Below are positions 1 through 64,000 of a stretch of 64,000 bases of DNA, in pieces; positions within the stretch are counted from its first letter, which is position 1, and the number at the start of each line of letters is the position of its first letter. Location of the stretch: the NCBI GenBank assembly GCA_036924085.1, contig JAVGWX010000011.1:22889739-22953738 (forward strand). The letters are read 5' to 3'. This stretch comes from Ariolimax columbianus (Eukaryota > Mollusca > Gastropoda > Stylommatophora > Arionidae). The position numbers and the translations under genes were made by a program. The notes below the pieces were generated by a model. The model did not search any database. It was not told the origin of the DNA and saw nothing but the letters and a program-made list of their open reading frames with translations.

Positions 1-148
1 TCGGACCGAAAGGTGCAAATATTGCAGTCAAAAACTGTAAACTATGACACACTGCATTTTGTTCTCTGAACAGCATCCTGCTAATTACAAAGCCCTTTTC
101 AGGGTTTGGTAGTAGGAGTTTGAGAATGAACTAAGAAGAAGTATTATG
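1..148 (+). repeat. Dispersed repeat R3 (3' part), cut by window edge
   Basis: Matches the 3' halves of the copies at 39930-40080, 40395-40522 and 60890-61042. Shared landmarks are a 'gaccgaaaggtgcaaat' segment, a 'gtaaactac/tgac' segment and a GAA-rich tail. It looks like a SINE or a LINE 3' end; the family is not identified. Confidence 0.6.
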
Positions 149-242
149 TCTAAATTTGTGAAGTCCATTTCTCTAGATAAAGTTTATAATAATAATAATA
201 GCTGTCCATCGTTGTCGATGAGGACCGCCGACATCATCCTTG

Positions 243-2692
243 TCACAGATTTCCCTGTTGGGTGTGGGTGCGCATGTGGCTGAACAGGCCAATGCGAGCA
301 CGAAAACATCTGCTACATATCGGGCACACGAGGTTTGTAGAAGGGGATGGTGTTCCCGCGTCTCGCGTCTGTTCTAGGCTTTCACAACACGGTCGTCTTC
401 ACCCGGTAGCTACACCCGATTTGACTGCGCTTCTCCAGTCAGATCTGTTTTGCGCAAGACATTCCCAGGTGTCGATGTCTATCAGGCAACTTTTTAGTGA
501 GTCCTTCAGACCGTCTTTAAAACGTTTCTTTGGGCGCCCTCTCTCGCGCCATTCCTCTCTCAGCTCGCCGTAGAGAAGCTTCTTTGGGAGCCGCTCGTCT
601 GACATACGGACGAGGTGTCCGGCCCATCCTAGTCGTGCTTTTTCTAGCAGTGCATGGATGCTGGGCATGTTAGCCCTCGAGAGAACCTCGATGTCAGTGA
701 CACGATCTTGCCATCGGATGTGGAATATTCGCCTCAGGTAAGCTGTGTGGAAGTGGTTTAACCTCCTTGCATGTCCAGAGTATACAGTCCAGCCGTCGCA
801 AGCGTATAGTAGGGTTGGAATGATGGTTGCACGGTAGACTTTGAGTTTGGTCTTGACGCTGATGCCACGACGTGCCCAGACCATCGAGCGCATTCTACCA
901 AAGGCTGTGCTGGCCTTTGCTATTCTGCTTGCCACCTCATCGTCTAGACTGACAGATCTCGACAGCGTGCTGCCCAGATATGTGAATTTGTCTACGACAA
1001 TCAACGTCTGCCCGCTGACTGTAGTCTCTGGTTTTGTGTACGGCATGCCTGGTGCTGCTTGGTACATGACCTCTGTTTTTTTGGCATTTATGGTCAGGCC
1101 AAAATTTTCGCATGCGGCAGAGAACTGGTCCATTCCAACCTGCATGTTCAGTTCTGAGTTGCTCATTAGAGCGCAAATACAATACAAGTTCCCTGATTAT
1201 GTCGCCAGCCACTTTGGTTTTGGCCTTCATTCTTCTGGAATTGAGTAACTTGCCATCTGTGCGGTACTTTATGGGTATTCCAAGCTACAATGATCTGGAG
1301 GCGCCTGTCATCGTGGCCGCGAACATCATGCTGAACAAAGTCGGGGCGAGTACACATCCTTGTTTTACTCTGTTTGATACTAGAAACGTTTTAGAGATTG
1401 CACCGCTGTCCAGTACACGAGCACACATGCCTTCGTGTAGCTGTTTCACCATTGTTATGAACTTGTTGGGGCAGCCAAACTTAGACATTATCATCCACAG
1501 CCCTCCTCTGTTTACTGTATCAAATGCCTTTGTCAAATCAATAAATGTGGTGTACAAGGCCTGATTTTGTTCTCGACACTTCTCTTGTACTTGGCGAGTG
1601 GCAAAAATCATGTCCACTGTTCCTCTTCCGGCTCTGAATCCACATTGGCTTTCTGGGAGGTGGTGGCTTTGTTCAAGGTGTTTGTTGAGCCTGTTTAGCA
1701 GTAAGCGAGCTAGGATCTTGCCTGCTACGGAGAGTAGCGATATTCCACGATGGTTGTCGCCTTCCTGAGGGTTGCCTTTTCTTTTGTACAGGTGAACGAT
1801 TGAGGCGTCCTTTAGCTCCTGCGGAATTTTACCTTCAGCCCACATGTGACAGAAGAGGTCAGTGATCCTTCTGGTGAGGGATTGGCCAGCTGTCTTATAT
1901 ACCTCTGCTGGTATTGCATCAGCTCCTGGAGCTTTTCCTATAGATAGTGAACTGATTGCCCTGTCGACTTCCTCCTCAGTAATGACTTCATCCAACGCCA
2001 GGTTCCACCTGCGGCATTCGCCGGATGGCCTCTTCATTTATGGACGATGGGTGGTTTAGTATTTTGCAGAAGTGGTCTGCCCATCTGTCTAGAATCTGAA
2101 CCTTATCTGTTAGCAGTACCCCATCCGCACTGAGAACTGGAGTATTACTAGAGGGCTGCGGGTCGTAGAGAGCTTTCAGTGCCTCGTAAAACCGCTTGGT
2201 GTCATGACGCTCGGCGAACATCTCAATTTCATCAGCTCTTTTGCTGAGCCAGGAGTCTTGCATCTCTCTAAGCCTGGTCTGGACAGCTTTGCGAGCAGTA
2301 TTGAAGGCAGCTTTTGCTGCAGGAGATGATATGTCCCTCTGGTATTCCATGTGCGCTTCATGTTTTGTATCGAGAAGGCCCTGTATTTCCAGATCGTTCT
2401 CATCAAACCATTCCTTATGCTTGCGCGTGAGTGGGCCAATGTGTTTAACAGCTGTATCGTAGAGTGTGTTTCTCAATGATGCCCAGTTCTCTTCGATGTC
2501 GTTCTTTTCAAAAGGAAGCTCAGACAGTCTACCCTCTCTTCCTGGAAGCCTCCTCTCGTGGGTTCGTATTTCAGCTGAGAGACATTTAGCCTCCTCTGTG
2601 GTTTCTTTCCCTGGGGGCGCATTTTGGGCTGGATCTTGAAGTTTAGCTTGGCAATGACAAGTCGATGGTCGGTCCAACATTCTGCACCACAC
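243..2692 (-). pseudogene. LINE reverse transcriptase and zinc finger, frameshifted, catalytic motif lost
   Basis: Reverse transcriptase motif A is visible as FIDLTKAFDTVNR and motif B as VKQGCVLAPTLF (1285-2037). Where motif C (F/YADD) should follow, near 1165-1190, no aspartate pair exists in any frame; the bases run from an IIREL segment straight into a LMSNSEL segment. The thumb region continues in another frame (399-1187: FTYLGSTLS, WAGHLVRMSDERLPKKLL). After a further shift a CPICSRCFRARIGLFSHMRTH finger ends at a stop near 243. Three reading frames are needed, so this is a pseudogene. Confidence 0.9.
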
Positions 2693-3424
2693 ATGCTCTT
2701 CGTTACCATAGCATCCACTCGATCCCTACGTCTGATGATAATGTAGTCAATGAGGTGCCAGTGGCGGGACCTTGGGTGCATCCATGTGGTTCTATTTCGG
2801 ACAGGAAGTCGGAAAGCTGTGTTTGTAATGAGTAGTTCATTCGCGGCACATGTCCTCAGAAGGAGCAGTCCGTTACTATTGCATTTTCCGATACCATGTC
2901 TGCCAATGGCCCCCTCCCAGGCTGTATGGTCTGTGCCAACCCTAGCATTAAAATCACAGAGGATGACCAGTTTGTCAGATTTGGGGACTGCAGCGATAAG
3001 CGCCTCAAGGTCCTCATAAAACTTATCTTTTGTTTCCTGAGGATTTGTCATTGTGGGTGCGTATGCACTGATGAGTGTTGCATGGCGCCCTCCTATTAGG
3101 GGGAGATGCAGTGTAATCAGGCGGTCATTAATTCCTCTGGGCATGCTTGTGAGCTTGTCGACCATGTTGGTCTTGATGGCAAAGCCAACTCCAGCTTCAC
3201 GGCGTTCTTCTTTGCTGCGGCCGCTCCAGAAGAAAGTATAACCAGCGCCTTCTTCTGTGATCTGCCCTTCCTCTGCCAGTCGTGTCTCGCTCAGGGCAGC
3301 TATGCAGATGTTGTATCTAGCCAGTTCCCTGGCGATCAGTGCTGTCCGTCGTTCAGGTCTGTTTGCTTTGGTGTTGTCCAGTAGCGTGCGGACATTCCAT
3401 GTTGCAAGCTTGATGGGTAGTTTT
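2473..3424 (-). pseudogene. LINE apurinic-type endonuclease (EEP) domain, open
   Basis: This frame stays open across the whole nuclease domain. ATWNVRTLLD (about 3405) supplies the N-terminal Asn, IAALSETRLAEEG the catalytic Glu, DFNARVG the Asp/Asn pair and TDHRLV the terminal Asp-His. The usual GDFNA motif reads CDFNA. A stop lies just upstream, so the frame starts without a clear ATG; the first internal ATG is at 3165. It joins the RT region only through a frameshift near 2590. In this family the domain nicks target DNA for target-primed reverse transcription. Confidence 0.85.
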
Positions 3425-4020
3425 CATGATCGTTTTCTGCCTGTTCCGCCGCTGCAGTTTGGGGGCCCTGCCAGTTGCGAGCTGTTAGTCAGGGTGTGAT
3501 CTGTAGGGTGATGTCTGAGTTGCGCAATGTGTTTATAGTGAGGGAGATGTGCGCAGGATCTTCCTCACTCTCTCGTCCGGACACAACATGTTCTAGAGGC
3601 AAGACATTGTCAAGACTTCTAGTGAAGGGTTCGGATGCAGACAGTATGGTGTCAGCGTGTGCCTCATTTTCTCGGTAGCCCTTCCCTTCTCTTTTATCGC
3701 GGGGGGTGGAGCTTTGAGGTATCTGTTTCTGAGTGCATTTGTTTGTGTATTCTTCTTCCACCTCTCGTTCCTCTGGTCTTCCGCCTTGATTGTATACTTG
3801 TGATTTCCGATGCCTCCTCGGTTAAGTGTATTTTCAGCACACGCAACAGATGTAGATCTGAGTTTGAAAGGACGTAGTGTGCTGATCGAAGCGCGATGAG
3901 CTCCTTTCTGATATACCGTATGTTTGACGGGGTCAGGATGACCTCCTTCGTTTCAGTGTTCATGCTTCGTTATCTGGGTCACGATACAGCACGGAGCGAC
4001 ACTAGCTTTTGACCGGGTCA

Positions 4021-4217
4021 AGTTTCGGCCACGCTTTGTCCCATCGAAACTGTACACATTAGTCTACCTTTCACGACTAAAAATACACTGTTATATACTT
4101 CGTTGCATCACTTCTTTCACATTAGTATGCTTAATTCACAAGTCGGCACATTTATATCCAGGAATCGCGTTAATAGTCCGAGAGTTATCATAGAAAACGG
4201 TGTTTTGTTTGTGTTTT
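4021..4217. other. No recognisable feature
   Basis: AT-rich spacer between two LINE remnants. No exon, RNA gene or repeat unit was seen. Confidence 0.5.
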
Positions 4218-4403
4218 CTATGAGATAAAGTTTACTGTTGTGGTAAACTCATCAGGGCTTCCGAACAGCTTTGTATAGAAATGTGTTATTGTTGGCCAGT
4301 GCTCAGTACACAATTTCCTAAGTTTATAACAGCCTTGTAGGATATGTTCAGCTGTTAGTGCTTCTGATTGGAGGTGCTTTTGATTGGCAGAGAGGCTAGA
4401 CAA
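4218..4403 (-). mobile_element. Fragment of RNase H-type LINE C-terminus
   Basis: The conceptual protein contains ALTAEHILQGCYKLRKL and ends TTTVNFIS. This matches the zinc-knuckle and tail region of the RNase H LINE at 27905-28960 (MTAGHLLQNCPTYENQ, ending RMTAAFFEQ). No other part of the element is present. Confidence 0.6.
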
Positions 4404-4584
4404 CTTATCTCTCGTAACGAAGGGATAGGGTAACCTAGCTGTAAATGGGTACCTAATTTTGATATAGTTAGGAAAGGCAAGTCAGGTAAGACCTTTCGTT
4501 ACACCTCATCCCCTACGAGATTATCTGCTATATGACTCACAATAACAGTGCAAGTTGTGCATTTTAATTATGTAAAATACAGAG

Positions 4585-4905
4585 GGATTTTGGGGGCTTG
4601 GTGGTCTCGAGGTAAGGTGTTCATCTTGGGTGCCGAAGGTGCGGGTTAGAATCATGAATATAGTTGTTTTTCTTTCATGTAAATCTTCTGGTAACAATTC
4701 TAGTATTTTTTTTCACATGAATCTTCTGGTAACAATTTCCGTGATCTTTGGATAGTGAGATCGGACTTCCGTTTTCGGTGTCAAACACGTTAAAAATTCC
4801 TTGACAGTTAGAAATGGATAATAGTAGGCTTACTGGCAACTGCTTGGACAAAATTCTAGTTAAAAATCTACCAAAATTATTTGTACCTTAACCCAGGAGC
4901 CGCAG
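4585..4905 (+). mobile_element. tRNA-derived SINE, family 1
   Basis: The head reads like a pol III promoter: an A-box-like 'tggtctcgaggtaaggtg' and a degenerate B-box 'gcgggttagaatc'. The body repeats the 'cttctggtaacaatt' and 'gtgagatcgga' segments found in the copies at 14512, 24120, 24790 and 42040. Confidence 0.6.
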
Positions 4906-5184
4906 GAAGTTTTAAATATCTGCTACGGATAGCCGATAGCTTTTGGCTACCTGGCAACAGACATTAACATGCCTGTTTGAATATTAGGGTTCCAAGTATA
5001 AAGAGATTTTCAGTATAAAAGTTATACCTATATAATGATTAACATTTGTGCCTTCAAACCTGTCTTGATGTGACATTAACAACAACAAACCCACTGTTTC
5101 TCTCTTCCGTCGTCCCTAGTTGCATTCTCCAAGCATATTTCCAAATAGCAACACTCAGAATTACCATTGAGCTGGGGACGATGA

Positions 5185-5495
5185 GGCTAACTTCTGGTCA
5201 GGCAAAACACACTGATCAGACAATGTTAGCCAGGTTCAGGAGAAATATACTGGCCAAGACCCTTACCTGACTACCTCGTTGGTCATCCTGGAAACTGGCT
5301 ATTGTCGAGGACAACAGTCTGGCTAACAAGGTGAGGTTCGACGTGATCCCCGGAGTAGTGAGCAAAATGCAGATGAAGCCAAGCATAGTACAACCGACTG
5401 GAGGGCCGCGGTCCACCTTCATCAGCACGCTCAGAATATGGGGAATGCTACGCCAACTTAATGTGCTTTTTAAGGCGCACAAAAGAGTAACCTAC
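5185..5495 (+). repeat. Dispersed repeat R2
   Basis: About 300 bp, matched in reverse complement by 36285-36645. Shared landmarks are 'caggagaaatatactgacc', 'aaggtgaggttc', 'gaagccaagcat' and 'ttaagtg/tgc'. A shorter degenerate copy is at 23365-23460. No protein similarity was recognised. Confidence 0.65.
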
Positions 5496-5944
5496 TCATT
5501 GTGGGCATTCATAAATAACAACAAACATTGAGCAATCAAATGAGTGGCAAGGGCATCTATATATGAACTTCAGTTTTTGAGAAGGTATTTGATCGTATAA
5601 ACGGCAAAGTTTTTTTTCTATTCGGGGAAATGAGGAAAAACAAAGAAGGATTAACCCTTTTCAGTCCAACGTAATTTATAAGATGTTAGACTTAATATCC
5701 CAAACTGACTGACTTAGTTGCTCCTCTTCTACCATGAAGTATAGAGGTAATGTCCAAGACAAGAATAGTGTATCAGGTGGTCCGTGTCGGCCACTTTCCA
5801 TCACTTACCTGTCCTGATGGTTCCATGATCGGTACTCTGGCGTCTAGAATTGAGCTCTGAAAGTAAATAATAGCAAATGCTGTGGTGAGAGGGAGGAAAC
5901 TTTACAATAGGAGGGAATCTGATCATCAAAAGTTGCATTCCATG
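5496..5944. other. No recognisable feature
   Basis: AT-rich sequence. Its only notable segment, 'ttaacccttttcagtcc' near 5650, recurs in reverse complement at 61110-61128. Confidence 0.4.
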
Positions 5945-6078
5945 ACTATATTGCATTCCAATATTAATAAATTGGATGCACATAGCTTTTAGAGCAGGGT
6001 AATGTAAATGAAACTGCTTGTATACAAACTCTGTAGAGTCTACTAAACCAGTATAAAGACATTAAGTTAAGTTACGAC
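5945..6078 (+). mobile_element. CR1-like LINE 3' end fragment
   Basis: Identical in layout to the tail of the copy at 7915-8378: 'aataaattggatgcacatag', 'aaatgaaactg', 'ctaaaccagtataaagac', then TTAAG repeats. It is 5' truncated, as is usual for CR1 clade elements. Confidence 0.7.
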
Positions 6079-6107
6079 AAGAGCACAAGTACTGGTAAGG
6101 ATGGTAA

Positions 6108-7450
6108 AAGAGACATTGATTGGTGGGACAATGAAGTAAAAGAGACATTGATTGGTGGGACAATGAAGTAAAAGAGACATTGATTGGTGGGACAATGAAG
6201 TAAAAGAGACATTGATTGGTGAGACAGTGAAGTAAAAGAGACATTGATTGGTGGGACAATGAAGTAAAAGAGACATTGATTGGTGAGACAATGAAGTAAA
6301 AGAGACATTGATTGGTGGGACAATGAAGTAAAAGAGACATTGATTGGTGGGACAATGAAGTAAAAGAGACATTGATTGGTGGGACAATGAAGTAAAAGAG
6401 ACATTGATTGGTGGGACAATGAAGTAAAAGAGACATTGATTGGTGGGACAATGAAGTAAAAGAGACATTGATTGGTGGGACAATGAAGTAAAAGAGACAT
6501 TGATTGGTGAGACAATGAAGTAAAAGAGACATTGATTGGTGAGACAATGAAGTAAAAGAGACATTGATTGGTGGGACAATGAAGTAAAAGAGACATTGAT
6601 TGGTGAGACAATGAAGTAAAAGAGACATTGATTGGTGGGACAATGAAGTAAAAGAGACATTGATTGGTGGGACAATGAAGTAAAAGAGACATTGATTGGT
6701 GGGACAATGAAGTAAAAGAGACATTGATTGGTGAGACAATGAAGTAAAAGAGACATTGATTGGTGAGACAATGAAGTAAAAGAGACATTGATTGGTGGGA
6801 CAATGAAGTAAAAGAGACATTGATTGGTGGGACAATGAAGTAAAAGAGACATTGATTGGTGGGACAATGAAGTAAAAGAGACATTGATTGGTGAGACAAT
6901 GAAGTAAAAGAGACATTGATTGGTGGGACAATGAAGTAAAAGAGACATTGATTGGTGGGACAATGAAGTAAAAGAGACATTGATTGGTGGGACAATGAAG
7001 TAAAAGAGACATTGATTGGTGAGACAATGAAGTAAAAGAGACATTGATTGGTGAGACAATGAAGTAAAAGAGACATTGATTGGTGGGACAATGAAGTAAA
7101 AGAGACATTGATTGGTGGGACAATGAAGTAAAAGAGACATTGATTGGTGAGACAATGAAGTAAAAGAGACATTGATTGGTGAGACAATGAAGTAAAAGAG
7201 ACATTGATTGGTGGGACAATGAAGTAAAAGAGACATTGATTGGTGAGACAATGAAGTAAAAGAGACATTGATTGGTGGGACAATGAAGTAAAAGAGACAT
7301 TGATTGGTGGGACAATGAAGTAAAAGAGACATTGATTGGTGGGACAATGAAGTAAAAGAGACATTGATTGGTGAGACAATGAAGTAAAAGAGACATTGAT
7401 TGGTGGGACAATGAAGTAAAAGAGACATTGATTGGTGGGACAGTGAAGTA
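6108..7450. repeat. 32-bp minisatellite, 42 units
   Basis: The unit is 'aaaagagacattgattggtg' plus 'ggacaatgaagt'. Forty-two units run with almost no divergence; most variation is one G/A change (gtgGgac or gtgAgac). Because 32 is not a multiple of three and the unit has no stop on the minus strand, all three minus frames stay open for 450-470 codons and encode the same cyclic 32-residue peptide. These frames are an artefact of the repeat, not a gene. Confidence 0.97.
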
Positions 7451-7659
7451 AAACAAATAAGTGAGAATGTACCTTTGCAAACAAAGTCTGTTAAGTCAGA
7501 AATTATGAAACATGGTGACCAATGGTAATGGAAGACATGGTTTCAACCCAACTACTATCAAAGAAGTGGAGTAATAAAAAGGCAAACTAGATAGTCGGAA
7601 TAACTGTTTTCAACTCTGCAACACAAAGAACAACACACATCTTTCACACCAAAGAAAAA

Positions 7660-7905
7660 GTGTGCAGCAAAACAGCAAACATATATTGTTGGGGTGGACA
7701 TGTGGTACACATCCCTGACATCAGATGGACACATAGAATGACATTTTGGTGGCTGTATGCCTGTACAAGTCCACAGGGCCACCCACTTATACGATGGCGA
7801 GATGGACTAACCAAAGACCTAGGCTAGCATTGGTACAGCACTGCAAAAGATCGGGACACATACAGGACATTGTTGTCCTCCTCGTATATGGCATACTTGT
7901 CAAGG
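7660..7905 (+). mobile_element. LINE 3' coding fragment
   Basis: The plus-strand translation contains WGGHVVHIPDIRWTHRMTFW and, further on, IRWRDGLTKDLG and AKDRDTYRTL. This is the C-terminal 'WAGHI.R..D.RW...RWEDDI' region of EEP-type LINEs. One stop interrupts it. Confidence 0.65.
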
Positions 7906-7914
7906 ATAATGTGA

Positions 7915-8378
7915 TATAAACATGCTGGAAAGAATACAAAAAAGAGTGACAAAGCTGATAGTGGGATTCCAAAATTACAGTTATGAGGAAAGACTCAGAA
8001 AAACCGACCTACAGTGTCTAGAAGAGAGAAGAATTCGTGGTGACTTAATACAAGTTTATAAGATGATCAGAGGAATCGATAAATTAGACTATAACAAGTT
8101 TTTTAAAATTCAGCTACCCACAATAACACGAGGGCATAGCTACAAGCTGACTAAAGAGAGGTCCAGATGAGATATTAGGACATTTTTTTTAGTCAGAGAG
8201 TGGTGAATACTTGGAATGCATTGCCAGAGGAGGTAGTGGAGGCAGGGCCAGTTAATGCATTTAAGAATAAATTGGATGCGCATAGCTCTTAGAGCAAGGT
8301 GAAGTAAATGAAACTGGTTGTATACAGACTCTGCAGTCTTCTAAACCAGTATAAAGATGTTAAGTTAAGTTAAGATAT
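7915..8378 (+). mobile_element. CR1-like LINE, 3' terminal part
   Basis: The frame 7922-8170 gives IQKRVTKLIVGF, YEERLRKTDLQCLEERRIRG and RGHSYKLTKERSR. After a stop, REWNTWNALPEEVVEAGPVN continues to KNKLDAH. This is the conserved C-terminus of CR1-clade reverse transcriptases. It ends in 'gttaagttaagttaag', a microsatellite tail typical of the clade. Four partial copies are elsewhere in the window. Confidence 0.85.
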
Positions 8379-8384
8379 ATATGT

Positions 8385-8895
8385 ATACAGCGAGATTGTT
8401 CTTCAGCATCATCACCAAGATTCAGACTTGCTTCACTAATATCATAGATAAAGCGACATCTTGGTTTCCCAACGCCTTAATCGTCGACCTGGACATCGCC
8501 ATGGAGATGGAGGAAAGGCCTGCGACAAGATCTTGGTCTGGCAGTATTGTATGGCTCTTAAACATGGACTCAAAGGCTGAAAGAACAATAGAAGAAGTGT
8601 TTGAGATATGGTCCTATCACATGATGCAAAGCGTGAGATAGACAGAAAAAAAGTCAAATGAACAAGAGCTTAAAGATATAGGGTTACATTAGATGAGTTG
8701 TGACGAGTATACAGAAGGTAGATTGTTTTGGATTGATCATAACATGAAATATGGAGGGTTATTATTGAAAATACCAGAAAGCAAAATTCTGGGGAAGAGA
8801 AGAATGTGACGTCCAAGAAACAATTATATCATACAGGCTTGCAAGAACATTGGGGTGCAGGCTTATACGGAGCTGAAGAGATCTGCTGGGAACAG
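8385..8895 (+). mobile_element. LINE 3' coding fragment feeding into a minisatellite
   Basis: The translation shows KAERTIEEVFEIWSYHMMQS, then LLLKIPESKILGKRRM and YTELKRSAGNRGHWCDM. This matches the C-terminal region of a LINE reverse transcriptase (the 'EMWCYRRML ... GKRSVGRRR ... ELFR.A.' layout). Stops and frame changes show decay. The last codons (NRGHWCDMI) are the start of the 59-bp repeat unit that follows. Confidence 0.65.
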
Positions 8896-10003
8896 AGGAC
8901 ATTGGTGTGACATGACTTCAACACTAGTCTCTGGACTGACTAACAGAGGACATTGGTGTGACATGATCAGAAGACTTCAACACCAGTCTCTGGACTGACT
9001 AACAGAGGACATTGGTGTGACATGATCAGAAGACTTCAACACCAGTCTCTGGACTGACTAACAGAGGACATTGGTGTGACATGATCAGAAAACTTCAACA
9101 CCAGTCTCTGGACTGACTAACAGAGGACATTGGTGTGACATGATCAGAAAACTTCAACACCAGTCTCTGGACTGACTAACAGAGGACATTGGTGTGACAT
9201 GATCAGAAGACTTCAACACCAGTCTCCGGACTGACTATCAGAGGACAGTGGCGTGGCATTATGAGAAGACTTCAACACCAGTCTCTGGACTGACTAACAG
9301 AGGACATTGGTGTGACATGATCAGAAGACTTCAACACTAGTCTCTGGACTGACTAACAGAGGACATTGGTGTGACATGATCAGAAGACTTCAACACCAGT
9401 CTCTGGACTGACTAACAGAGGACATTGGTGTGACATGATCAGAAAACTTCAACACCAGTCTCTGGACTGACTAACAGAGGACATTGGTGTGACATGATCA
9501 GAAGACTTCAACACCAGTCTCCGGACTGACTATCAGAGGACAGTGGCGTGGCATTATGAGAAGACTTCAACACCAGTCTCTGGACTGACTAACAGAGGAC
9601 ATTGGTGTGACATGATCAGAAGACTTCAACACCAGTCTCTGGACTGACTAACAGAGGACATTGGTGTGACATGATCAGAAGACTTCAACACCAGTCTCTG
9701 GACTGACTAACAGAGGACATTGGTGTGACATGATCAGAAGACTTCAACACCAGTCTCTGGACTGACTAACAGAGGACATTGGTGTGACATGATCAGAAGA
9801 CTTCAACACCAGTCTCTGGACTGACTAACAGAGGACATTGGTGTGACATGATCAGAAGACTTCAACACCAGTCTCTGGACTGACTAACAGAGGACATTGG
9901 TGTGACATGATCAGAAGACTTCAACACCAGTCTCCGGACTGACTATCAGAGGACAGTGGCATGGCATTATGAGAAGACTTCAACACCAGTCTCCGGACTG
10001 AAT
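8890..10003. repeat. 59-bp minisatellite, about 19 units
   Basis: The unit is 'aacagaggacattggtgtga' + 'catgatcagaagacttcaac' + 'accagtctctggactgact'. A variant unit (tatcagaggacagtggcgtggcattatgag) recurs about every six units, near 9237, 9530 and 9946, showing block duplication. The unit derives from the end of the LINE reading frame immediately before it. Confidence 0.95.
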
Positions 10004-10117
10004 AACTTGCTGATGATGAAGGAAGATCTGCACCACCTGGGACATCATTGTACACTTTTGTCCGAACAGCCACTTAGCACATTTACGGAAATAAATAAAT
10101 CTAAGATCTTTTCTCAC

Positions 10118-10330
10118 CTTTCTTTCTGGGTTGTCCAAAATGATGAAAACTAGGAAAACCTTGGCCGAGCGAGCACGTCGAACTGCCCTGCGCACCGCAT
10201 CCATTCCCTCTCTGAACACTCCATTTCCATCCGAGAGAACAAGAAGCAACCGTGCTGTCTCTGCATGGCCGTACATGGGAGGTTGGTGTCTTCGGGAGTC
10301 CATCAAAAGGGCTAGGGCCTTGTCCAAGAG
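10118..10330 (-). CDS. MDN1: MDN1 exon (VWA/MIDAS domain, C-terminal part)
   Basis: 213 nt, 71 codons, phase 0 at both ends. Acceptor ttccacag, donor AAG|GTGAGA. Encodes ETARLLLVLSDGNGVFREG and KVFLVFIILDNPERK. These are the central strand, the loop carrying a MIDAS-coordinating Asp, and the next strand of the von Willebrand A fold. It is the most 3' midasin exon in the window. The following donor intron contains the 59-bp minisatellite and LINE debris. Confidence 0.95.
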
Positions 10331-10479
10331 CTGTGGAAAAAGTTAATGCTTCAGTAATAACAATAGTAGCTGCATGCCATGGAAATCGTACGGACATAAC
10401 AAACACACAAACAATGTTACACGATGAGCTCGTCAGTTATAACTCCACTGAAATCAAGTTTGACTTCTTAGCCAAATTT

Positions 10480-10785
10480 TATCCTCTTGGATAAAGTTTA
10501 TCTTTTTGGCTAAAGTGTGTCCTCTTGGCTAAAGTTGATCCTTTTGCCTAAAGTTTGTCCTCGTCCTAAAGTTTATCTTCTTGACTAAAATTTGTCTTCT
10601 TGACTAAAGTTCATCTTCTTGACTGAAGTTTGTCCTCATTCGCTAAAATTTGTCCTCTTGGCTAAAGTCTGTCCTCTTGGCTAAAGCTTATGCTCTGGCC
10701 TTAAGCTTGTCATTTTGATTAAAGTCTGTCCTCTTGGCTAAAGTTTGCCTTCTTTACAAAATGTTGTCCTCTTAGACAAACATCT
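10480..10785. repeat. 19-bp degenerate minisatellite, about 15 units
   Basis: Imperfect units of 'aaagtttgtcctcttggct' fill more than half of the 595-bp intron between two MDN1 exons. Confidence 0.85.
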
Positions 10786-10925
10786 GTTTGTCCATATATA
10801 AGAGCTTTACTGACTTATGACTGTACGTTCTCATTGTAGCAGCACATATTCAATTCTTACTGACTTATGACTGTACGTTCTTGTAAAGTAAATGATCCAC
10901 AAAAAAGATTGTCAACCAAACTCAC

Positions 10926-11040
10926 CATCCCATACTTGGTCTGTTTCTGCTCACAAGACAACTGCTGCAGAATCTTGGCTCCTGACTGGTTTGTAAAAGG
11001 CTCAGAGAACGGATGCAACAGGCTCACCTCTTCTCCAAAG
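10926..11040 (-). CDS. MDN1: MDN1 exon (VWA domain)
   Basis: 115 nt; the first base completes the Ser codon begun in the previous exon. Acceptor ggtttcag, donor ATG|GTGAGT. Encodes FGEEVSLLHPF and ILQQLSCEQKQTKYGM, corresponding to the FGESV.LLHPF segment after the second strand of the midasin VWA domain. It ends in phase 0. Confidence 0.93.
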
Positions 11041-11157
11041 CTGAAACCAAAAGTTGGACGTTTAAGCCATTTGTACGTCTACAAACCAGGCACTTATTTT
11101 AAACATACTTCTGGATTTTGGGGGCACGGCAATGGACATTCCAATCGTCACTTTGTG

Positions 11158-11580
11158 ATAAAACTTAACATCTTTATACTGGTTTAGAAGACACTGCAGA
11201 TTCATTATACAACCACTTCTTTCTAACATTCACTTGATCTTAAAAAACATATGCGCATACAACTAATTTTTGAATGCATTAATTGACTCTGCCTCCACTA
11301 TTTCCTTTGCAATGTATTTCAAGCATTCACCACTCTCTGACTAAATAAATATTTCCTGGTATCTAATCTGGACCTTTCTTTGATTAATGTGTGGCTGTCC
11401 CCTCTGGTTCTTGTAGGTGGTTGTATTTTGGAAAAAACTTGATATAGTCTAATTTATCCTTACAGTTTGATGATCTTATAAATTGTATTAAATCACCTCA
11501 AATTCTTTTCTAGACCTTGTAGGCCGGTTTTTCTAAATGTTTCCTCATAAATATAATTCTGGAATCCCACTGTGTTGTCG
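11158..11580 (-). mobile_element. CR1-like LINE 3' end
   Basis: Reverse complement of the 7915-8378 element, from 'aaacttaacatctttatact' back through the LEERRIRGD-like coding part. It is diverged, with several stops. Confidence 0.75.
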
Positions 11581-11637
11581 CTCTTCTTTGTACATGACTT
11601 GAATGAGAAACTGGTTGTCTACAGAATCGAGTCTTCT

Positions 11638-11830
11638 GGGGGTCACTGTGGTCAAGGGGTAAGCGCTAGCCTCTCAAAGCTAAGAACAGAAATGGTTGGT
11701 GATCGAATCCTGCAAGTTTTCAAGTGACCCCTGGCCTCAATGGAGATGAGATTAAATCAGTCAAACTTAGCGTACTCCTCGGCCAAACTTAGTTTACCTG
11801 GTCCTGTCACAAATATACTATCATTTCTGC
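11638..11830 (+). mobile_element. tRNA-derived SINE, separate family
   Basis: A-box-like 'tgtggtcaaggggtaagcg' and B-box-like 'tgatcgaatcct' lie about 50 bp apart and are followed by a non-tRNA body. There is no cloverleaf, so it is not a functional tRNA gene. Confidence 0.5.
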
Positions 11831-12257
11831 TGCTTTATTCTATAGCCCCACCATGAATAGATCTTAAAGTGACGGCCAAACCTCTGATGCTGTTCCCAAA
11901 CAATTCTACACACAAATTCTATAAAAACACACGAGTAATGGCTGAGACAGCACCAAGACAACAACAAAATGAGACCTATGTTACAGCCACTAGGTACTTA
12001 TCAGGGACAGAATAAGAAAAGAAAAATAACAAATCACAACAAAAATTGTGTTATGTAAGGTCTTGTTTTCTGGTGCAATTTGTTAGCTGTTTTTGTAAGT
12101 TTTTTTTGTCCCTGATGAAGGCTTTGTGTCTGTAATTGAGGTTCTTAGTCGACCTGTACTTCTACAGGAGTGGATACCTCTGTGCAGGTCCCAGCTCTGG
12201 CATGAGCTGGCAGGATTTCCTGCTTAAAGGCTATGCCCGAGAAGTTTATTATACACA

Positions 12258-12304
12258 CCCCCCCCCCTCTCTGTGTGCATGCGTGAGGGGGGGGGGGGGG
12301 GGGG
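12258..12304. repeat. C-run / G-run pair
   Basis: A run of nine or more C and, 25 bp on, a run of about 18 G. They could pair as a hairpin or form G-quadruplex DNA; the G count may be unreliable in assembly. Confidence 0.7.
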
Positions 12305-12309
12305 CACAC

Positions 12310-12520
12310 TTTGATGTACGAGTCCCTCTTAATAGACTCAAACACTAGAGCAAAGCAGACCAGCAGCCTGTTAGGTGCCATCTATGCTGCTCTTAACAAA
12401 CCACCTAACCATGGCCGGTGTTATGCCATGTCACACAGTTAGTCGCATCTTATGACATGCTCTCTGTGAGGCAGTGGTGCTATTCTTGTCCTTGTCATAC
12501 ACAAAGACCCTGGTGAACCA
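12310..12520 (-). mobile_element. Probable SINE fragment
   Basis: The 'gcagaccagcagcctgttagg' and 'gccatctatgctgctc' segments match the SINE copies at 24120 and 24790. The rest is not matched. Confidence 0.35.
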
Positions 12521-12667
12521 CTAATATAGGTATCATGTTGTTTTTGCTCTTGCACTGAGCCATTCCTTTATGTGTTTTAATCAACTTTGAACCTTCCGTA
12601 CCGCTGCAGCTTTGATCTATTTATTTCATCATACATTAACATTCTCACAAGAGAATACAGCACTCAC

Positions 12668-12741
12668 CTGCAGACTGACAGCTCGCCAGACTCCAGAAGT
12701 GTCAAGGCATTTGAAACCAGTGCCAAGGACTCAAATGCAAG
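12668..12741 (-). CDS. MDN1: MDN1 exon (start of VWA domain)
   Basis: 74 nt, 24 codons plus two bases. Acceptor ctcttcag, donor CTGCAG|GTGAGT. Encodes LAFESLALVSNALTLLE followed by SGELSVC, the first helix and second strand of the midasin MIDAS domain. Confidence 0.93.
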
Positions 12742-12759
12742 CTGAAGAGACAAAAGCAT

Positions 12760-13370
12760 AATCTTGAGCAACAGACAACAATAACACCCTTTCATTTACT
12801 ATGTTAATATTATCACAATAACATTGGTTTGTTTCTCCTTTATGGGGAAGACTGTGAAACATCGAGGCAGTGAGTTGTAAACAAAGTAACGATCCCAAAA
12901 GCATTTATCTGCACTCTGAAAACATGTATAACAAACAGAAAATGTAGTGAAATTATAGACGACAGATTTTGAGCTACGGGTTACCAGGTGACGAACGAGA
13001 GCGACTTGCCATAAGAGAGAGATGTGAGTTAAAGTATCTGATCAGCCAGTGTCCAAACTGGCAAGACTCTCATTATTCAACACTTGTGAACTTGGGCTGA
13101 ATTGAAATCGGCCTATATTCCAAAGTTGCAAGTGTTAAACAGATCATATCAGATAGATTTACTCAACAAATGTTGGCTGTTCAAATCTCTATTATCTCTT
13201 GCCTCAATTGTGCAATCTGACAGATTTGTCCTGTCTTCTAATGTTACCTCCATCTGGCCTGTCTATCCTCTAATTTTCCTTCTAGTAATATTTCTCAGCA
13301 AGGTGTTTAACCTTTGCCACGCTGAAGTCTGTTATTACAGACGACAATAAACCACGGTTTCCAAACTTAT
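12760..13370. other. Intronic sequence without recognised features
   Basis: No repeat unit, exon or transposon protein was identified here. Confidence 0.4.
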
Positions 13371-13379
13371 ATTAATATA

Positions 13380-13915
13380 AGCAATATTATCACATATAAT
13401 ACAAACAGTGCACCATAGAAAAATACGAAAATGCAGCTGATTTGAGAGTAAACTACTGTTACTTCCGTCTTTACTGATTTTAGCTGCGAAAGTGTCGATC
13501 GAAGATAAACATAGTTTTGAAAAGAAATATTATTATTTGGGATGGTGAAGTAAGTTGTTGTAGAAGATCTTTGTGAGGTAGTTCTGTTTAGTTCGTTCAT
13601 ACATAAGTAATGAATACGTTTGAAGTGAAAACTAACAGACAGGCCTATCTTAGAAAGAACAGTAACAGTGTTTTGTTGGGATTTTGTTGGATTATATGAG
13701 GAGCGACGTTTCCCCAATCGCCGAGTCTAAATGTTTGAGCTTTGTTTATAAATTTCATAATTTTCATCTGCATCTTCTTGTATCTCAGAAACTAACACAC
13801 AAACACACATCAAAAACAACACCAACAAGTTATTTATTCATCTACGTCTCTATACACAACAAAATCATATCTATTGACTATATTGGCCAACCAATAAAAA
13901 GGTTACAGGCTCTCA
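13380..13915 (+). repeat. Dispersed repeat R4
   Basis: About 535 bp, homologous end to end with 41150-41690 and, for its 3' half, with the reverse complement of 38665-38900. Shared landmarks: 'gaagtaagttgttg', 'gaagatcttt', 'gaaaactaacag', 'tctcagaaactaacacac', 'aaaatcatatc'. No coding potential or class assigned. Confidence 0.7.
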
Positions 13916-13923
13916 AAGTCAAC

Positions 13924-14060
13924 AACTATAGTCAAATATGATGTACTGACATTCAGTGCAGCCGCAGGGGAAATTGTGTACATTTTTCAGTGCAGCCGCA
14001 GGGGAAATTGTGTACATTTTTCAGTGCAGCCGCAGGGGAAATTGTGTACATTTTTCAGTG
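13924..14060. repeat. 34-bp tandem repeat, three units
   Basis: Three identical copies of 'ttcagtgcagccgcagggga' + 'aattgtgtacattt' and a partial fourth. Their identity indicates a recent expansion. Confidence 0.95.
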
Positions 14061-14178
14061 CAGTCTGGTAAAAGTTGAATTGCCAAAATGTTGCCCATAT
14101 GTCAAATACCTTCCAACTGTTTGTACACTGTCCATGTTTTCACACCAAACATTAACAACATAATATAGAACATTATAA

Positions 14179-14480
14179 TTATGTTCCTTGACTCTGTTTC
14201 AGCTCTTCCCATCTTCTCTTATTGTCCATACGGATCAACAATGCGGATACAGGTTTTCCTATTAGTTTAATGTCATACAAGATGTTCCATTTATCTGGCG
14301 TCGGAGGAAGAAGCATTCTCCTATCATTGTTGAGCTCTGAATTCTCAAAGAGATGATGATCAATGGTTTCATTTGAGTGTGTGCACAACTGAGCAGCTGA
14401 CACTCTAGGGTGTGTAGTGGTTGGATTCTGTGAACTACGACACATCATTTTCATGATGAACACCGAAGAAGAAGAATCAA
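14179..14480 (-). mobile_element. RNase H-type LINE C-terminal fragment
   Basis: The minus frame gives NDRRMLLPPTPDKWNILYD, the 'LLPP.PD.WNTLYG' region near the C-terminus of animal LINE polyproteins. The plus-strand copy at 23490-23650 has RKMLHPPRPDTWNTLYG. Confidence 0.6.
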
Positions 14481-14511
14481 TTATACACAAACTTTCTTTG
14501 AATGATTCTAA

Positions 14512-14800
14512 AAAGGTGTGGGGGACTCAGTAGTCTCGAGGTAAGGTGTTCGCCAGGGGGTGCTGGGGGTCGCAGGTTCAAATCACGATGGAGAACAAGA
14601 TTTTTTTCACGTGGATTATCCGGTAAAAATTTCTCCTGACCTCTGAGGAGTGAGATCAGATACCGATGTGCAGTGGCTTGCACATTAAAAATCCCATAGA
14701 TGGTGCCTGACAGGCTGCGGGTCTACCTTGCTCTAATTTACGCTTCCATCACCACAAGTCTCAAAATTAAGCGATCATATTTTCCAGGGGATACCAACCT
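14512..14800 (+). mobile_element. tRNA-derived SINE, family 1
   Basis: Best preserved copy: A-box-like 'agtagtctcgaggtaaggtg', B-box 'gcaggttcaaatc', body 'cacgtggattatccgg', 'gtgagatcag' and tail 'gcctgacaggctgcgggt'. The far 3' segment ('aggggataccaacctaacgg') is the seed of the next minisatellite. Confidence 0.75.
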
Positions 14801-15298
14801 AACGGCTGGTAACAAATGCTGGGATTGACACTATCAACCTAACGCCTGGTAACAGATACTGGGATTGACACTATCAACCTAACGCCTGGTAACAGATGCT
14901 GGGATTGACACTATCAACCTAACGGCTGGTAACAGATGCTGGGATTGACACTATCAACCTAACGGCTGGTAACAGATGCTGGGATTGACACTATCAACCT
15001 AACGGCTGGTAACAGATGCTGGGATTGACACTATCAACCTAACGGCTGGTAACAGATGCTGGGATTGACACTATCAACCTAACGGCTGGTAACATGCTGG
15101 GATTGACACTATCAACCTAACGGCTGGTAACAGATGCTGGGATTGACACTATCAACCTAACGGCTGGTAACAGATGCTGGGATTGACACTATCAACCTAA
15201 CGGCTGATAACAGATGCTGGGATTGACACTATCAACCTAACGGCTGGTAACAGATGCTGGGATTGACACTATCAACCTAACGGCTGGTAACAGATGCA
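14790..15298. repeat. 40-bp minisatellite, about 12.5 units
   Basis: The unit is 'caacctaacggctggtaaca' + 'gatgctgggattgacactat'. It matches the 3' segment of SINE family 1 (reverse complement of 24170-24215). The SINE sequence appears to resume after the array near 15300. Confidence 0.95.
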
Positions 15299-15489
15299 TG
15301 TCACCAGCAGATTTTTGCCTGACAGAAAAAAAAATAGCAAAACAAAGGTGGCTGCACGTCCCCACAATATTTAACAACATAAGTGGTCCGAAATTAGATA
15401 TAGATAGTCAAAATGTGTGCGCAGTTGTTCAATCTGTCATGAATTATGCACAGACTTTCCTTGAATGATTGTCAAAAAAGAATGCAAAC

Positions 15490-15664
15490 CTGTTTTGAAT
15501 GATTGTCAGCCATGCTAGCAGAATCATCAACAGCTATGAGTATCTGGTACTGCCTCTTGCTTGGCTTGCTGCGTCTCAGCCAGATCTTGTCCTTGCGGAA
15601 CTGGGAGGCTATATATGGAATGACCTTGCGCATGTTCAGCCTCTTCCCGGTACGATAGTCACCT
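15490..15664 (-). CDS. MDN1: MDN1 exon with the MIDAS motif
   Basis: 175 nt; the first base completes a Lys codon. Acceptor tttcacag, donor CAG|GTTTGC. Encodes GDYRTGKRLNMRKVIPYI, then SKRQYQILIAVDDSASM and ADNHSKQ. DDSASM is the DxSxS metal-ion-dependent adhesion site that binds the UBL domains of Rsa4 and Ytm1 in the known midasin mechanism. Nearly identical to the vertebrate segment, so this is the strongest identification in the window. Confidence 0.98.
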
Positions 15665-15789
15665 CTGTGAAATAAATAATATTCCTTGAACTACTTGTAA
15701 CAATTTTCTGGTTATACACTATCACTAACCAAAAACTGCTCACCTAAATTAACTAAGAAAACATGCAGAACATAATAACTGGTATATGT

Positions 15790-16040
15790 GTAAGCTGCAT
15801 TGGCTATGCCATTTGAGAACTGCATTGGCTATGTTCACTGAGAACTGTATTGGAAATGTCTTCTGAGAACTGCATTGGCTGCTATGTCTTCTGAGAACTG
15901 CATTGGCTATGTCTTCTGGGTACTGCATTGGTTATGTTCTATGGGAACTGTATTGACTATGTTCTATGGGAACTGTATTGACTATGTCCTATGGGAACTG
16001 TATTGACTATGTCCTATGGGAACTGTATTGACTATGTCCT
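15790..16040. repeat. 25-bp degenerate minisatellite, about 10 units
   Basis: Units of 'aactgtattgactatgtcct' + 'atggg' become more uniform toward the right end. Confidence 0.85.
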
Positions 16041-16119
16041 CAGAAAGGACCCTGATACGAGTCTTTTCCTTCCTCCTCTTCATTCATCCTGAAAAGGAAA
16101 TTGTGTCGCAATTCACAGC

Positions 16120-16400
16120 GAGGATGTAATATCTTCACTTTTTGGCCTGACACATCTGGTTTTTCTTTGGGTACCAGGTATGCCTTCCCAATGTGATCCC
16201 TGTTCTTATAGCCAAACTACTCTAGCGCAGGCAGTATCCAGGATTACTCTAGCACAGGCAGTATCCAGGATTACTCTAGCGCAGGCAGTATCCAGGATCG
16301 CCACTTAGAGGTAGAATAGGGTCTTGGTCTGCTGTGGTTCGCTGACCTTAATGGAAGTAGCCAGCTGAGTTCCTGGCTGCTATCAGCTGCATGTTATGGA
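16120..16400 (-). repeat. Dispersed repeat R3, minus copy with internal 27-bp triplication
   Basis: Flanks match R3 in reverse ('tcttggtctgctgtggttcg'). Three units of 'attactctagcgcaggcagt' + 'atccagg' lie at 16229-16313, at the same internal site expanded in the copy at 17740-18400. Confidence 0.7.
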
Positions 16401-16999
16401 TTTGAAAAGAAAGTCGAAAGAGAGGATGCCATAATTCAGTTTGGCAGAGAACTATATAAGCTGAAATGAATATAATGAACAAGAGATGGGGCACTGTACG
16501 AATGATGACAGCAGACATAACGAAGTGAAGGGAGTTTGCTACTACGCTCAGAAACCATACAGTGTACGACGGTCAGTGGCAGTTTCGCCAGTCATCTGTC
16601 AATGATCCAAAAGGTTCTCAATCCACAAATAATGAAAAAGGTGTGTCATTTTATAGTCTTATGAGCATAAATAAATACAGCAAACCCTCTGCTGTTTTGT
16701 CACATCGATCTCTCTGCACTTTTCAATTATACTGTGGTTTGCCATTTCGCCACTGCCTCTTCTGTGCCTAATTTTTCAGATTGTTTGTTTTCAGAAGTTG
16801 TTCCTAGTGGATTCTTAGAAATTGTGTGCATTGCATTTTTATAATACGGTGTATCCATACTTATAATTGTGGTTGTAATATTTATAATAGCAGCTAAGTG
16901 ACAAATAATTCAGTTTTTGTGGTGACTAAAATGCATTTGTAAACTAAATAAATGGTATGCCTTGCTATTGGCTGTTTTAGGCCATTCGCCAGTGCTCTA
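16401..16999. other. Intronic sequence without recognised features
   Basis: AT-rich; the short open frame at 16562-16771 has no recognisable similarity. Confidence 0.4.
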
Positions 17000-17265
17000 G
17001 TCCCTAACATGATCAAACGTAGAGGTCTGCTATAAATTGTACCTACGTCTGGGGCCAAAATGCAGCAGTGAATGAACTGATAGCAGCCAGTGACCAGATA
17101 TCTGGCTGCTTGCAACAGGGTCAGTGAACCAGAACTGACCAAGACCCTGTTCCACCCGAACATGGTGACCCTAGAAACAGGCAGCAATAGCCACTAGTGT
17201 GGTCTGGCCAAGGGGTAGGGATTACAGCAGGAAGGCAAATCCGGTACTAAAAAAAAAGCCTGCAG
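17000..17265 (+). repeat. Dispersed repeat R3, plus copy
   Basis: 'gatagcagccagtgacc', 'tcagtgaaccagaactgacc' and 'aagaccctgttccac' match the body of the copy at 60685-61042. Confidence 0.6.
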
Positions 17266-17284
17266 AAATCGGAAGTGCCCGGCC

Positions 17285-17690
17285 AAAATGTATACTAAAT
17301 AATGCAACATACGAGGAAATGTATGTTAAATGCGGCAACGTATGTGGAAATGTATGCTAAATAAGGCAACATATGAGGTAATGTACGCTAAATAAGACAA
17401 CATATGTGGAAATGTACACCAAATAAGGCAATGTATAAGGAATTGTACACCAAATAAGGCAATGTATGAGGAAATGTACACTAAATAAGGCAATATATGA
17501 GGAAATGTACACTAAATAAGGCAATATATGAGGAAATGTACACCAAATAAGGCAATGTATAAGGAATTGTACACCAAATAAGGCAATGTATGAGGAAATG
17601 TACACTAAATAAGCAAATGTATGTGGAAATGTACACCAAATAAGGCAACGTACAAAGAAATTCATGCTAAATAAGCCAACAACTAATAAA
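17285..17690. repeat. 31-bp minisatellite, about 13 units
   Basis: Units of 'ggcaatgtatgaggaaatgt' + 'acactaaataa'. The minus open frame 17357-17665 is produced by the repeat. Confidence 0.92.
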
Positions 17691-17739
17691 TGACCTAGGG
17701 AAAATCATCTTGTTGTGTTCATCCTGAAAAAGACGTTTG

Positions 17740-18400
17740 TGGCGCTGCGTCATAGTTTACAACTGGACTGCGATATCTGTGCCTTTGCGCCATACACATC
17801 CGATTTCAGCACATCATTTTTTAGACTGGGTTTGCTTTCCCTCTTTGATCCCTAATCTCTTAGCCAGTTGCAGTCTGTTATCAGGGCCGTAAAAATGGTG
17901 CATGGTTGCAGTCTGTTATCAGGGCTGTAGAAAGGCTGCAGTCTGTTATCAGGGCCGTAGAAAGGCTGCATGGTTGCAGTCTGTTATCAGGGCAGTAGAA
18001 AGGCTGCATGGTTGCAGTCTGTTATCAGGGCCGTAGAAAGGCTGCATGGTTGCAGTCTGTTATCAGGGCCGTAGAAAGGCTGCAAGGTTGCAGTCTGTTA
18101 TCAGGGCCGTAGAAAGGCTGCATGGCTGCAGTCTGTTATCAGGGCTGTAGAAAGGCTGCATGGTTGCAGTCTGTTATCAGGGCCATAGAAAGGCTGCAGT
18201 CTGTTAGCAGGGCTGAAGAAAGGTTGCAGTCTGTTATCAGGGCCGTAAAAAGGCTGCATGGTTGCAGTCTGTTTTCAGGTCTGCCACTTGAATAATTCTT
18301 GGTGAGTTATGGGTCACTGACCTTGATGCAAGCAGTGAGCTACAAGTAACTGGCTGCTGTCAGCTAATTCACTGCTGCATCTTCGACCCCAGTGAAAGTC
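17740..18400 (-). repeat. Dispersed repeat R3, minus copy with 38-bp minisatellite
   Basis: The R3 ends are at 17745-17870 and 18290-18400. Between them about ten units of 'ttgcagtctgttatcagggc' + 'cgtagaaaggctgcatgg' were amplified from the R3 segment 'ggataacagactgcagc'. Confidence 0.85.
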
Positions 18401-18427
18401 TATAATTAGTCCTACTCTATGGCTTAC

Positions 18428-18543
18428 TTGAGTTTTGTAGCTTGAGACGGTTCCAGGATTAACCTCAACTGCTCACACAGCTCTTGTGATAAGGAACCTG
18501 TGATGGTCAGATACTTTTGCCATGCCTCTGAGGCCACCCGAGC
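18428..18543 (-). CDS. MDN1: MDN1 exon (LCEQLRLILEP segment)
   Basis: 116 nt, phase 0 start, ends two bases into a Lys codon. Acceptor tgctgcag, donor CTCAA|GTAAGC. Encodes EAWQKYLTITGSLSQELCEQ, then LRLILEPSQATKL, a strongly conserved helical block just before the MIDAS domain of midasin. Confidence 0.97.
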
Positions 18544-18744
18544 CTGCAGCAAAGAAGAAATACTTATATGATATAGCAAAAGTCTTCTTTGGTTGTCCCT
18601 ATAACAAGATGGGGCTAATATTAATATATTTAAATGAACAATATCAACAACTCAAATGTCGAACCCTCGACTTTCTATGCTTCTCGATGGCATTATATTA
18701 AGACTTGACAAGAAAGTGTGTTTGAGAATGTGACCACATCATGT

Positions 18745-19025
18745 AGAGTGTGTAGCCTAGTCGACAGTGGGCTGGCTTGCTAGACTGGGATTACAGTGCA
18801 CCAGGGTTCGAATTCATGGACGGACAGAAACAAAAATTAGGACCGTGGTTCGTGCCTGGTACAACCACTCCTCAAGTCAACCCAACTGTAAATGGATACC
18901 TGACATGAGATGGGGGAAGTAAAAACAGCAAGGAAGGGAGCTGGTCACCCCACCTCACATAGACTGCGGCTTAGTACATGACGAGTTATCTTCATCCCCG
19001 ATGGCAATTGTTGCATGTTGGACTC
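18745..19025 (+). mobile_element. tRNA-derived SINE, family 2
   Basis: A-box-like 'tagcctagtcgacagtgggc', B-box 'cagggttcgaattc', then a body with 'gtaaatggatacctgacatg' and 'cctcacatagactgcggctt'. It aligns with 37668-37948 throughout. Confidence 0.7.
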
Positions 19026-19224
19026 ATCTTTACTATCATGTCAATGCTAACAAGATCTTAATGTACTAGCATCAAGTACAAGAATATGTATCATCTCTAC
19101 ATATTATAAAGGCAGGCAAAGGCCGCTGTACATCGTAGACGATGATGGCATAATTTATTTTGCTAGCGCTATTTTTGGTAAGGATTAACTGCGTTACTTT
19201 TTATCCTCACTCTCTCATCTCGTG

Positions 19225-19395
19225 CTGCCCAACCCCAGTGGCAAGTCAAGGACAAGCAGACTAGGGGGCAACTGCGAGATGCAGGGGACTCTGCATCAAG
19301 CACCCATGAAAAAGGAGGCGGAGTCCAGAGTCGAACCCACACCACCTGATCACGAGGCCGACGGCTTAACTACTTCGCCACGGCATCCCCACATA
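19225..19395 (-). mobile_element. tRNA-derived SINE, family 3
   Basis: On the minus strand the 5' end reads 'ggggatgccgtggcgaagta' with an A-box, then a B-box 'tgggttcgactctgg' about 45 nt later. The A/B spacing suits a tRNA-like promoter, but the 3' acceptor half is missing, so it is not a tRNA gene. Confidence 0.6.
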
Positions 19396-19559
19396 TTATA
19401 AACAATGTGTTTATTCACATTTGGAAGTCACATAACACACTAATTAAACTAGCAAGAAGGAAAAACATAAAATCAGTAAATATGAAATAATAGTGATAAT
19501 TCTATTCCACGAGATGACGATTGTCAGTGGTAAATGATGCTGTAGTCTGTGCAGACAAG

Positions 19560-19690
19560 GCAAAACATAGATGGACAGGTCACATGTTGCGACGAATCGA
19601 TGGTTGATGGAGCAATGTGATACGCCAAAGTAAAAAGTAACCGCGGGGAAGACCTCCAATGTGTTGGTCAGACTCCCTTGCTGCACGCAA
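19560..19690 (+). mobile_element. LINE 3' coding fragment
   Basis: Plus translation KHRWTGHMLRRIDG, then PRGRPPMCWSDSLAA, the 'WAGHI.R ... RGRP..RW.D.L' region of EEP-type LINEs, with one stop. Confidence 0.6.
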
Positions 19691-20142
19691 CAACATCCGA
19701 GACACCTCTGCTGAGGTGCTTACCCACCCACTGGACTTGCGCTGCTCGCTGGAGACGAAGCTGGAACTCGTAGCTACGCTGAGGAACGTGGCATTAAGAT
19801 CATGATAAGCAATACGAGATAGTCTGTAAGCTCTAGGAGAGTAGCGAACTGACAGCATAGCCTTCTCTAACACATTTTATGAATCAACTGTTCAACAATG
19901 ATAGAAGCCTGGGGGCATAAGCTTTAATGAGGGAAATGTATGCGTTAGTCTAAGGGATACATCTTCAAGGGTTGATCCTGGGGTCCCTTACAGGGAAGGA
20001 AAGGAATAGGGCCACTGCACCTACATGTATATTGTAAAGGGTGACTAAAGAGAGTTGTGCATAGGACTATCAACCATGTCACCTGCCACAGAAACCACTG
20101 CTGTCAGAGCATTTACAGTGCTTGGTGCAGTCTTCATAAACT

Positions 20143-21072
20143 CTATTGGTAACAAGAGATGTCTGTGACAGACAAGCAGTTGTAATGAGAGAAATAGATG
20201 TGGTTATTTGAGGGATAGACAGATTGGTAACAAGAGATGTCTGTGACAGACAAGCAGTTGTAATGAGAGAAATAGATGTGGTTATTTTAGGGATAGACAG
20301 ATTGGTAACAAGAGATGTCTGTGACAGACAAGCAGTTGTAATGAGAGAAATAGATGTGGTTATTTTAGGGATAGACAGATTGGTAACAAGAGATGTCTGT
20401 GACAGACAAGCAGTTGTAATGAGAGAAATAGATGTGGTTATTTTAGGGATAGACAGATTGGTAACAAGAGATGTATGTGACAGACAAGCAGTTGTAATGA
20501 GAGAAATAGATGTGGTTATTTGAGGGATAGACAGATTGGTAACAAGAGATGTCTGTGACAGACAAGCAGTTGTAATGAGAGAAATAGATGTGGTTATTTT
20601 AGGGATAGACAGATTGGTAACAAGAGATGTATGTGACAGACAAGCAGTTGTAATGAGAGAAATAGATGTGGTTATTTTAGGGATAGACATATTGGTAACA
20701 AGAGATGTCTGTGACAGACAAGCAGTTGTAATGAGAGAAATAGATGTGGTTATTTTAGGGATAGACAGATTGGTAACAAGAGATGTCTGTGACAGACAAG
20801 CAGTTGTAATGAGAGAAATAGATGTGGTTATTTGAGGGATAGACAGATTGGTAACAAGAGATGTCTGTGACAGACAAGCAGTTGTAATGAGAGAAATAGA
20901 TGTGGTTATTTTAGGGATAGACAGATTGGTAACAAGAGATGTCTGTGACAGACAAGCAGTTGTAATGAGAGAAATAGATGTGGTTATTTGAGGGATAGAC
21001 AGATTGGTAACAAGAGATGTCTGTGACAGACAAGCAGTTGTAATAAGAGAAATATATGTGGTTATTTGAGAA
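20143..21072. repeat. 78-bp minisatellite, about 12 units
   Basis: The unit is 'agattggtaacaagagatgt' + 'ctgtgacagacaagcagttg' + 'taatgagagaaatagatgtg' + 'gttattttagggatagac'. As 78 is a multiple of three, repeat-encoded open frames appear on both strands. It ends about 40 bp from the donor of the next exon. Confidence 0.95.
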
Positions 21073-21112
21073 GAAGATGAATTTGTAAGTGATATGCAAC
21101 ATATTTTCTTAC

Positions 21113-21202
21113 CACATCAGCTGATGTTTCCTCAGGATGAGACCAATGCCTCACACACTGCTCCAGCTCTGTTCTCAGAGCATCAATGTCCAGATCCTGA
21201 GG
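21113..21202 (-). CDS. MDN1: MDN1 exon (linker-to-helical junction)
   Basis: 90 nt, 30 codons, phase 0 at both ends. Acceptor tgtttcag, donor GTG|GTAAGA. Encodes DIDALRTELEQCVRHW, matching the DVNELRQELERQL..W helix that follows the acidic linker of midasin. Confidence 0.93.
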
Positions 21203-21289
21203 CTGAAACAACAACAAGATGATGATGTATAATATAGCCTCATCACTAACAATGTGTATTGTATTTTAAAAACATATCATACATATATA

Positions 21290-22015
21290 TTTGGACTGTT
21301 CCTGTTATGCCCTCATGGAACAATATTATTAGTCGTAGCAGTTTGTTTGGGCAGACTATTTTAGAGAGGATTCTGAAGAGGCCATCTCTACTAACCAAAT
21401 CAAATGCCCTTGTCAGGTCAATGAAGGCAACATAAAAGGACTGGTTCTGCTACGTGACTTTTCCTGAAGTTGTCGAAGAGAGAATATCATGTTGATCGTT
21501 GATCTTCCAGACCTAAATCCACATTGTGACTTTGGATACACGCGCTCAGCCAATTTCTATAGCCTTAGTGAGATAACTCTGGCAAAGATTTTGCCTACAA
21601 CACTAAGTAGAGAGATCCTCAATAGCTATTACAGTCACTTCTATCACATTTGTTTATCGTAAGGTATTGTGACCTCTTTCCAGCACTGACATTTCATATA
21701 CTGCGGTTGCAAAAGTGTCTTCACAGAATTTGATCAAATCAGGTAGGATCCCGTCGCTGCTTGGTGCTTTGCCCAGGACCAAGCTGTCAAATAGCTTTAT
21801 CCAGATCTTTTACAGATGGTTCGATGTCAAGCTCGTCCATACTGGGATAACTTTTGACAGCGCCAAGAGCTGTCGGAAAGTCTATATTGACCCACGAGTA
21901 GAGCTCCGAATAGTGCTCAACACATCGCTCCATCTGCTTTCCTTTATCAGTGATGGATTTGAGTGGTGCTATTTTCCTACTCGCAGCGCCAAAAGCTTTT
22001 TTTTTTACCATTGTA
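21290..22015 (-). mobile_element. LINE reverse transcriptase fragment
   Basis: Reading from 22011: VKDLDKAI, KAPSSDGIPPDLIKF, then GKIFARVI, QCGFRSGRSTINMIFSLRQL and FIDLTRAFDLVSRDGL. This is the finger and palm region up to motif A. Motifs B and C are missing. It is frameshifted and separate from the RNase H LINE to its right. Confidence 0.85.
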
Positions 22016-22059
22016 CATTTGTCTGATGTTCCTTATTTAGAAAAGCTTGTTTGTCCTAG

Positions 22060-23330
22060 AAAGCTTCTAGACCTACAGCTATTATTAGCTTTAATGTTGT
22101 CTTCTCCTAATCAGGAAGTAGTTTCTGCTTCTAAGAATCGACGTCGCTGCACTCTGGGCATACCCATAGGTGCTCAGTCTCTCTCATCAAATGGCGTAAG
22201 GTATGGATGCTGATGGTCCCTGTAGCTCGCTGGTTGTATACACTCCTGCGCCGTCCTCTCATGTGCCCCACTCCGCTCGAACCTCGTTTAATGTAGAAAC
22301 TTTGCAGTCTGTGGATTGCTGCTTTCTCTATTACGGTGTCCTCATCCAGCAGGCGGTCATTGATTGATTTCAAAATGTCACTTCTATCCATCACCAATGT
22401 GCCCATGAAGCCAAGATGTCAGCTCTTTCATTGCCCTGAGCCCCGGCATGAGCAGGACAGTAGATCCAAGTCAGCGCCTGGAGGTTTGAGGCTTTAACAG
22501 CAGCTATCCACTCGTACCTAAGCCATCCCTTCTGTACTTTCTGAAGTACGGCTTGCGCGTCTGTCACGATGACTGCCTTTGTTATAGAAGTCTCAGATAT
22601 CCATTTCAGTGCTGAGGTCACTGCTTCCGTCTCCATTCTCATACTGCAGGTTGTTGACATGTATGCCCTACTGCGCTCAGCCACGACCTCTCCTCTCACT
22701 CTAGCTGAGAAACCCCAGCCTGATATCACACTGTGCATGACTGATCCGTCGGTGTATATGACAGCGTCACTCTCCTGGGTGTTCTCAGTTATCAGCTGAT
22801 TTACCTTGTGTCCTGCTCTCTCGTTGTTCCGTTCTCTGCATTCCTTGCCTAAGGTTATGATGCCTCTCTGGTACTCTATCATTATATCACCAGTGTGGAC
22901 ACATTCTTTCCCTTTGGCTATCGTCTCAGCTGGAGTGACATGTCTGATTGTTGTCTCAGCCTGTGCCATCCATGACGACCCTCTCTTGATTCTTGATCCC
23001 TTGATGTCTGAGATACTACTGTGCAGAGGGTGTCGAGTGTCTGTGGTGACACGCATATAGGCTTTGACTTGTGCCAGTTTATGTCTGGATGTCACAGATA
23101 ACAATCCCAACATGTACCGCATCATCACAATCGGGGTATCTCTAGTGCAGCTCAGAACCAGACGCATACCTTCATTCTGGATGCGGTCCAACCTTTCACA
23201 CTGTTTTCTTGATAGTGTGAGGATGCCTAGTCCGTAATCGATGACAGACAACATGACCTGACGAAATACGATGAACAGGAGGCGTTGTTCCAACAGAAAG
23301 TAGTTATTACTGTCTTTTATCACAATAGTT
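22060..23330 (-). mobile_element. LINE with intact RNase H domain (3' half)
   Basis: The frame 22391-23323 encodes the RT thumb/connection (VIDYGLGILTLSRKQCERLD) and an RNase H domain with all four catalytic acids: YTDGS, METEAV, VTDAQAV and GNERADILA. The C-terminal part continues in a different frame at 22131-22406, ending VCPECSDVDS, a zinc-finger remnant. I-type and related clades carry such an RNase H. The RT core is missing, so the copy is 5' truncated. Confidence 0.85.
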
Positions 23331-23364
23331 TAGTTTAGTTGAAGAATCAATGTCATTACATTCG

Positions 23365-23460
23365 GTATAACCCATAAGTGGAGGATTGCGACCCACATTC
23401 AACAGCACGTTCAGGATGTGAGGAAAGCTACTGCAACCTGCCACAGGGCACACAAAAAAG
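23365..23460 (+). repeat. Dispersed repeat R2, short copy
   Basis: 'attcaacagcacgttcagga' and 'cagggcacacaaaaaagtaa' align with 5420-5495. Confidence 0.5.
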
Positions 23461-23489
23461 TAAACTTATTCAAAACAACAAAAACAACT

Positions 23490-23650
23490 ATGTTCTGTAA
23501 CGATTTTAGGAAAATGCTTCATCCTCCACGGCCAGATACATGGAACACTTTGTATGGCACTAGACAACAGCTGATAAACACATGCAGATACCATTGTATG
23601 GCTTTGTGCCGAAAAGCGAGAGCCCGGTTGCTGGTGTATCCGTAACAACA
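23490..23650 (+). mobile_element. LINE C-terminal fragment
   Basis: Encodes RKMLHPPRPDTWNTLYGTRQ and CRKARARLLVYP, the C-terminal tail of RNase H-type LINEs. It is a plus-strand counterpart of 14179-14480. Confidence 0.6.
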
Positions 23651-23756
23651 ACAATAATGTTATCTGCCCAATGTGTGTAAGTGAAACTCAAGCTATCAGA
23701 AGCAATGAAAATGTTCCTTACAATGATAAAGCTCAAGACAAAACAAGACATATTAC

Positions 23757-23963
23757 CATGGTATCCAAATGTAAGTTTTCCATTATTGTGTGAATAGATG
23801 ACTCTGGAGGTCTTTCTGCTGTCATAGTAAGAACATTATCTCCATCCACTTCCACTTTCTGTCCATTCTGGACTGTTTGCTCATCTTCTTCCTCTCCAGC
23901 AGTTTTCTTCTTATCCTCATCTCTGGATTTGGATGGTTTTTTTTCTGCAGCTTTTCCTGTGTC
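23757..23963 (-). CDS. MDN1: MDN1 exon (end of acidic linker)
   Basis: 207 nt, 69 codons, phase 0 at both ends. Acceptor tgtatgcag, donor ATG|GTAATA. Lys/Glu/Asp-rich first half, then AERPPESSIHTIMENLHLDTM, which matches the ERSRESTIHTA..FLMDT segment of vertebrate midasin and fixes the identity of the linker exons. Confidence 0.94.
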
Positions 23964-24119
23964 CTGCATACAAAAAGTTATAAAGTTTGAACCTTTATGG
24001 GATAGTTGTTGTTATTATGTGTGTGTATATTGTAAGCTAATGAAAATTCACAGAAACAGTTTGGATGAAAAGTATTCAATCTATCTTCAGTCCACTTGTG
24101 TCATTAGACGTTGTGGGGA

Positions 24120-24612
24120 GGTGTGACCTCCTTTGTTTCATATTTTTTGGCAGGTGAAAATTTGCTGATTTCCCAGGTCAATCTGTTACCAACCGTTTGG
24201 TTGGTAACCCCTGGAATATACGATCACCTACTTTTAGGACTGGTGGTGGTGGAAGAGTAAATTAGAGCAAGGTAGATCTCCAGCCTGTCAGGCGCCATAT
24301 ATGCCGCTCCGCTAACCAAGAACTAATGTTGTAGCCACACAGTTCCCTTTTTGTGACATATTCACTGAATAATTTGAGATTTTTAACTCAAATTTTGTCC
24401 TGGCAGTTGCCGTTAAGCCTACACTTTTCAATTTTTAAAGTGATTTTGAACGTGCGCGCCACTGCACACGGGTGTCTGACCTCACTGCTCAGAGATCAGG
24501 GAACAACTTTACTGGAAGATTCACGTGATAAAATCACGGTTTCCACCATGATTTGACCCCGCGACATCTACCACCTGAGGCGAACACATTACCTCGTGAC
24601 ACCCAGGTGCAC
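24120..24612 (-). mobile_element. SINE family 1, minus copy (first of a pair)
   Basis: On the minus strand the promoter end is near 24600 ('ggtgtcacgaggtaatgtg') and the B-box near 24555. The 3' part holds the 'ggttggtaacagattgacct' segment that seeded the 40-bp minisatellite elsewhere. Confidence 0.7.
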
Positions 24613-24789
24613 TTAAAAGTATTGATAAAGATTAATAGCAATTACTTCAATGTTCGTAACCAATGGGATGTGAGTGACATGAATCTAATATAACGTAAAG
24701 ACAGACAGTGTGCATAATTAACATAAAAATTTGAAATTATGGAAATAGAAATCATGTGGAAGCCTACACAAAAACCATAAAATTCAACA

Positions 24790-25325
24790 AGCAAGTGAAA
24801 AGCCTCCTTTGTTTCATAATTTTTAGCAAGTGAAAATCCACTGGTGACTTGCCAGATCAATCCCAGCATCTGTTAGCCCCTGGAATATATGATTGATAAT
24901 TTTTTTGACTGGTCGAGGCAGAAGCGTAAATTTGAGCAAGGTAGACCAGCAGCCTGTCAGGCACCATCTATACCGCTCCGCTAACCACATAACCAAGACC
25001 TGATTGTTTAGCCACACAGTCCCCTTTTTGCAACATATTCTCTGTGGGGCGAATATTATATAATTTTGAGTAGATTTTTAACTTGAATTTTGCCCGAGCA
25101 GCAGCCGTTAGGACAATAGTTTTTTCGGTTTCCAACTGCTACGGTATTTTTATCGTGCGCACAACTGCACACGGGTGTCTGATCTCACTACTCAGAGATC
25201 AGGGAAAATTTTTACCGGATGATCCACGTGAAAACATCCCGGTCTTCACCGCGATTCAAACCCGCGACCTCCAGCACCCAAGGCGAACACCTTACCTCGA
25301 GACCACTGGGTCCTCCCGGAGAGAA
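24790..25325 (-). mobile_element. SINE family 1, minus copy (second of a pair)
   Basis: Direct neighbour of the copy at 24120-24612 in the same orientation, matched over most of its length, including 'gcctcctttgtttcat' at the left end. The pair may be a segmental tandem duplication. Confidence 0.7.
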
Positions 25326-25464
25326 CATTATGTTATAATAATGATGCTCACTTTGCCTGGTGTTCTCTGGTCTACCCACTTATGCCTTTGTTTATCGGTT
25401 TATAAAAACACATCTGATAATACTCTCAGGTGTTATATATCTACTTTCGCCCCTATTCTCCAAA

Positions 25465-25515
25465 TATATATATATATATATAGATATATATATATATAAT
25501 ATATATATATATCCC
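25465..25515. repeat. (AT)n microsatellite
   Basis: About 50 bp of interrupted AT dinucleotides. Confidence 0.95.
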
Positions 25516-25920
25516 TCTCTGTTTGTGCGTATGTGTGTGTTATTTTTGGGGGTAATTTTTTTTAGATGTTCCCTTTCTTACATTATTTTTTCCTTTTAAA
25601 ATAACAAACGGGTCACCACTGCAGAAGGCCTGTGCCAAAGCAGCAGTGGTTTCTCTAGCAATCTACTTTACTTGATGAGGTTGCTAAATCATGTACAAAT
25701 CTATTTATACTCATTTTACAATTTGCCTAAAAGGCTGCTGTGGCCCTATTATTAGCTCTCTTTGTCCACAATGAAAACTACACATTTAACCATGAATGTA
25801 TTCTACTTATTTGGCATTCTATTCCTAGCAGCTCGTTTCTAGAAGTACTCTATCCCAAAAGTTTGAGAATCACTGCCCTTAACAGAGAAACAATAATATT
25901 CCTTGTGAAACATACAAGCA

Positions 25921-26053
25921 TAATGTCCATGCCTTGCGTATCACTAGGACCAAGTGATGGACCCAATGATTAAAGTGACATTGTTTCATGTAGCAGTCTG
26001 GTCAGCAGCATGTTCCCAGTCAGGTCTTTGAGACCTTGCATACTGAGACTGCG
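25921..26053 (-). ncRNA. Candidate H/ACA snoRNA, family B copy 1
   Basis: Lower stem 1 GCAGUCU/AGACUGC and H box ACAUGA intact; the inner stem of hairpin 1 is weakened. The 3' end reads GGACAUUA. Confidence 0.65.
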
Positions 26054-26753
26054 TTTGACCATAGCACAATAAACATGCATCAACAAAATTAGTCAGAGAA
26101 TTAAGTTCCCTTCAAATGTAACCCAAGAACAATAAAAACTTCTACAAATATTATGGCCACTTTAATAAAAGAAATATTTAAAAAACAAAGGGTTTAAGAT
26201 GTAATTAAATGATTTACAACTAGTGGAAAAGGACCAAACCTCAAGCCCCATAAAGAGGACTGTCTAATGGCAAATAGACCATAACAATATCTACAGGCTG
26301 AGAGATTCAGGGTCATAGCATGAACATTAGTATCTGTGATATGTTCTCTTGTCCCTTTAGGTTCCTTGAGATCATGCTGCTACAGTCACTTCCTACTGAT
26401 TTCTGTTTATAATTATCTTCTGGAGTTCTGATGAGGCTTCATTTGTTCTGAGTGTCACTTCTACTGTTCTAAACAAGGTACAACTTGGCCTCATTACTCA
26501 TCTTCCATAGTGGGTTTATCAACAACATGTACCATTATGAAGTTTTTTCTTGAGAGTATGTCTTACCTATCTCCTTATGTATCGAGACGTCTCTAAAGAC
26601 TCCACATTTAACCATAAATATATTCCTGTCAGCTTATATTCGACTGACAGCAGCACCATTCTAGGGGTATGCTCTACAAAAATTTTGAGAATTTCTGTCC
26701 CTAACTTGAGACTTGTAAGAGACACTAACTTTCCATGTGGAAACATACAAGTG

Positions 26754-26887
26754 GAATGTCCATGCCTTGCGTATCACTAGGACCAAGTGATAGACCCAAT
26801 GATTAAAGTGACATTGTTTCATGTAGCAGTCTGGTTAGGAGCAAGTTCCCAGTCATGTCTATGAGACCTTGCATACTGAGACTGCAT
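26754..26887 (-). ncRNA. Candidate H/ACA snoRNA, family B copy 2
   Basis: Both stems of hairpin 1 (GCAGUCU/AGACUGC and GCAAG/CUUGC) are complete. Hairpin 2 closes with AUGUC/GGCAU, one G-U pair replacing the U-A of other copies. Confidence 0.7.
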
Positions 26888-27635
26888 CTGATCACAGCAA
26901 ACAAACATGCAGCAACAAAACTGATCATCAACATTAAATAATTTCAAGCACTATATGAACACGCCAAAAAACAAACAAAGTATGTGAACATTTAAAAAAG
27001 AAACGTAAAATTAACAAACGTTTAAGATGTAACCAAATCATTGACAACTGGTGGTAAATAGGCCCTAACAATATCTTCGGGGTGAGATTTGGGGATTTAT
27101 AGCAGGGCCATCAGTAACTGACATTTCACCAACTATGACATTTCCCCAGGTGTGACATTTCACCAACTTTGACATATCATCAACTGTGACATATCCTCAA
27201 CTGTGATATGTTCACTTGTACCTTTAGGTCCCTTCAGAGCATAAGGCTGCAAGTCACTCCCTACAGATTCGTGTTTATGATCATCACCTGGAGTTCTGAC
27301 GAGGCTTCATTTGTTCTAATTATCTCTTCTGTCGTTCTTCACAAATTGTACTTTCTCACTAGTCTCTTCCCTAACTGGTTTAATCCTGCACATGGCTAAT
27401 TAAATTATTTGTGTCCTGTGAATATATACTAAGTCTTTTTTTACTTTCTCACCCTAATCTCCAGTTGTGATCTGATATCATGATTCAATATGAATATAGA
27501 TTTAGCCATACCTGTATTGTTATCTTATATTCAACTGGCAGCAGCACTATTCTAGAGGTATGCACTACCCAAAAGTTTGAGAATCACTGGCCTTAACTGA
27601 GAAACTATAACCTTCCATGTGGAAACGTACAAGCA

Positions 27636-27769
27636 TAATGTCCATGTCTTGCGTATCACTAGGACCAAGTGATGGACCCAATGATTAAAGTGACATTGTT
27701 TCATGTAGCAGTCTGGTTAGGAGCAAGTTCCCAGTCAGGTCTATGAGACCTTGCATACTGAGACTGCGT
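27636..27769 (-). ncRNA. Candidate H/ACA snoRNA, family B copy 3
   Basis: Hairpin 1, H box and hairpin 2 (AUGUC/GACAU) all form. The LINE at 27905 lies just 5' of this copy. Confidence 0.7.
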
Positions 27770-27904
27770 GTGACCATAGCACAACAAACATGCATCAACA
27801 GAATTAGCCACATAAGTTTCCTTCAAATGTAACCCATGCACAATGAAAACATTGAACAAATATTTTGGACACTTTTATAAAAGAAATAAAAAATGTGCAA
27901 AGAG

Positions 27905-28960
27905 TTCTTCTTCTTCTTCTTCGTACGCTGTCAGACGTCAACTTGAATTTGTTCGAAGAAAGCAGCTGTCATCCTGAGGCTGTCGATACTGCCATAGAGC
28001 TTGTCTATTGTTGGCACTGGTGATGGCCACATGTGCTTTCTCTGGTTCTCGTATGTCGGGCAATTTTGCAGCAGATGTCCAGCAGTCATTTTCCCTGTAC
28101 CACAGGTGAATTCGTCAGTGCCACCTATCTTCAGTTTATTGAATAGATGGTACCTCAGTCTGTTGTGGCCTGTGCGGAATCTGAAGACCACAACCTGCTC
28201 TCTTCTGTTCAACTGGTAATAGGCATCATTTTTTGTGTAGCCAGTATGCTCTGTTTCCCATTTGGCCATGTATCTGGCCCTTTTGGACTCTTCGTAGGTC
28301 ACACTAGAATCTGGTTGTGGTAATCTTTCACCTTCTTTTGCCAGTCTGTCTGCCTCCTCATTGCCTTGAATGTTACAGTGGGATGGAACCCACTGTACCA
28401 CTACTCTTTTTTGGTGCGAACTGCTGGCATAGTTGACAGAGTACTGCTCTTAAATCATTAAGCTCAGTATTTTTCTGCCTTTTTAGTGCTGTAACCACGG
28501 ACAGTGCATCTGTAAACAGGACTATATGGCTTTCATTGCTTTCGTCTGTCAGCATTGCTTCTACTGCAGCCTTCAGTGCCTCTGCCTCCGCTCTGAAATT
28601 GCTAGAGAATTTTCCAGTTGCCACTGACAGTGTTATTTTTCTACCGTTTGTTAGGCTCAGGAATACCCCTCCCCCTCCATTCTATGTTGTGTTTGTTACA
28701 GAACCGTCAGTGTATGCATGGGTCCAGTCTATGCATGGGTAGTTTTTCGCTATGTACCGAGGGTTATGTCTCTTCTTTCTTTTTCAGTGTTGGCTGTTCT
28801 TGTTTCCAATACCTGGTATATTTTCTACTACCTCTGGAGTGATATGCTGCTTCCAGGTGGGTTTGCGTACAGTAGGGATGGACTTTGGTGTTGTTATGGT
28901 GTTCATAGGGTCTTCGCTCATCTTGGCAAAGAGTTCAAGCTCTAACTAAACGATTTAGAA
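27905..28960 (-). mobile_element. RNase H-type LINE 3' fragment inserted in array B
   Basis: Minus translation: HAYTDGSVTN, then NFRAEAEALK, FTDALSVVTALK and, after a frameshift near 28400, WVPSHCNIQGNEEADRLAKE. These are the RNase H acids, followed by the C-terminal block ending RMTAAFFEQIQVDV. The 3' tail is (GAA)n, plus-strand 'ttcttcttcttcttc' at 27905. A second copy with the same tail is at the right window edge. Confidence 0.88.
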
Positions 28961-29497
28961 CTAGTCTAACTGTAAATAGAAAACAATGTCCACAGGTTGA
29001 GCGATTCAGGTAGTTATAGCAGGGACATTAGAATCTGTGATATGTTCTCTCGTCTCTTTAGGTTTCTTGAGATCATAAAGCTGTAACAGTCACTTCCCAT
29101 AGAATCAGAGTCTGCGTTCTTTCCTTCTTTTTGATAATGAGGCTTCATTTGTTCTGATTGTCACTTCCACTGTTCTAAACCAGGCACAACTTGGCCTTTT
29201 CACTCATCTTCCATAGTGAGTTTAATCCAGAACATGGTTTGTTATATTAAGAAGTTGTTTGGGAGCATGACTTATTTTTCTCCACTTCCTCATCCTAATC
29301 TCCAGCTGTGGTAAGACACCATGTATCAACATGTGTCTATTTAATGACTCCTAATTTAGCCATAAATGTATTCTAGCCAGCTTACATTATATTGGTAGTA
29401 GCACCATTCTAGAAATACTCCCCACACTTTTAGAATCACAGTCCCCAACCCAAGCCCCATGATATACAATAACCTTCCCTGTGGAAATGTACAAGCA

Positions 29498-29630
29498 GGA
29501 TGTCCATGTCTTGCGTATCACTAGGACCAAGGAATCTATCAAATGATTAAAGTGACATTGTTTCATGTAGCAGTCTGGATAGGCAGCAAGTTCCCAGTCA
29601 AGTCTGAGACCCTGAATACTGAGACTGCAT
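29498..29630 (-). ncRNA. Candidate H/ACA snoRNA, family B copy 4 (degenerate)
   Basis: Lower stem 1 and H box are kept, but the inner stem of hairpin 1 is changed and the apical stem of hairpin 2 is broken ('caaggaatctatcaaatg' replaces 'caagtgatagacccaatg'). Probably a decayed copy. Confidence 0.5.
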
Positions 29631-30343
29631 TTGATCATAGCAAAACAGACATGTAGCAACAGAATCAGACAGAGAATTAAGTTTCCTTCAAATCCAACCC
29701 AAGAACAATGGAATAGTTGCACAAAAATTGAGGTCACATTTATAAAAGAAATATAAAATGAACAAAGATATTAAGATCTAACTAAATAATTTACAACTAG
29801 TGGAAGATGACCAAACCTCAAGCCCCATAAAGAGGACTGTCTAATGGTAAATAGACAATAACAATATCTACAGGCTGAGAGATTCAGGGTCATAGCATGA
29901 ACATTAGTATCTGTGAATTGTTCTCTTGTCTCTTTAGGGTACTTGAGATCATGCTGCTACAGTCACTCACTACTGATTTCTGTTTACGATTAGCTTCTTG
30001 AGTTCTGATGAGGCTTCATTTGTTCGGATTGTCACTTCTACTGTTCAAAACCAGGCAGAACTTGGCGTCCTCACATATCTTCCATAGTGGGTTTAATCAA
30101 GAACAGCGTTCATTATGTTATGAAGTTCTTTCTTGAGAGTATGTCTTACATATCTCCAATTATTTATCGAGACGTATCTATTTATAGATTCCCCACTTAG
30201 TCATAAAAATATTCCTGTCTGCTTATATTCGACTGACAGCAGCACCATTCAAGAGGTATGCCCTCCCCATAAGTTTGAGAATCACTGTCCCTAACTTGAG
30301 ACTTGTAAGAGACACTAACTTTCCATGTGGAAACATACAAGTG

Positions 30344-30477
30344 GAATGTCAATGTCTTGCGTATCACTAGGACCAAGTGATAGACCCAATGATTAAAGTG
30401 ACATTGTTTCATGTAGCAGTCTGGTTAGGAGCAAGTTCCCAGTCAGGTCTATGAGACTTTGCATACTGAGACTGCAT
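30344..30477 (-). ncRNA. Candidate H/ACA snoRNA, family B copy 5
   Basis: Hairpin 2 closes with a perfect 7-bp stem CAAUGUC/GACAUUG directly followed by ACA and three nucleotides. Hairpin 1 is complete apart from one apical change. Confidence 0.75.
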
Positions 30478-31225
30478 CTGATTACAGCAAACAAACATGC
30501 AGCAACAAAACTAATCATCAACATTAAATAATTTCAAGCACTATATGAACACGCCAAAAAAAAAAAAGTATGTGAACATTTAAAAAAGAAACGTAAAATT
30601 AACAAACGTTTAAGATGTAACCAAATCATTGACAACTGGTGGTAAATAGGTCCTAACAATATCTTCGGGGTGAGATTTGGGGATTTATAGCAGGGCCATC
30701 AGTAACTGTGACATTTCACCAACTATGACATTTCCCCAGGTGTGACATTTCACCAACTTTGACATATCATCAACTGTGACATATCCTCAACTGTGATATG
30801 TTCACTTGTACCTTTAGGTCCCTTCAGAGCATAAGGCTGCAAGTCACTCCCTACAGATTCGTGTTTATGATCATCACCTGGAGTTCTGACGAGGCTTCAT
30901 TTGTTCTAATTATCTCTTCTGTCGTTCTTCACAAATTGTACCTTCTCACTAGTCTCTTCCCTAGCTGGTTTAATCCTGCACATGGCTAATTAAATTATTT
31001 GTGTCCTGTGAATATATACTAAGTCTTTTTTTACTTTCTCACCCTAATCTCCAGTTGTGATCTGATATCATGATTCAATATGAATATAGATTTAGCCATA
31101 CCTGTATTGTTATCTTATATTCAACTGGCAGCAGCACTATTCTAGAGGTATGCACTACCCAAAAGTTTGAGAATCACTGGCCTTAACTGAGAAACTATAA
31201 CCTTCCATGTGGAAACGTACAAGCA

Positions 31226-31359
31226 TAATGTCCATGTCTTGCGTATCACTAGGACCAAGTGATGGACCCAATGATTAAAGTGACATTGTTTCATGTAGCA
31301 GTCTGGTTAGGAGCAAGTTCCCAGTCAGGTCTATGAGACCTTGCATACTGAGACTGCGT
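31226..31359 (-). ncRNA. Candidate H/ACA snoRNA, family B copy 6
   Basis: Same sequence type as copy 3, about 3.59 kb away; all structural elements are present. Confidence 0.7.
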
Positions 31360-31456
31360 GTGACCATAGCACAACAAACATGCATCAACAGAATTAGCCA
31401 CATAAGTTTCCTTCAAACTGAGAAACTATAACCTTCCATGTGGAAACGTACAAGCA

Positions 31457-31590
31457 TAATGTCCATGTCTTGCGTATCACTAGGACCAAGTGATTGACCC
31501 AATGATTAAAGTGACATTGTTTCATGTAGCAGTCTGGTTAGGAGCAAGTTCCCAGTCAGGTCTATGAGACCTTGCATACTGAGACTGCAT
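31457..31590 (-). ncRNA. Candidate H/ACA snoRNA, family B copy 7
   Basis: Only 231 bp from copy 6, so the unit spacer was almost wholly deleted while the RNA-sized core remained intact. Confidence 0.7.
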
Positions 31591-32302
31591 CTGATTACAG
31601 CAAACAAACATGCAGCAACAAAACTGATCAATATTAAGTTATTTTCAAATTTAATTCCTGTGTTATGAAAAAACAAAATATGTGAACATTTACAAGGGAA
31701 ACAGAAAATTGACAAAAGTTTAAGATGTAACCAAATCATTGATAACTGGTGGTAAATAGGCCCGGGCAGTGTCTCCAGGCGGAGATTTGGGGATTGATAG
31801 CAGGGCCATCGGTAATTGTGACATATTACCAACTGTGACACATACTCAACTGTGACATGTTCACTTGTAACTTTAGATTCCTCAAGAGTATAAGACTACA
31901 ACAGTCACTCCCTACAGATTCGTGTTTATGATCATCACCTGGAGTTCTGTTGAGGCTTCATTTGTTCTGATTATCCCTTCTGTCATTCTTCACAAATTGT
32001 ACTTTAGTCGTCTCACTAGTCTCTTCCCTAGCTGGTTTAATCCTGTCCATGGCTAATGAAATTATTAGGTTCGTGTTCTGTGAATATATACTAAGCCTTT
32101 TTTTTTACTTTCTCACCCTAATCTCCAGTTGTGATCTGATATCATGATTCAATATGAATATAGGTTTAGTAATGAATGTATTCTTCTCATCTTATTTTCA
32201 ACTGACAGCATCACTATTCTAGAGGTATGCCCACCCCAAAAGTTTGAGAATCACTGGCCTTAACTGAGAAACAATAACCTTCCTTGTAGAAACACACAAG
32301 TG

Positions 32303-32436
32303 GAATGTCCATGCCTTGTGTATCAATAGGACCAAGTGATGGACCCAATGATTAGAAGTGACATTGTTTCATGTAGCAGTCTGGATAGGCAGCAAGTTCC
32401 CAGTCAAGTCTGAGACCCTGAATACTGAGACTGCAT
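32303..32436 (-). ncRNA. Candidate H/ACA snoRNA, family B copy 8 (degenerate)
   Basis: Same subtype as copy 4. One mismatch in the apical stem of hairpin 2 (tatcaatagg) and a one-base insertion in the guide ('gattagaagtg'). Confidence 0.5.
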
Positions 32437-33136
32437 TTGATCATAGCAAAACAGACATGTAGCAACAGAATCAGTCAGAGAATTAAGTTTCCTTCAAATC
32501 CAACCCAAGAACAATGGAATAGTTGCACAAAAATTGAGGTCACATTTATAAAAGAAATATAAAATAAATAAAGATATTAAGATCTAACTAAATAATTTAC
32601 AACTAGTGGAAGATGACCAAACCTCAAGCCCCATAAAGAGGACTGTCTAATGGTAAATAGACCGTAACAATATCTACAGGCTGAGAGATTCAGGGTCATA
32701 GCATGAAAATTAGTATCTGTGAATTGTTCTCTTGTCTCTTTAGGGTACTTGAGATCATGCTGCTACAGTCACTCACTACTGATTTCTGTTTACGATTAGC
32801 TTCTTGAGTTCTGATGAGGCTTCATTTGTTCGGATTGTCACTTCTACTGTTCAAAACCAGGCAGAACTTGGCGTCCTCACATATCTTCCATAGTGGGTTT
32901 AATCAAGAACAGCGTTCATTATGTTATGAAGTTCTTTCTTACATATCTCCAATTATTTATCGAGACGTATCTATTTATAGATTCCCCACTTAGTCATAAA
33001 AATATTCCTGACTGCTTATATTCGACTGACAGCAGCACCATTCAAGAGGTATGCCCTCCCCAAAAGTTTGAGAATCACTGTCCCTAACTTGAGACTTGTA
33101 AGAGACACTAACTTTCCATGTGGAAACATACAAGTG

Positions 33137-33270
33137 GAATGTCAATGTCTTGCGTATCACTAGGACCAAGTGATAGACCCAATGATTAAAGTGACATTGT
33201 TTCATGTAGCAGTCTGGTTAGGAGCAAGTTCCCAGTCAGGTATATGAGACCTTGCATACTGAGACTGCAT
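33137..33270 (-). ncRNA. Candidate H/ACA snoRNA, family B copy 9 (reference copy)
   Basis: Minus-strand folding, with plus positions. Hairpin 1: lower stem GCAGUCU/AGACUGC (33262-33268 with 33209-33215), inner stem GCAAG/CUUGC (33251-33255 with 33224-33228). H box ACAUGA (33202-33207). Hairpin 2: lower stem CAAUGUC/GACAUUG (33193-33199 with 33143-33149) and apical stem UAUCACU/AGUGAUA (33155-33161 with 33069-33175 side at 33169-33175). Then ACA (33140-33142) and three nucleotides. This is the standard layout of an intron-encoded pseudouridylation guide, on the host gene's strand. The pocket contains UUAAUC (33184-33189) and CGCAAG (33149-33154). Confidence 0.75.
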
Positions 33271-33374
33271 CTGATCACAGCAAACAAACATGCAGCAAGA
33301 TTTTCAGCCAGGCAGAGTTACACAAATATTATGACTACATTTATAAGAGAAATATAAATTAACAAATGGTTTAA

Positions 33375-33610
33375 GATGAACAAGAGGGCATAGCTACAAA
33401 TTAACTAAAGAGAGGTCCAGATTAAATATTAGGAAATATTTTTTTAGTCAGAGAGTGGTGAATGCATTGCCATGGAAGGTAGTGGAGGCAGGGACAGTTA
33501 ATGCATTTAAGAATAAATTGGATGCGCATAGCTTTTAGAGCAAGGTGATGTAAATGAAATTGGTTGTATACAGAGTCTTCTAAACCATTATAAAGACGTT
33601 AAGTTAAGAT
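33375..33610 (+). mobile_element. CR1-like LINE 3' end
   Basis: Aligns with 8125-8370 ('gagggcatagctacaa', 'agtcagagagtggtgaat', 'aataaattggatgcgcatag') and ends in 'gttaag'. It interrupts the last family B unit. Confidence 0.8.
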
Positions 33611-33700
33611 ATAACTAACTGATTTACAACTAGTGTAATGGTATATTTACGATAACAATGTCTACAGGTTGAGAGATTCACGGTTATACCAGGGACATTA

Positions 33701-33797
33701 GTGATGGACCCAATGATTAAAGTGACATTGTTTCATGCAGCAGTCTGGTTAAGCAGCACATTCCCAGTCTATGAGACCTTACATACTGAGACTGTAT
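33701..33797 (-). ncRNA. Family B snoRNA copy 10, 3' truncated
   Basis: Hairpin 1 and part of hairpin 2 remain, but the ACA end is missing and the H box reads GCAUGA, so it should be non-functional. Confidence 0.5.
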
Positions 33798-33992
33798 TTG
33801 ATCACAGCAAACAACTACAACTGCAGAATTAGTCAACCCACATTAACCTCGCTTCATGTAAGATCCAACAGAAGTCTGTAAGAAAATCTTAGATTGCATT
33901 ACAATCATGAGAAAGTAGTCCTTAAAAAAAGAGTATCATTTGAATAATGGATGTTAGAACAACAATGATGAGCTACTTAAGAAGATACTTAC

Positions 33993-34322
33993 CATTCTAT
34001 CATCCTCATCTTGCATTATTACATCGTCATCCTCATCGACTTCATCTCCCTCCTCCTCTTCCATGTGTGTAGGAACTGCCTGCTTTTCCAGCATTTGCTC
34101 CTTAGTAGCTGCATCTATAGTTTGGGCGTCATAGTGGGATTTGACATCCTTGACGTGCTCATATTCCTTGGATGTCTGCAACTTATCGTCATCCATCTCT
34201 TTCTGGTCCTCATCTGGACTATTTCTATTGGAGAATTCCTCTTTAGCTTTCAGCCTTCTGTGGTCCTTGTCGTGAGAGCCTAGTGACCTCTCACTGCTTG
34301 ACTGATCTGGATTTCTTTGTTG
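33993..34322 (-). CDS. MDN1: MDN1 exon (linker with YDAQT motif)
   Basis: 330 nt, 110 codons, phase 0 at both ends. Acceptor ttttctag, donor ATG|GTAAGT. Charged and low complexity overall, but it carries SERSLGSHDKDHRRLK and KSHYDAQTIDAATKEQ. The latter matches SDAYDAQTYDVASKEQ in vertebrate midasin. It ends in an Asp/Glu run (EEEEGDEVDEDDD). The linker joins the ATPase ring to the MIDAS domain. Confidence 0.96.
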
Positions 34323-34364
34323 CTAGAAAAGAAGGACATGAATTAAATAAACAAATTCTAGTTG

Positions 34365-34960
34365 AAAAATGGTTGACAAACTGTTAGCTATATGCATGAA
34401 GATCAGATTAATGTGTACATTGGTCCTGTCAACGTTCCTTTATGCATGTGAGACATGGCAAACTGTTAGCTATATGCATGAAGATCAGATTAATGTGTAC
34501 ATTGGTCCTGTCAACGTTCCTTTATGCATGTGAGACATGGACAATTAAAGCTGATCCACAGTGGAGGATACAGGCCTTGGAGATGAGATGTTTCCGAAGA
34601 CTTCTAAACTTCACATACAAAGACCCGAGTTACAAATGAGGAAATACAAGAAGGATTTTACAACAGCAATATGTCATTTTGAAGAACTCTTGGAAACTCT
34701 TGGAAAAAGATGGAAACTCACTTGGCACGGCCACATTTTGAGATCAAACGGTTTTGCATATATGATTCTGCATGGCAGGGTGCAAGATAGACGATGAAAA
34801 GGTCATTCCAAAAATAGATGGGAGGACAACATAAAAGAATAGATCAATCTCCGACCAGAGGAAGCACTGACAGCTGACAGGAAAGTGTGGCGTGGGGTTG
34901 TCTTAATGGGTGCCCCAACGACCTCACCAGTTATAGGACGATCTGACCTGACCTTAGTTG
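34365..34960 (+). mobile_element. LINE 3' coding fragment with 82-bp tandem duplication
   Basis: Encodes TLVLSTFLYACETWTIKA and QALEMRCFRRLLNFTYKD, then frameshifted WEDN, LRPEEALTA and RKVWRGVV, the thumb-to-C-terminus of a LINE RT. The segment from 34377 is repeated exactly from 34459 (period 82 bp). Confidence 0.8.
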
Positions 34961-35114
34961 AATGTGTTCAAGAGGATATAGTAATGTATACAAAATAAAC
35001 GTGGTCAGAGATGGGGAAGATAATCATGCAGTTAATGAAGATTACAGGAAAAAAATACTAAACATTCTACGTTATTTTTTTCATTTAAATTGGACAGTCA
35101 GGTTAATTAGCTGC

Positions 35115-35605
35115 ATACTAAGATAAGAGGACAGAGAAAGAAGGTCTAGGATGACGTGATGACCTAGTGAGGACAAGGTAGGTCGATGGAAGATAGAGAA
35201 AGAAGGTCTAGGATGATGTGACAACCTAGTGAGGACAAGGTAGGTCGAGGAAGATAGAGAAAGGTCTAGGATGATGTGACAACCTAGTGAGGACAAGATA
35301 GGTCGAGGAAGATAGAGAAAGAAGGTCTAGGATGATATGACGACCTAGTGAGGACAAGGTAGGTCGAGGAAGATAGAGAAAGAAGGTCTAGGATGATGTG
35401 ACGACCTAGTGAGGACAAGGTAGGTCGAGGAAGATAGAGAAAGAAGGACTAGGATGATGTGACGACCTAGTGAGGACAAGGTAGGTCGAGGAAGATAGAG
35501 AAAGAAGGTCTAGGATGATGTGACGACCTAGTGAGGAGAAGATAGGTCGAGGAAGATAGAGAAAGGTCTAGGATGACGTGATGATTTTGTGAGGACAAAA
35601 TAGAA
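35115..35605. repeat. 61-bp minisatellite, about 8 units
   Basis: Unit 'ggatgatgtgacgacctagt' + 'gaggacaaggtaggtcgagg' + 'aagatagagaaagaaggtct' + 'a'. Some units lack a 5-bp 'aagaa'. Confidence 0.95.
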
Positions 35606-35925
35606 ACACATAGCAACTGAAGTGCTGATATTCTCAAGGCAATGATAGGGGTGGAAGAAATTAGTTGTCAATGGCACTTGATGATGTTGAGTTTAGAAGT
35701 CAATTTAGACAATCTGCTATCACTTGCAGGATTCCCCATTGCAGGATTATAAAGTTGAGGAATAAAGGCTGCTTGCACCTGCAGTCCCCACACACTGAAA
35801 GGACTATGTTTTTTATTTTACCACCAACAGAAAATAACCTATATGTCTATAATTATCGCTTGTGGCTTAACTTATAATTGTCTGTCTTTTACGAGAATCC
35901 ACTAGCATCTAAAACAGTTTTTTAC

Positions 35926-36027
35926 CATTTTTTGCTCCACAGAATTTGATGCATCAGCTTTCTGGCTGGATTTCTGCCCTTCGTGACCTTCTTGATCCTC
36001 AGATCTAGCAGCCCCAATTCCTTCATT
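35926..36027 (-). CDS. MDN1: MDN1 exon (GHE motif in linker)
   Basis: 102 nt, 34 codons, phase 0 at both ends. Acceptor gttaacag, donor ATG|GTAAAA. Encodes SEDQEGHEGQKSSQ, comparable to the QAEGHESN segment of vertebrate midasin. Confidence 0.88.
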
Positions 36028-36148
36028 CTGTTAACAAGACAAATACATTCATTAAACGTATACATAATGGTATATAAAATTGAGTCAGTGTCTTCAATAC
36101 CAAAAAAAAAATTTTTTAATTTGAAAAAAAATTGTTAAAAAGTCAAAG

Positions 36149-36278
36149 AAATGTCCATGTTGTGTGCGCTCACAGGCCAGATGACCAGGAGGGATTGTTT
36201 AGATGGGTTTTTTCTGTAGCAGTCAAAGTTAACATGTTTCTCTCAGTTTGAGAGCACCAGTTTTATACAAGACTGCAC
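36149..36278 (-). ncRNA. Candidate H/ACA snoRNA, family A outlying copy i
   Basis: Hairpin 1 has a Watson-Crick GCAGUC/GACUGC stem and a CUCUC/GAGAG tip; H box ACAGAA. The 28S guide 'ggattgtt' is kept, but the opposite strand of the hairpin 2 closing stem has mutated ('tagatgg' for 'aacatgg'), leaving only CCAU/AUGG. Probably ageing. Confidence 0.6.
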
Positions 36279-36284
36279 TAACCC

Positions 36285-36645
36285 TGTAGGTTGGTTGATT
36301 TCTAATGCCCACAATGGGTTGGTAACCATTTTATGTGCCCTGAAAATGACGTTAAGTGACGGGTCACAGTAGCTTTCCTGACATCCCGACCATGCTGATG
36401 AAGTGGACCGGGATCCTCCAGGCAGTTGTGCAATGCTTGGCTTCATCTACGTGCCACTCACTACTACGGGGATTACGTGGAACCTCACCTTGTTAGTCAG
36501 ACTGTTGTCCCCAACAACAGCCCGTTTCCAGAACGACCAACAAGGAGGTCAGGTGAGGGTCTTGGTCAGTATATTTCTCCTGACACTGGCTAACATTGTC
36601 TGTTCAGTTGTTTTGCCTGACCTCATCGTCCCTATTAAAAAAACT
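36285..36645 (-). repeat. Dispersed repeat R2, minus copy
   Basis: Reverse-complement match of 5185-5495, lying between two family A snoRNA copies that share their ends. This suggests insertion together with a local duplication. Confidence 0.7.
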
Positions 36646-36745
36646 AGATGACCAGGAGGGATTGTTAACATGGTTTTTTCTGTAGCAGTCAAAGTTAACA
36701 AGTTTCTCTCAGTTTGAGAGCACCAGTTTTATACAAGACTGCACT
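36646..36745 (-). ncRNA. Family A snoRNA outlying copy ii, 3' truncated
   Basis: Hairpin 1 (GCAGUC/GACUGC) and H box remain. The ACA side of hairpin 2 is replaced by repeat R2, so it should not be stable. Confidence 0.6.
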
Positions 36746-36989
36746 AACCCTGTAGGAAGGTGTGATATGACAGTTCCATTGTTTATGAAAAGTATTATAA
36801 CACTAATAAAAAGAATGTTTGTTACCAGAGCTCGAACAAAGTTAAAACAAGTTACACTGTAACCAACACTAAGATGTGACTGAGGAGGGTTGGGCCTGGA
36901 GCTGGCTCCCTCATCCTATTAAAAACTATGTCACAAGAAAAATAAAAGAATATGTCTACACCACAATAAGAAGAGGAACAATTCATATA

Positions 36990-37950
36990 AATGGACAGCG
37001 TAGTTAGGAAAAACATAAGATGGCCACGCCTCAATGGCTGCGCTCTTGACTCGCTTTGGTGTTTGTGTCGAGTTTTCTGATGTTTGGTGGTTCCTGTTCG
37101 GATTATAATTAACAACTCCTTGACCAGATGGTATCAGGGATTTAATTCTGTGGAACTGATGTGCTTTCGATTGGTTATCGTGTTTATTATGCTGCATTTC
37201 GCTGCATTGCATGCCTGGCTTGAACTGTGGGAAACCAGTGCATGATGCGCGTTCAGCGTTCCGCTTGGCTGCATATCGGAGTTCGGTCCAGGTTATCACT
37301 ACTCAAGGATCCTCCTGCCTGCCCCTCCCTCCCTCTACAGGAGGTTACACTATACCTTTCCCAACTTCGTATTCTCAGCACAGCAACGGTCACGCTGACC
37401 AAAAGGTGGACACAATCTAGAGGATTCAGTGGCGGAACACAGAAAAAAAAAACAGTTTGACACAGACAGACACGGAAAGCCTGACACCAACATTAGTCTA
37501 ATACACTCCTCGCGGCCCTCATCCAAAGGCAGCAGAGTACTCAGCTCCACCTGGAATTTCGGTCAAAATGCTACGCATGAACACAGCCTCAGCAGACGGA
37601 CATGGTAGTGGTCAATCGATGCAACAGGCTTTTGACGCCTATGCGAACATTATTATTATAATTAGACGGAGCATGTAACCTAGTCGACAGTGAGTGAGCT
37701 GGCTTGCAAAGACTGGGATTACAGCATGCCAGGGTTCGAAATCATCTGTACATAGTTTGTGCCTGGTACGAATGCTCCTCCAGTCGATCCAGCTGTAAAT
37801 GTGTACCTGACTTATGAGTTGGGGAAGGTATAAACAGCAAGGAAGGGAACTGGCCACTCCACCTCACATAGGCTGCGGCTTAGTACATGAAGAGTTATCT
37901 TCATCCCTGACGATAATTGTTACCATGGGACTGACCTTTACCTTCACAGA
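36990..37950. other. Insertion splitting an old family A unit
   Basis: Sequences left (36880-37000) and right (37947-38217) of this block are collinear with the continuous 43910-44334. The roughly 950 bp between are therefore inserted. The block holds a SINE (37668-37948) plus about 650 bp of unrecognised DNA with short open frames on both strands and no assigned function. Confidence 0.55.
37668..37948 (+). mobile_element. tRNA-derived SINE, family 2
   Basis: Aligns with 18745-19025. B-box 'cagggttcgaaatc', body 'gtaaatgtgtacctgactta', 'cctcacataggctgcggctt'. Confidence 0.72.
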
Positions 37951-38217
37951 TACAAGCTGGTCATTAGGTCTTTTCTGTTTATCTCACTAACTGATATCAG
38001 AACCGTCAGAAAAGGTAGCTAAGGTGAGTTATCAACATTCTAGATACTTAGGTCACTGATTTCTTTTATGCTGTTTTGATTTGTTTTATCACTGAAAAGG
38101 TCCATTATTCGTCAAAATCTCTGAAGTAAAATTTCATTTAAACCCGTTATGTTTTTGTTTTGGCTACTAAAAAGATGTGAAACTCATGCCAATACTACTG
38201 ATGGGAGAAGACATTCA

Positions 38218-38347
38218 AAATGTCCATGTTGTGTGCGCTCACAGGCCAGATGACCAGGAGGGATTGTTAACATGGTTTTACTGTTGCAGTCAAAGTTAAC
38301 CAGTTCTCTCAATGTTTGAGAAAACTAGTTTTATTCAAGACTGCAGT
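38218..38347 (-). ncRNA. Candidate H/ACA snoRNA, family A outlying copy iii
   Basis: Diverged but structurally sound: GCAGUC/GACUGC stem, tip re-paired as CUCAA/UUGAG, H box ACAGUA, hairpin 2 closing stem CCAUGUU/AACAUGG, then ACAUUU. Both 28S guide elements are unchanged. It lies in a different MDN1 intron from the main array. Confidence 0.75.
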
Positions 38348-38664
38348 AACTAGAAAGTGAGAGTGAATGAGTGAATGTAGGTGGATAGGTGGGTGAGTGA
38401 GTGACTGAGCGATCGAGCGAGTACGTGTGCATTAATATAATATATAACTGATGCTCATTTCATTGTACAGTTTCGGTCTGTACTAAATAGTGGTTCTCAA
38501 TATTTGGCAGAACAGAGGCGTATAACTTCTGCAGAATAAGAATCTAAATAGTGAGTGAACATTTGACACAAGAAGTTGTGTTCGTTATATCTTATAATTT
38601 ACCAATCTGGATTTTAAAAAGTATGGAAGTTCTTCAGCACCTGAATTACTTTTCAGCACCTCAC
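38348..38664. other. Intronic sequence with low-complexity GTGA tract
   Basis: A 'gtgagtgagtgactgagcga' type tract at 38354-38420; nothing else recognised. Confidence 0.5.
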
Positions 38665-38900
38665 ATTTTTCTAGGCTGCTCACTTTGAGAGACTGTATAT
38701 ATTTTGTTTGTCGTATAAATATGATTTGTTCGTGTGTAGGGACATAAATGAATAAATAACTTGTTGGCGGTATTGTTTTTGTTGTGTGTGTATTAGTTTC
38801 TGTAATAAAAGAAGTTGGTGAAAATGAAAAACGGCAACAACATTTAGATTTATCAATTGTTCAGGGAAACGAGACCTTCGGAATTTGAAAATTGTCACAG
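38665..38900 (-). repeat. Dispersed repeat R4, 3' half
   Basis: Reverse complement matches 13740-13900 ('cagaaactaatacacacaca', 'caacaagttatttattcat', 'caaatcatattta'). Confidence 0.65.
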
Positions 38901-39469
38901 AACACTGATAGTGTTTCTTACAAGATCGTCACATCTGTTATTTTTCCTTACAAATGTACTTAATACTGCTAAATAAACAGATCTATCTCAGAAAAATATG
39001 TTGCAACAACTTACCCGTAACATCACCCGTAATAATGGAATAATCCATCAGTCGTCCAGAAAGAAGAGAACATATCGTTTCAAAATTCTCTATCTAACTA
39101 AACTGGCCATCTTGCTTGTTTACATCTACAATGATGGCATTGTCTATTTTTAGATTCTAAATGGCTGAGTGTTCAACAGGTGTAAATGCACAACAATGCT
39201 CTAGAATATTCTTCTTATCGCTCAGCGTATTTTCTTGACACCAGTGGCAGAGTGACCATGTAATTTTTTGACGCAATAACTGGCCCTGCGCATGGTGAAG
39301 GTTAAGCAACCAACAACAAATATGTTGTTCAAAGTGCTAGTCTTACATGAAAACTATTTCATTCTACTAACTACTGAATGGTTACCACAAGCCGTACATT
39401 CTGGTCAAAGATCAATGTCATTGTATATACCCTACCAGATAGACTTTGAATTATTGACTTAGTCTTAAT
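38901..39469. other. Intronic sequence without recognised features
   Basis: AT-rich; no repeat or exon identified. Confidence 0.4.
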
Positions 39470-39600
39470 CAAGCGTGGCCAAATGGTTTCGAGGTCTTCT
39501 TGCTGGCCGATAAGGAGGGCAGTGGTTCAAATCCCGGTATGGCATTTGTTGTTTTTCTGTTTGGTGTGAAATAAACAAACATAGCCAGCACACGATGTGA
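39470..39600 (+). mobile_element. tRNA-derived SINE, family 4
   Basis: tRNA-like head with A-box 'gtggccaaatggtttcgagg' and B-box 'gtggttcaaatccc', then a T-rich body. The acceptor stem is not complementary, so it is not scored as a tRNA gene. Confidence 0.5.
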
Positions 39601-39929
39601 CAACAAAAGTGGCCTGTAGTTCTCAGCCTAAAAAAAACCTTCGACTTCCCCAACAATGGAGAAAATTCGTATGAAGTTCATTTTTTTAAACAGTTCTTAA
39701 TTTATTCTTTTGCAGAGGTGGTTTCCCATGTGCAGTTTCCAGCTCTTCTACAAGTTGGAGATAGCCGGTTCATAGGGGTGGGTGTCTTCGTCGCATGGGT
39801 ACCCAAAAAGTGGCTGCTGTGCTCCAGCATCTGTCTCTCTTTCTGACTACAAGGAAAGCCCAGTGATGTTTGGAGTTGTTGACATGCTGTAGGACATTCT
39901 TCCTTGACATGTGACATGTCCCATAAGTC

Positions 39930-40080
39930 CTGCTGAAGTTGGATGTGTCCGACTGAAAGGTGCAAATATCGCAGTCAAGCTGTAAACTACATCACTACGC
40001 ATTCCGTTCTCTGAGCAACATTCTGCTACATAAAGCCCTTTCAGGGCCGGGTAGCAGGAGATTAAGAACGAACGAAGCCA
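39930..40080 (+). repeat. Dispersed repeat R3, 3' part
   Basis: Same 3' module as 60890-61042, ending 'gaacgaacgaagcc'. Confidence 0.65.
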
Positions 40081-40189
40081 AGCTAAGCCAAGCCATTTCC
40101 CAAAAGTCACTATTGTGTAGGTCCTTCTGACATTGAGAAGCCCTTAAGACGGCACTCAAGCAAGGGATGTGTTGCCCTTAACTGGTTTT

Positions 40190-40522
40190 CTCCGGAAGCT
40201 GAATAGTGCATGGGCTGTAGTAGTCAATGACCCAAAACTGACTGCTAGCATCAGGACCAACGACCCAGAGCTGACAAAACCCTTTTCCAACTCCACAAGA
40301 TGATCCTGGATAACAGGCTGCAACAGGCAGACTGGATAAGGAGAAGGGATCGAAGAGACAAGGCTAAACTGGTACTCAAAAATATGATGATGAAGTTGGA
40401 TGTGCTGGACCGGAAAGTGCAAATATTGCAGTAAAGCTGTAAACTATTACACATGACACAACACATCATGCTACTTGCAAAGCCTTTTTCAGGGCTTGGT
40501 AGCAGGAGTTTGATAATGACAG
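40190..40522 (+). repeat. Dispersed repeat R3, near full-length
   Basis: Aligns with 60685-61042 over both body ('actgctagcatcagg', 'gatcctggataacaggctgc') and tail ('gagaagaagaaaaag'). Confidence 0.7.
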
Positions 40523-40984
40523 AGAAGAAGAAAAAGTTAGTTTTCCCATTGATGTTTGGTACAGAAGTTATCTCAAAATGTCACAGTTCAACACTCAGTG
40601 CTGTTTAACACATGATGCATTCGTAATTTTATTTTACAATTTCTAAACAACTTCTGCCCAAAACCAACATCTGTTGCCTGACATGTGTTACAGGCAGTGA
40701 TTACCAGCAGGTTGACCCAATTTCTACTATGTGTATCCAATCAGAGCACTATTCAGTCAAACACTATTAGCTTATTGAAATGAAAAAAAGGCGAGGCTGC
40801 GGCGGCACTTTGGTTTAAAATAAAGTGGTAAAAAACATAAATAGATATTGTTCGATACCGCCATAAGACGAAAACACTAACAATATCTACGTTACGACCA
40901 ACATATTAAAGTCTTTTTTTTACACTGTAGATTATGGAATACACAATTTAGCTCCAAAGAAATACATAAAAAATATTTTATATA

Positions 40985-41145
40985 GCCAAAATATATTTAT
41001 CAAACAGATAATAACAGCAAATGAATGGCCACTTCACAGGCTAAAATTGGCTCCATCACCTATGTGTATGTGTGAGCAAGCATCACAGACAGTCGAACAT
41101 ATCCAGCAGAACTGTTATATGCTTAACCTTTAGCACTCCAATGTT
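40985..41145 (+). mobile_element. RNase H-type LINE C-terminal fragment
   Basis: Encodes LAPSPMCMCEQASQTVEHIQ followed by QNCYMLN, the zinc-knuckle region of these LINEs. Confidence 0.5.
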
Positions 41146-41149
41146 AAAA

Positions 41150-41690
41150 GAGAACCAACCAACTCGGCCTACAAAAAACGGTGTGCGGAGTCACTCCCAA
41201 CAGCCATTTTTTACTGCTCCGTATATACACGATATTTTGCCGGTTAAAGTATCGTATGTTCGATTACAAATGGCTTTTAAACAGTTTTAATTTTGTATAC
41301 ACCGTTTGGAGCAAGCTGACTTTTTGCGAAAGGGGAAGTAGGTTGTTGGGAAAGATCTTTATCGAGTAGATCTGTTTATTTTGTTTGTTTAAATGAAAGA
41401 ACTACATTTGAATTGGAAACTAACAGTTGTGTCGATATTGTAAACACGGTATCGATACGTTGTTGTGGTTTCAATGGTTTTCTATCGAAGTGACTAGGCG
41501 TAGTGGCCGAGTCCAAATTTTTTCCGAGATTTTCATACATTTTCAACTTCATCTTTTTCAATCTCAAAAACTAACAAACACACAACAAAAACAATAACAC
41601 CCACATGTTCGTTATGCTATTGTGTGTCTACACGCAAGAAAATCATATTTATTGACAAACAAACATAAAAGTTACAAATTTTGAAAGACG
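41150..41690 (+). repeat. Dispersed repeat R4, second full copy
   Basis: Collinear with 13380-13915. Confidence 0.7.
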
Positions 41691-42039
41691 ATACCATAGC
41701 GACAAATTAAGAAAATTAATTAGGTAAACCAATTGTGTACTGAGCACTGGTTCATGGAGATGAACCTTCACACATAGCCATTTGGAAGTTTTGAAGAACT
41801 TCACCATAGCAATCTTTACCTAGAGAACTGGTGTTCAAGTTAAGATGACTCCTTTTTTTTTAAATGTGACAAACGAGAAGGAGAAGATAAAAGTGAAAGA
41901 AATAGAAGAGAGGAGTTTTAGTTTAGGCAAAGAATCAACGTCATTTCACATGCTCTGTTCTTCTCCATCTTTGTTTAGAATCTCAGCACAATACACGAAT
42001 TCCAAAGCACCAGCGATATCCCGTAATAGATTGGGTTAC

Positions 42040-42262
42040 CGTAATTTTGAATTTTTCCCAGGCAGTGGCTGTTAAGCCTACTCTTTTTTATTTCCAACTG
42101 CCATGGCATTTTTAACGTGCGTAACACTGCACTTTACTTTAACACTGCACACGGGCATCCGATCTCTACTACCCAGAGATATTCCAGTCTCCACTGTGAT
42201 TTGAACCCGCGACCTCCAGCAGAGGCTGCCTTTTTACCTCAAGACCACTAAGTTCCCGAAAA
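42040..42262 (-). mobile_element. SINE family 1, minus copy
   Basis: B-box on the minus strand 'gcgggttcaaatc' and head 'agtggtcttgaggtaaaaag'. It abuts an MDN1 exon within 50 bp. Confidence 0.7.
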
Positions 42263-42310
42263 CAAAGACAACATCTGCTTCTCTAAATAAAGTATGTTAC
42301 TCCAACAAAC

Positions 42311-42502
42311 CTCTTCCTTCTCGTCCTGCTTGTCTCTCACTGCCTCCTGTTCGTTCTCCTGCTCCAGTCCTCTCCCCAAGCTGTCAGCAATCTCTGCTTG
42401 CTGGTTGGCATCTCCTGCATCCTCAACTGTGTCTACTTTGTCCTGTGAGGCAACAACATCCTCTCTGTCTCTGCCCAGTTCAGCTGTTGGTTTCTCTTCT
42501 TC
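42311..42502 (-). CDS. MDN1: MDN1 exon (acidic linker, LGRGLEQENEQ)
   Basis: 192 nt, 64 codons, phase 0 at both ends. Acceptor catccacag, donor GAG|GTTTGT. Glu/Asp/Gln-rich, with ADSLGRGLEQENEQEA. Identified by composition, phase agreement and position in the exon series. Confidence 0.85.
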
Positions 42503-42580
42503 CTGTGGATGAACATTTAACATTATTTCAAATTTATATTACACAAAAAAAGGACATAGATGAGGAAGACAGTTGATGTA

Positions 42581-43392
42581 GGGAGACTGGTAGGAGAGAG
42601 ATCCAGATTTAGGTACTGTCAATTTTACGTGAGCGCAAAATAATGAGACAAATATGAGGTACAAAAAGTAATTAGGGAGACTGGTAGAAGAGAGATCCAG
42701 ATTTAGATACTGTTCATTTTACATGAGCGCAAAATAATGAGACAAATATGAGGTACAAAAAGTAATTAGGGAGACTGGTAGAAGAGAGATCCAGATTTAG
42801 ATTCTGTTAATTTTACATGAGCGCAAAATAATGAGACAAATATGAGGTACAAAAAGTAATTAGGGAGACTGGTAGAAGAGAGATCCAGATTTAGATTCTG
42901 TTCATTTTACATGAGCGCAAAATAATGAGACAAATATGAGGTACAAAAAGTAATTAGGGAGACTGGTAGAAGAGAGATCCAGATTTAGATTCTGTTAATT
43001 TTACATGAGCGCAAAATAATGAGACAAATATGAGGTACAAAAAGTAATTAGGGAGACTGGTAGAAGAGAGATCCAGATTTAGATTCTGTTAATTTTACAT
43101 GAGCGCAAAATAATGAGACAAATATGAGGTACAAAAAGTAATTAGGGAGACTGGTAGAAGAGAGATCCAGATTTAGATTCTGTTAATTTTACATGAGCGC
43201 AAAATAATGAGACAAATATGAGGTACAAAAAGTAATTAGGGAGACTGGTAGAAGAGAGATCCAGATTTAGATTCTGTTAATTTTACATGAGCGCAAAATA
43301 ATGAGACAAGTATGAGGTACAAAAAGTAATTAGGGAGACTGGTAGAAGAGAGATCCAGATTTAGATACTATTAATTTTACATTACCAAAAAA
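42581..43392. repeat. 94-bp minisatellite, about 8.6 units
   Basis: Unit starts 'gggagactggtagaagagag' and ends 'gaggtacaaaaagtaatta'. Units differ by only a few bases. It begins about 80 bp upstream of an MDN1 acceptor. Confidence 0.96.
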
Positions 43393-44333
43393 TAATGAGA
43401 CTAATTATGTGTGTAATAATATTACTTCCAACTCTGGCCTATGCTTTGCATGGAGCTCAAAAAGAATACCTCACAAATAGATAAACGAATACAAATAATA
43501 AGATAAGTGTACACTATATGACATTTGTTAAAGATGGCCCTAACTGACACATCCTAAAGGTGATTACAGATGTCCCAAATTGACACGTCCTAAAGGTGAA
43601 TAAAAGTAACCCTAATTGACATGTCCTAAAGGTGATGAAAAGTGACCCTATGACATGTCCTAAAAGTTGACTAAAATTATCCTATCTGAAATGTCCTAAA
43701 GGTGACTAACATAACCTTGTCTATCCTAAATGCGACAAAAGATCACCCTATCTTAAATGTGACTAAAGATTACCCTTTCTGGAATGTCCTAAAAGGTGAC
43801 TATGTATGGCTATGATATTCTAAATGCTTAGATCCCCATTCTGATTTGAAGAAAAAAAACAGTTTTATACAAGACTGCACTAACTCTCTGTGTGTGTGAG
43901 TGATACAACTCATCCTATTAAAACTATAAGCCCCAAGAAAATGAAACGTATATTTCTACACCCCAATGTAGAAAAGGAACAATCCAGTCAGTCAGTCAGT
44001 CATATAAATTGACAGCACATTTAGATCAAGCTGGACATTAAGTCTTATCTGTTTACCTAACTAACTGATATCAGAACTCTTAGAATAAGGCCAGTATACT
44101 ATACCTAAAATATCGTAAAAGGTAGCTAATGTGGGTTGGGAATGCTCTAGATACTTAAGTTACTGCATTATTTTGTGCTGTTTCTTTCTTTATCTAATCC
44201 CTGATAAAGATCTTTACTATTTGAAATTTCTGCAAATGCCCACAAGAAAAATTGTATTTGAACCCATTTTGTTTTACAGATACTAAATAGGTGTGAAACC
44301 CATGTCAATATCAGTGATGGGATGAGACATTCA

Positions 44334-44463
44334 AAATGTCCATGTTGTGTGCGCTCACAGACCAGATGACCAGGAGGGATTGTTAACATGGTTTTACTGT
44401 GGCAATCAAAGTTAACAAGATTCCCAGTATTCGAGAGCACCAGTTTTATACAAGACTGCACTA
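44334..44463 (-). ncRNA. Candidate H/ACA snoRNA, family A copy 1
   Basis: H box ACAGUA; hairpin 2 tip re-paired as GGUC/GGUC. One pair is lost in the hairpin 1 tip (GGGAA for GGGAG). Confidence 0.75.
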
Positions 44464-44826
44464 ATCATGTGAGTGTGATATAACAATCACAAGTTGATGT
44501 GTGTAATAATATTACTTCCAACTCTGGCCTATGCTTTGTATGACCTAAAAGGTGACCAAAATAATCATATCTGAAATGTCCTAAAGGGTGACTAAAATGA
44601 CCCTATCTGAAATGATCTATAAGGTGACTAAAATTACCATATATGACATGTTCTAAAAGGTGACTAAAATGACCCTATCTGAAATGACCTAAAATGTGAC
44701 TAAAGATTACCCTTTCTGGCATGTCCTAAAAGGTGACTATGTGTGGTTATGATATTCTAAATGCTTAGATCACCATTCTGATTTGTGTCGTTATCATTTG
44801 AAAAAAACCAGTAATGTTAGTTAATT

Positions 44827-44956
44827 AAATGTCCATGTTGTGTGCGCTCTCAGGCCAGATGACCAGGAGGGATTGTTAACATGGTTTTACTGTAGCAATC
44901 AAAGTTAACCAGATCTCCCATTGTTGAAGAACATCCGTTTTATACTAGACTGCATT
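44827..44956 (-). ncRNA. Candidate H/ACA snoRNA, family A copy 2
   Basis: Subtype with a different hairpin 1 tip (UGUU/AACA, loop CUUC); the other elements match the reference copy. Confidence 0.7.
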
Positions 44957-45400
44957 AACTGTGTGTGTGTGAGAGAGATACAACTGTCACTCATCCTATA
45001 AAAACTAAAAGCCACAAGAAAAGGAAAGAATATATCTACATCCCAAGATAGAAGAGGAACAATTCAGTCACTCAATCAGTCAGTCAGTCAGTCAGTCATA
45101 GAGATGTACAGCACATCTAGATACCAGCTGGACATTATGTATTATCTCCCTAACTGATAACAGAGCCCCAAGAATGAGCCCAGTATACCATACCCAACAT
45201 ATCATTTAAGGGAGCTAAGGTGGGTTGAGAATGCTCTGGATACTAAAGGTCACTGCATTATCTAATCCCTGATAAAGATCTTTACTGCTTGAAACATTTG
45301 CTAATGCTCTCATGTAAAATTCTATTTGAACAGATTTTGTTTTTCATTACTAAGAAAATGTGAAACTCATGTTAATATCAGTGATATGGTGAGACATTCA

Positions 45401-45530
45401 AAATGTCCATGTTGTGTGCGCTCATAGATCAGATGACCAGGAGGGATTGTTAACATGGTTTTACTGTAGCAATCAAAGTTAACAATTTCTCCCAGTGTTC
45501 GAGAGCACCAGTTTTATACAAGACTGCACT
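45401..45530 (-). ncRNA. Candidate H/ACA snoRNA, family A copy 3
   Basis: Hairpin 2 tip GGUC/GAUC: two substitutions relative to GGCC, all four pairs kept. Inner AAC/GUU pairing of hairpin 1 is altered by 'aacaatttct'. Confidence 0.75.
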
Positions 45531-46024
45531 AATTATGTGAGTGTGATATAGATGATCATTTCCCTGTACATTTATCACATCAACAGTAACAATCACAAGT
45601 TGATGTGTAATAATATTACTTCCAGCTCTGGCCTATGCTTTGTATGACCTAAAAGGTGACTAAAATGACACTATCTTAAATGTCCTAAAAAGTGACAAAT
45701 GACCCTATCGTAAATGTCCTAAAAGGTGACTAAAATGACCCTATCTTAAATGTAATAAATGGTGACTAAAATGACCATATCTGAAATGATATGTAAGGTG
45801 ACTAAATGACCCTATCTCGCATGTCATAAGTGTGACTAAAGATTACAATATCTGGCATGTCCAAAATGTGACTAAATATCACCCTATCTGGCATGTCCTA
45901 AATGTGACTAAATATCACCCTATCTGGCATGTCCTAAAAGGTCACTATGTATGGCTATGATATTCTAAATGCTTAGATCTCCATTCTGATTTGTGTCCTA
46001 ATTTTTTGAAAATGTTAGTTGATA

Positions 46025-46154
46025 AAATGTCCATGTTGTGTGCGCTCTCAGGCCAGATGACCAGGAGGGATTGTTAACATGGTTTTACTGTAGCAATCAA
46101 AGTTAACAAGTTCTCCCAGTGTTTGAGAGCACCAGTTCTTTACAAGACTGCACT
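46025..46154 (-). ncRNA. Candidate H/ACA snoRNA, family A copy 4
   Basis: As the reference, but the hairpin 1 pocket reads with 'ttctttacaag' in place of 'ttttatacaag'. Confidence 0.75.
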
Positions 46155-46656
46155 AATCATGTGAGTGTGATATAGATTATCTTTTCCCTGTACATTTATC
46201 ATATCAACAATAACAATCACAAGCTGATGTGTGTAATAATATTACTTCCAACTTTCAACTATGCTTTGTAATGGGCTCAACAAGAATACCCCACAAACAG
46301 ATAAACGAATTCAAATAATATAATAAGTGTACACTATATGGCATGTCCTAAAAGGTGACTAAAGATGGCCCTATATGACATGTTCTAAGTGACTAAATAT
46401 AGTCCTATCTGACATGTCCTAAACGATGATACTATCTGACACATCCTGAAACGTGGCTAAAGATGGCCGTATTTGACATGTTTCTATAAGTGACTAAAGA
46501 TGGCCCTATCTGACCTGTACTAAAAGGTGACTAAAATTACCCGTCTATCATGTCCTAAAAGGTGACTACAAATGGCTATGATATTCTAAATGCTTATATC
46601 ATCATTTTGATTTGTGGCGTTATCATTTGAAAAAAAACCAGTCATATTAGTCAACT

Positions 46657-46786
46657 AAATGTCCATGTTGTGTGCGCTCACAGATCAGATGACCAGGAGG
46701 GATTGTTAACATGGTTTTACTATAGCAATCAAAGTTAACAAGTTCTCCCAGTGTTGGAGAGCACCAGTTTTATAAAAGACTGCACT
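46657..46786 (-). ncRNA. Candidate H/ACA snoRNA, family A copy 5
   Basis: H box AUAGUA, still ANANNA. Hairpin 2 tip GGUC/GAUC. The tip of hairpin 1 has 'tgttggagag' and the pocket 'tataaaagac'. Confidence 0.72.
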
Positions 46787-47223
46787 AATCATGTGAGTGT
46801 GAAATAAATGATCCTCATTTCCCTGTACATTTATCACATCAACAGTAACAATCACAATTTGATGTGTAATAATATTACTTCCAACTCTGGCCTATGCTTT
46901 GTATGACCTAAAAGGTGACTGAAATGACCCTATCTCAAATGTCCTAAAAGGTGACAAATGACCCTATCTTAAATGTCCTAAAAAGTGACTAAAATGACCA
47001 TATCTGAAATGTCCTAAAAGGTGACCAAAATAATCATATCTGAAATGTCCTAAAGGGTGACTAAAATGACCCTATCTGAAATGACCTAAAATGTGACTAA
47101 AGATTACCCTTTCTGGCATGTCCTAAAAGGTGACTATGTGTGGTTATGATATTCTAAATGCTTAGATCACCATTCTGATTTGTGTCGTTATCATTTGAAA
47201 AAAACCAGTAATGTTAGTTAATT

Positions 47224-47353
47224 AAATGTCCATGTTGTGTGCGCTCTCAGGCCAGATGACCAGGAGGGATTGTTAACATGGTTTTACTGTAGCAATCAAA
47301 GTTAACAAGTTCTCCCAGTGTTCGAGAGCACCAGTTTTATACAAGACTGCACT
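47224..47353 (-). ncRNA. Candidate H/ACA snoRNA, family A copy 6
   Basis: All elements as in the reference copy. Confidence 0.78.
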
Positions 47354-47846
47354 AATTATGTGAGTGTGATATAGATGATCATTTCCCTGTACATTTATCA
47401 CATCAACAGTAACAATCACAAGTTGATGTGTAATAATATTACTTCCAACTCTGGCCTATGCTTTGTATGACCTAAAAGGTGACTAAAATGACACTATCTC
47501 AAATGTCCTAAAAAGTGACAAATGACCCTATCTTAAATGTCCTAAAAGGTGACTAAAATGACCATATCTTAAATGTCCTAAAAGGTGACTAAATGACCCT
47601 ATCTGAAATGATATGTAAGGTGACTAAATGACCCTATCTCGCATGTCCTAAATGTGACTAAATATTACAATATCTAGCATGTCCAAAATGTGACTAACTA
47701 TCCCCCTATCTGGCATGTCCTAAATGTGACTAATGATGACCCTATCTGGCATGTCCTAAAAGGTCACTATGTATGGCTATGATATTCTAAATGCTTAGAT
47801 CTCCATTCTGATTTGTGTCCTAATTTTTTGAAAATGTTAGTTGATT

Positions 47847-47976
47847 AAATGTCCATGTTGTGTGCGCTCTCAGGCCAGATGACCAGGAGGGATTGTTAAC
47901 ATGGTTTTACTATAGCAATCAAAGTTAACAAGTTCTCCCAGTATTCGAGAGCACCAGATTTATACAAGACTGCACT
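47847..47976 (-). ncRNA. Candidate H/ACA snoRNA, family A copy 7
   Basis: H box AUAGUA; otherwise as reference, with 'agatttatac' in the hairpin 1 pocket flank. Confidence 0.75.
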
Positions 47977-48486
47977 AATCATGTGAGTGTGAAATAAATG
48001 ATCCTCATTTCCCTGTACATTTATCACATCAACAGTAACAATCTCAAGCTGATGTGTGTAATAATATTACTTCCAACTCTGGCCTATGCTTTGTATGACC
48101 TAAAAGGTGACTAAAATGACCCTATCTCAAATGTCATAAAAGGTGACAAATGACCATATCTTAAATGTCCCAAAAAGTGACTAAAATGATCATATCTGAA
48201 ATGTCCTAAAAGGTGACCAAAATAATCATATCTGAAATGTCCTAAAGGGTGACTAAAATGACCCTATCTGAAATGATATATAAGGTGACTAAAATTACCA
48301 TATATGACATGTTCTAAAAGGTGACTAAAATGACCCTATCTGAAATGACCTAAAATGTGACTAAAGATTACCCTTTCTGGCATGTCCTAAAAGGTGACTA
48401 TGTATGGTTTGATATTCTAAATGCTTAGATCCCCATTCTGATTTGTGTCGTTGTCATTTGAAAAAAACCAGTAATGTTAGTCAATT

Positions 48487-48616
48487 AAATGTCCATGTTG
48501 TGTGCGCTCTCAGGCCAGATGACCAGGAGGGATTGTTAACATGGTTTTACTGTAGCAATCAAAGTTAACCAGATCTCCCATTGTTGAAGAACATCCGTTT
48601 TATACTAGACTGCATT
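48487..48616 (-). ncRNA. Candidate H/ACA snoRNA, family A copy 8
   Basis: Same subtype as copy 2, opening the second higher-order block. Confidence 0.7.
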
Positions 48617-49060
48617 AACTGTGTGTGTGTGAGAGAGATACAACTGTCACTCATCCTATAAAAACTAAAAGCCACAAGAAAAGGAAAGAATATATCTACA
48701 TCCCAAGGTAGAAGAGGAACAATTCAGTCACTCAATCAGTCAGTCAGTCAGTCAGTCATAGAGATGTACAGCACATCTAGATACCAGCTGGACATTATGT
48801 ATTATCTCCCTAACTGATAACAGAGCCCCAAGAATGAGCCCAGTATACCATACCCAACATATCATTTAAGGGAGCTAAGGTGGGTTGAGAATGCTCTGGA
48901 TACTAAAGGTCACTGCATTATCTAATCCCTGATAAAGATCTTTACTGCTTGAAACATTTGCTAATGCTCTCATGTAAAATTCTATTTGAACAGATTTTGT
49001 TTTTCATTACTAAGAAAATGTGAAACTCATGTTAATATCAGTGATATGGTGAGACATTCA

Positions 49061-49190
49061 AAATGTCCATGTTGTGTGCGCTCATAGATCAGATGACCAG
49101 GAGGGATTGTTAACATGGTTTTACTGTAGCAATCAAAGTTAACAAGTTCTCCCAGTGTTCGAGAGCACCAGTTTTATACAAGACTGCACT
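49061..49190 (-). ncRNA. Candidate H/ACA snoRNA, family A copy 9
   Basis: Counterpart of copy 3; hairpin 2 tip GGUC/GAUC, hairpin 1 complete. Confidence 0.78.
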
Positions 49191-49684
49191 AATTATGTGA
49201 GTGTGATATAGATGATCATTTCCCTGTACATTTATCACATCAACAGTAACAATCACAAGTTGATGTGTAATAATATTACTTCCAACTCTGGCCTATGCTT
49301 TGTATGACCTAAAAGGTGACTAAAATGACACTATCTTAAATGTCCTAAAAAGTGACAAATGACCCTATCGTAAATGTCCTAAAAGGTGACTAAAATGACC
49401 CTATCTTAAATGTAATAAATGGTGACTAAAATGACCATATCTGAAATGATATGTAAGGTGACTAAATGACCCTATCTCGCATGTCATAAGTGTGACTAAA
49501 GATTACAATATCTGGCATGTCCAAAATGTGACTAAATATCACCCTATCTGGCATGTCCTAAATGTGACTAAATATCACCCTATCTGGCATGTCCTAAAAG
49601 GTCACTATGTATGGCTATGATATTCTAAATGCTTAGATCTCCATTCTGATTTGTGTCCTAATTTTTTGAAAATGTTAGTTGATA

Positions 49685-49814
49685 AAATGTCCATGTTGTG
49701 TGCGCTCTCAGGCCAGATGACCAGGAGGGATTGTTAACATGGTTTTACTGTAGCAATCAAAGTTAACAAGTTCTCCCAGTGTTTGAGAGCACCAGTTCTC
49801 TACAAGACTGCACT
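49685..49814 (-). ncRNA. Candidate H/ACA snoRNA, family A copy 10
   Basis: Counterpart of copy 4, 3660 bp away. Confidence 0.75.
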
Positions 49815-50316
49815 AATCATGTGAGTGTGATATAGATTATCTTTTCCCTGTACATTTATCATATCAACAATAACAATCACAAGCTGATGTGTGTAATAAT
49901 ATTACTTCCAACTTTCAACTATGCTTTGTATGGAGCTCAACAAGAATACCCCACAAACAGATAAACGAATTCAAATAATATAATAAGTGTACACTATATG
50001 GCATGTCCTAAAAGGTGACTAAAGATGGCCCTATATGACATGTTCTAAGTGACTAAATATAGTCCTATCTGACATGTCCTAAACGATGATACTATCTGAC
50101 ACATCCTGAAACGTGGCTAAAGATGGCCGTATTTGACATGTTTCTATAAGTGACTAAAGATGGCCCTATCTGACCTGTACTAAAAGGTGACTAAAATTAC
50201 CCGTCTATCATGTCCTAAAAGGTGACTACAAATGGCTATGATATTCTAAATGCTTATATCATCATTTTGATTTGTGGCGTTATCATTTGAAAAAAAACCA
50301 GTCATATTAGTCAACT

Positions 50317-50446
50317 AAATGTCCATGTTGTGTGCGCTCACAGATCAGATGACCAGGAGGGATTGTTAACATGGTTTTACTATAGCAATCAAAGTTAACA
50401 AGTTCTCCCAGTATTCGAGAGCACCAGATTTATAAAAGACTGCACT
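50317..50446 (-). ncRNA. Candidate H/ACA snoRNA, family A copy 11
   Basis: Counterpart of copy 5; H box AUAGUA. Confidence 0.73.
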
Positions 50447-50883
50447 AATCATGTGAGTGTGAAATAAATGATCCTCATTTCCCTGTACATTTATCACATC
50501 AACAGTAACAATCACAATTTGATGTGTAATAATATTACTTCCAACTCTGGCCTATGCTTTGTATGACCTAAAAGGTGACTGAAATGACCCTATCTCAAAT
50601 GTCCTAAAAGGTGACAAATGACCCTATCTTAAATGTCCTAAAAAGTGACTAAAATGACCATATCTGAAATGTCCTAAAAGGTGACCAAAATAATCATATC
50701 TGAAATGTCCTAAAGGGTGACTAAAATGACCCTATCTGAAATGGCCTAAAATGTGACTAAAGATTACCCTTTCTGGCATGTCCTAAAAGGTGACTATGTG
50801 TGGTTATGATGTTCTAAATGCTTAGATCACCATTCTGATTTGTGTCGTTATCATTTGAAAAAAACCAGTAATGTTAGTCAATT

Positions 50884-51013
50884 AAATGTACATGTTGTGT
50901 GCGCTCTCAGGCCAGATGATCAGGAGGGATTGTTAACATGGTTTTACTGTAGCAATCAAAGTTAACAAGTTCTCCCAGTGTTCGAGAGCACCAGTTTTAT
51001 ACAAGACTGCACT
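50884..51013 (-). ncRNA. Candidate H/ACA snoRNA, family A copy 12
   Basis: The end reads AACAUGUACAUUU: one closing pair is lost but ACA is kept. The tip of hairpin 2 has one mismatch ('gatgatcagg'). Confidence 0.68.
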
Positions 51014-51507
51014 AATTATGTGAGTGTGATATAGATGATCATTTCCCTGTACATTTATCACATCAACAGTAACAATCACAAGTTGATGTGTAATAATATT
51101 ACTTCCAACTCTGGCCTATGCCTTGTATGACCTAAAAGGTGACTAAAATGACACTATCTTAAATGTCCTAAAAAGTGACAAATGACCCTATCGTAAATGT
51201 CCTAAAAGGTGACTAAAATGACCCTATCTTAAATGTCCTAAATGGTGACTAAAATGACCATATCTGAAATGATATGTAAGGTGACTAAATGACCCCATCT
51301 CGCATGTCATAAATGTGACTAAAGATTACAATATCTGGCATGTCCAAAATGTGACTAAATATCACCCTATCTGGCATGTCCTAAATGTGACTAAATATCA
51401 CCCTATCTGGCATGTCCTAAAAGGTCACTATGTATGGCTATGATATTCTAAATGCTTAGATCTCCATTCTGATTTGTGTCCTCATTTTTTGAAAATGTTA
51501 GTTGATT

Positions 51508-51637
51508 AAATGTCCATGTTGTGTGCGCTCTCAGGCCAGATGACCAGGAGGGATTGTTAACATGGTTTTACTGTAGCAATCAAAGTTAACAAGTTCTCCC
51601 AGTGTTTGAGAGCACCAGTTCTATACAAGACTGCACT
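51508..51637 (-). ncRNA. Candidate H/ACA snoRNA, family A copy 13
   Basis: As reference; pocket flank 'ttctatacaag'. Confidence 0.77.
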
Positions 51638-52139
51638 AATCATGTGAGTGTGATATAGATTATCTTTTCCCTGTACATTTATCATATCAACAATAACAAT
51701 CACAAGCTGATGTGTGTAATAATATTACTTCCAACTTTCAACTATGCTTTGTATGGAGCTCAACAAGAATACCCCACAAACAGATAAACAAATTCAAATA
51801 ATATAATAAGTGTACACTATATGGCATGTCCTAAAAGGTGACTAAAGATGGCCCTATATGACATGTTCTAAGTGACTAAATATAGTCCTATCTGACATGT
51901 CCTAAACGATGATACTATCTGACACATCCTGAAATGTGGCTAAAGATGGCCGTATTTGACATGTTTCTAAAAGTGACTAAAGATGGCCCTATCTGACCTG
52001 TACTAAAAGGTGACTAAAATTACCCGTCTATCATGTCCTAAAAGGTGACTACAAATGGCTATGATATTCTAAATGCTTATATCATCATTTTGATTTGTGG
52101 CGTTTTCATTTGAAAAAAAACCAGTCATATTAGTCAACT

Positions 52140-52269
52140 AAATGTCCATGTTGTGTGCGCTCACAGATCAGATGACCAGGAGGGATTGTTAACATGGTTT
52201 TACTATAGCAATCAAAGTTAACAAGTTCTCCCAGTATTCGAGAGCACCAGATTTATACAAGACTGCACT
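52140..52269 (-). ncRNA. Candidate H/ACA snoRNA, family A copy 14
   Basis: H box AUAGUA; hairpin 2 tip GGUC/GAUC. Confidence 0.75.
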
Positions 52270-52759
52270 AATCATGTGAGTGTGATATAAATGGTCCTCA
52301 TTTCCCTGTACATTTATCACATCAACAGTAACAATCACAAGTTGATGTGTAATAATATTACTTCCAACTCTGGCCTATGCTTTGAATGACCTAAAAGGTG
52401 ACTGAAATGACCCTATCTCAAATGTCCTAAAAGGTGACAAATGACCCTATCTTAAATGTTCTAAAAGGTGACTAAAATTACGCTATATTAATTGTCCTAA
52501 AAGGTGACTAAAATGACCATATCTGAAATATGTAAGGTGACTAAATGACCATATCTCGCATGTCCTAAACGTGACTAAAGATTACAATATCTGGCATGTC
52601 CAAACTGTGATAAATATCACCCTATCTGGCATGTCCTAAATGTGACTAAAGATGACCCTATCTGGCATGTCCTAAAAGGTCACTATGTATGGCTATGATA
52701 TTCTAAATGCTTAGATCTCCATTCTGATTTGTGTCATTTAAACAAAATGTTAGTTGATT

Positions 52760-52889
52760 AAATGTCCATGTTGTGTGCGCTCTCAGGCCAGATGACCAGG
52801 AGGGATTGTTAACATGGTTTTACTGTAGCAATCAAAGTTAACAAGTTCTCCCAGTGTTCGAGAGCACCAGTTTTATACAAGACTGCACT
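52760..52889 (-). ncRNA. Candidate H/ACA snoRNA, family A copy 15 (reference copy)
   Basis: Minus-strand folding, with plus positions. Hairpin 1: lower stem GCAGUC/GAUUGC (52881-52886 with 52828-52833), AAC/GUU above the pocket, tip CUCUCG/UGGGAG (52859-52864 with 52848-52853). H box ACAGUA (52821-52826). Hairpin 2: closing stem CCAUGUU/AACAUGG (52811-52817 with 52766-52772), inner CUC/GAG and GGUC/GGCC. ACA (52763-52765) then three U. Pocket strands AACAAUCC (52803-52810) and CGC (52777-52779) are complementary to 28S GGAUUGUU and GCG, leaving UU unpaired. The first U sits 14 nt from ACA. H/ACA RNPs (dyskerin, NOP10, NHP2, GAR1) isomerise such uridines. Processing would be from the spliced MDN1 intron. 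Confidence 0.8.
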
Positions 52890-53398
52890 AATCATGTGAG
52901 TGTGATGTAAATGATCCTCATTTCCCTGTACATTTATCACATCAACAGTAACAATCACAATTTGATGTGTAATAATATTACTTCCAACTCTGGCCTATGC
53001 TTTGTATGACCTAAAAGGTGACTAAAATGACCCTATCTCAAATGTCATAAAAGGTGACAAATGACCATATCTTAAATGTCCCAAAAAGTGACTAAAATGA
53101 TCATATCTGAAATGTCCTAAAAGGTGACCAAAATAATCATATCTGAAATGTCCTAAAGGGTGACTAAAATGACCCTATCTGAAATGATATATAAGGTGAC
53201 TAAAATTACCATATATGACACGTTCTAAAAGGTGACTAAAATGACCCTATCTGAAATGACCTAAAATGTGACTAAAGATTACCCTTTCTGGCATGTCCTA
53301 AAAGGTGACTATGTGTGGTTATGATATTCTAAATGCTTAGATCACCATTCTGATTTGTGTCGTTGTCATTTGAAAAAAACCAGTAATGTTAGTCAATT

Positions 53399-53528
53399 AA
53401 ATGTACATGTTGTGTGCGCTCTCAGGCCAGATGACCAGGAGGGATTGTTAACATGGTTTTACTGTAGCAATCAAAGTTAACCAGATCTCCCATTGTTGAA
53501 GAACATCCGTTTTATACTAGACTGCATT
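53399..53528 (-). ncRNA. Candidate H/ACA snoRNA, family A copy 16
   Basis: Subtype of copies 2 and 8, with the GUACAUUU end also seen in copy 12. Confidence 0.68.
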
Positions 53529-53972
53529 AACTGTGTGTGTGTGAGAGAGATACAACTGTCACTCATCCTATAAAAACTAAAAGCCACAAGAAAAGGAAAG
53601 AATATATCTACATCCCAAGATAGAAGAGGAACAATTCAGTCACTCAATCAGTCAGTCAGTCAGTCAGTCATAGAGATGTACAGCACATCTAGATACCAGC
53701 TGGACATTATGTATTATCTCCCTAACTGATAACAGAACCCCAAGAATGAGCCCAGTATACCATACCCAACATATCATATAAGGGAGCTAAGGTGGGTTGA
53801 GAATGCTCTGGATACTAAAGGTCGCTGCATTATCTAATCCCTGATAAAGATCTTTACTGCTTGAAACATTTGCTAATGCTCTCATGTAAAATTCTATTTG
53901 AACAGATTTTGTTTTTCATTACTAAGAAAATGTGAAACTCATGTTAATATCAGTGATATGGTGAGACATTCA

Positions 53973-54102
53973 AAATGTCCATGTTGTGTGCGCTCATAGA
54001 TCAGATGACCAGGAGGGATTGTTAACATGGTTTTACTGTAGCAATCAAAGTTAACAAGTTCTCCCAGTGTTCGAGAGCACCAGTTTTATACAAGACTGCA
54101 CT
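53973..54102 (-). ncRNA. Candidate H/ACA snoRNA, family A copy 17
   Basis: Counterpart of copies 3 and 9. Confidence 0.77.
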
Positions 54103-54596
54103 AATTATGTGAGTGTGATATAGATGATCATTTCCCTGTACATTTATCACATCAACAGTAACAATCACAAGTTGATGTGTAATAATATTACTTCCAGCTC
54201 TGGCCTATGCTTTGTATGACCTAAAAGGTGACTAAAATGACACTATCTTAAATGTCCTAAAAAGTGACAAATGACCCTATCGTAAATGTCCTAAAAGGTG
54301 ACTAAAATGACCCTATCTTAAATGTCCTAAATGGTGACTAAAATGACCATATCTGAAATGATATGTAAGGTGACTAAATGACCCTATCTCGCATGTCATA
54401 AATGTGACTAAAGATTACAATATCTGGCATGTCCAAAATGTGACTAAATATCACCCTATCTGGCATGTCCTAAATGTGACTAAATATCACCCTATCTGGC
54501 ATGTCCTAAAAGGTCACTATGTGTTGCTATGATATTCTAAATGCTTAGATCTCCATTCTGATTTGTGTCCTCATTTTTTGAAAATGTTAGTTGATT

Positions 54597-54726
54597 AAAT
54601 GTCCATGTTGTGTGCGCTCTCAGGCCAGATGACCAGGAGGGATTGTTAACATGGTTTTACTGTAGCAATCAAAGTTAACAAGTTCTCCCAGTGTTTGAGA
54701 GCACCAGTTTTATACAAGACTGCACT
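54597..54726 (-). ncRNA. Candidate H/ACA snoRNA, family A copy 18
   Basis: All elements as in the reference copy; its unit is duplicated next to it (copy 19, exactly 624 bp away). Confidence 0.78.
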
Positions 54727-55220
54727 AATCATGTGAGTGTGATATAGATTATCTTTTCCCTGTACATTTATCACATCAACAGTAACAATCACAAGTTGAT
54801 GTGTAATAATATTACTTCCAGCTCTGGCCTATGCTTTGTATGACCTAAAAGGTGACTAAAATGACACTATCTTAAATGTCCTAAAAAGTGACAAATGACC
54901 CTATCGTAAATGTCCTAAAAGGTGACTAAAATGACCCTATCTTAAATGTCCTAAATGGTGACTAAAATGACCATATCTGAAATGATATGTAAGGTGACTA
55001 AATGACCCTATCTCGCATGTCATAAATGTGACTAAAGATTACAATATCTGGCATGTCCAAAATGTGACTAAATATCACCCTATCTGGCATGTCCTAAATG
55101 TGACTAAATATCACCCTATCTGGCATGTCCTAAAAGGTCACTATGTATGGCTATGATATTCTAAATGCTTAGATCTCCATTCTGATTTGTGTCCTCATTT
55201 TTTGAAAATGTTAGTTGATT

Positions 55221-55350
55221 AAATGTCCATGTTGTGTGCGCTCTCAGGCCAGATGACCAGGAGGGATTGTTAACATGGTTTTACTGTAGCAATCAAAGTT
55301 AACAAGTTCTCCCAGTGTTTGAGAGCACCAGTTTTATACAAGACTGCACT
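55221..55350 (-). ncRNA. Candidate H/ACA snoRNA, family A copy 19
   Basis: Core the same as copy 18, consistent with recent unequal exchange. Confidence 0.78.
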
Positions 55351-55851
55351 AATCATGTGAGTGTGATATAGATTATCTTTTCCCTGTACATTTATCATAT
55401 CAACAATAACAATCACAAGCTGATGTGTGTAATAATATTACTTCCAACTTTCAACTATGCTTTGTATGGAGCTCAACAAGAATACCCCACAAACAGATAA
55501 ACAAATTCAAATAATAAGATAAGTGTACACTATATGGCATGTCCTAAAAGGTGACTAAAGATGGCCCTATATGACATGTTCTAAGTGACTAAAGATAGTC
55601 CTATCTGACATGTCCTAAACGATGATACTTTCTGACACATCCTGAAACGTGGCTAAAGATGGCCGTATTTGACATGTTTCTATAAGTGATTAAAGATGGT
55701 CCTATCTGACTTGTACTAAAAGGTGACTAAAATTACCCGTCTATCATGTCCTAAAAGGTGACTACAAATGGCTATGATATTCTAAATGCTTATATCATCA
55801 TTTTGATTTGTGGCGTTATCATTTGAAAAAAACCAGTCATATTAGTCAACT

Positions 55852-55981
55852 AAATGTCCATGTTGTGTGCGCTCACAGATCAGATGACCAGGAGGGATTG
55901 TTAACATGGTTTTACTATAGCAATCAAAGTTAACAAGATCTCCCAGTATTCGAGAGCACCAGTTTTATACAAGACTGCACT
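55852..55981 (-). ncRNA. Candidate H/ACA snoRNA, family A copy 20
   Basis: H box AUAGUA; hairpin 2 tip GGUC/GAUC. Confidence 0.75.
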
Positions 55982-56436
55982 AATCATGTGAGTGTGATAT
56001 AGATGATCATTTCCCTGTACATTTATCACATCAACAGTAACAATCACAAGTTGATGTGTAATAATATTACTTCCAACTCTGGCCTATGCTTTGAATGACC
56101 TAAAAGGTGACTAAAATGACCCTATCTCAAATGTCCTAAAAGGTGACAAATGACCCTATTTTAAATGTCCTAAAAAGTGACTAAAATGACCCTATCTTAA
56201 TTGTCCTAAAAGGTGACTAAAATGACCATATCTGAAATGATATGTAAGGTGACTAAATGACCATATCTCGCATGTCCTAAACGTGACTAAAGATTACAAT
56301 ATCTGGCATGTCCTAAATGTGACTAAAGATGACCCTATCTGGCATGTCCTAAAAGGTCACTATGTATGGCTATGATATTCTAAATGCTTAGATCTCCATT
56401 CTGATTTGTGTCATTTAAACAAAATGTTAGTTGATT

Positions 56437-56566
56437 AAATGTCCATGTTGTGTGCGCTCTCAGGCCAGATGACCAGGAGGGATTGTTAACATGGTTTTAC
56501 TGTAGCAATCAAAGTTAACAAGTTCTCCCAGTTTTCGAGAGCACCAGTTTTATACAAGACTGCACT
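56437..56566 (-). ncRNA. Candidate H/ACA snoRNA, family A copy 21
   Basis: As reference, with one change in the hairpin 1 loop ('gttttcgaga'). Confidence 0.77.
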
Positions 56567-57283
56567 AATCATGTGAGTGTGATATAAATGATCCTCATTT
56601 CCCTGTACATTTGTCACATCAACAGTAACAATCACAAGCTGATGTGTAATAATATTACTTCCAACTCTGGCCTATGCTTTGTATGACCTGAAAGGTGACT
56701 AAAATGACCCTATCTCAAATGTCCTAAAAGGTGACAAATGACCCTATCTTAAATGTCCTAAAAATTGACAAAAATGACCGTATCTGAAATGTCCTAAAAG
56801 GTGACCAAAATGATCATATCTGAAATGTCCAAATAGGTGACTAAATGGCCCTATCTGAAATGATCTATATATAAGGTGACTAAAATTACAATATATGACA
56901 TGTTCTAAAAGGTGACTAAAATGACCCATCTGAAATGACCTAAAATGTGACTTAATATTACCATTTCTGGCATGTCCTAAAAGTTGACTAAAGATGGCTA
57001 TATCTGACATGTTCTAAGTGACTTAAGATAGTCCTATCTGACATGTCCTAAACGATGATGCTATCTGACACATCCTGAAACGTGGCTAAAGATGGCCGTA
57101 TTTGACATGTTCCTTTAAGTGACTAAAGATGGCCCTATCTGACCTGTACTAAAAGGTGACTAAAATTACCCGTCTATCATGTACTAAAAGGTGACTATAA
57201 ATGGCTATGATATTCTAAATGCTTATATCATCATTTTGATTTGTGGCGTTATCATTTGAAAAAACCAGTCATATTAGTCAACT

Positions 57284-57413
57284 AAATGTCCATGTTGTCT
57301 GCGCTCTCAGGCCAGATGACCAGGAGGGATTGTTAACATGGTTTTACTGTAGCAATCAAAGTTAACAAGTTCTCCCAGTATTCGAGAGCACCTGTTTTAT
57401 ACAAGACTGCACT
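57284..57413 (-). ncRNA. Candidate H/ACA snoRNA, family A copy 22
   Basis: Last full copy. Pocket strand altered ('gtctgcgctc' for 'gtgtgcgctc'), though the CGC contact is kept. Confidence 0.72.
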
Positions 57414-57776
57414 AATCATGTGAGTGTGATATAAATGGTCCTCATTTCCCTGTACATTTATCACATCAACAGTAACAACCACAATTTGATGTGTAATAAT
57501 ATTACTTCCAACTCTGGCCTATGCTTTGAATGACCTAAAAGGTGACTAAAATGACCCTATCTCAAATGTCCTAAAAGGTGACAAATGACCCTATCTTAAA
57601 TGTCCTAAAATGTGACTAAAATGACCCTATCTTAAATGTCCTAAAAGGTGACTAAAATGACCAAATCTGAAATTATCTATAAGGTGACTAAATGACCTAT
57701 CTCGCATGTCCTAAACGTGACTAAAGATTACAATAACTGGCATGTCCAAAATGTGACTAAATATCACCCTATCTGG

Positions 57777-57801
57777 CACCAGTTTTATACAAGACTGCAC
57801 T
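57777..57801 (-). repeat. Terminal fragment of family A core
   Basis: Only the 5' end of the RNA ('agttttatacaagactgcac') is present before the array stops. Confidence 0.7.
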
Positions 57802-57978
57802 AATCATGTGAGTGTGATATAGATTATCTTTTCCCTGTACATTTATCACATCAACAGTAACAATCACAAGCTGATGTGTGTAATAATATTACTTCCAACT
57901 CTGACTTTTTTTTATGTGTGCAATAAACGTCAAAAAACACACCTCATTCCAAAAAAGGCAAAAAAGAATAACACTTAC

Positions 57979-58107
57979 CTGGCCTGATGTCCCATCAGCA
58001 CCATCTCCTTCCTTATCCTCCTCTTCCTCCTCCTCCTTCTCAGCCATCAGATTTTGTATACTGTCCTCACCAGGTTTATCATCCTCATCTTCAAGGTCTT
58101 GTGTTTC
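57979..58107 (-). CDS. MDN1: MDN1 exon (acidic linker)
   Basis: 129 nt, 43 codons, phase 0 at both ends. Acceptor ctcattcag, donor CAG|GTAAGT (consensus). Very acidic: ETQDLEDEDDKPGEDS, then EKEEEEEEDKEGDGADGTSG. Confidence 0.88.
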
Positions 58108-58119
58108 CTGAATGAGTGA

Positions 58120-58480
58120 TACAATTATGATACAGGTATAATGGTTTATTATGCGGTAACCTGATACAAGTATACCTCAAAAGGGTTTATTTTAGTGTTA
58201 CCTGATACAGGAATAACTTAAGGAGGGAGAGGTTTTATTGAGATTACCTGATATAGGTATAACCTATTAGGGTTTATTATGAGTTCAACTGTTACAGGTA
58301 TAACTTATGAAGAGGATTTATTATGAGGTCACCTTATACAGGTATAACCTACGAAAAGGTTTATAATGAGGTTTGATACAGGTATAACTTAAGAGGGTTT
58401 ATTATGAGGTCACCTGATACAGGTATAACTTACGAAAAGGGTTTATTGAGGTAACCTGACACAGGTATAACTTATGTTAT
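58120..58480. repeat. 42-bp degenerate minisatellite, left part
   Basis: Units of 'ggtataacttaagagggttt' + 'attatgaggtcacctgatac' + 'ag'. The array resumes at 59838-59965 after a LINE insertion. Confidence 0.88.
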
Positions 58481-58484
58481 TGTT

Positions 58485-58546
58485 GTTATCCCATAGCTGC
58501 TGAGCAAGCCTGCTCTTGGCAGCCCAATGCCATTCTTATATATATA

Positions 58547-58609
<63 letters not shown>

Positions 58610-59838
58610 GTCTTCTTCAGTTGTGTCACTGCTCCATAAAGTGTGTTGGTAATTGTCGGCAGTGCTTGTAAGAATCTTTTCCTCATGTCCGCAAGCACCT
58701 TGCACTCAATGAGTAAATCTCAAACTGTTTCATCAGGATGAAACAAGGGCACAAGGGCAGGTGCCGGGGATTGATGCGGTTCAAGTGGCTATTGACTCTG
58801 GTATGTCCTGTTCAGAACTGAAAGATGAGTCTTAGATCTCTTCTATGTAGTTTATTTTATCGTTACTTTTTGGCTGTGACATTTCACTAAATACACTGCG
58901 ACCTGTTGTTCCCGTTGCCCACCTGTTCATCCAGATTTCCTAAGTATTCTTAATATTTCGTTTTACTGTGTGGTTACTGCAGGGTCTATCCAATTGTTGT
59001 TTCGAGGCTCCTGTTTTTGCCAATTTATTGGCCATCGCATTCCCTAGTAGCCAACTATGTTCAGGGATCCATTGCAAAATGACATTTATCCTGTGGACAG
59101 TGATAATGTTGTTGATCACCCTCTTCACCAAGAATATCTCCTTTTCTTTGTATGGGGTGTTCTTCAGCGATTCCAGAACCGACTTGGAGTCACTAAAAAT
59201 TACCAAATCCATCGGCAACAATTTGCCCAAGTCAAACTGGGTCGATGTGGGGTCTGGGCACAATATCCTGCCTACATCAAATGGATGCTGATACGTATCT
59301 ACAGCTTCCCACATCCAGGGTACAGTGATCGCCGCAGAAGATGCTGTCTGGTTGACAGCAAGCCTATTCTATAGGGCGTCTCCTGCACAAACCTATCCCT
59401 AGCAATACTTTCTTGTGGGTGACCCTGTTGTTTACCGAGTTTGCTATGGGGGCGACCAAGTACCTGGTGGTATAACCAGGCGGGGAGCAGTTTGGGGACC
59501 CTTGAGGTGACAACACAGTACCCACCGATGAGTGGAATATGCTCTGGCTGCTACCAACCCAAACCACACCCATGGGTTAAATGTTGTTCTCATCTGTCTT
59601 TCTTCACAAAAAGGCATAAATATAGAATAAAGAAGTGTGATCTGCAATGAGAGCACCTGTGGCTAGCAGGGAATGCACTCTGTGAACCCTACCTGACACC
59701 CCCATCGATGCAGCGAATCTCCAGATGACCAAGAAGGAAATGGCAAAGCAAAATATATCTATCACCCATGAAGAAAGGCACGCCCAGTGTGCTCTTTTGG
59801 AGGCAGAAGTCTGCAGCAAAACACCCAATACTTCAATG
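58485..59838 (-). mobile_element. RNase H-type LINE fragment inside the 42-bp array
   Basis: 58940-59314 encodes VIFSDSKSVLESLK and WIPEHSWLLGNAMANKLAKT. Compared with the usual GNE.AD motif the last catalytic Asp is Asn, so the domain is dead. 58620-58690 encodes MRKRFLQALPTITNTLYG, the C-terminal block. An (AT)n tract at 58538-58608 interrupts it. 59330-59838 is probably more of the insertion, but its protein was not recognised. Confidence 0.72.
58538..58608. repeat. (TA)n microsatellite
   Basis: About 70 bp, the longest dinucleotide tract in the window. Confidence 0.97.
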
Positions 59839-59965
59839 CCAGGTATAACTTAAGAAGAGACTATTATAAGGTCACCTGATTCAGGTAAACTTAAGAAGAG
59901 GATTTATTATGAGCTTACCCGATAAAAGCATAACTTGCCACCTGATACAGGTATAACTTACAAAG
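59838..59965. repeat. 42-bp degenerate minisatellite, right part
   Basis: Continues the units of 58120-58480 ('ggtataacttaagaagagac'). Confidence 0.8.
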
Positions 59966-60379
59966 ATGCCTATAAGTTAACCATGAGCAGATACAAATAC
60001 AAGTGGTAAGTTTAGCATTCAGAAGACGTGTTTGAGCTCCGATGTGTTCCCTCCCCAACACAGCACTGGCCGTTACCCTGGGAAGCAAACCCTTAGAAAA
60101 TGCAGGAGGAAGCAGACCTTACATAAAATGCATGACAAAGTAGGATGCACTGGGACGACAGGCGCAAAATAAAAACACAGTGCAACGCACATTACCTTGG
60201 GGAATGGAGAAATAAGGAGTACAAAATATCTTGGTAACAATTTAGACAAAACGGGAGGTGTGAATAGATGTCAGAATACGGATACAAAAAGGCAAGGTAT
60301 GCTTTCAGTGCATTGGGGAACTTAAAGAAATAAAAAGAAGTAAAATCCAGCACAAAAAATACAAATCTTCAGCCCCAAT
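59966..60379. other. Intronic sequence without recognised features
   Basis: No unit structure, exon or transposon similarity seen. Confidence 0.4.
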
Positions 60380-60600
60380 GTAAAGTCGGTTTTATTGTCA
60401 GGTTAGGTCATCCCATAACCGTTGAGGTCGTTGGGGCACACATGAAGACACCATAAACACCCCTCGCTGTCAGCAACTGCTGAGTGTGCCTCATCTGGTC
60501 AGAGATTGGTCTACTCATTTACGTTGTCCTGCCACCTCTTTTTGGGAAGACCTCTTTGTCGTCCGCCTTGCACTTTTTTGTGCAGGATCATAATTGCAAA
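60380..60600 (-). mobile_element. LINE 3' coding fragment
   Basis: Minus translation includes GGRQRGLPKKRWQDNVNE and VCPNDLNGYG, the same family tail as the plus copy at 34365-34960. Confidence 0.65.
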
Positions 60601-60684
60601 ACCGTTATATTATATGGCTCTAAAATCTAGTTTCAACAACAACAAAATCATAAATGGATGCCTGAACAGATTAGAGGGATTGGG

Positions 60685-61042
60685 ATCAAGATGCTGAGCA
60701 GCGCATGAGCTGCAGTGGTCAGCGACCCATAGCTGACTGCTAGCATCAGGGCCAGCGAACCATAGCTGCCAAGACCCTTCTACACCTCCACGCGGTGATC
60801 CTGGATAACAGACTGCAGCAGAGCAGACTGGCTAAGGAAAAGGGATTGAAGAAAGAATGCTAACCCGGTACTCAAAAAAATGCTTGCTGAAGTCGGATGT
60901 GTTGGACCGAAAGGTGCAAATATCGCAGCCAAGCTGTAAACTACGACACAACGCATTCCGTTCTCTGGACTACATTCCGCTACTTAAGCCCTTTCATGGT
61001 TTGGTAGTGGGAGATTGAGAACGAACGAAGAAGAAGAAGATT
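60685..61042 (+). repeat. Dispersed repeat R3, full-length reference copy
   Basis: About 355 bp ending in (GAA)n. The longest of the R3 copies. The other R3 copies, on both strands, are parts of this sequence. Confidence 0.75.
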
Positions 61043-61128
61043 AGAGGGATTAACATACAGAGTTGTGGCACTTGCCCCTGACTGAAAAACACAAATCAGA
61101 GAGATTATCCAGGGCTGAAAAGGGTTAA

Positions 61129-62196
61129 TTCTTGATGGCCATAAGAACGATGTGTTCTTCCTGGAGCCCACTTGATGCCAGAAAAACGCTCATTTTGTTA
61201 ACAGCACATTGAACTAAATTTGTTTAGTTTTTTCAGTGTTTCTAAATTTTAATAGTCATTACATGGTAAGAGAATTAGCAATTATATTTACGTTTTAATT
61301 GTTAAAGCTTCGATATGCATTGTGAGGACAATCAAACTTGGAAAAACATTTGTCATCTTTCAAGTCAGTTTATCACAAAATTGTCTAGTAAACCTAGCAC
61401 TTCAAGATTGTCTAATAGTAGGTTGTTTTTATCTGTAGAAAAGGCTAGGGAGATGTGTACTCTAGATAAATTTTGTGACGAGCATTCACATTATTCAGAT
61501 GTTAAATCGGAGTTAGGCATAGAATATAAAATTATTCAACCTACTCAGCCTACTGAATCTGATGCTGAAGATGAGGGGTCGTTGTCACAGTCAAGACCTA
61601 GTGCTCCTAAAAGTCAAAAACGTTTGACTGCACCATCAACAGAAAATCGAAAATGCAATATTTCTAAAGCAAATTCTAGAGATCATGATAGTGAATGGGT
61701 TTCAGTACCAAATTCTATCACCACTAGTGACTGACTGAGACCCAGAACTCATTCAGATTGCTGCCAAAATGTGGTCGACCATATGGAGTGAATGGAGACC
61801 TGCAACTCAGTGACACATCAACTCCATTTGACTGCTAAAAAAAAAAATATTTTCTTGTAGATATTATTCATATGTGGATTACTGTTATTCAGAAGTATCC
61901 TAGACCAATCTAGATTACGTTTCAGTGGTTATTCATGGAATGGTGACATTTTTGTGTGTGAAAAATCATTTTTATTACAAAAAATAACGATATAATTATT
62001 AACAATTACTTTAATATTTTAGGAAATTCTACAAGACCTTCATATTCTTACTGCTTATTCATTTTCTTTTAATTTGATATAAAACATGTTTGTCTTCCTT
62101 GTGAAATAATAAAGAAAGTCAAGTTTTATGAAGAGACTGCTTTTATAGAAAAAATAATTCTGGCAAAACTAGTAAAAAAATTATGGCCTTTAAGAG
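61129..62196 (+). mobile_element. piggyBac-like non-autonomous DNA transposon
   Basis: Flanked by TTAA on both sides (61125-61128 and 62197-62200). The ends are 16-bp terminal inverted repeats matching at 13 positions: TTCTTGATGGCCATAA on the left, CTCTTAAAGGCCATAA when the right end is read inward. TTAA target duplication is diagnostic of the piggyBac superfamily. The 1068-bp body holds one 139-codon frame and AATAAA near 62106, but no DDD transposase core. Confidence 0.7.
61315..61734 (+). CDS. 139-aa protein inside the TTAA element, possible transposase N-terminus
   Basis: Begins MHCEDNQTWK, Ser/Thr-rich, with an acidic SDAEDEGSLSQS stretch and HDSEWVSVPNSITTSD at the end. Acidic, disordered N-termini are usual in piggyBac transposases, but nothing specific was recognised. 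The frame stops before any catalytic region; an internal deletion is the simplest reading. Upstream AT-rich DNA gives no clear promoter. Confidence 0.4.
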   Translation: MHCEDNQTWKNICHLSSQFITKLSSKPSTSRLSNSRLFLSVEKAREMCTLDKFCDEHSHYSDVKSELGIEYKIIQPTQPTESDAEDEGSLSQSRPSAPKSQKRLTAPSTENRKCNISKANSRDHDSEWVSVPNSITTSD

Positions 62197-62204
62197 TTAA
62201 ACAA

Positions 62205-62555
62205 GATCTCTTGGATACAGGTGTGACAAAATGAACAGACAATATAATCTATGCTCAACCATTCCATACATTGACACATACAAAGTGCTGCCCTCATTTC
62301 AGAGGTAGTCTCAAAGCAGATGTCATTGTAGAGACTGAAATGTTAAGAGACGTTAATCAAATTTCAGGGTAGGGTGACCTGTTCCCTTCCTCATTGCCTG
62401 GCCTTTCCTAACTCAGAGCAAGTCAAGTACCCGTTTTACAGGTGTGGGAAAGCTGGAGTGTAATGCTGCAAGATTTAAATATTCTATCCCCTCTGTGAAC
62501 CATGCACCCCCAACCTCATATGCGAAGTATAATTATTATCAAACTGTGAACATAC
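62205..62555. other. Intronic sequence, possible SINE remnant
   Basis: 'agcaagtcaagtacccgttt' near 62420 resembles, in reverse, the 'gggtacctaa...aagtcagg' stretch at 4445-4490. Too short to classify. Confidence 0.3.
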
Positions 62556-62689
62556 TGGATCTTTGGCTGTAATATCTTCCACCCCATCATCTTTCTTGGC
62601 TTCATCCTCTTCTTCTAGCTTCTCATCGGATGGTTTGTCTTTATCAACCTCATCTTCCTTGTTATCTGCTTCATTCTCTTCATCCGCAA
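62556..62689 (-). CDS. MDN1: MDN1 exon (acidic linker), most 5' exon in window
   Basis: 134 nt; the first two bases finish a codon, then 44 codons, ending phase 0. Acceptor cttgtttcag, donor CCA|GTATGT. Encodes ADEENEADNKEDEVDKDK, then SDEKLEEEDEAKKDDG. Identified by acidity, strand and phase. Confidence 0.8.
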
Positions 62690-63117
62690 CTGAAACAAGT
62701 GAAGTTAAATATAAGTTTTAACAAATTCATTGATTTAGCGATTTTTTTAAATGTCAATCAAGTTAGATAACTAGAAAAAAAAGTGACATTTCATCTCTTT
62801 TTAACTTTAATAACCGTAACATGAAATATTGGCAGGTGTTTTTCTTGATCTGTATTTCAGTGGGTGAGTGGGAATGGGTTGTGTTAGGAAGCCTTCTAGC
62901 CCGGAGTGGTTTGGATTTTCATGATACAATTTTTAATTGTTACTGTGATCACATTATTATTTGCATATATTTTGGCTTATGTCTGAAAATAAACCTAAGC
63001 ACACAACACTGTTATGGTACACAAGATCAAATAATCTGAAAAATGACAATTAAGACTCGGCTAACAGTTCCTTGAACACCAAAAAGGAGCAGTCAACTGA
63101 TATAGACAACAGAAATA
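62690..63117. other. Intronic sequence without recognised features
   Basis: The short plus frame 62821-63039 has no similarity that I recognise. Confidence 0.4.
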
Positions 63118-63325
63118 TTAACATAACTTAACTTCATTATACTGATTTAGAAGGCTCAGCAGGGTCTGTATACAACCAATTTATTTCAGTACACTGATAC
63201 TAAAAATAACTATGGGCATCCAATTTATTTCTTAATGCATTAACTGACCCTGCCTCCACCACTCATGTGGCAATGCATTCCAAGCATTCACCCCTCTCTG
63301 ACTAAAAATATTTCCTAATATCTTC
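63118..63325 (-). mobile_element. CR1-like LINE 3' end
   Basis: Reverse complement of the tail at 8200-8375, starting 'acataacttaacttc'. It is immediately followed by the (GAA)n tail of another LINE. Confidence 0.78.
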
Positions 63326-64000
63326 TTCTTCGTACGCAGTCAGACAGTAACCATTATTTTTTCGAAAAAAGCGGCGGTCATCCTGAGGCTGTCGCCACTG
63401 CCATAGAGCTTGTCTTGCAGTTCCACTGGTGATGGCCACATCTGCTCTCTCTGATCCTCGTATGTCGGGCAGTTCTGCAGCAGATGTTCAGCGGTCATTT
63501 TCCCAGTACCGCACGGGCATTCGTCGGTACACCCTATCTTCAATTTGTTGAATAGGTGGTACCTCAGTCTATTGTGGCCAGTGCGAAGTCTGAAGACAAC
63601 GACCTGCTCTCTTCGGTTCAACTGGTAATAGGCATCGTTTTTGGTGTAACCAGTATGTTCAGTTTCCCATTTGGTCATGTATCTGGCTTTGATAAGCCGT
63701 TTTGACTCTTCGTACGTCATACTGGTATCTGTTTGTGGTAGTTTTGCACCTTCTTTTGCCAGTCTGTCTGCCTCCTCGTTGCCTTGGATGTTGCAGTGTG
63801 ATGTGACCCACTGTACCACTACCCTTTTTGGTGCGGACTGCTGGCACAGTTTGCAGAGTGCTGCTCTTAAGTCATTAAGCTTAGTATTTTTCTGGCTCTT
63901 TAGCGCTGTGACTACGGCGAGAGCATCTATAAGCAGGACTATATGGCTTTCATTTTCACTGTTTGTCATCATTTCTTCCACTGCCGCCCTCAGTGCTTCT
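63326..64000 (-). mobile_element. RNase H-type LINE, runs off right edge
   Basis: 63340-63981 stays open through ALAVVTALKSQ, WVTSHCNIQGNEEADRLAKE, YQLNRREQVVVFRLRTGHNR, ECPCGTGKMTAEHLLQNCP (zinc knuckle) and RMTAAFFEK. It is the same family as 27905-28960, without the frameshift found there, so it is the younger copy. Confidence 0.9.

Follow-up and report, generated by a model that had tools for sequence, protein, structure and literature searches.

A tandem array of 22 probable box H/ACA guide RNA cores in a single midasin intron of Ariolimax columbianus

In the SNORD115/116, SNORD113/114 and rat Bsr arrays, each intron of the non-coding host gene holds a single snoRNA. For box H/ACA RNAs, intronic clusters in Drosophila were reportedly described by Huang et al. 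in 2004 and 2005 (cited in PMC5932544), with few, often different, guides per intron. These published clusters depart from the rule, adopted in a first-pass annotation of the DNA studied here, that animal H/ACA guides mostly occur one per intron. The rule itself agrees with a review (PMC11028025), in which large tandem snoRNA arrays in animals are described for box C/D families.

The locus analysed here lies in a window of 64,000 nucleotides (nt) from Ariolimax columbianus (contig JAVGWX010000011.1). Its repeated cores resemble animal box H/ACA snoRNAs in having two hairpins, an H box of the form ANANNA and an ACA three nucleotides from the end, as well as an intronic position in a ribosome-biogenesis gene and a pocket complementary to rRNA, but unlike the usual form they are present as 22 near-identical copies in one intron. 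As in the Drosophila clusters, several H/ACA genes would share one intron of a protein-coding gene, whereas the midasin array consists of 22 copies of one guide, with spacers of 0.4–0.7 kb and a higher-order repeat pattern. Large local tandem amplification is common to this array and to SNORD115/116, SNORD113/114 and rat Bsr, which are homogenised by recombination according to the review (PMC11028025). In contrast to these box C/D families, the midasin array is of the box H/ACA type by its fold and boxes, and all of its copies lie within a single intron of a host that codes for protein. A 22-copy tandem H/ACA array in one intron is unusual; searches of open-licence literature that were not specific to midasin turned up no report of such an array in this gene, which is no proof of absence.

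When one core was compared with the window by blastn, 22 near-full-length copies with 92.2–100% identity were found head to tail on the minus strand, in agreement with the first-pass annotation, which had described a core of roughly 130 nt recurring 22 times on the strand of the host gene. Outside the array, the next midasin intron holds two complete cores and a truncated one, with core c1 about 120 nt ahead of the next 3′ splice site, and two further copies were located on another contig, C13. The coordinates are collected in the table below. The spacers contain 36-bp minisatellites.

The host gene was identified as midasin (MDN1/Rea1) by its C-terminal MIDAS domain, of which a 59-aa exon peptide matched Midasin in the PDB (E 2.9e-25); other peptides of the gene gave no midasin match in the PDB, and three of these matched no Pfam family. 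The array-bearing intron is bounded by ...GGCCAG/GTAAGT at 57979/57978 and by ...CCACAG/GAAGAAG at 42503/42502, and the flanking exons have compatible reading frames. The splice sites and the MIDAS exon match together confirm the earlier placement of all 22 copies within a single midasin intron.

Table. Features of the midasin locus (positions in the window)
Feature	Position	Strand	Remark
Tandem array, 22 H/ACA-type cores of ~130 nt, spacers 364–717 nt	44334..57413	-	
Core c25, first in transcription order	57284..57413	-	
Core c24	56437..56566	-	
Core c23, H box AUAGUA	55852..55981	-	
Core c22	55221..55350	-	
Core c21	54597..54726	-	
Core c20	53973..54102	-	
Core c19, hairpin-2 stem broken at its outermost pair	53399..53528	-	
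Core c18	52760..52889	-	
Core c17, H box AUAGUA	52140..52269	-	
Core c16	51508..51637	-	
Core c15, two broken pairs, one at the tip and one outermost	50884..51013	-	
Core c14, H box AUAGUA	50317..50446	-	
Core c13	49685..49814	-	
Core c12	49061..49190	-	
Core c11, divergent hairpin-1 tip	48487..48616	-	
Core c10, H box AUAGUA	47847..47976	-	
Core c9, reference copy	47224..47353	-	
Core c8, H box AUAGUA	46657..46786	-	
Core c7	46025..46154	-	
Core c6	45401..45530	-	
Core c5, divergent hairpin-1 tip	44827..44956	-	
Core c4, final complete array copy	44334..44462	-	
5′ core fragment, 26 nt, near 5′ end of intron	57776..57801	-	
5′ core fragment, 22 nt, downstream of array	43860..43881	-	
Core c3, next midasin intron, complete copy outside the array; serves as old duplicate in conservation test	38218..38347	-	
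Core c2, next midasin intron, 3′ end missing	36646..36745	-	
Core c1, next midasin intron, hairpin-2 basal stem damaged	36149..36279	-	
Example of stem-loop recurring ~77–82 nt upstream of cores	47399..47430	-	
Midasin MIDAS-domain exon segment, identifies host	15490..15666	-	PDB Midasin E 2.9e-25
Array-bearing midasin intron, 15,476 nt, GT...AG	42503..57978	-	splice sites from direct reading
Midasin exon upstream of array intron, acidic region	57979..58107	-	
Midasin exon downstream of array intron	42311..42502	-	
Next midasin intron, 6,283 nt, carries c1–c3	36028..42310	-	splice sites from direct reading

From an alignment of 26 copies, which leaves out the truncated c2, RNAalifold obtained unaided the arrangement hairpin, H box, hairpin and ACA plus three nucleotides, with both boxes single-stranded, and thereby recovered the design proposed earlier. 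The H box and ACAUUU are present in all 26 aligned copies, and ACAUUU forms the terminus of every array copy (22/22). In the reference core c9, the basal stem of hairpin 1 is GCAGUC/GAUUGC, followed by the H box ACAGUA, and the basal stem of hairpin 2 is CCAUGUU/AACAUGG, followed by ACA and UUU. The variants listed in the first-pass annotation were found again: the H box of the 22 array copies reads ACAGUA (17 copies) or AUAGUA (5 copies), and the hairpin-1 stem is GCAGUC/GACUGC in the outlying copies at 36149, 36646 and 38218. At the tip of hairpin 2, GGUC faces GGCC, GAUC (7/22) or GGUC (1/22) as described, but the statement that all pairs are kept holds only almost, since the copy at 50884 combines GAUC with GGCC and has one broken pair.

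The two-hairpin consensus fold exceeds chance expectation: among 1000 column shuffles per half, 2 equalled hairpin 1 and 38 equalled hairpin 2; an end-closing stem of at least five pairs occurred in 11 and 9 of the 1000 shuffles of the two halves. The result is less marked for a single whole core, with a z score of −1.97 and an equally good fold in 8 of 200 shuffles. The minimum-free-energy fold of one full core does not have the H/ACA form, which appears from a single core when the two halves are folded apart. Folding of the reverse complement gave no two-hairpin form, and the plus strand was therefore rejected as the RNA strand.

The first-pass annotation had further taken the changes between copies as evidence of preserved pairing, a claim that we could not support. 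None of the 25 pairs in the RNAalifold structure is changed on both sides, and a fuller structure of 34 pairs contains one two-sided change, at a position where only 2 of the 22 distinct rows form the pair. As the covariation score of the 34-pair structure (0.060) does not exceed that of shuffles (0.064), covariation was rejected as proof of an H/ACA RNA. Within the reach of these methods, one half of the refuting condition named in the first-pass annotation, a lack of covariation support, therefore applies. With a mean column identity of 95%, however, the copies differ too little to lend the test much power, and since covariation supports the class but does not define it, membership of the H/ACA class was retained.

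No Rfam family reached the gathering score in the window or across 118,862 bases of the midasin gene farther upstream, and a search of 13.8 kb yielded nothing with an E value of 5 or less. The best match was SNORA5 (RF00392), with 16.4 bits and E 0.18 against a gathering score of 30. Here, the whole model was aligned with the boxes in register, but the pocket sequences disagree when the alignment is inspected by eye; orthology was rejected, and the core is probably not the same guide. A family match is not a defining feature of H/ACA RNAs, so the Rfam result does not bar the cores from this class.

An H/ACA pocket consists of two target-complementary arms around an unpaired UN, about 14–16 nt above the box. 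In the cores, the hairpin-2 pocket, with 14 nt from the upper stem to the ACA, fits the A-loop (helix 92) of LSU rRNA at a known human pseudouridine. Its arms AACAAUC(C) and (G)CGC are complementary to GCGU-U-GGAUUGUU, and the LSU fragment of the animal itself contains CCAAGCGTTGGATTGTTCACCC. With the second U as target, 7+4 pairs including one G.U are formed, at the equivalent of human 28S Ψ4463, while the register of the first U gives 8+3 pairs, so that the right guide arm has only 3–4 paired bases. The match was first spotted by eye in the human sequence and then scanned in five registers, with human rRNA sequences entered by hand; 1/400 and 0/400 shuffled pockets were as good. For this region of human 28S, a published table gives Ψ4463 (modified to 17%), Gm4464, Um4468, Gm4469 and Ψ4470 (PMC6182160). 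For hairpin 1, no target was found in the 3.8 kb scanned (human 18S, 3′ 28S and the LSU fragment of the animal); this hairpin may be an orphan or may be aimed at another RNA.

To assess conservation, core c3 was compared with core c4. Outside the apical part of hairpin 1, the cores are identical at 95 of 100 positions without gaps, compared with 206 of 266 positions and 53 gap columns in the homologous flank (Fisher 2.8e-5), where the apical part (20/29 identical) was excluded after the alignment had been inspected; when the entire core is set against the 100 nt of flank closest to it, the Fisher value is 0.059. Within the array, the hairpin-1 basal stem (0/12), the ACA (0/3) and the hairpin-2 pocket (1/15) have almost no variable columns, while the hairpin-1 pocket varies like the apical parts (4/14). 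Repeats, fold, host gene, conservation relative to the old duplicate and rRNA complementarity were all established computationally. On the conservation of the old paralogue and the specific rRNA target, the H/ACA reading of the first-pass annotation stands, and with good confidence we regard the core as a real box H/ACA guide family that was tandemly amplified in one midasin intron.

The likeness of the copies in itself proves little, because the array is young. Its spacers are as alike as its cores (class means of 0.966–0.994 and 0.940–0.995, respectively) and it shows a higher-order repeat pattern, both of which, like the minisatellites, speak for a satellite-like intronic repeat that has expanded about a single genuine H/ACA gene or a few of them. 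Most of the 22 copies would then be passengers of recent duplication, with stable RNA from only the outer copies or c3. Moreover, if a linearised intron were trimmed from both ends, the outermost snoRNPs alone would survive, according to the review (PMC11028025). Variable sites, however, are fewer outside the apical parts (9/74 columns against 17/56; Fisher 0.014). All 22 array copies, and likewise c1 and c3, also keep both LSU guide arms and the ACA with its three following nucleotides, although copies of recent origin would mostly be undamaged in any case. We consider the passenger explanation a possibility of some weight. A mobile or retroposed element, for instance SINE-like, that merely resembles an H/ACA RNA appears very improbable. 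Although c1, c2, c3 and the array have the core in common and mostly not the flanks, and two copies sit on C13, the decayed downstream flank of about 250 nt shared by c3 and the array indicates an origin by local duplication. Likewise, the C13 copies carry the array spacer along, which suggests a segment that has moved; when the genome was searched with one array spacer, only C11 and one place on C13 were found, as a lower bound. Given these flanks and this spacer, dispersal as a mobile element is not favoured.

A different question is in which form the RNA would be released. One long RNA with H/ACA ends (sno-lncRNA) instead of single guides is a possible product of two snoRNAs in one intron, as stated in the review (PMC11028025), but seems unlikely for this array: the stem-loop that recurs 77–82 nt upstream of 17/22 cores, of which only some instances fold well, is a possible cleavage element and could serve as a cut site between units.

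For an amplified guide family, once at least two cores lay in one orientation, unequal exchange could have multiplied core and spacer up to 22 copies in the intron, and local recombination would have homogenised the array. Each midasin transcript would then bear 22 templates. The 3′ hairpin most likely guides pseudouridylation of the A-loop in LSU rRNA, with the first or second U of GCGUUGGAUUG in helix 92 as the candidate position. We infer that the RNA is made and bound by dyskerin, that this U is modified, and that the shared intron is processed into single RNAs, which may proceed by endonuclease cleavage between units or be restricted to the outer copies; the first-pass annotation had likewise proposed either an unusual release route or processing of some copies only.

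With 22 H/ACA copies inside a single intron of a protein-coding host, many RNPs would have to be released from within that intron, and because the copies carry private variants, this release is directly testable. More speculatively, the midasin intron might act as an amplifier of guide RNA, with many H/ACA RNPs per transcript cut at the stem-loops and serving one A-loop pseudouridine. If true, the dosage of a modification in the peptidyl-transferase centre would be tied to an assembly factor acting in the maturation of that same subunit. The array would also provide a natural extreme in the dosage of one A-loop pseudouridine guide, at a site that in human is modified only to a minor extent.

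In a blastn search with one core against the window, 22 near-full-length cores were found on the minus strand at 44334-57413, each 92.2-100% identical to the reference copy (c9, 47224..47353), which confirmed the 22-copy array of the first-pass annotation. That description somewhat understated the extent of the family, as cores also occur in the next intron (c1, c2 and c3) and twice on C13, another contig of the same genome (2.29 Gb in 401 contigs). The H box of the array reads ACAGUA in 17/22 cores and AUAGUA in 5/22. Among the aligned window cores, the 3′ half is conserved and ACAUUU is terminal in 24 of 25, the exception being the truncated c2. An extra 11-nt stretch (CCTACAGGGTT) lies upstream of both c1 and c2, whose flanks are otherwise unrelated. 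Core c1 is followed, after about 120 nt, by a 3′ splice site.

Cores, core fragments and host introns
Feature	Position	Strand	Basis or remark
Array intron	57978 to 42503	minus	15,476 nt; GTAAGT / CACAG splice sites read from sequence
Next intron, with outlying cores	42310-36028	minus	splice sites read from sequence
Outlying core c1	36149-36279	minus	blastn
Outlying core c2, truncated	36646-36745	minus	blastn
Outlying core c3	38218-38345	minus	blastn
Short 5′ fragment of core	43860-43881		blastn
Short 5′ fragment of core	57776-57801		blastn
C13 core	L015:4396-4525	minus
C13 core	L015:5032-5161	minus

The reading frames are compatible on both sides of the array intron, and the peptide RGDYRTGKRLNMRKVIPYIASQFRKDKIWLRRSKPSKRQYQILIAVDDSASM, encoded by a downstream exon segment of that strand, matches PDB Midasin (E 2.9e-25). 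Together with the splice sites, this match bears out the placement of the array in a single intron of midasin. Further peptides encoded by the gene, acidic or less conserved, gave no midasin match in PDB searches. Elsewhere in the window, very regular minisatellites lie at 6104-7453, 8914-10006, 14795-15297, 20145-21067 and 42579-43405 (units of 32, 59, 40, 78 and 94 bp, respectively; 95-98% matches). LINE-type retrotransposon remnants with endonuclease and reverse-transcriptase-like frames lie at 399-3423, 22391-23329 and 63340-63999, all minus; the stretch 2473-3423 (minus) gave an Exo_endo_phos match (E 3.1e-10), and the other LINE assignments were judged by eye.

RNAalifold, applied unguided to 26 copies (the 22 array cores, c1, c3 and the two C13 copies; c2 was excluded as truncated), recovered the proposed design of hairpin, single-stranded H box, hairpin and ACA tail. 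The consensus folds of hairpin 1 (z -3.6) and hairpin 2 (z -2.0) were reached by 2 and 38 of 1000 column shuffles, respectively, and an end-closing stem of at least 5 pairs appeared in 11/1000 and 9/1000 shuffles of the respective halves. In the proposed structure 91.4% of cells pair, compared with 31.6-42.4% when the partners are slid. The minimum-energy fold of a single whole core did not take the H/ACA form (z -1.97; 8/200 shuffles fold as well), each core half folded separately gave the expected hairpin, and the two-hairpin form was not obtained from the reverse complement. The differences between copies, previously read as preserving the pairing, are compatible with it, but they are only one-sided G-C/G-U/A-U exchanges and do not prove it. 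Two-sided change was seen in 0/25 RNAalifold-predicted pairs and in one pair of a fuller 34-pair structure, at a position paired in only 2/22 distinct rows; the covariation score of that structure was 0.060 versus 0.064 in shuffles, so covariation is not supported. None of the families described in Rfam matches the core at its threshold, the nearest being SNORA5 (E 0.18). Overall, the core is very probably a box H/ACA RNA.

Mean identity within a class is 0.966-0.994 for the array spacers and 0.940-0.995 for the cores next to them. Since spacers are as alike as cores, the array is recent or homogenised, and likeness among its copies means little. The downstream flank of c3 is recognisably homologous to those of c4, the last complete array core, and others, yet decayed, with 206/266 positions identical to c4 and 53 gap columns. 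In contrast, the c3/c4 core without the hairpin-1 apical part, which was excluded only after inspection of the alignment, is identical at 95/100 positions with no gap (Fisher 2.8e-5 versus flank). The excluded part (20/29 identical, one gap) has decayed equally to the flank. The same test of c3 against three more partners, in comparisons that are not independent, gave 1.1e-6 to 2.0e-6. When the entire core was compared with only the 100 flanking nt closest to it, c3/c4 showed no significant difference (0.059), and the other partners gave 0.002-0.003. Gene conversion restricted to the core could partly mimic this conservation signal. Within the array, 17/56 columns vary in the two apical parts taken together versus 9/74 elsewhere (Fisher 0.014); the hairpin-1 pocket, with 4/14 variable columns, shows no less variation than the apical parts, unlike the hairpin-2 pocket with 1/15.

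In the register with C88-G110 as closing pair of the upper stem, the target sequence predicted from the hairpin-2 arms (AACAAUCC and CGC) is GCG-U-N-GGAUUGUU, and a large-subunit (LSU) rRNA fragment of the same genome reads CCAAGCGTTGGATTGTTCACCC at the A-loop (helix 92). The Rfam eukaryotic LSU consensus reads uGUuGGAUUGUUCACCC there and differs, so the 5′ side of the target is less conserved. The match was spotted by eye in human sequence before the scan was made, which covered the own LSU fragment (555 nt), human 18S (1869 nt) and the 3′ part of human 28S (1382 nt), in two registers for hairpin 2 and three for hairpin 1. The score was reached by 1/400 shuffled pockets in the C88-G110 register, and by 0/400 after a shift of one (7 pairs on the left and 4 on the right, including one G.U). 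We take the modified U of the shifted register to be human 28S 4463, positions being placed by agreement in spacing. Neither LSU guide arm is altered in any of the 22 array cores, in c1 or in c3. A mass-spectrometry table of human 28S gives Psi 4463 at 17%, beside Gm4464, Um4468, Gm4469 and Psi4470, and its passage on this region does not list the first U, 4462 (PMC6182160). For hairpin 1, no target was found in the own LSU fragment, human 18S or the human 28S 3′ part. Hairpin 2 is a likely guide for the A-loop, as predicted from its arms. Dispersed 28S rRNA fragments are many in this genome (the pieces L031-L034 and 40 scored places of 316 candidates, on >15 large contigs), and that of L031 is visibly degraded.

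Upstream and downstream flanks are variously combined around the cores, and the spacer classes are arranged in a repeating higher-order pattern. Unequal exchange between same-orientation cores would produce both, and we infer that the array grew in this way. An array spacer lies between the two C13 cores and the surrounding DNA is repeat-rich; these cores are therefore likely to be part of the array that has moved and is decaying. A hairpin-1 stem base is changed in both, the right LSU guide arm in one and a hairpin-2 basal-stem base in the other. A 36-bp minisatellite (ATGTCCTAAAAGGTGACTAAAATGACCCTATCTGAA) runs in the spacers at 43528-57775 and also adjoins the C13 cores.

Beyond the repeats, host, fold, conservation and complementarity observed here, the cores would be transcribed together with midasin, RNPs would assemble on the core RNA and the guide RNP would modify an A-loop uridine. 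The expectation of mostly one guide per intron in animals agrees with a review, which also mentions large tandem repeats in some C/D families and sno-lncRNAs that can arise from two snoRNAs in one intron because trimming stops at RNP ends (PMC11028025). By these rules, 22 RNPs would need cuts between units, or only the outer copies would mature. In the spacers, 17/22 cores are preceded at 77-82 nt by a recurrent stem-loop (e.g., 47399-47430, minus; best instance CACATCAAC...GTTGATGTG), and 11 of 19 instances fold at -10 kcal/mol or lower, the others being weaker. This element could be a candidate cleavage site between units; it recurs because the spacer itself is repeated, so the cut-site reading is only a lead. 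That most array copies yield mature RNA seems possible but rather doubtful.

Ribosome-biogenesis genes are ordinary hosts of H/ACA guides, and Drosophila introns with multiple H/ACA genes have reportedly been described (Huang et al. 2004, 2005). In a 2007 paper, each gene of a cluster in the fly pseudouridine synthase gene lies in an intron of its own (PMC1821038). The unusual feature here is the copy number of one H/ACA guide in a single intron.
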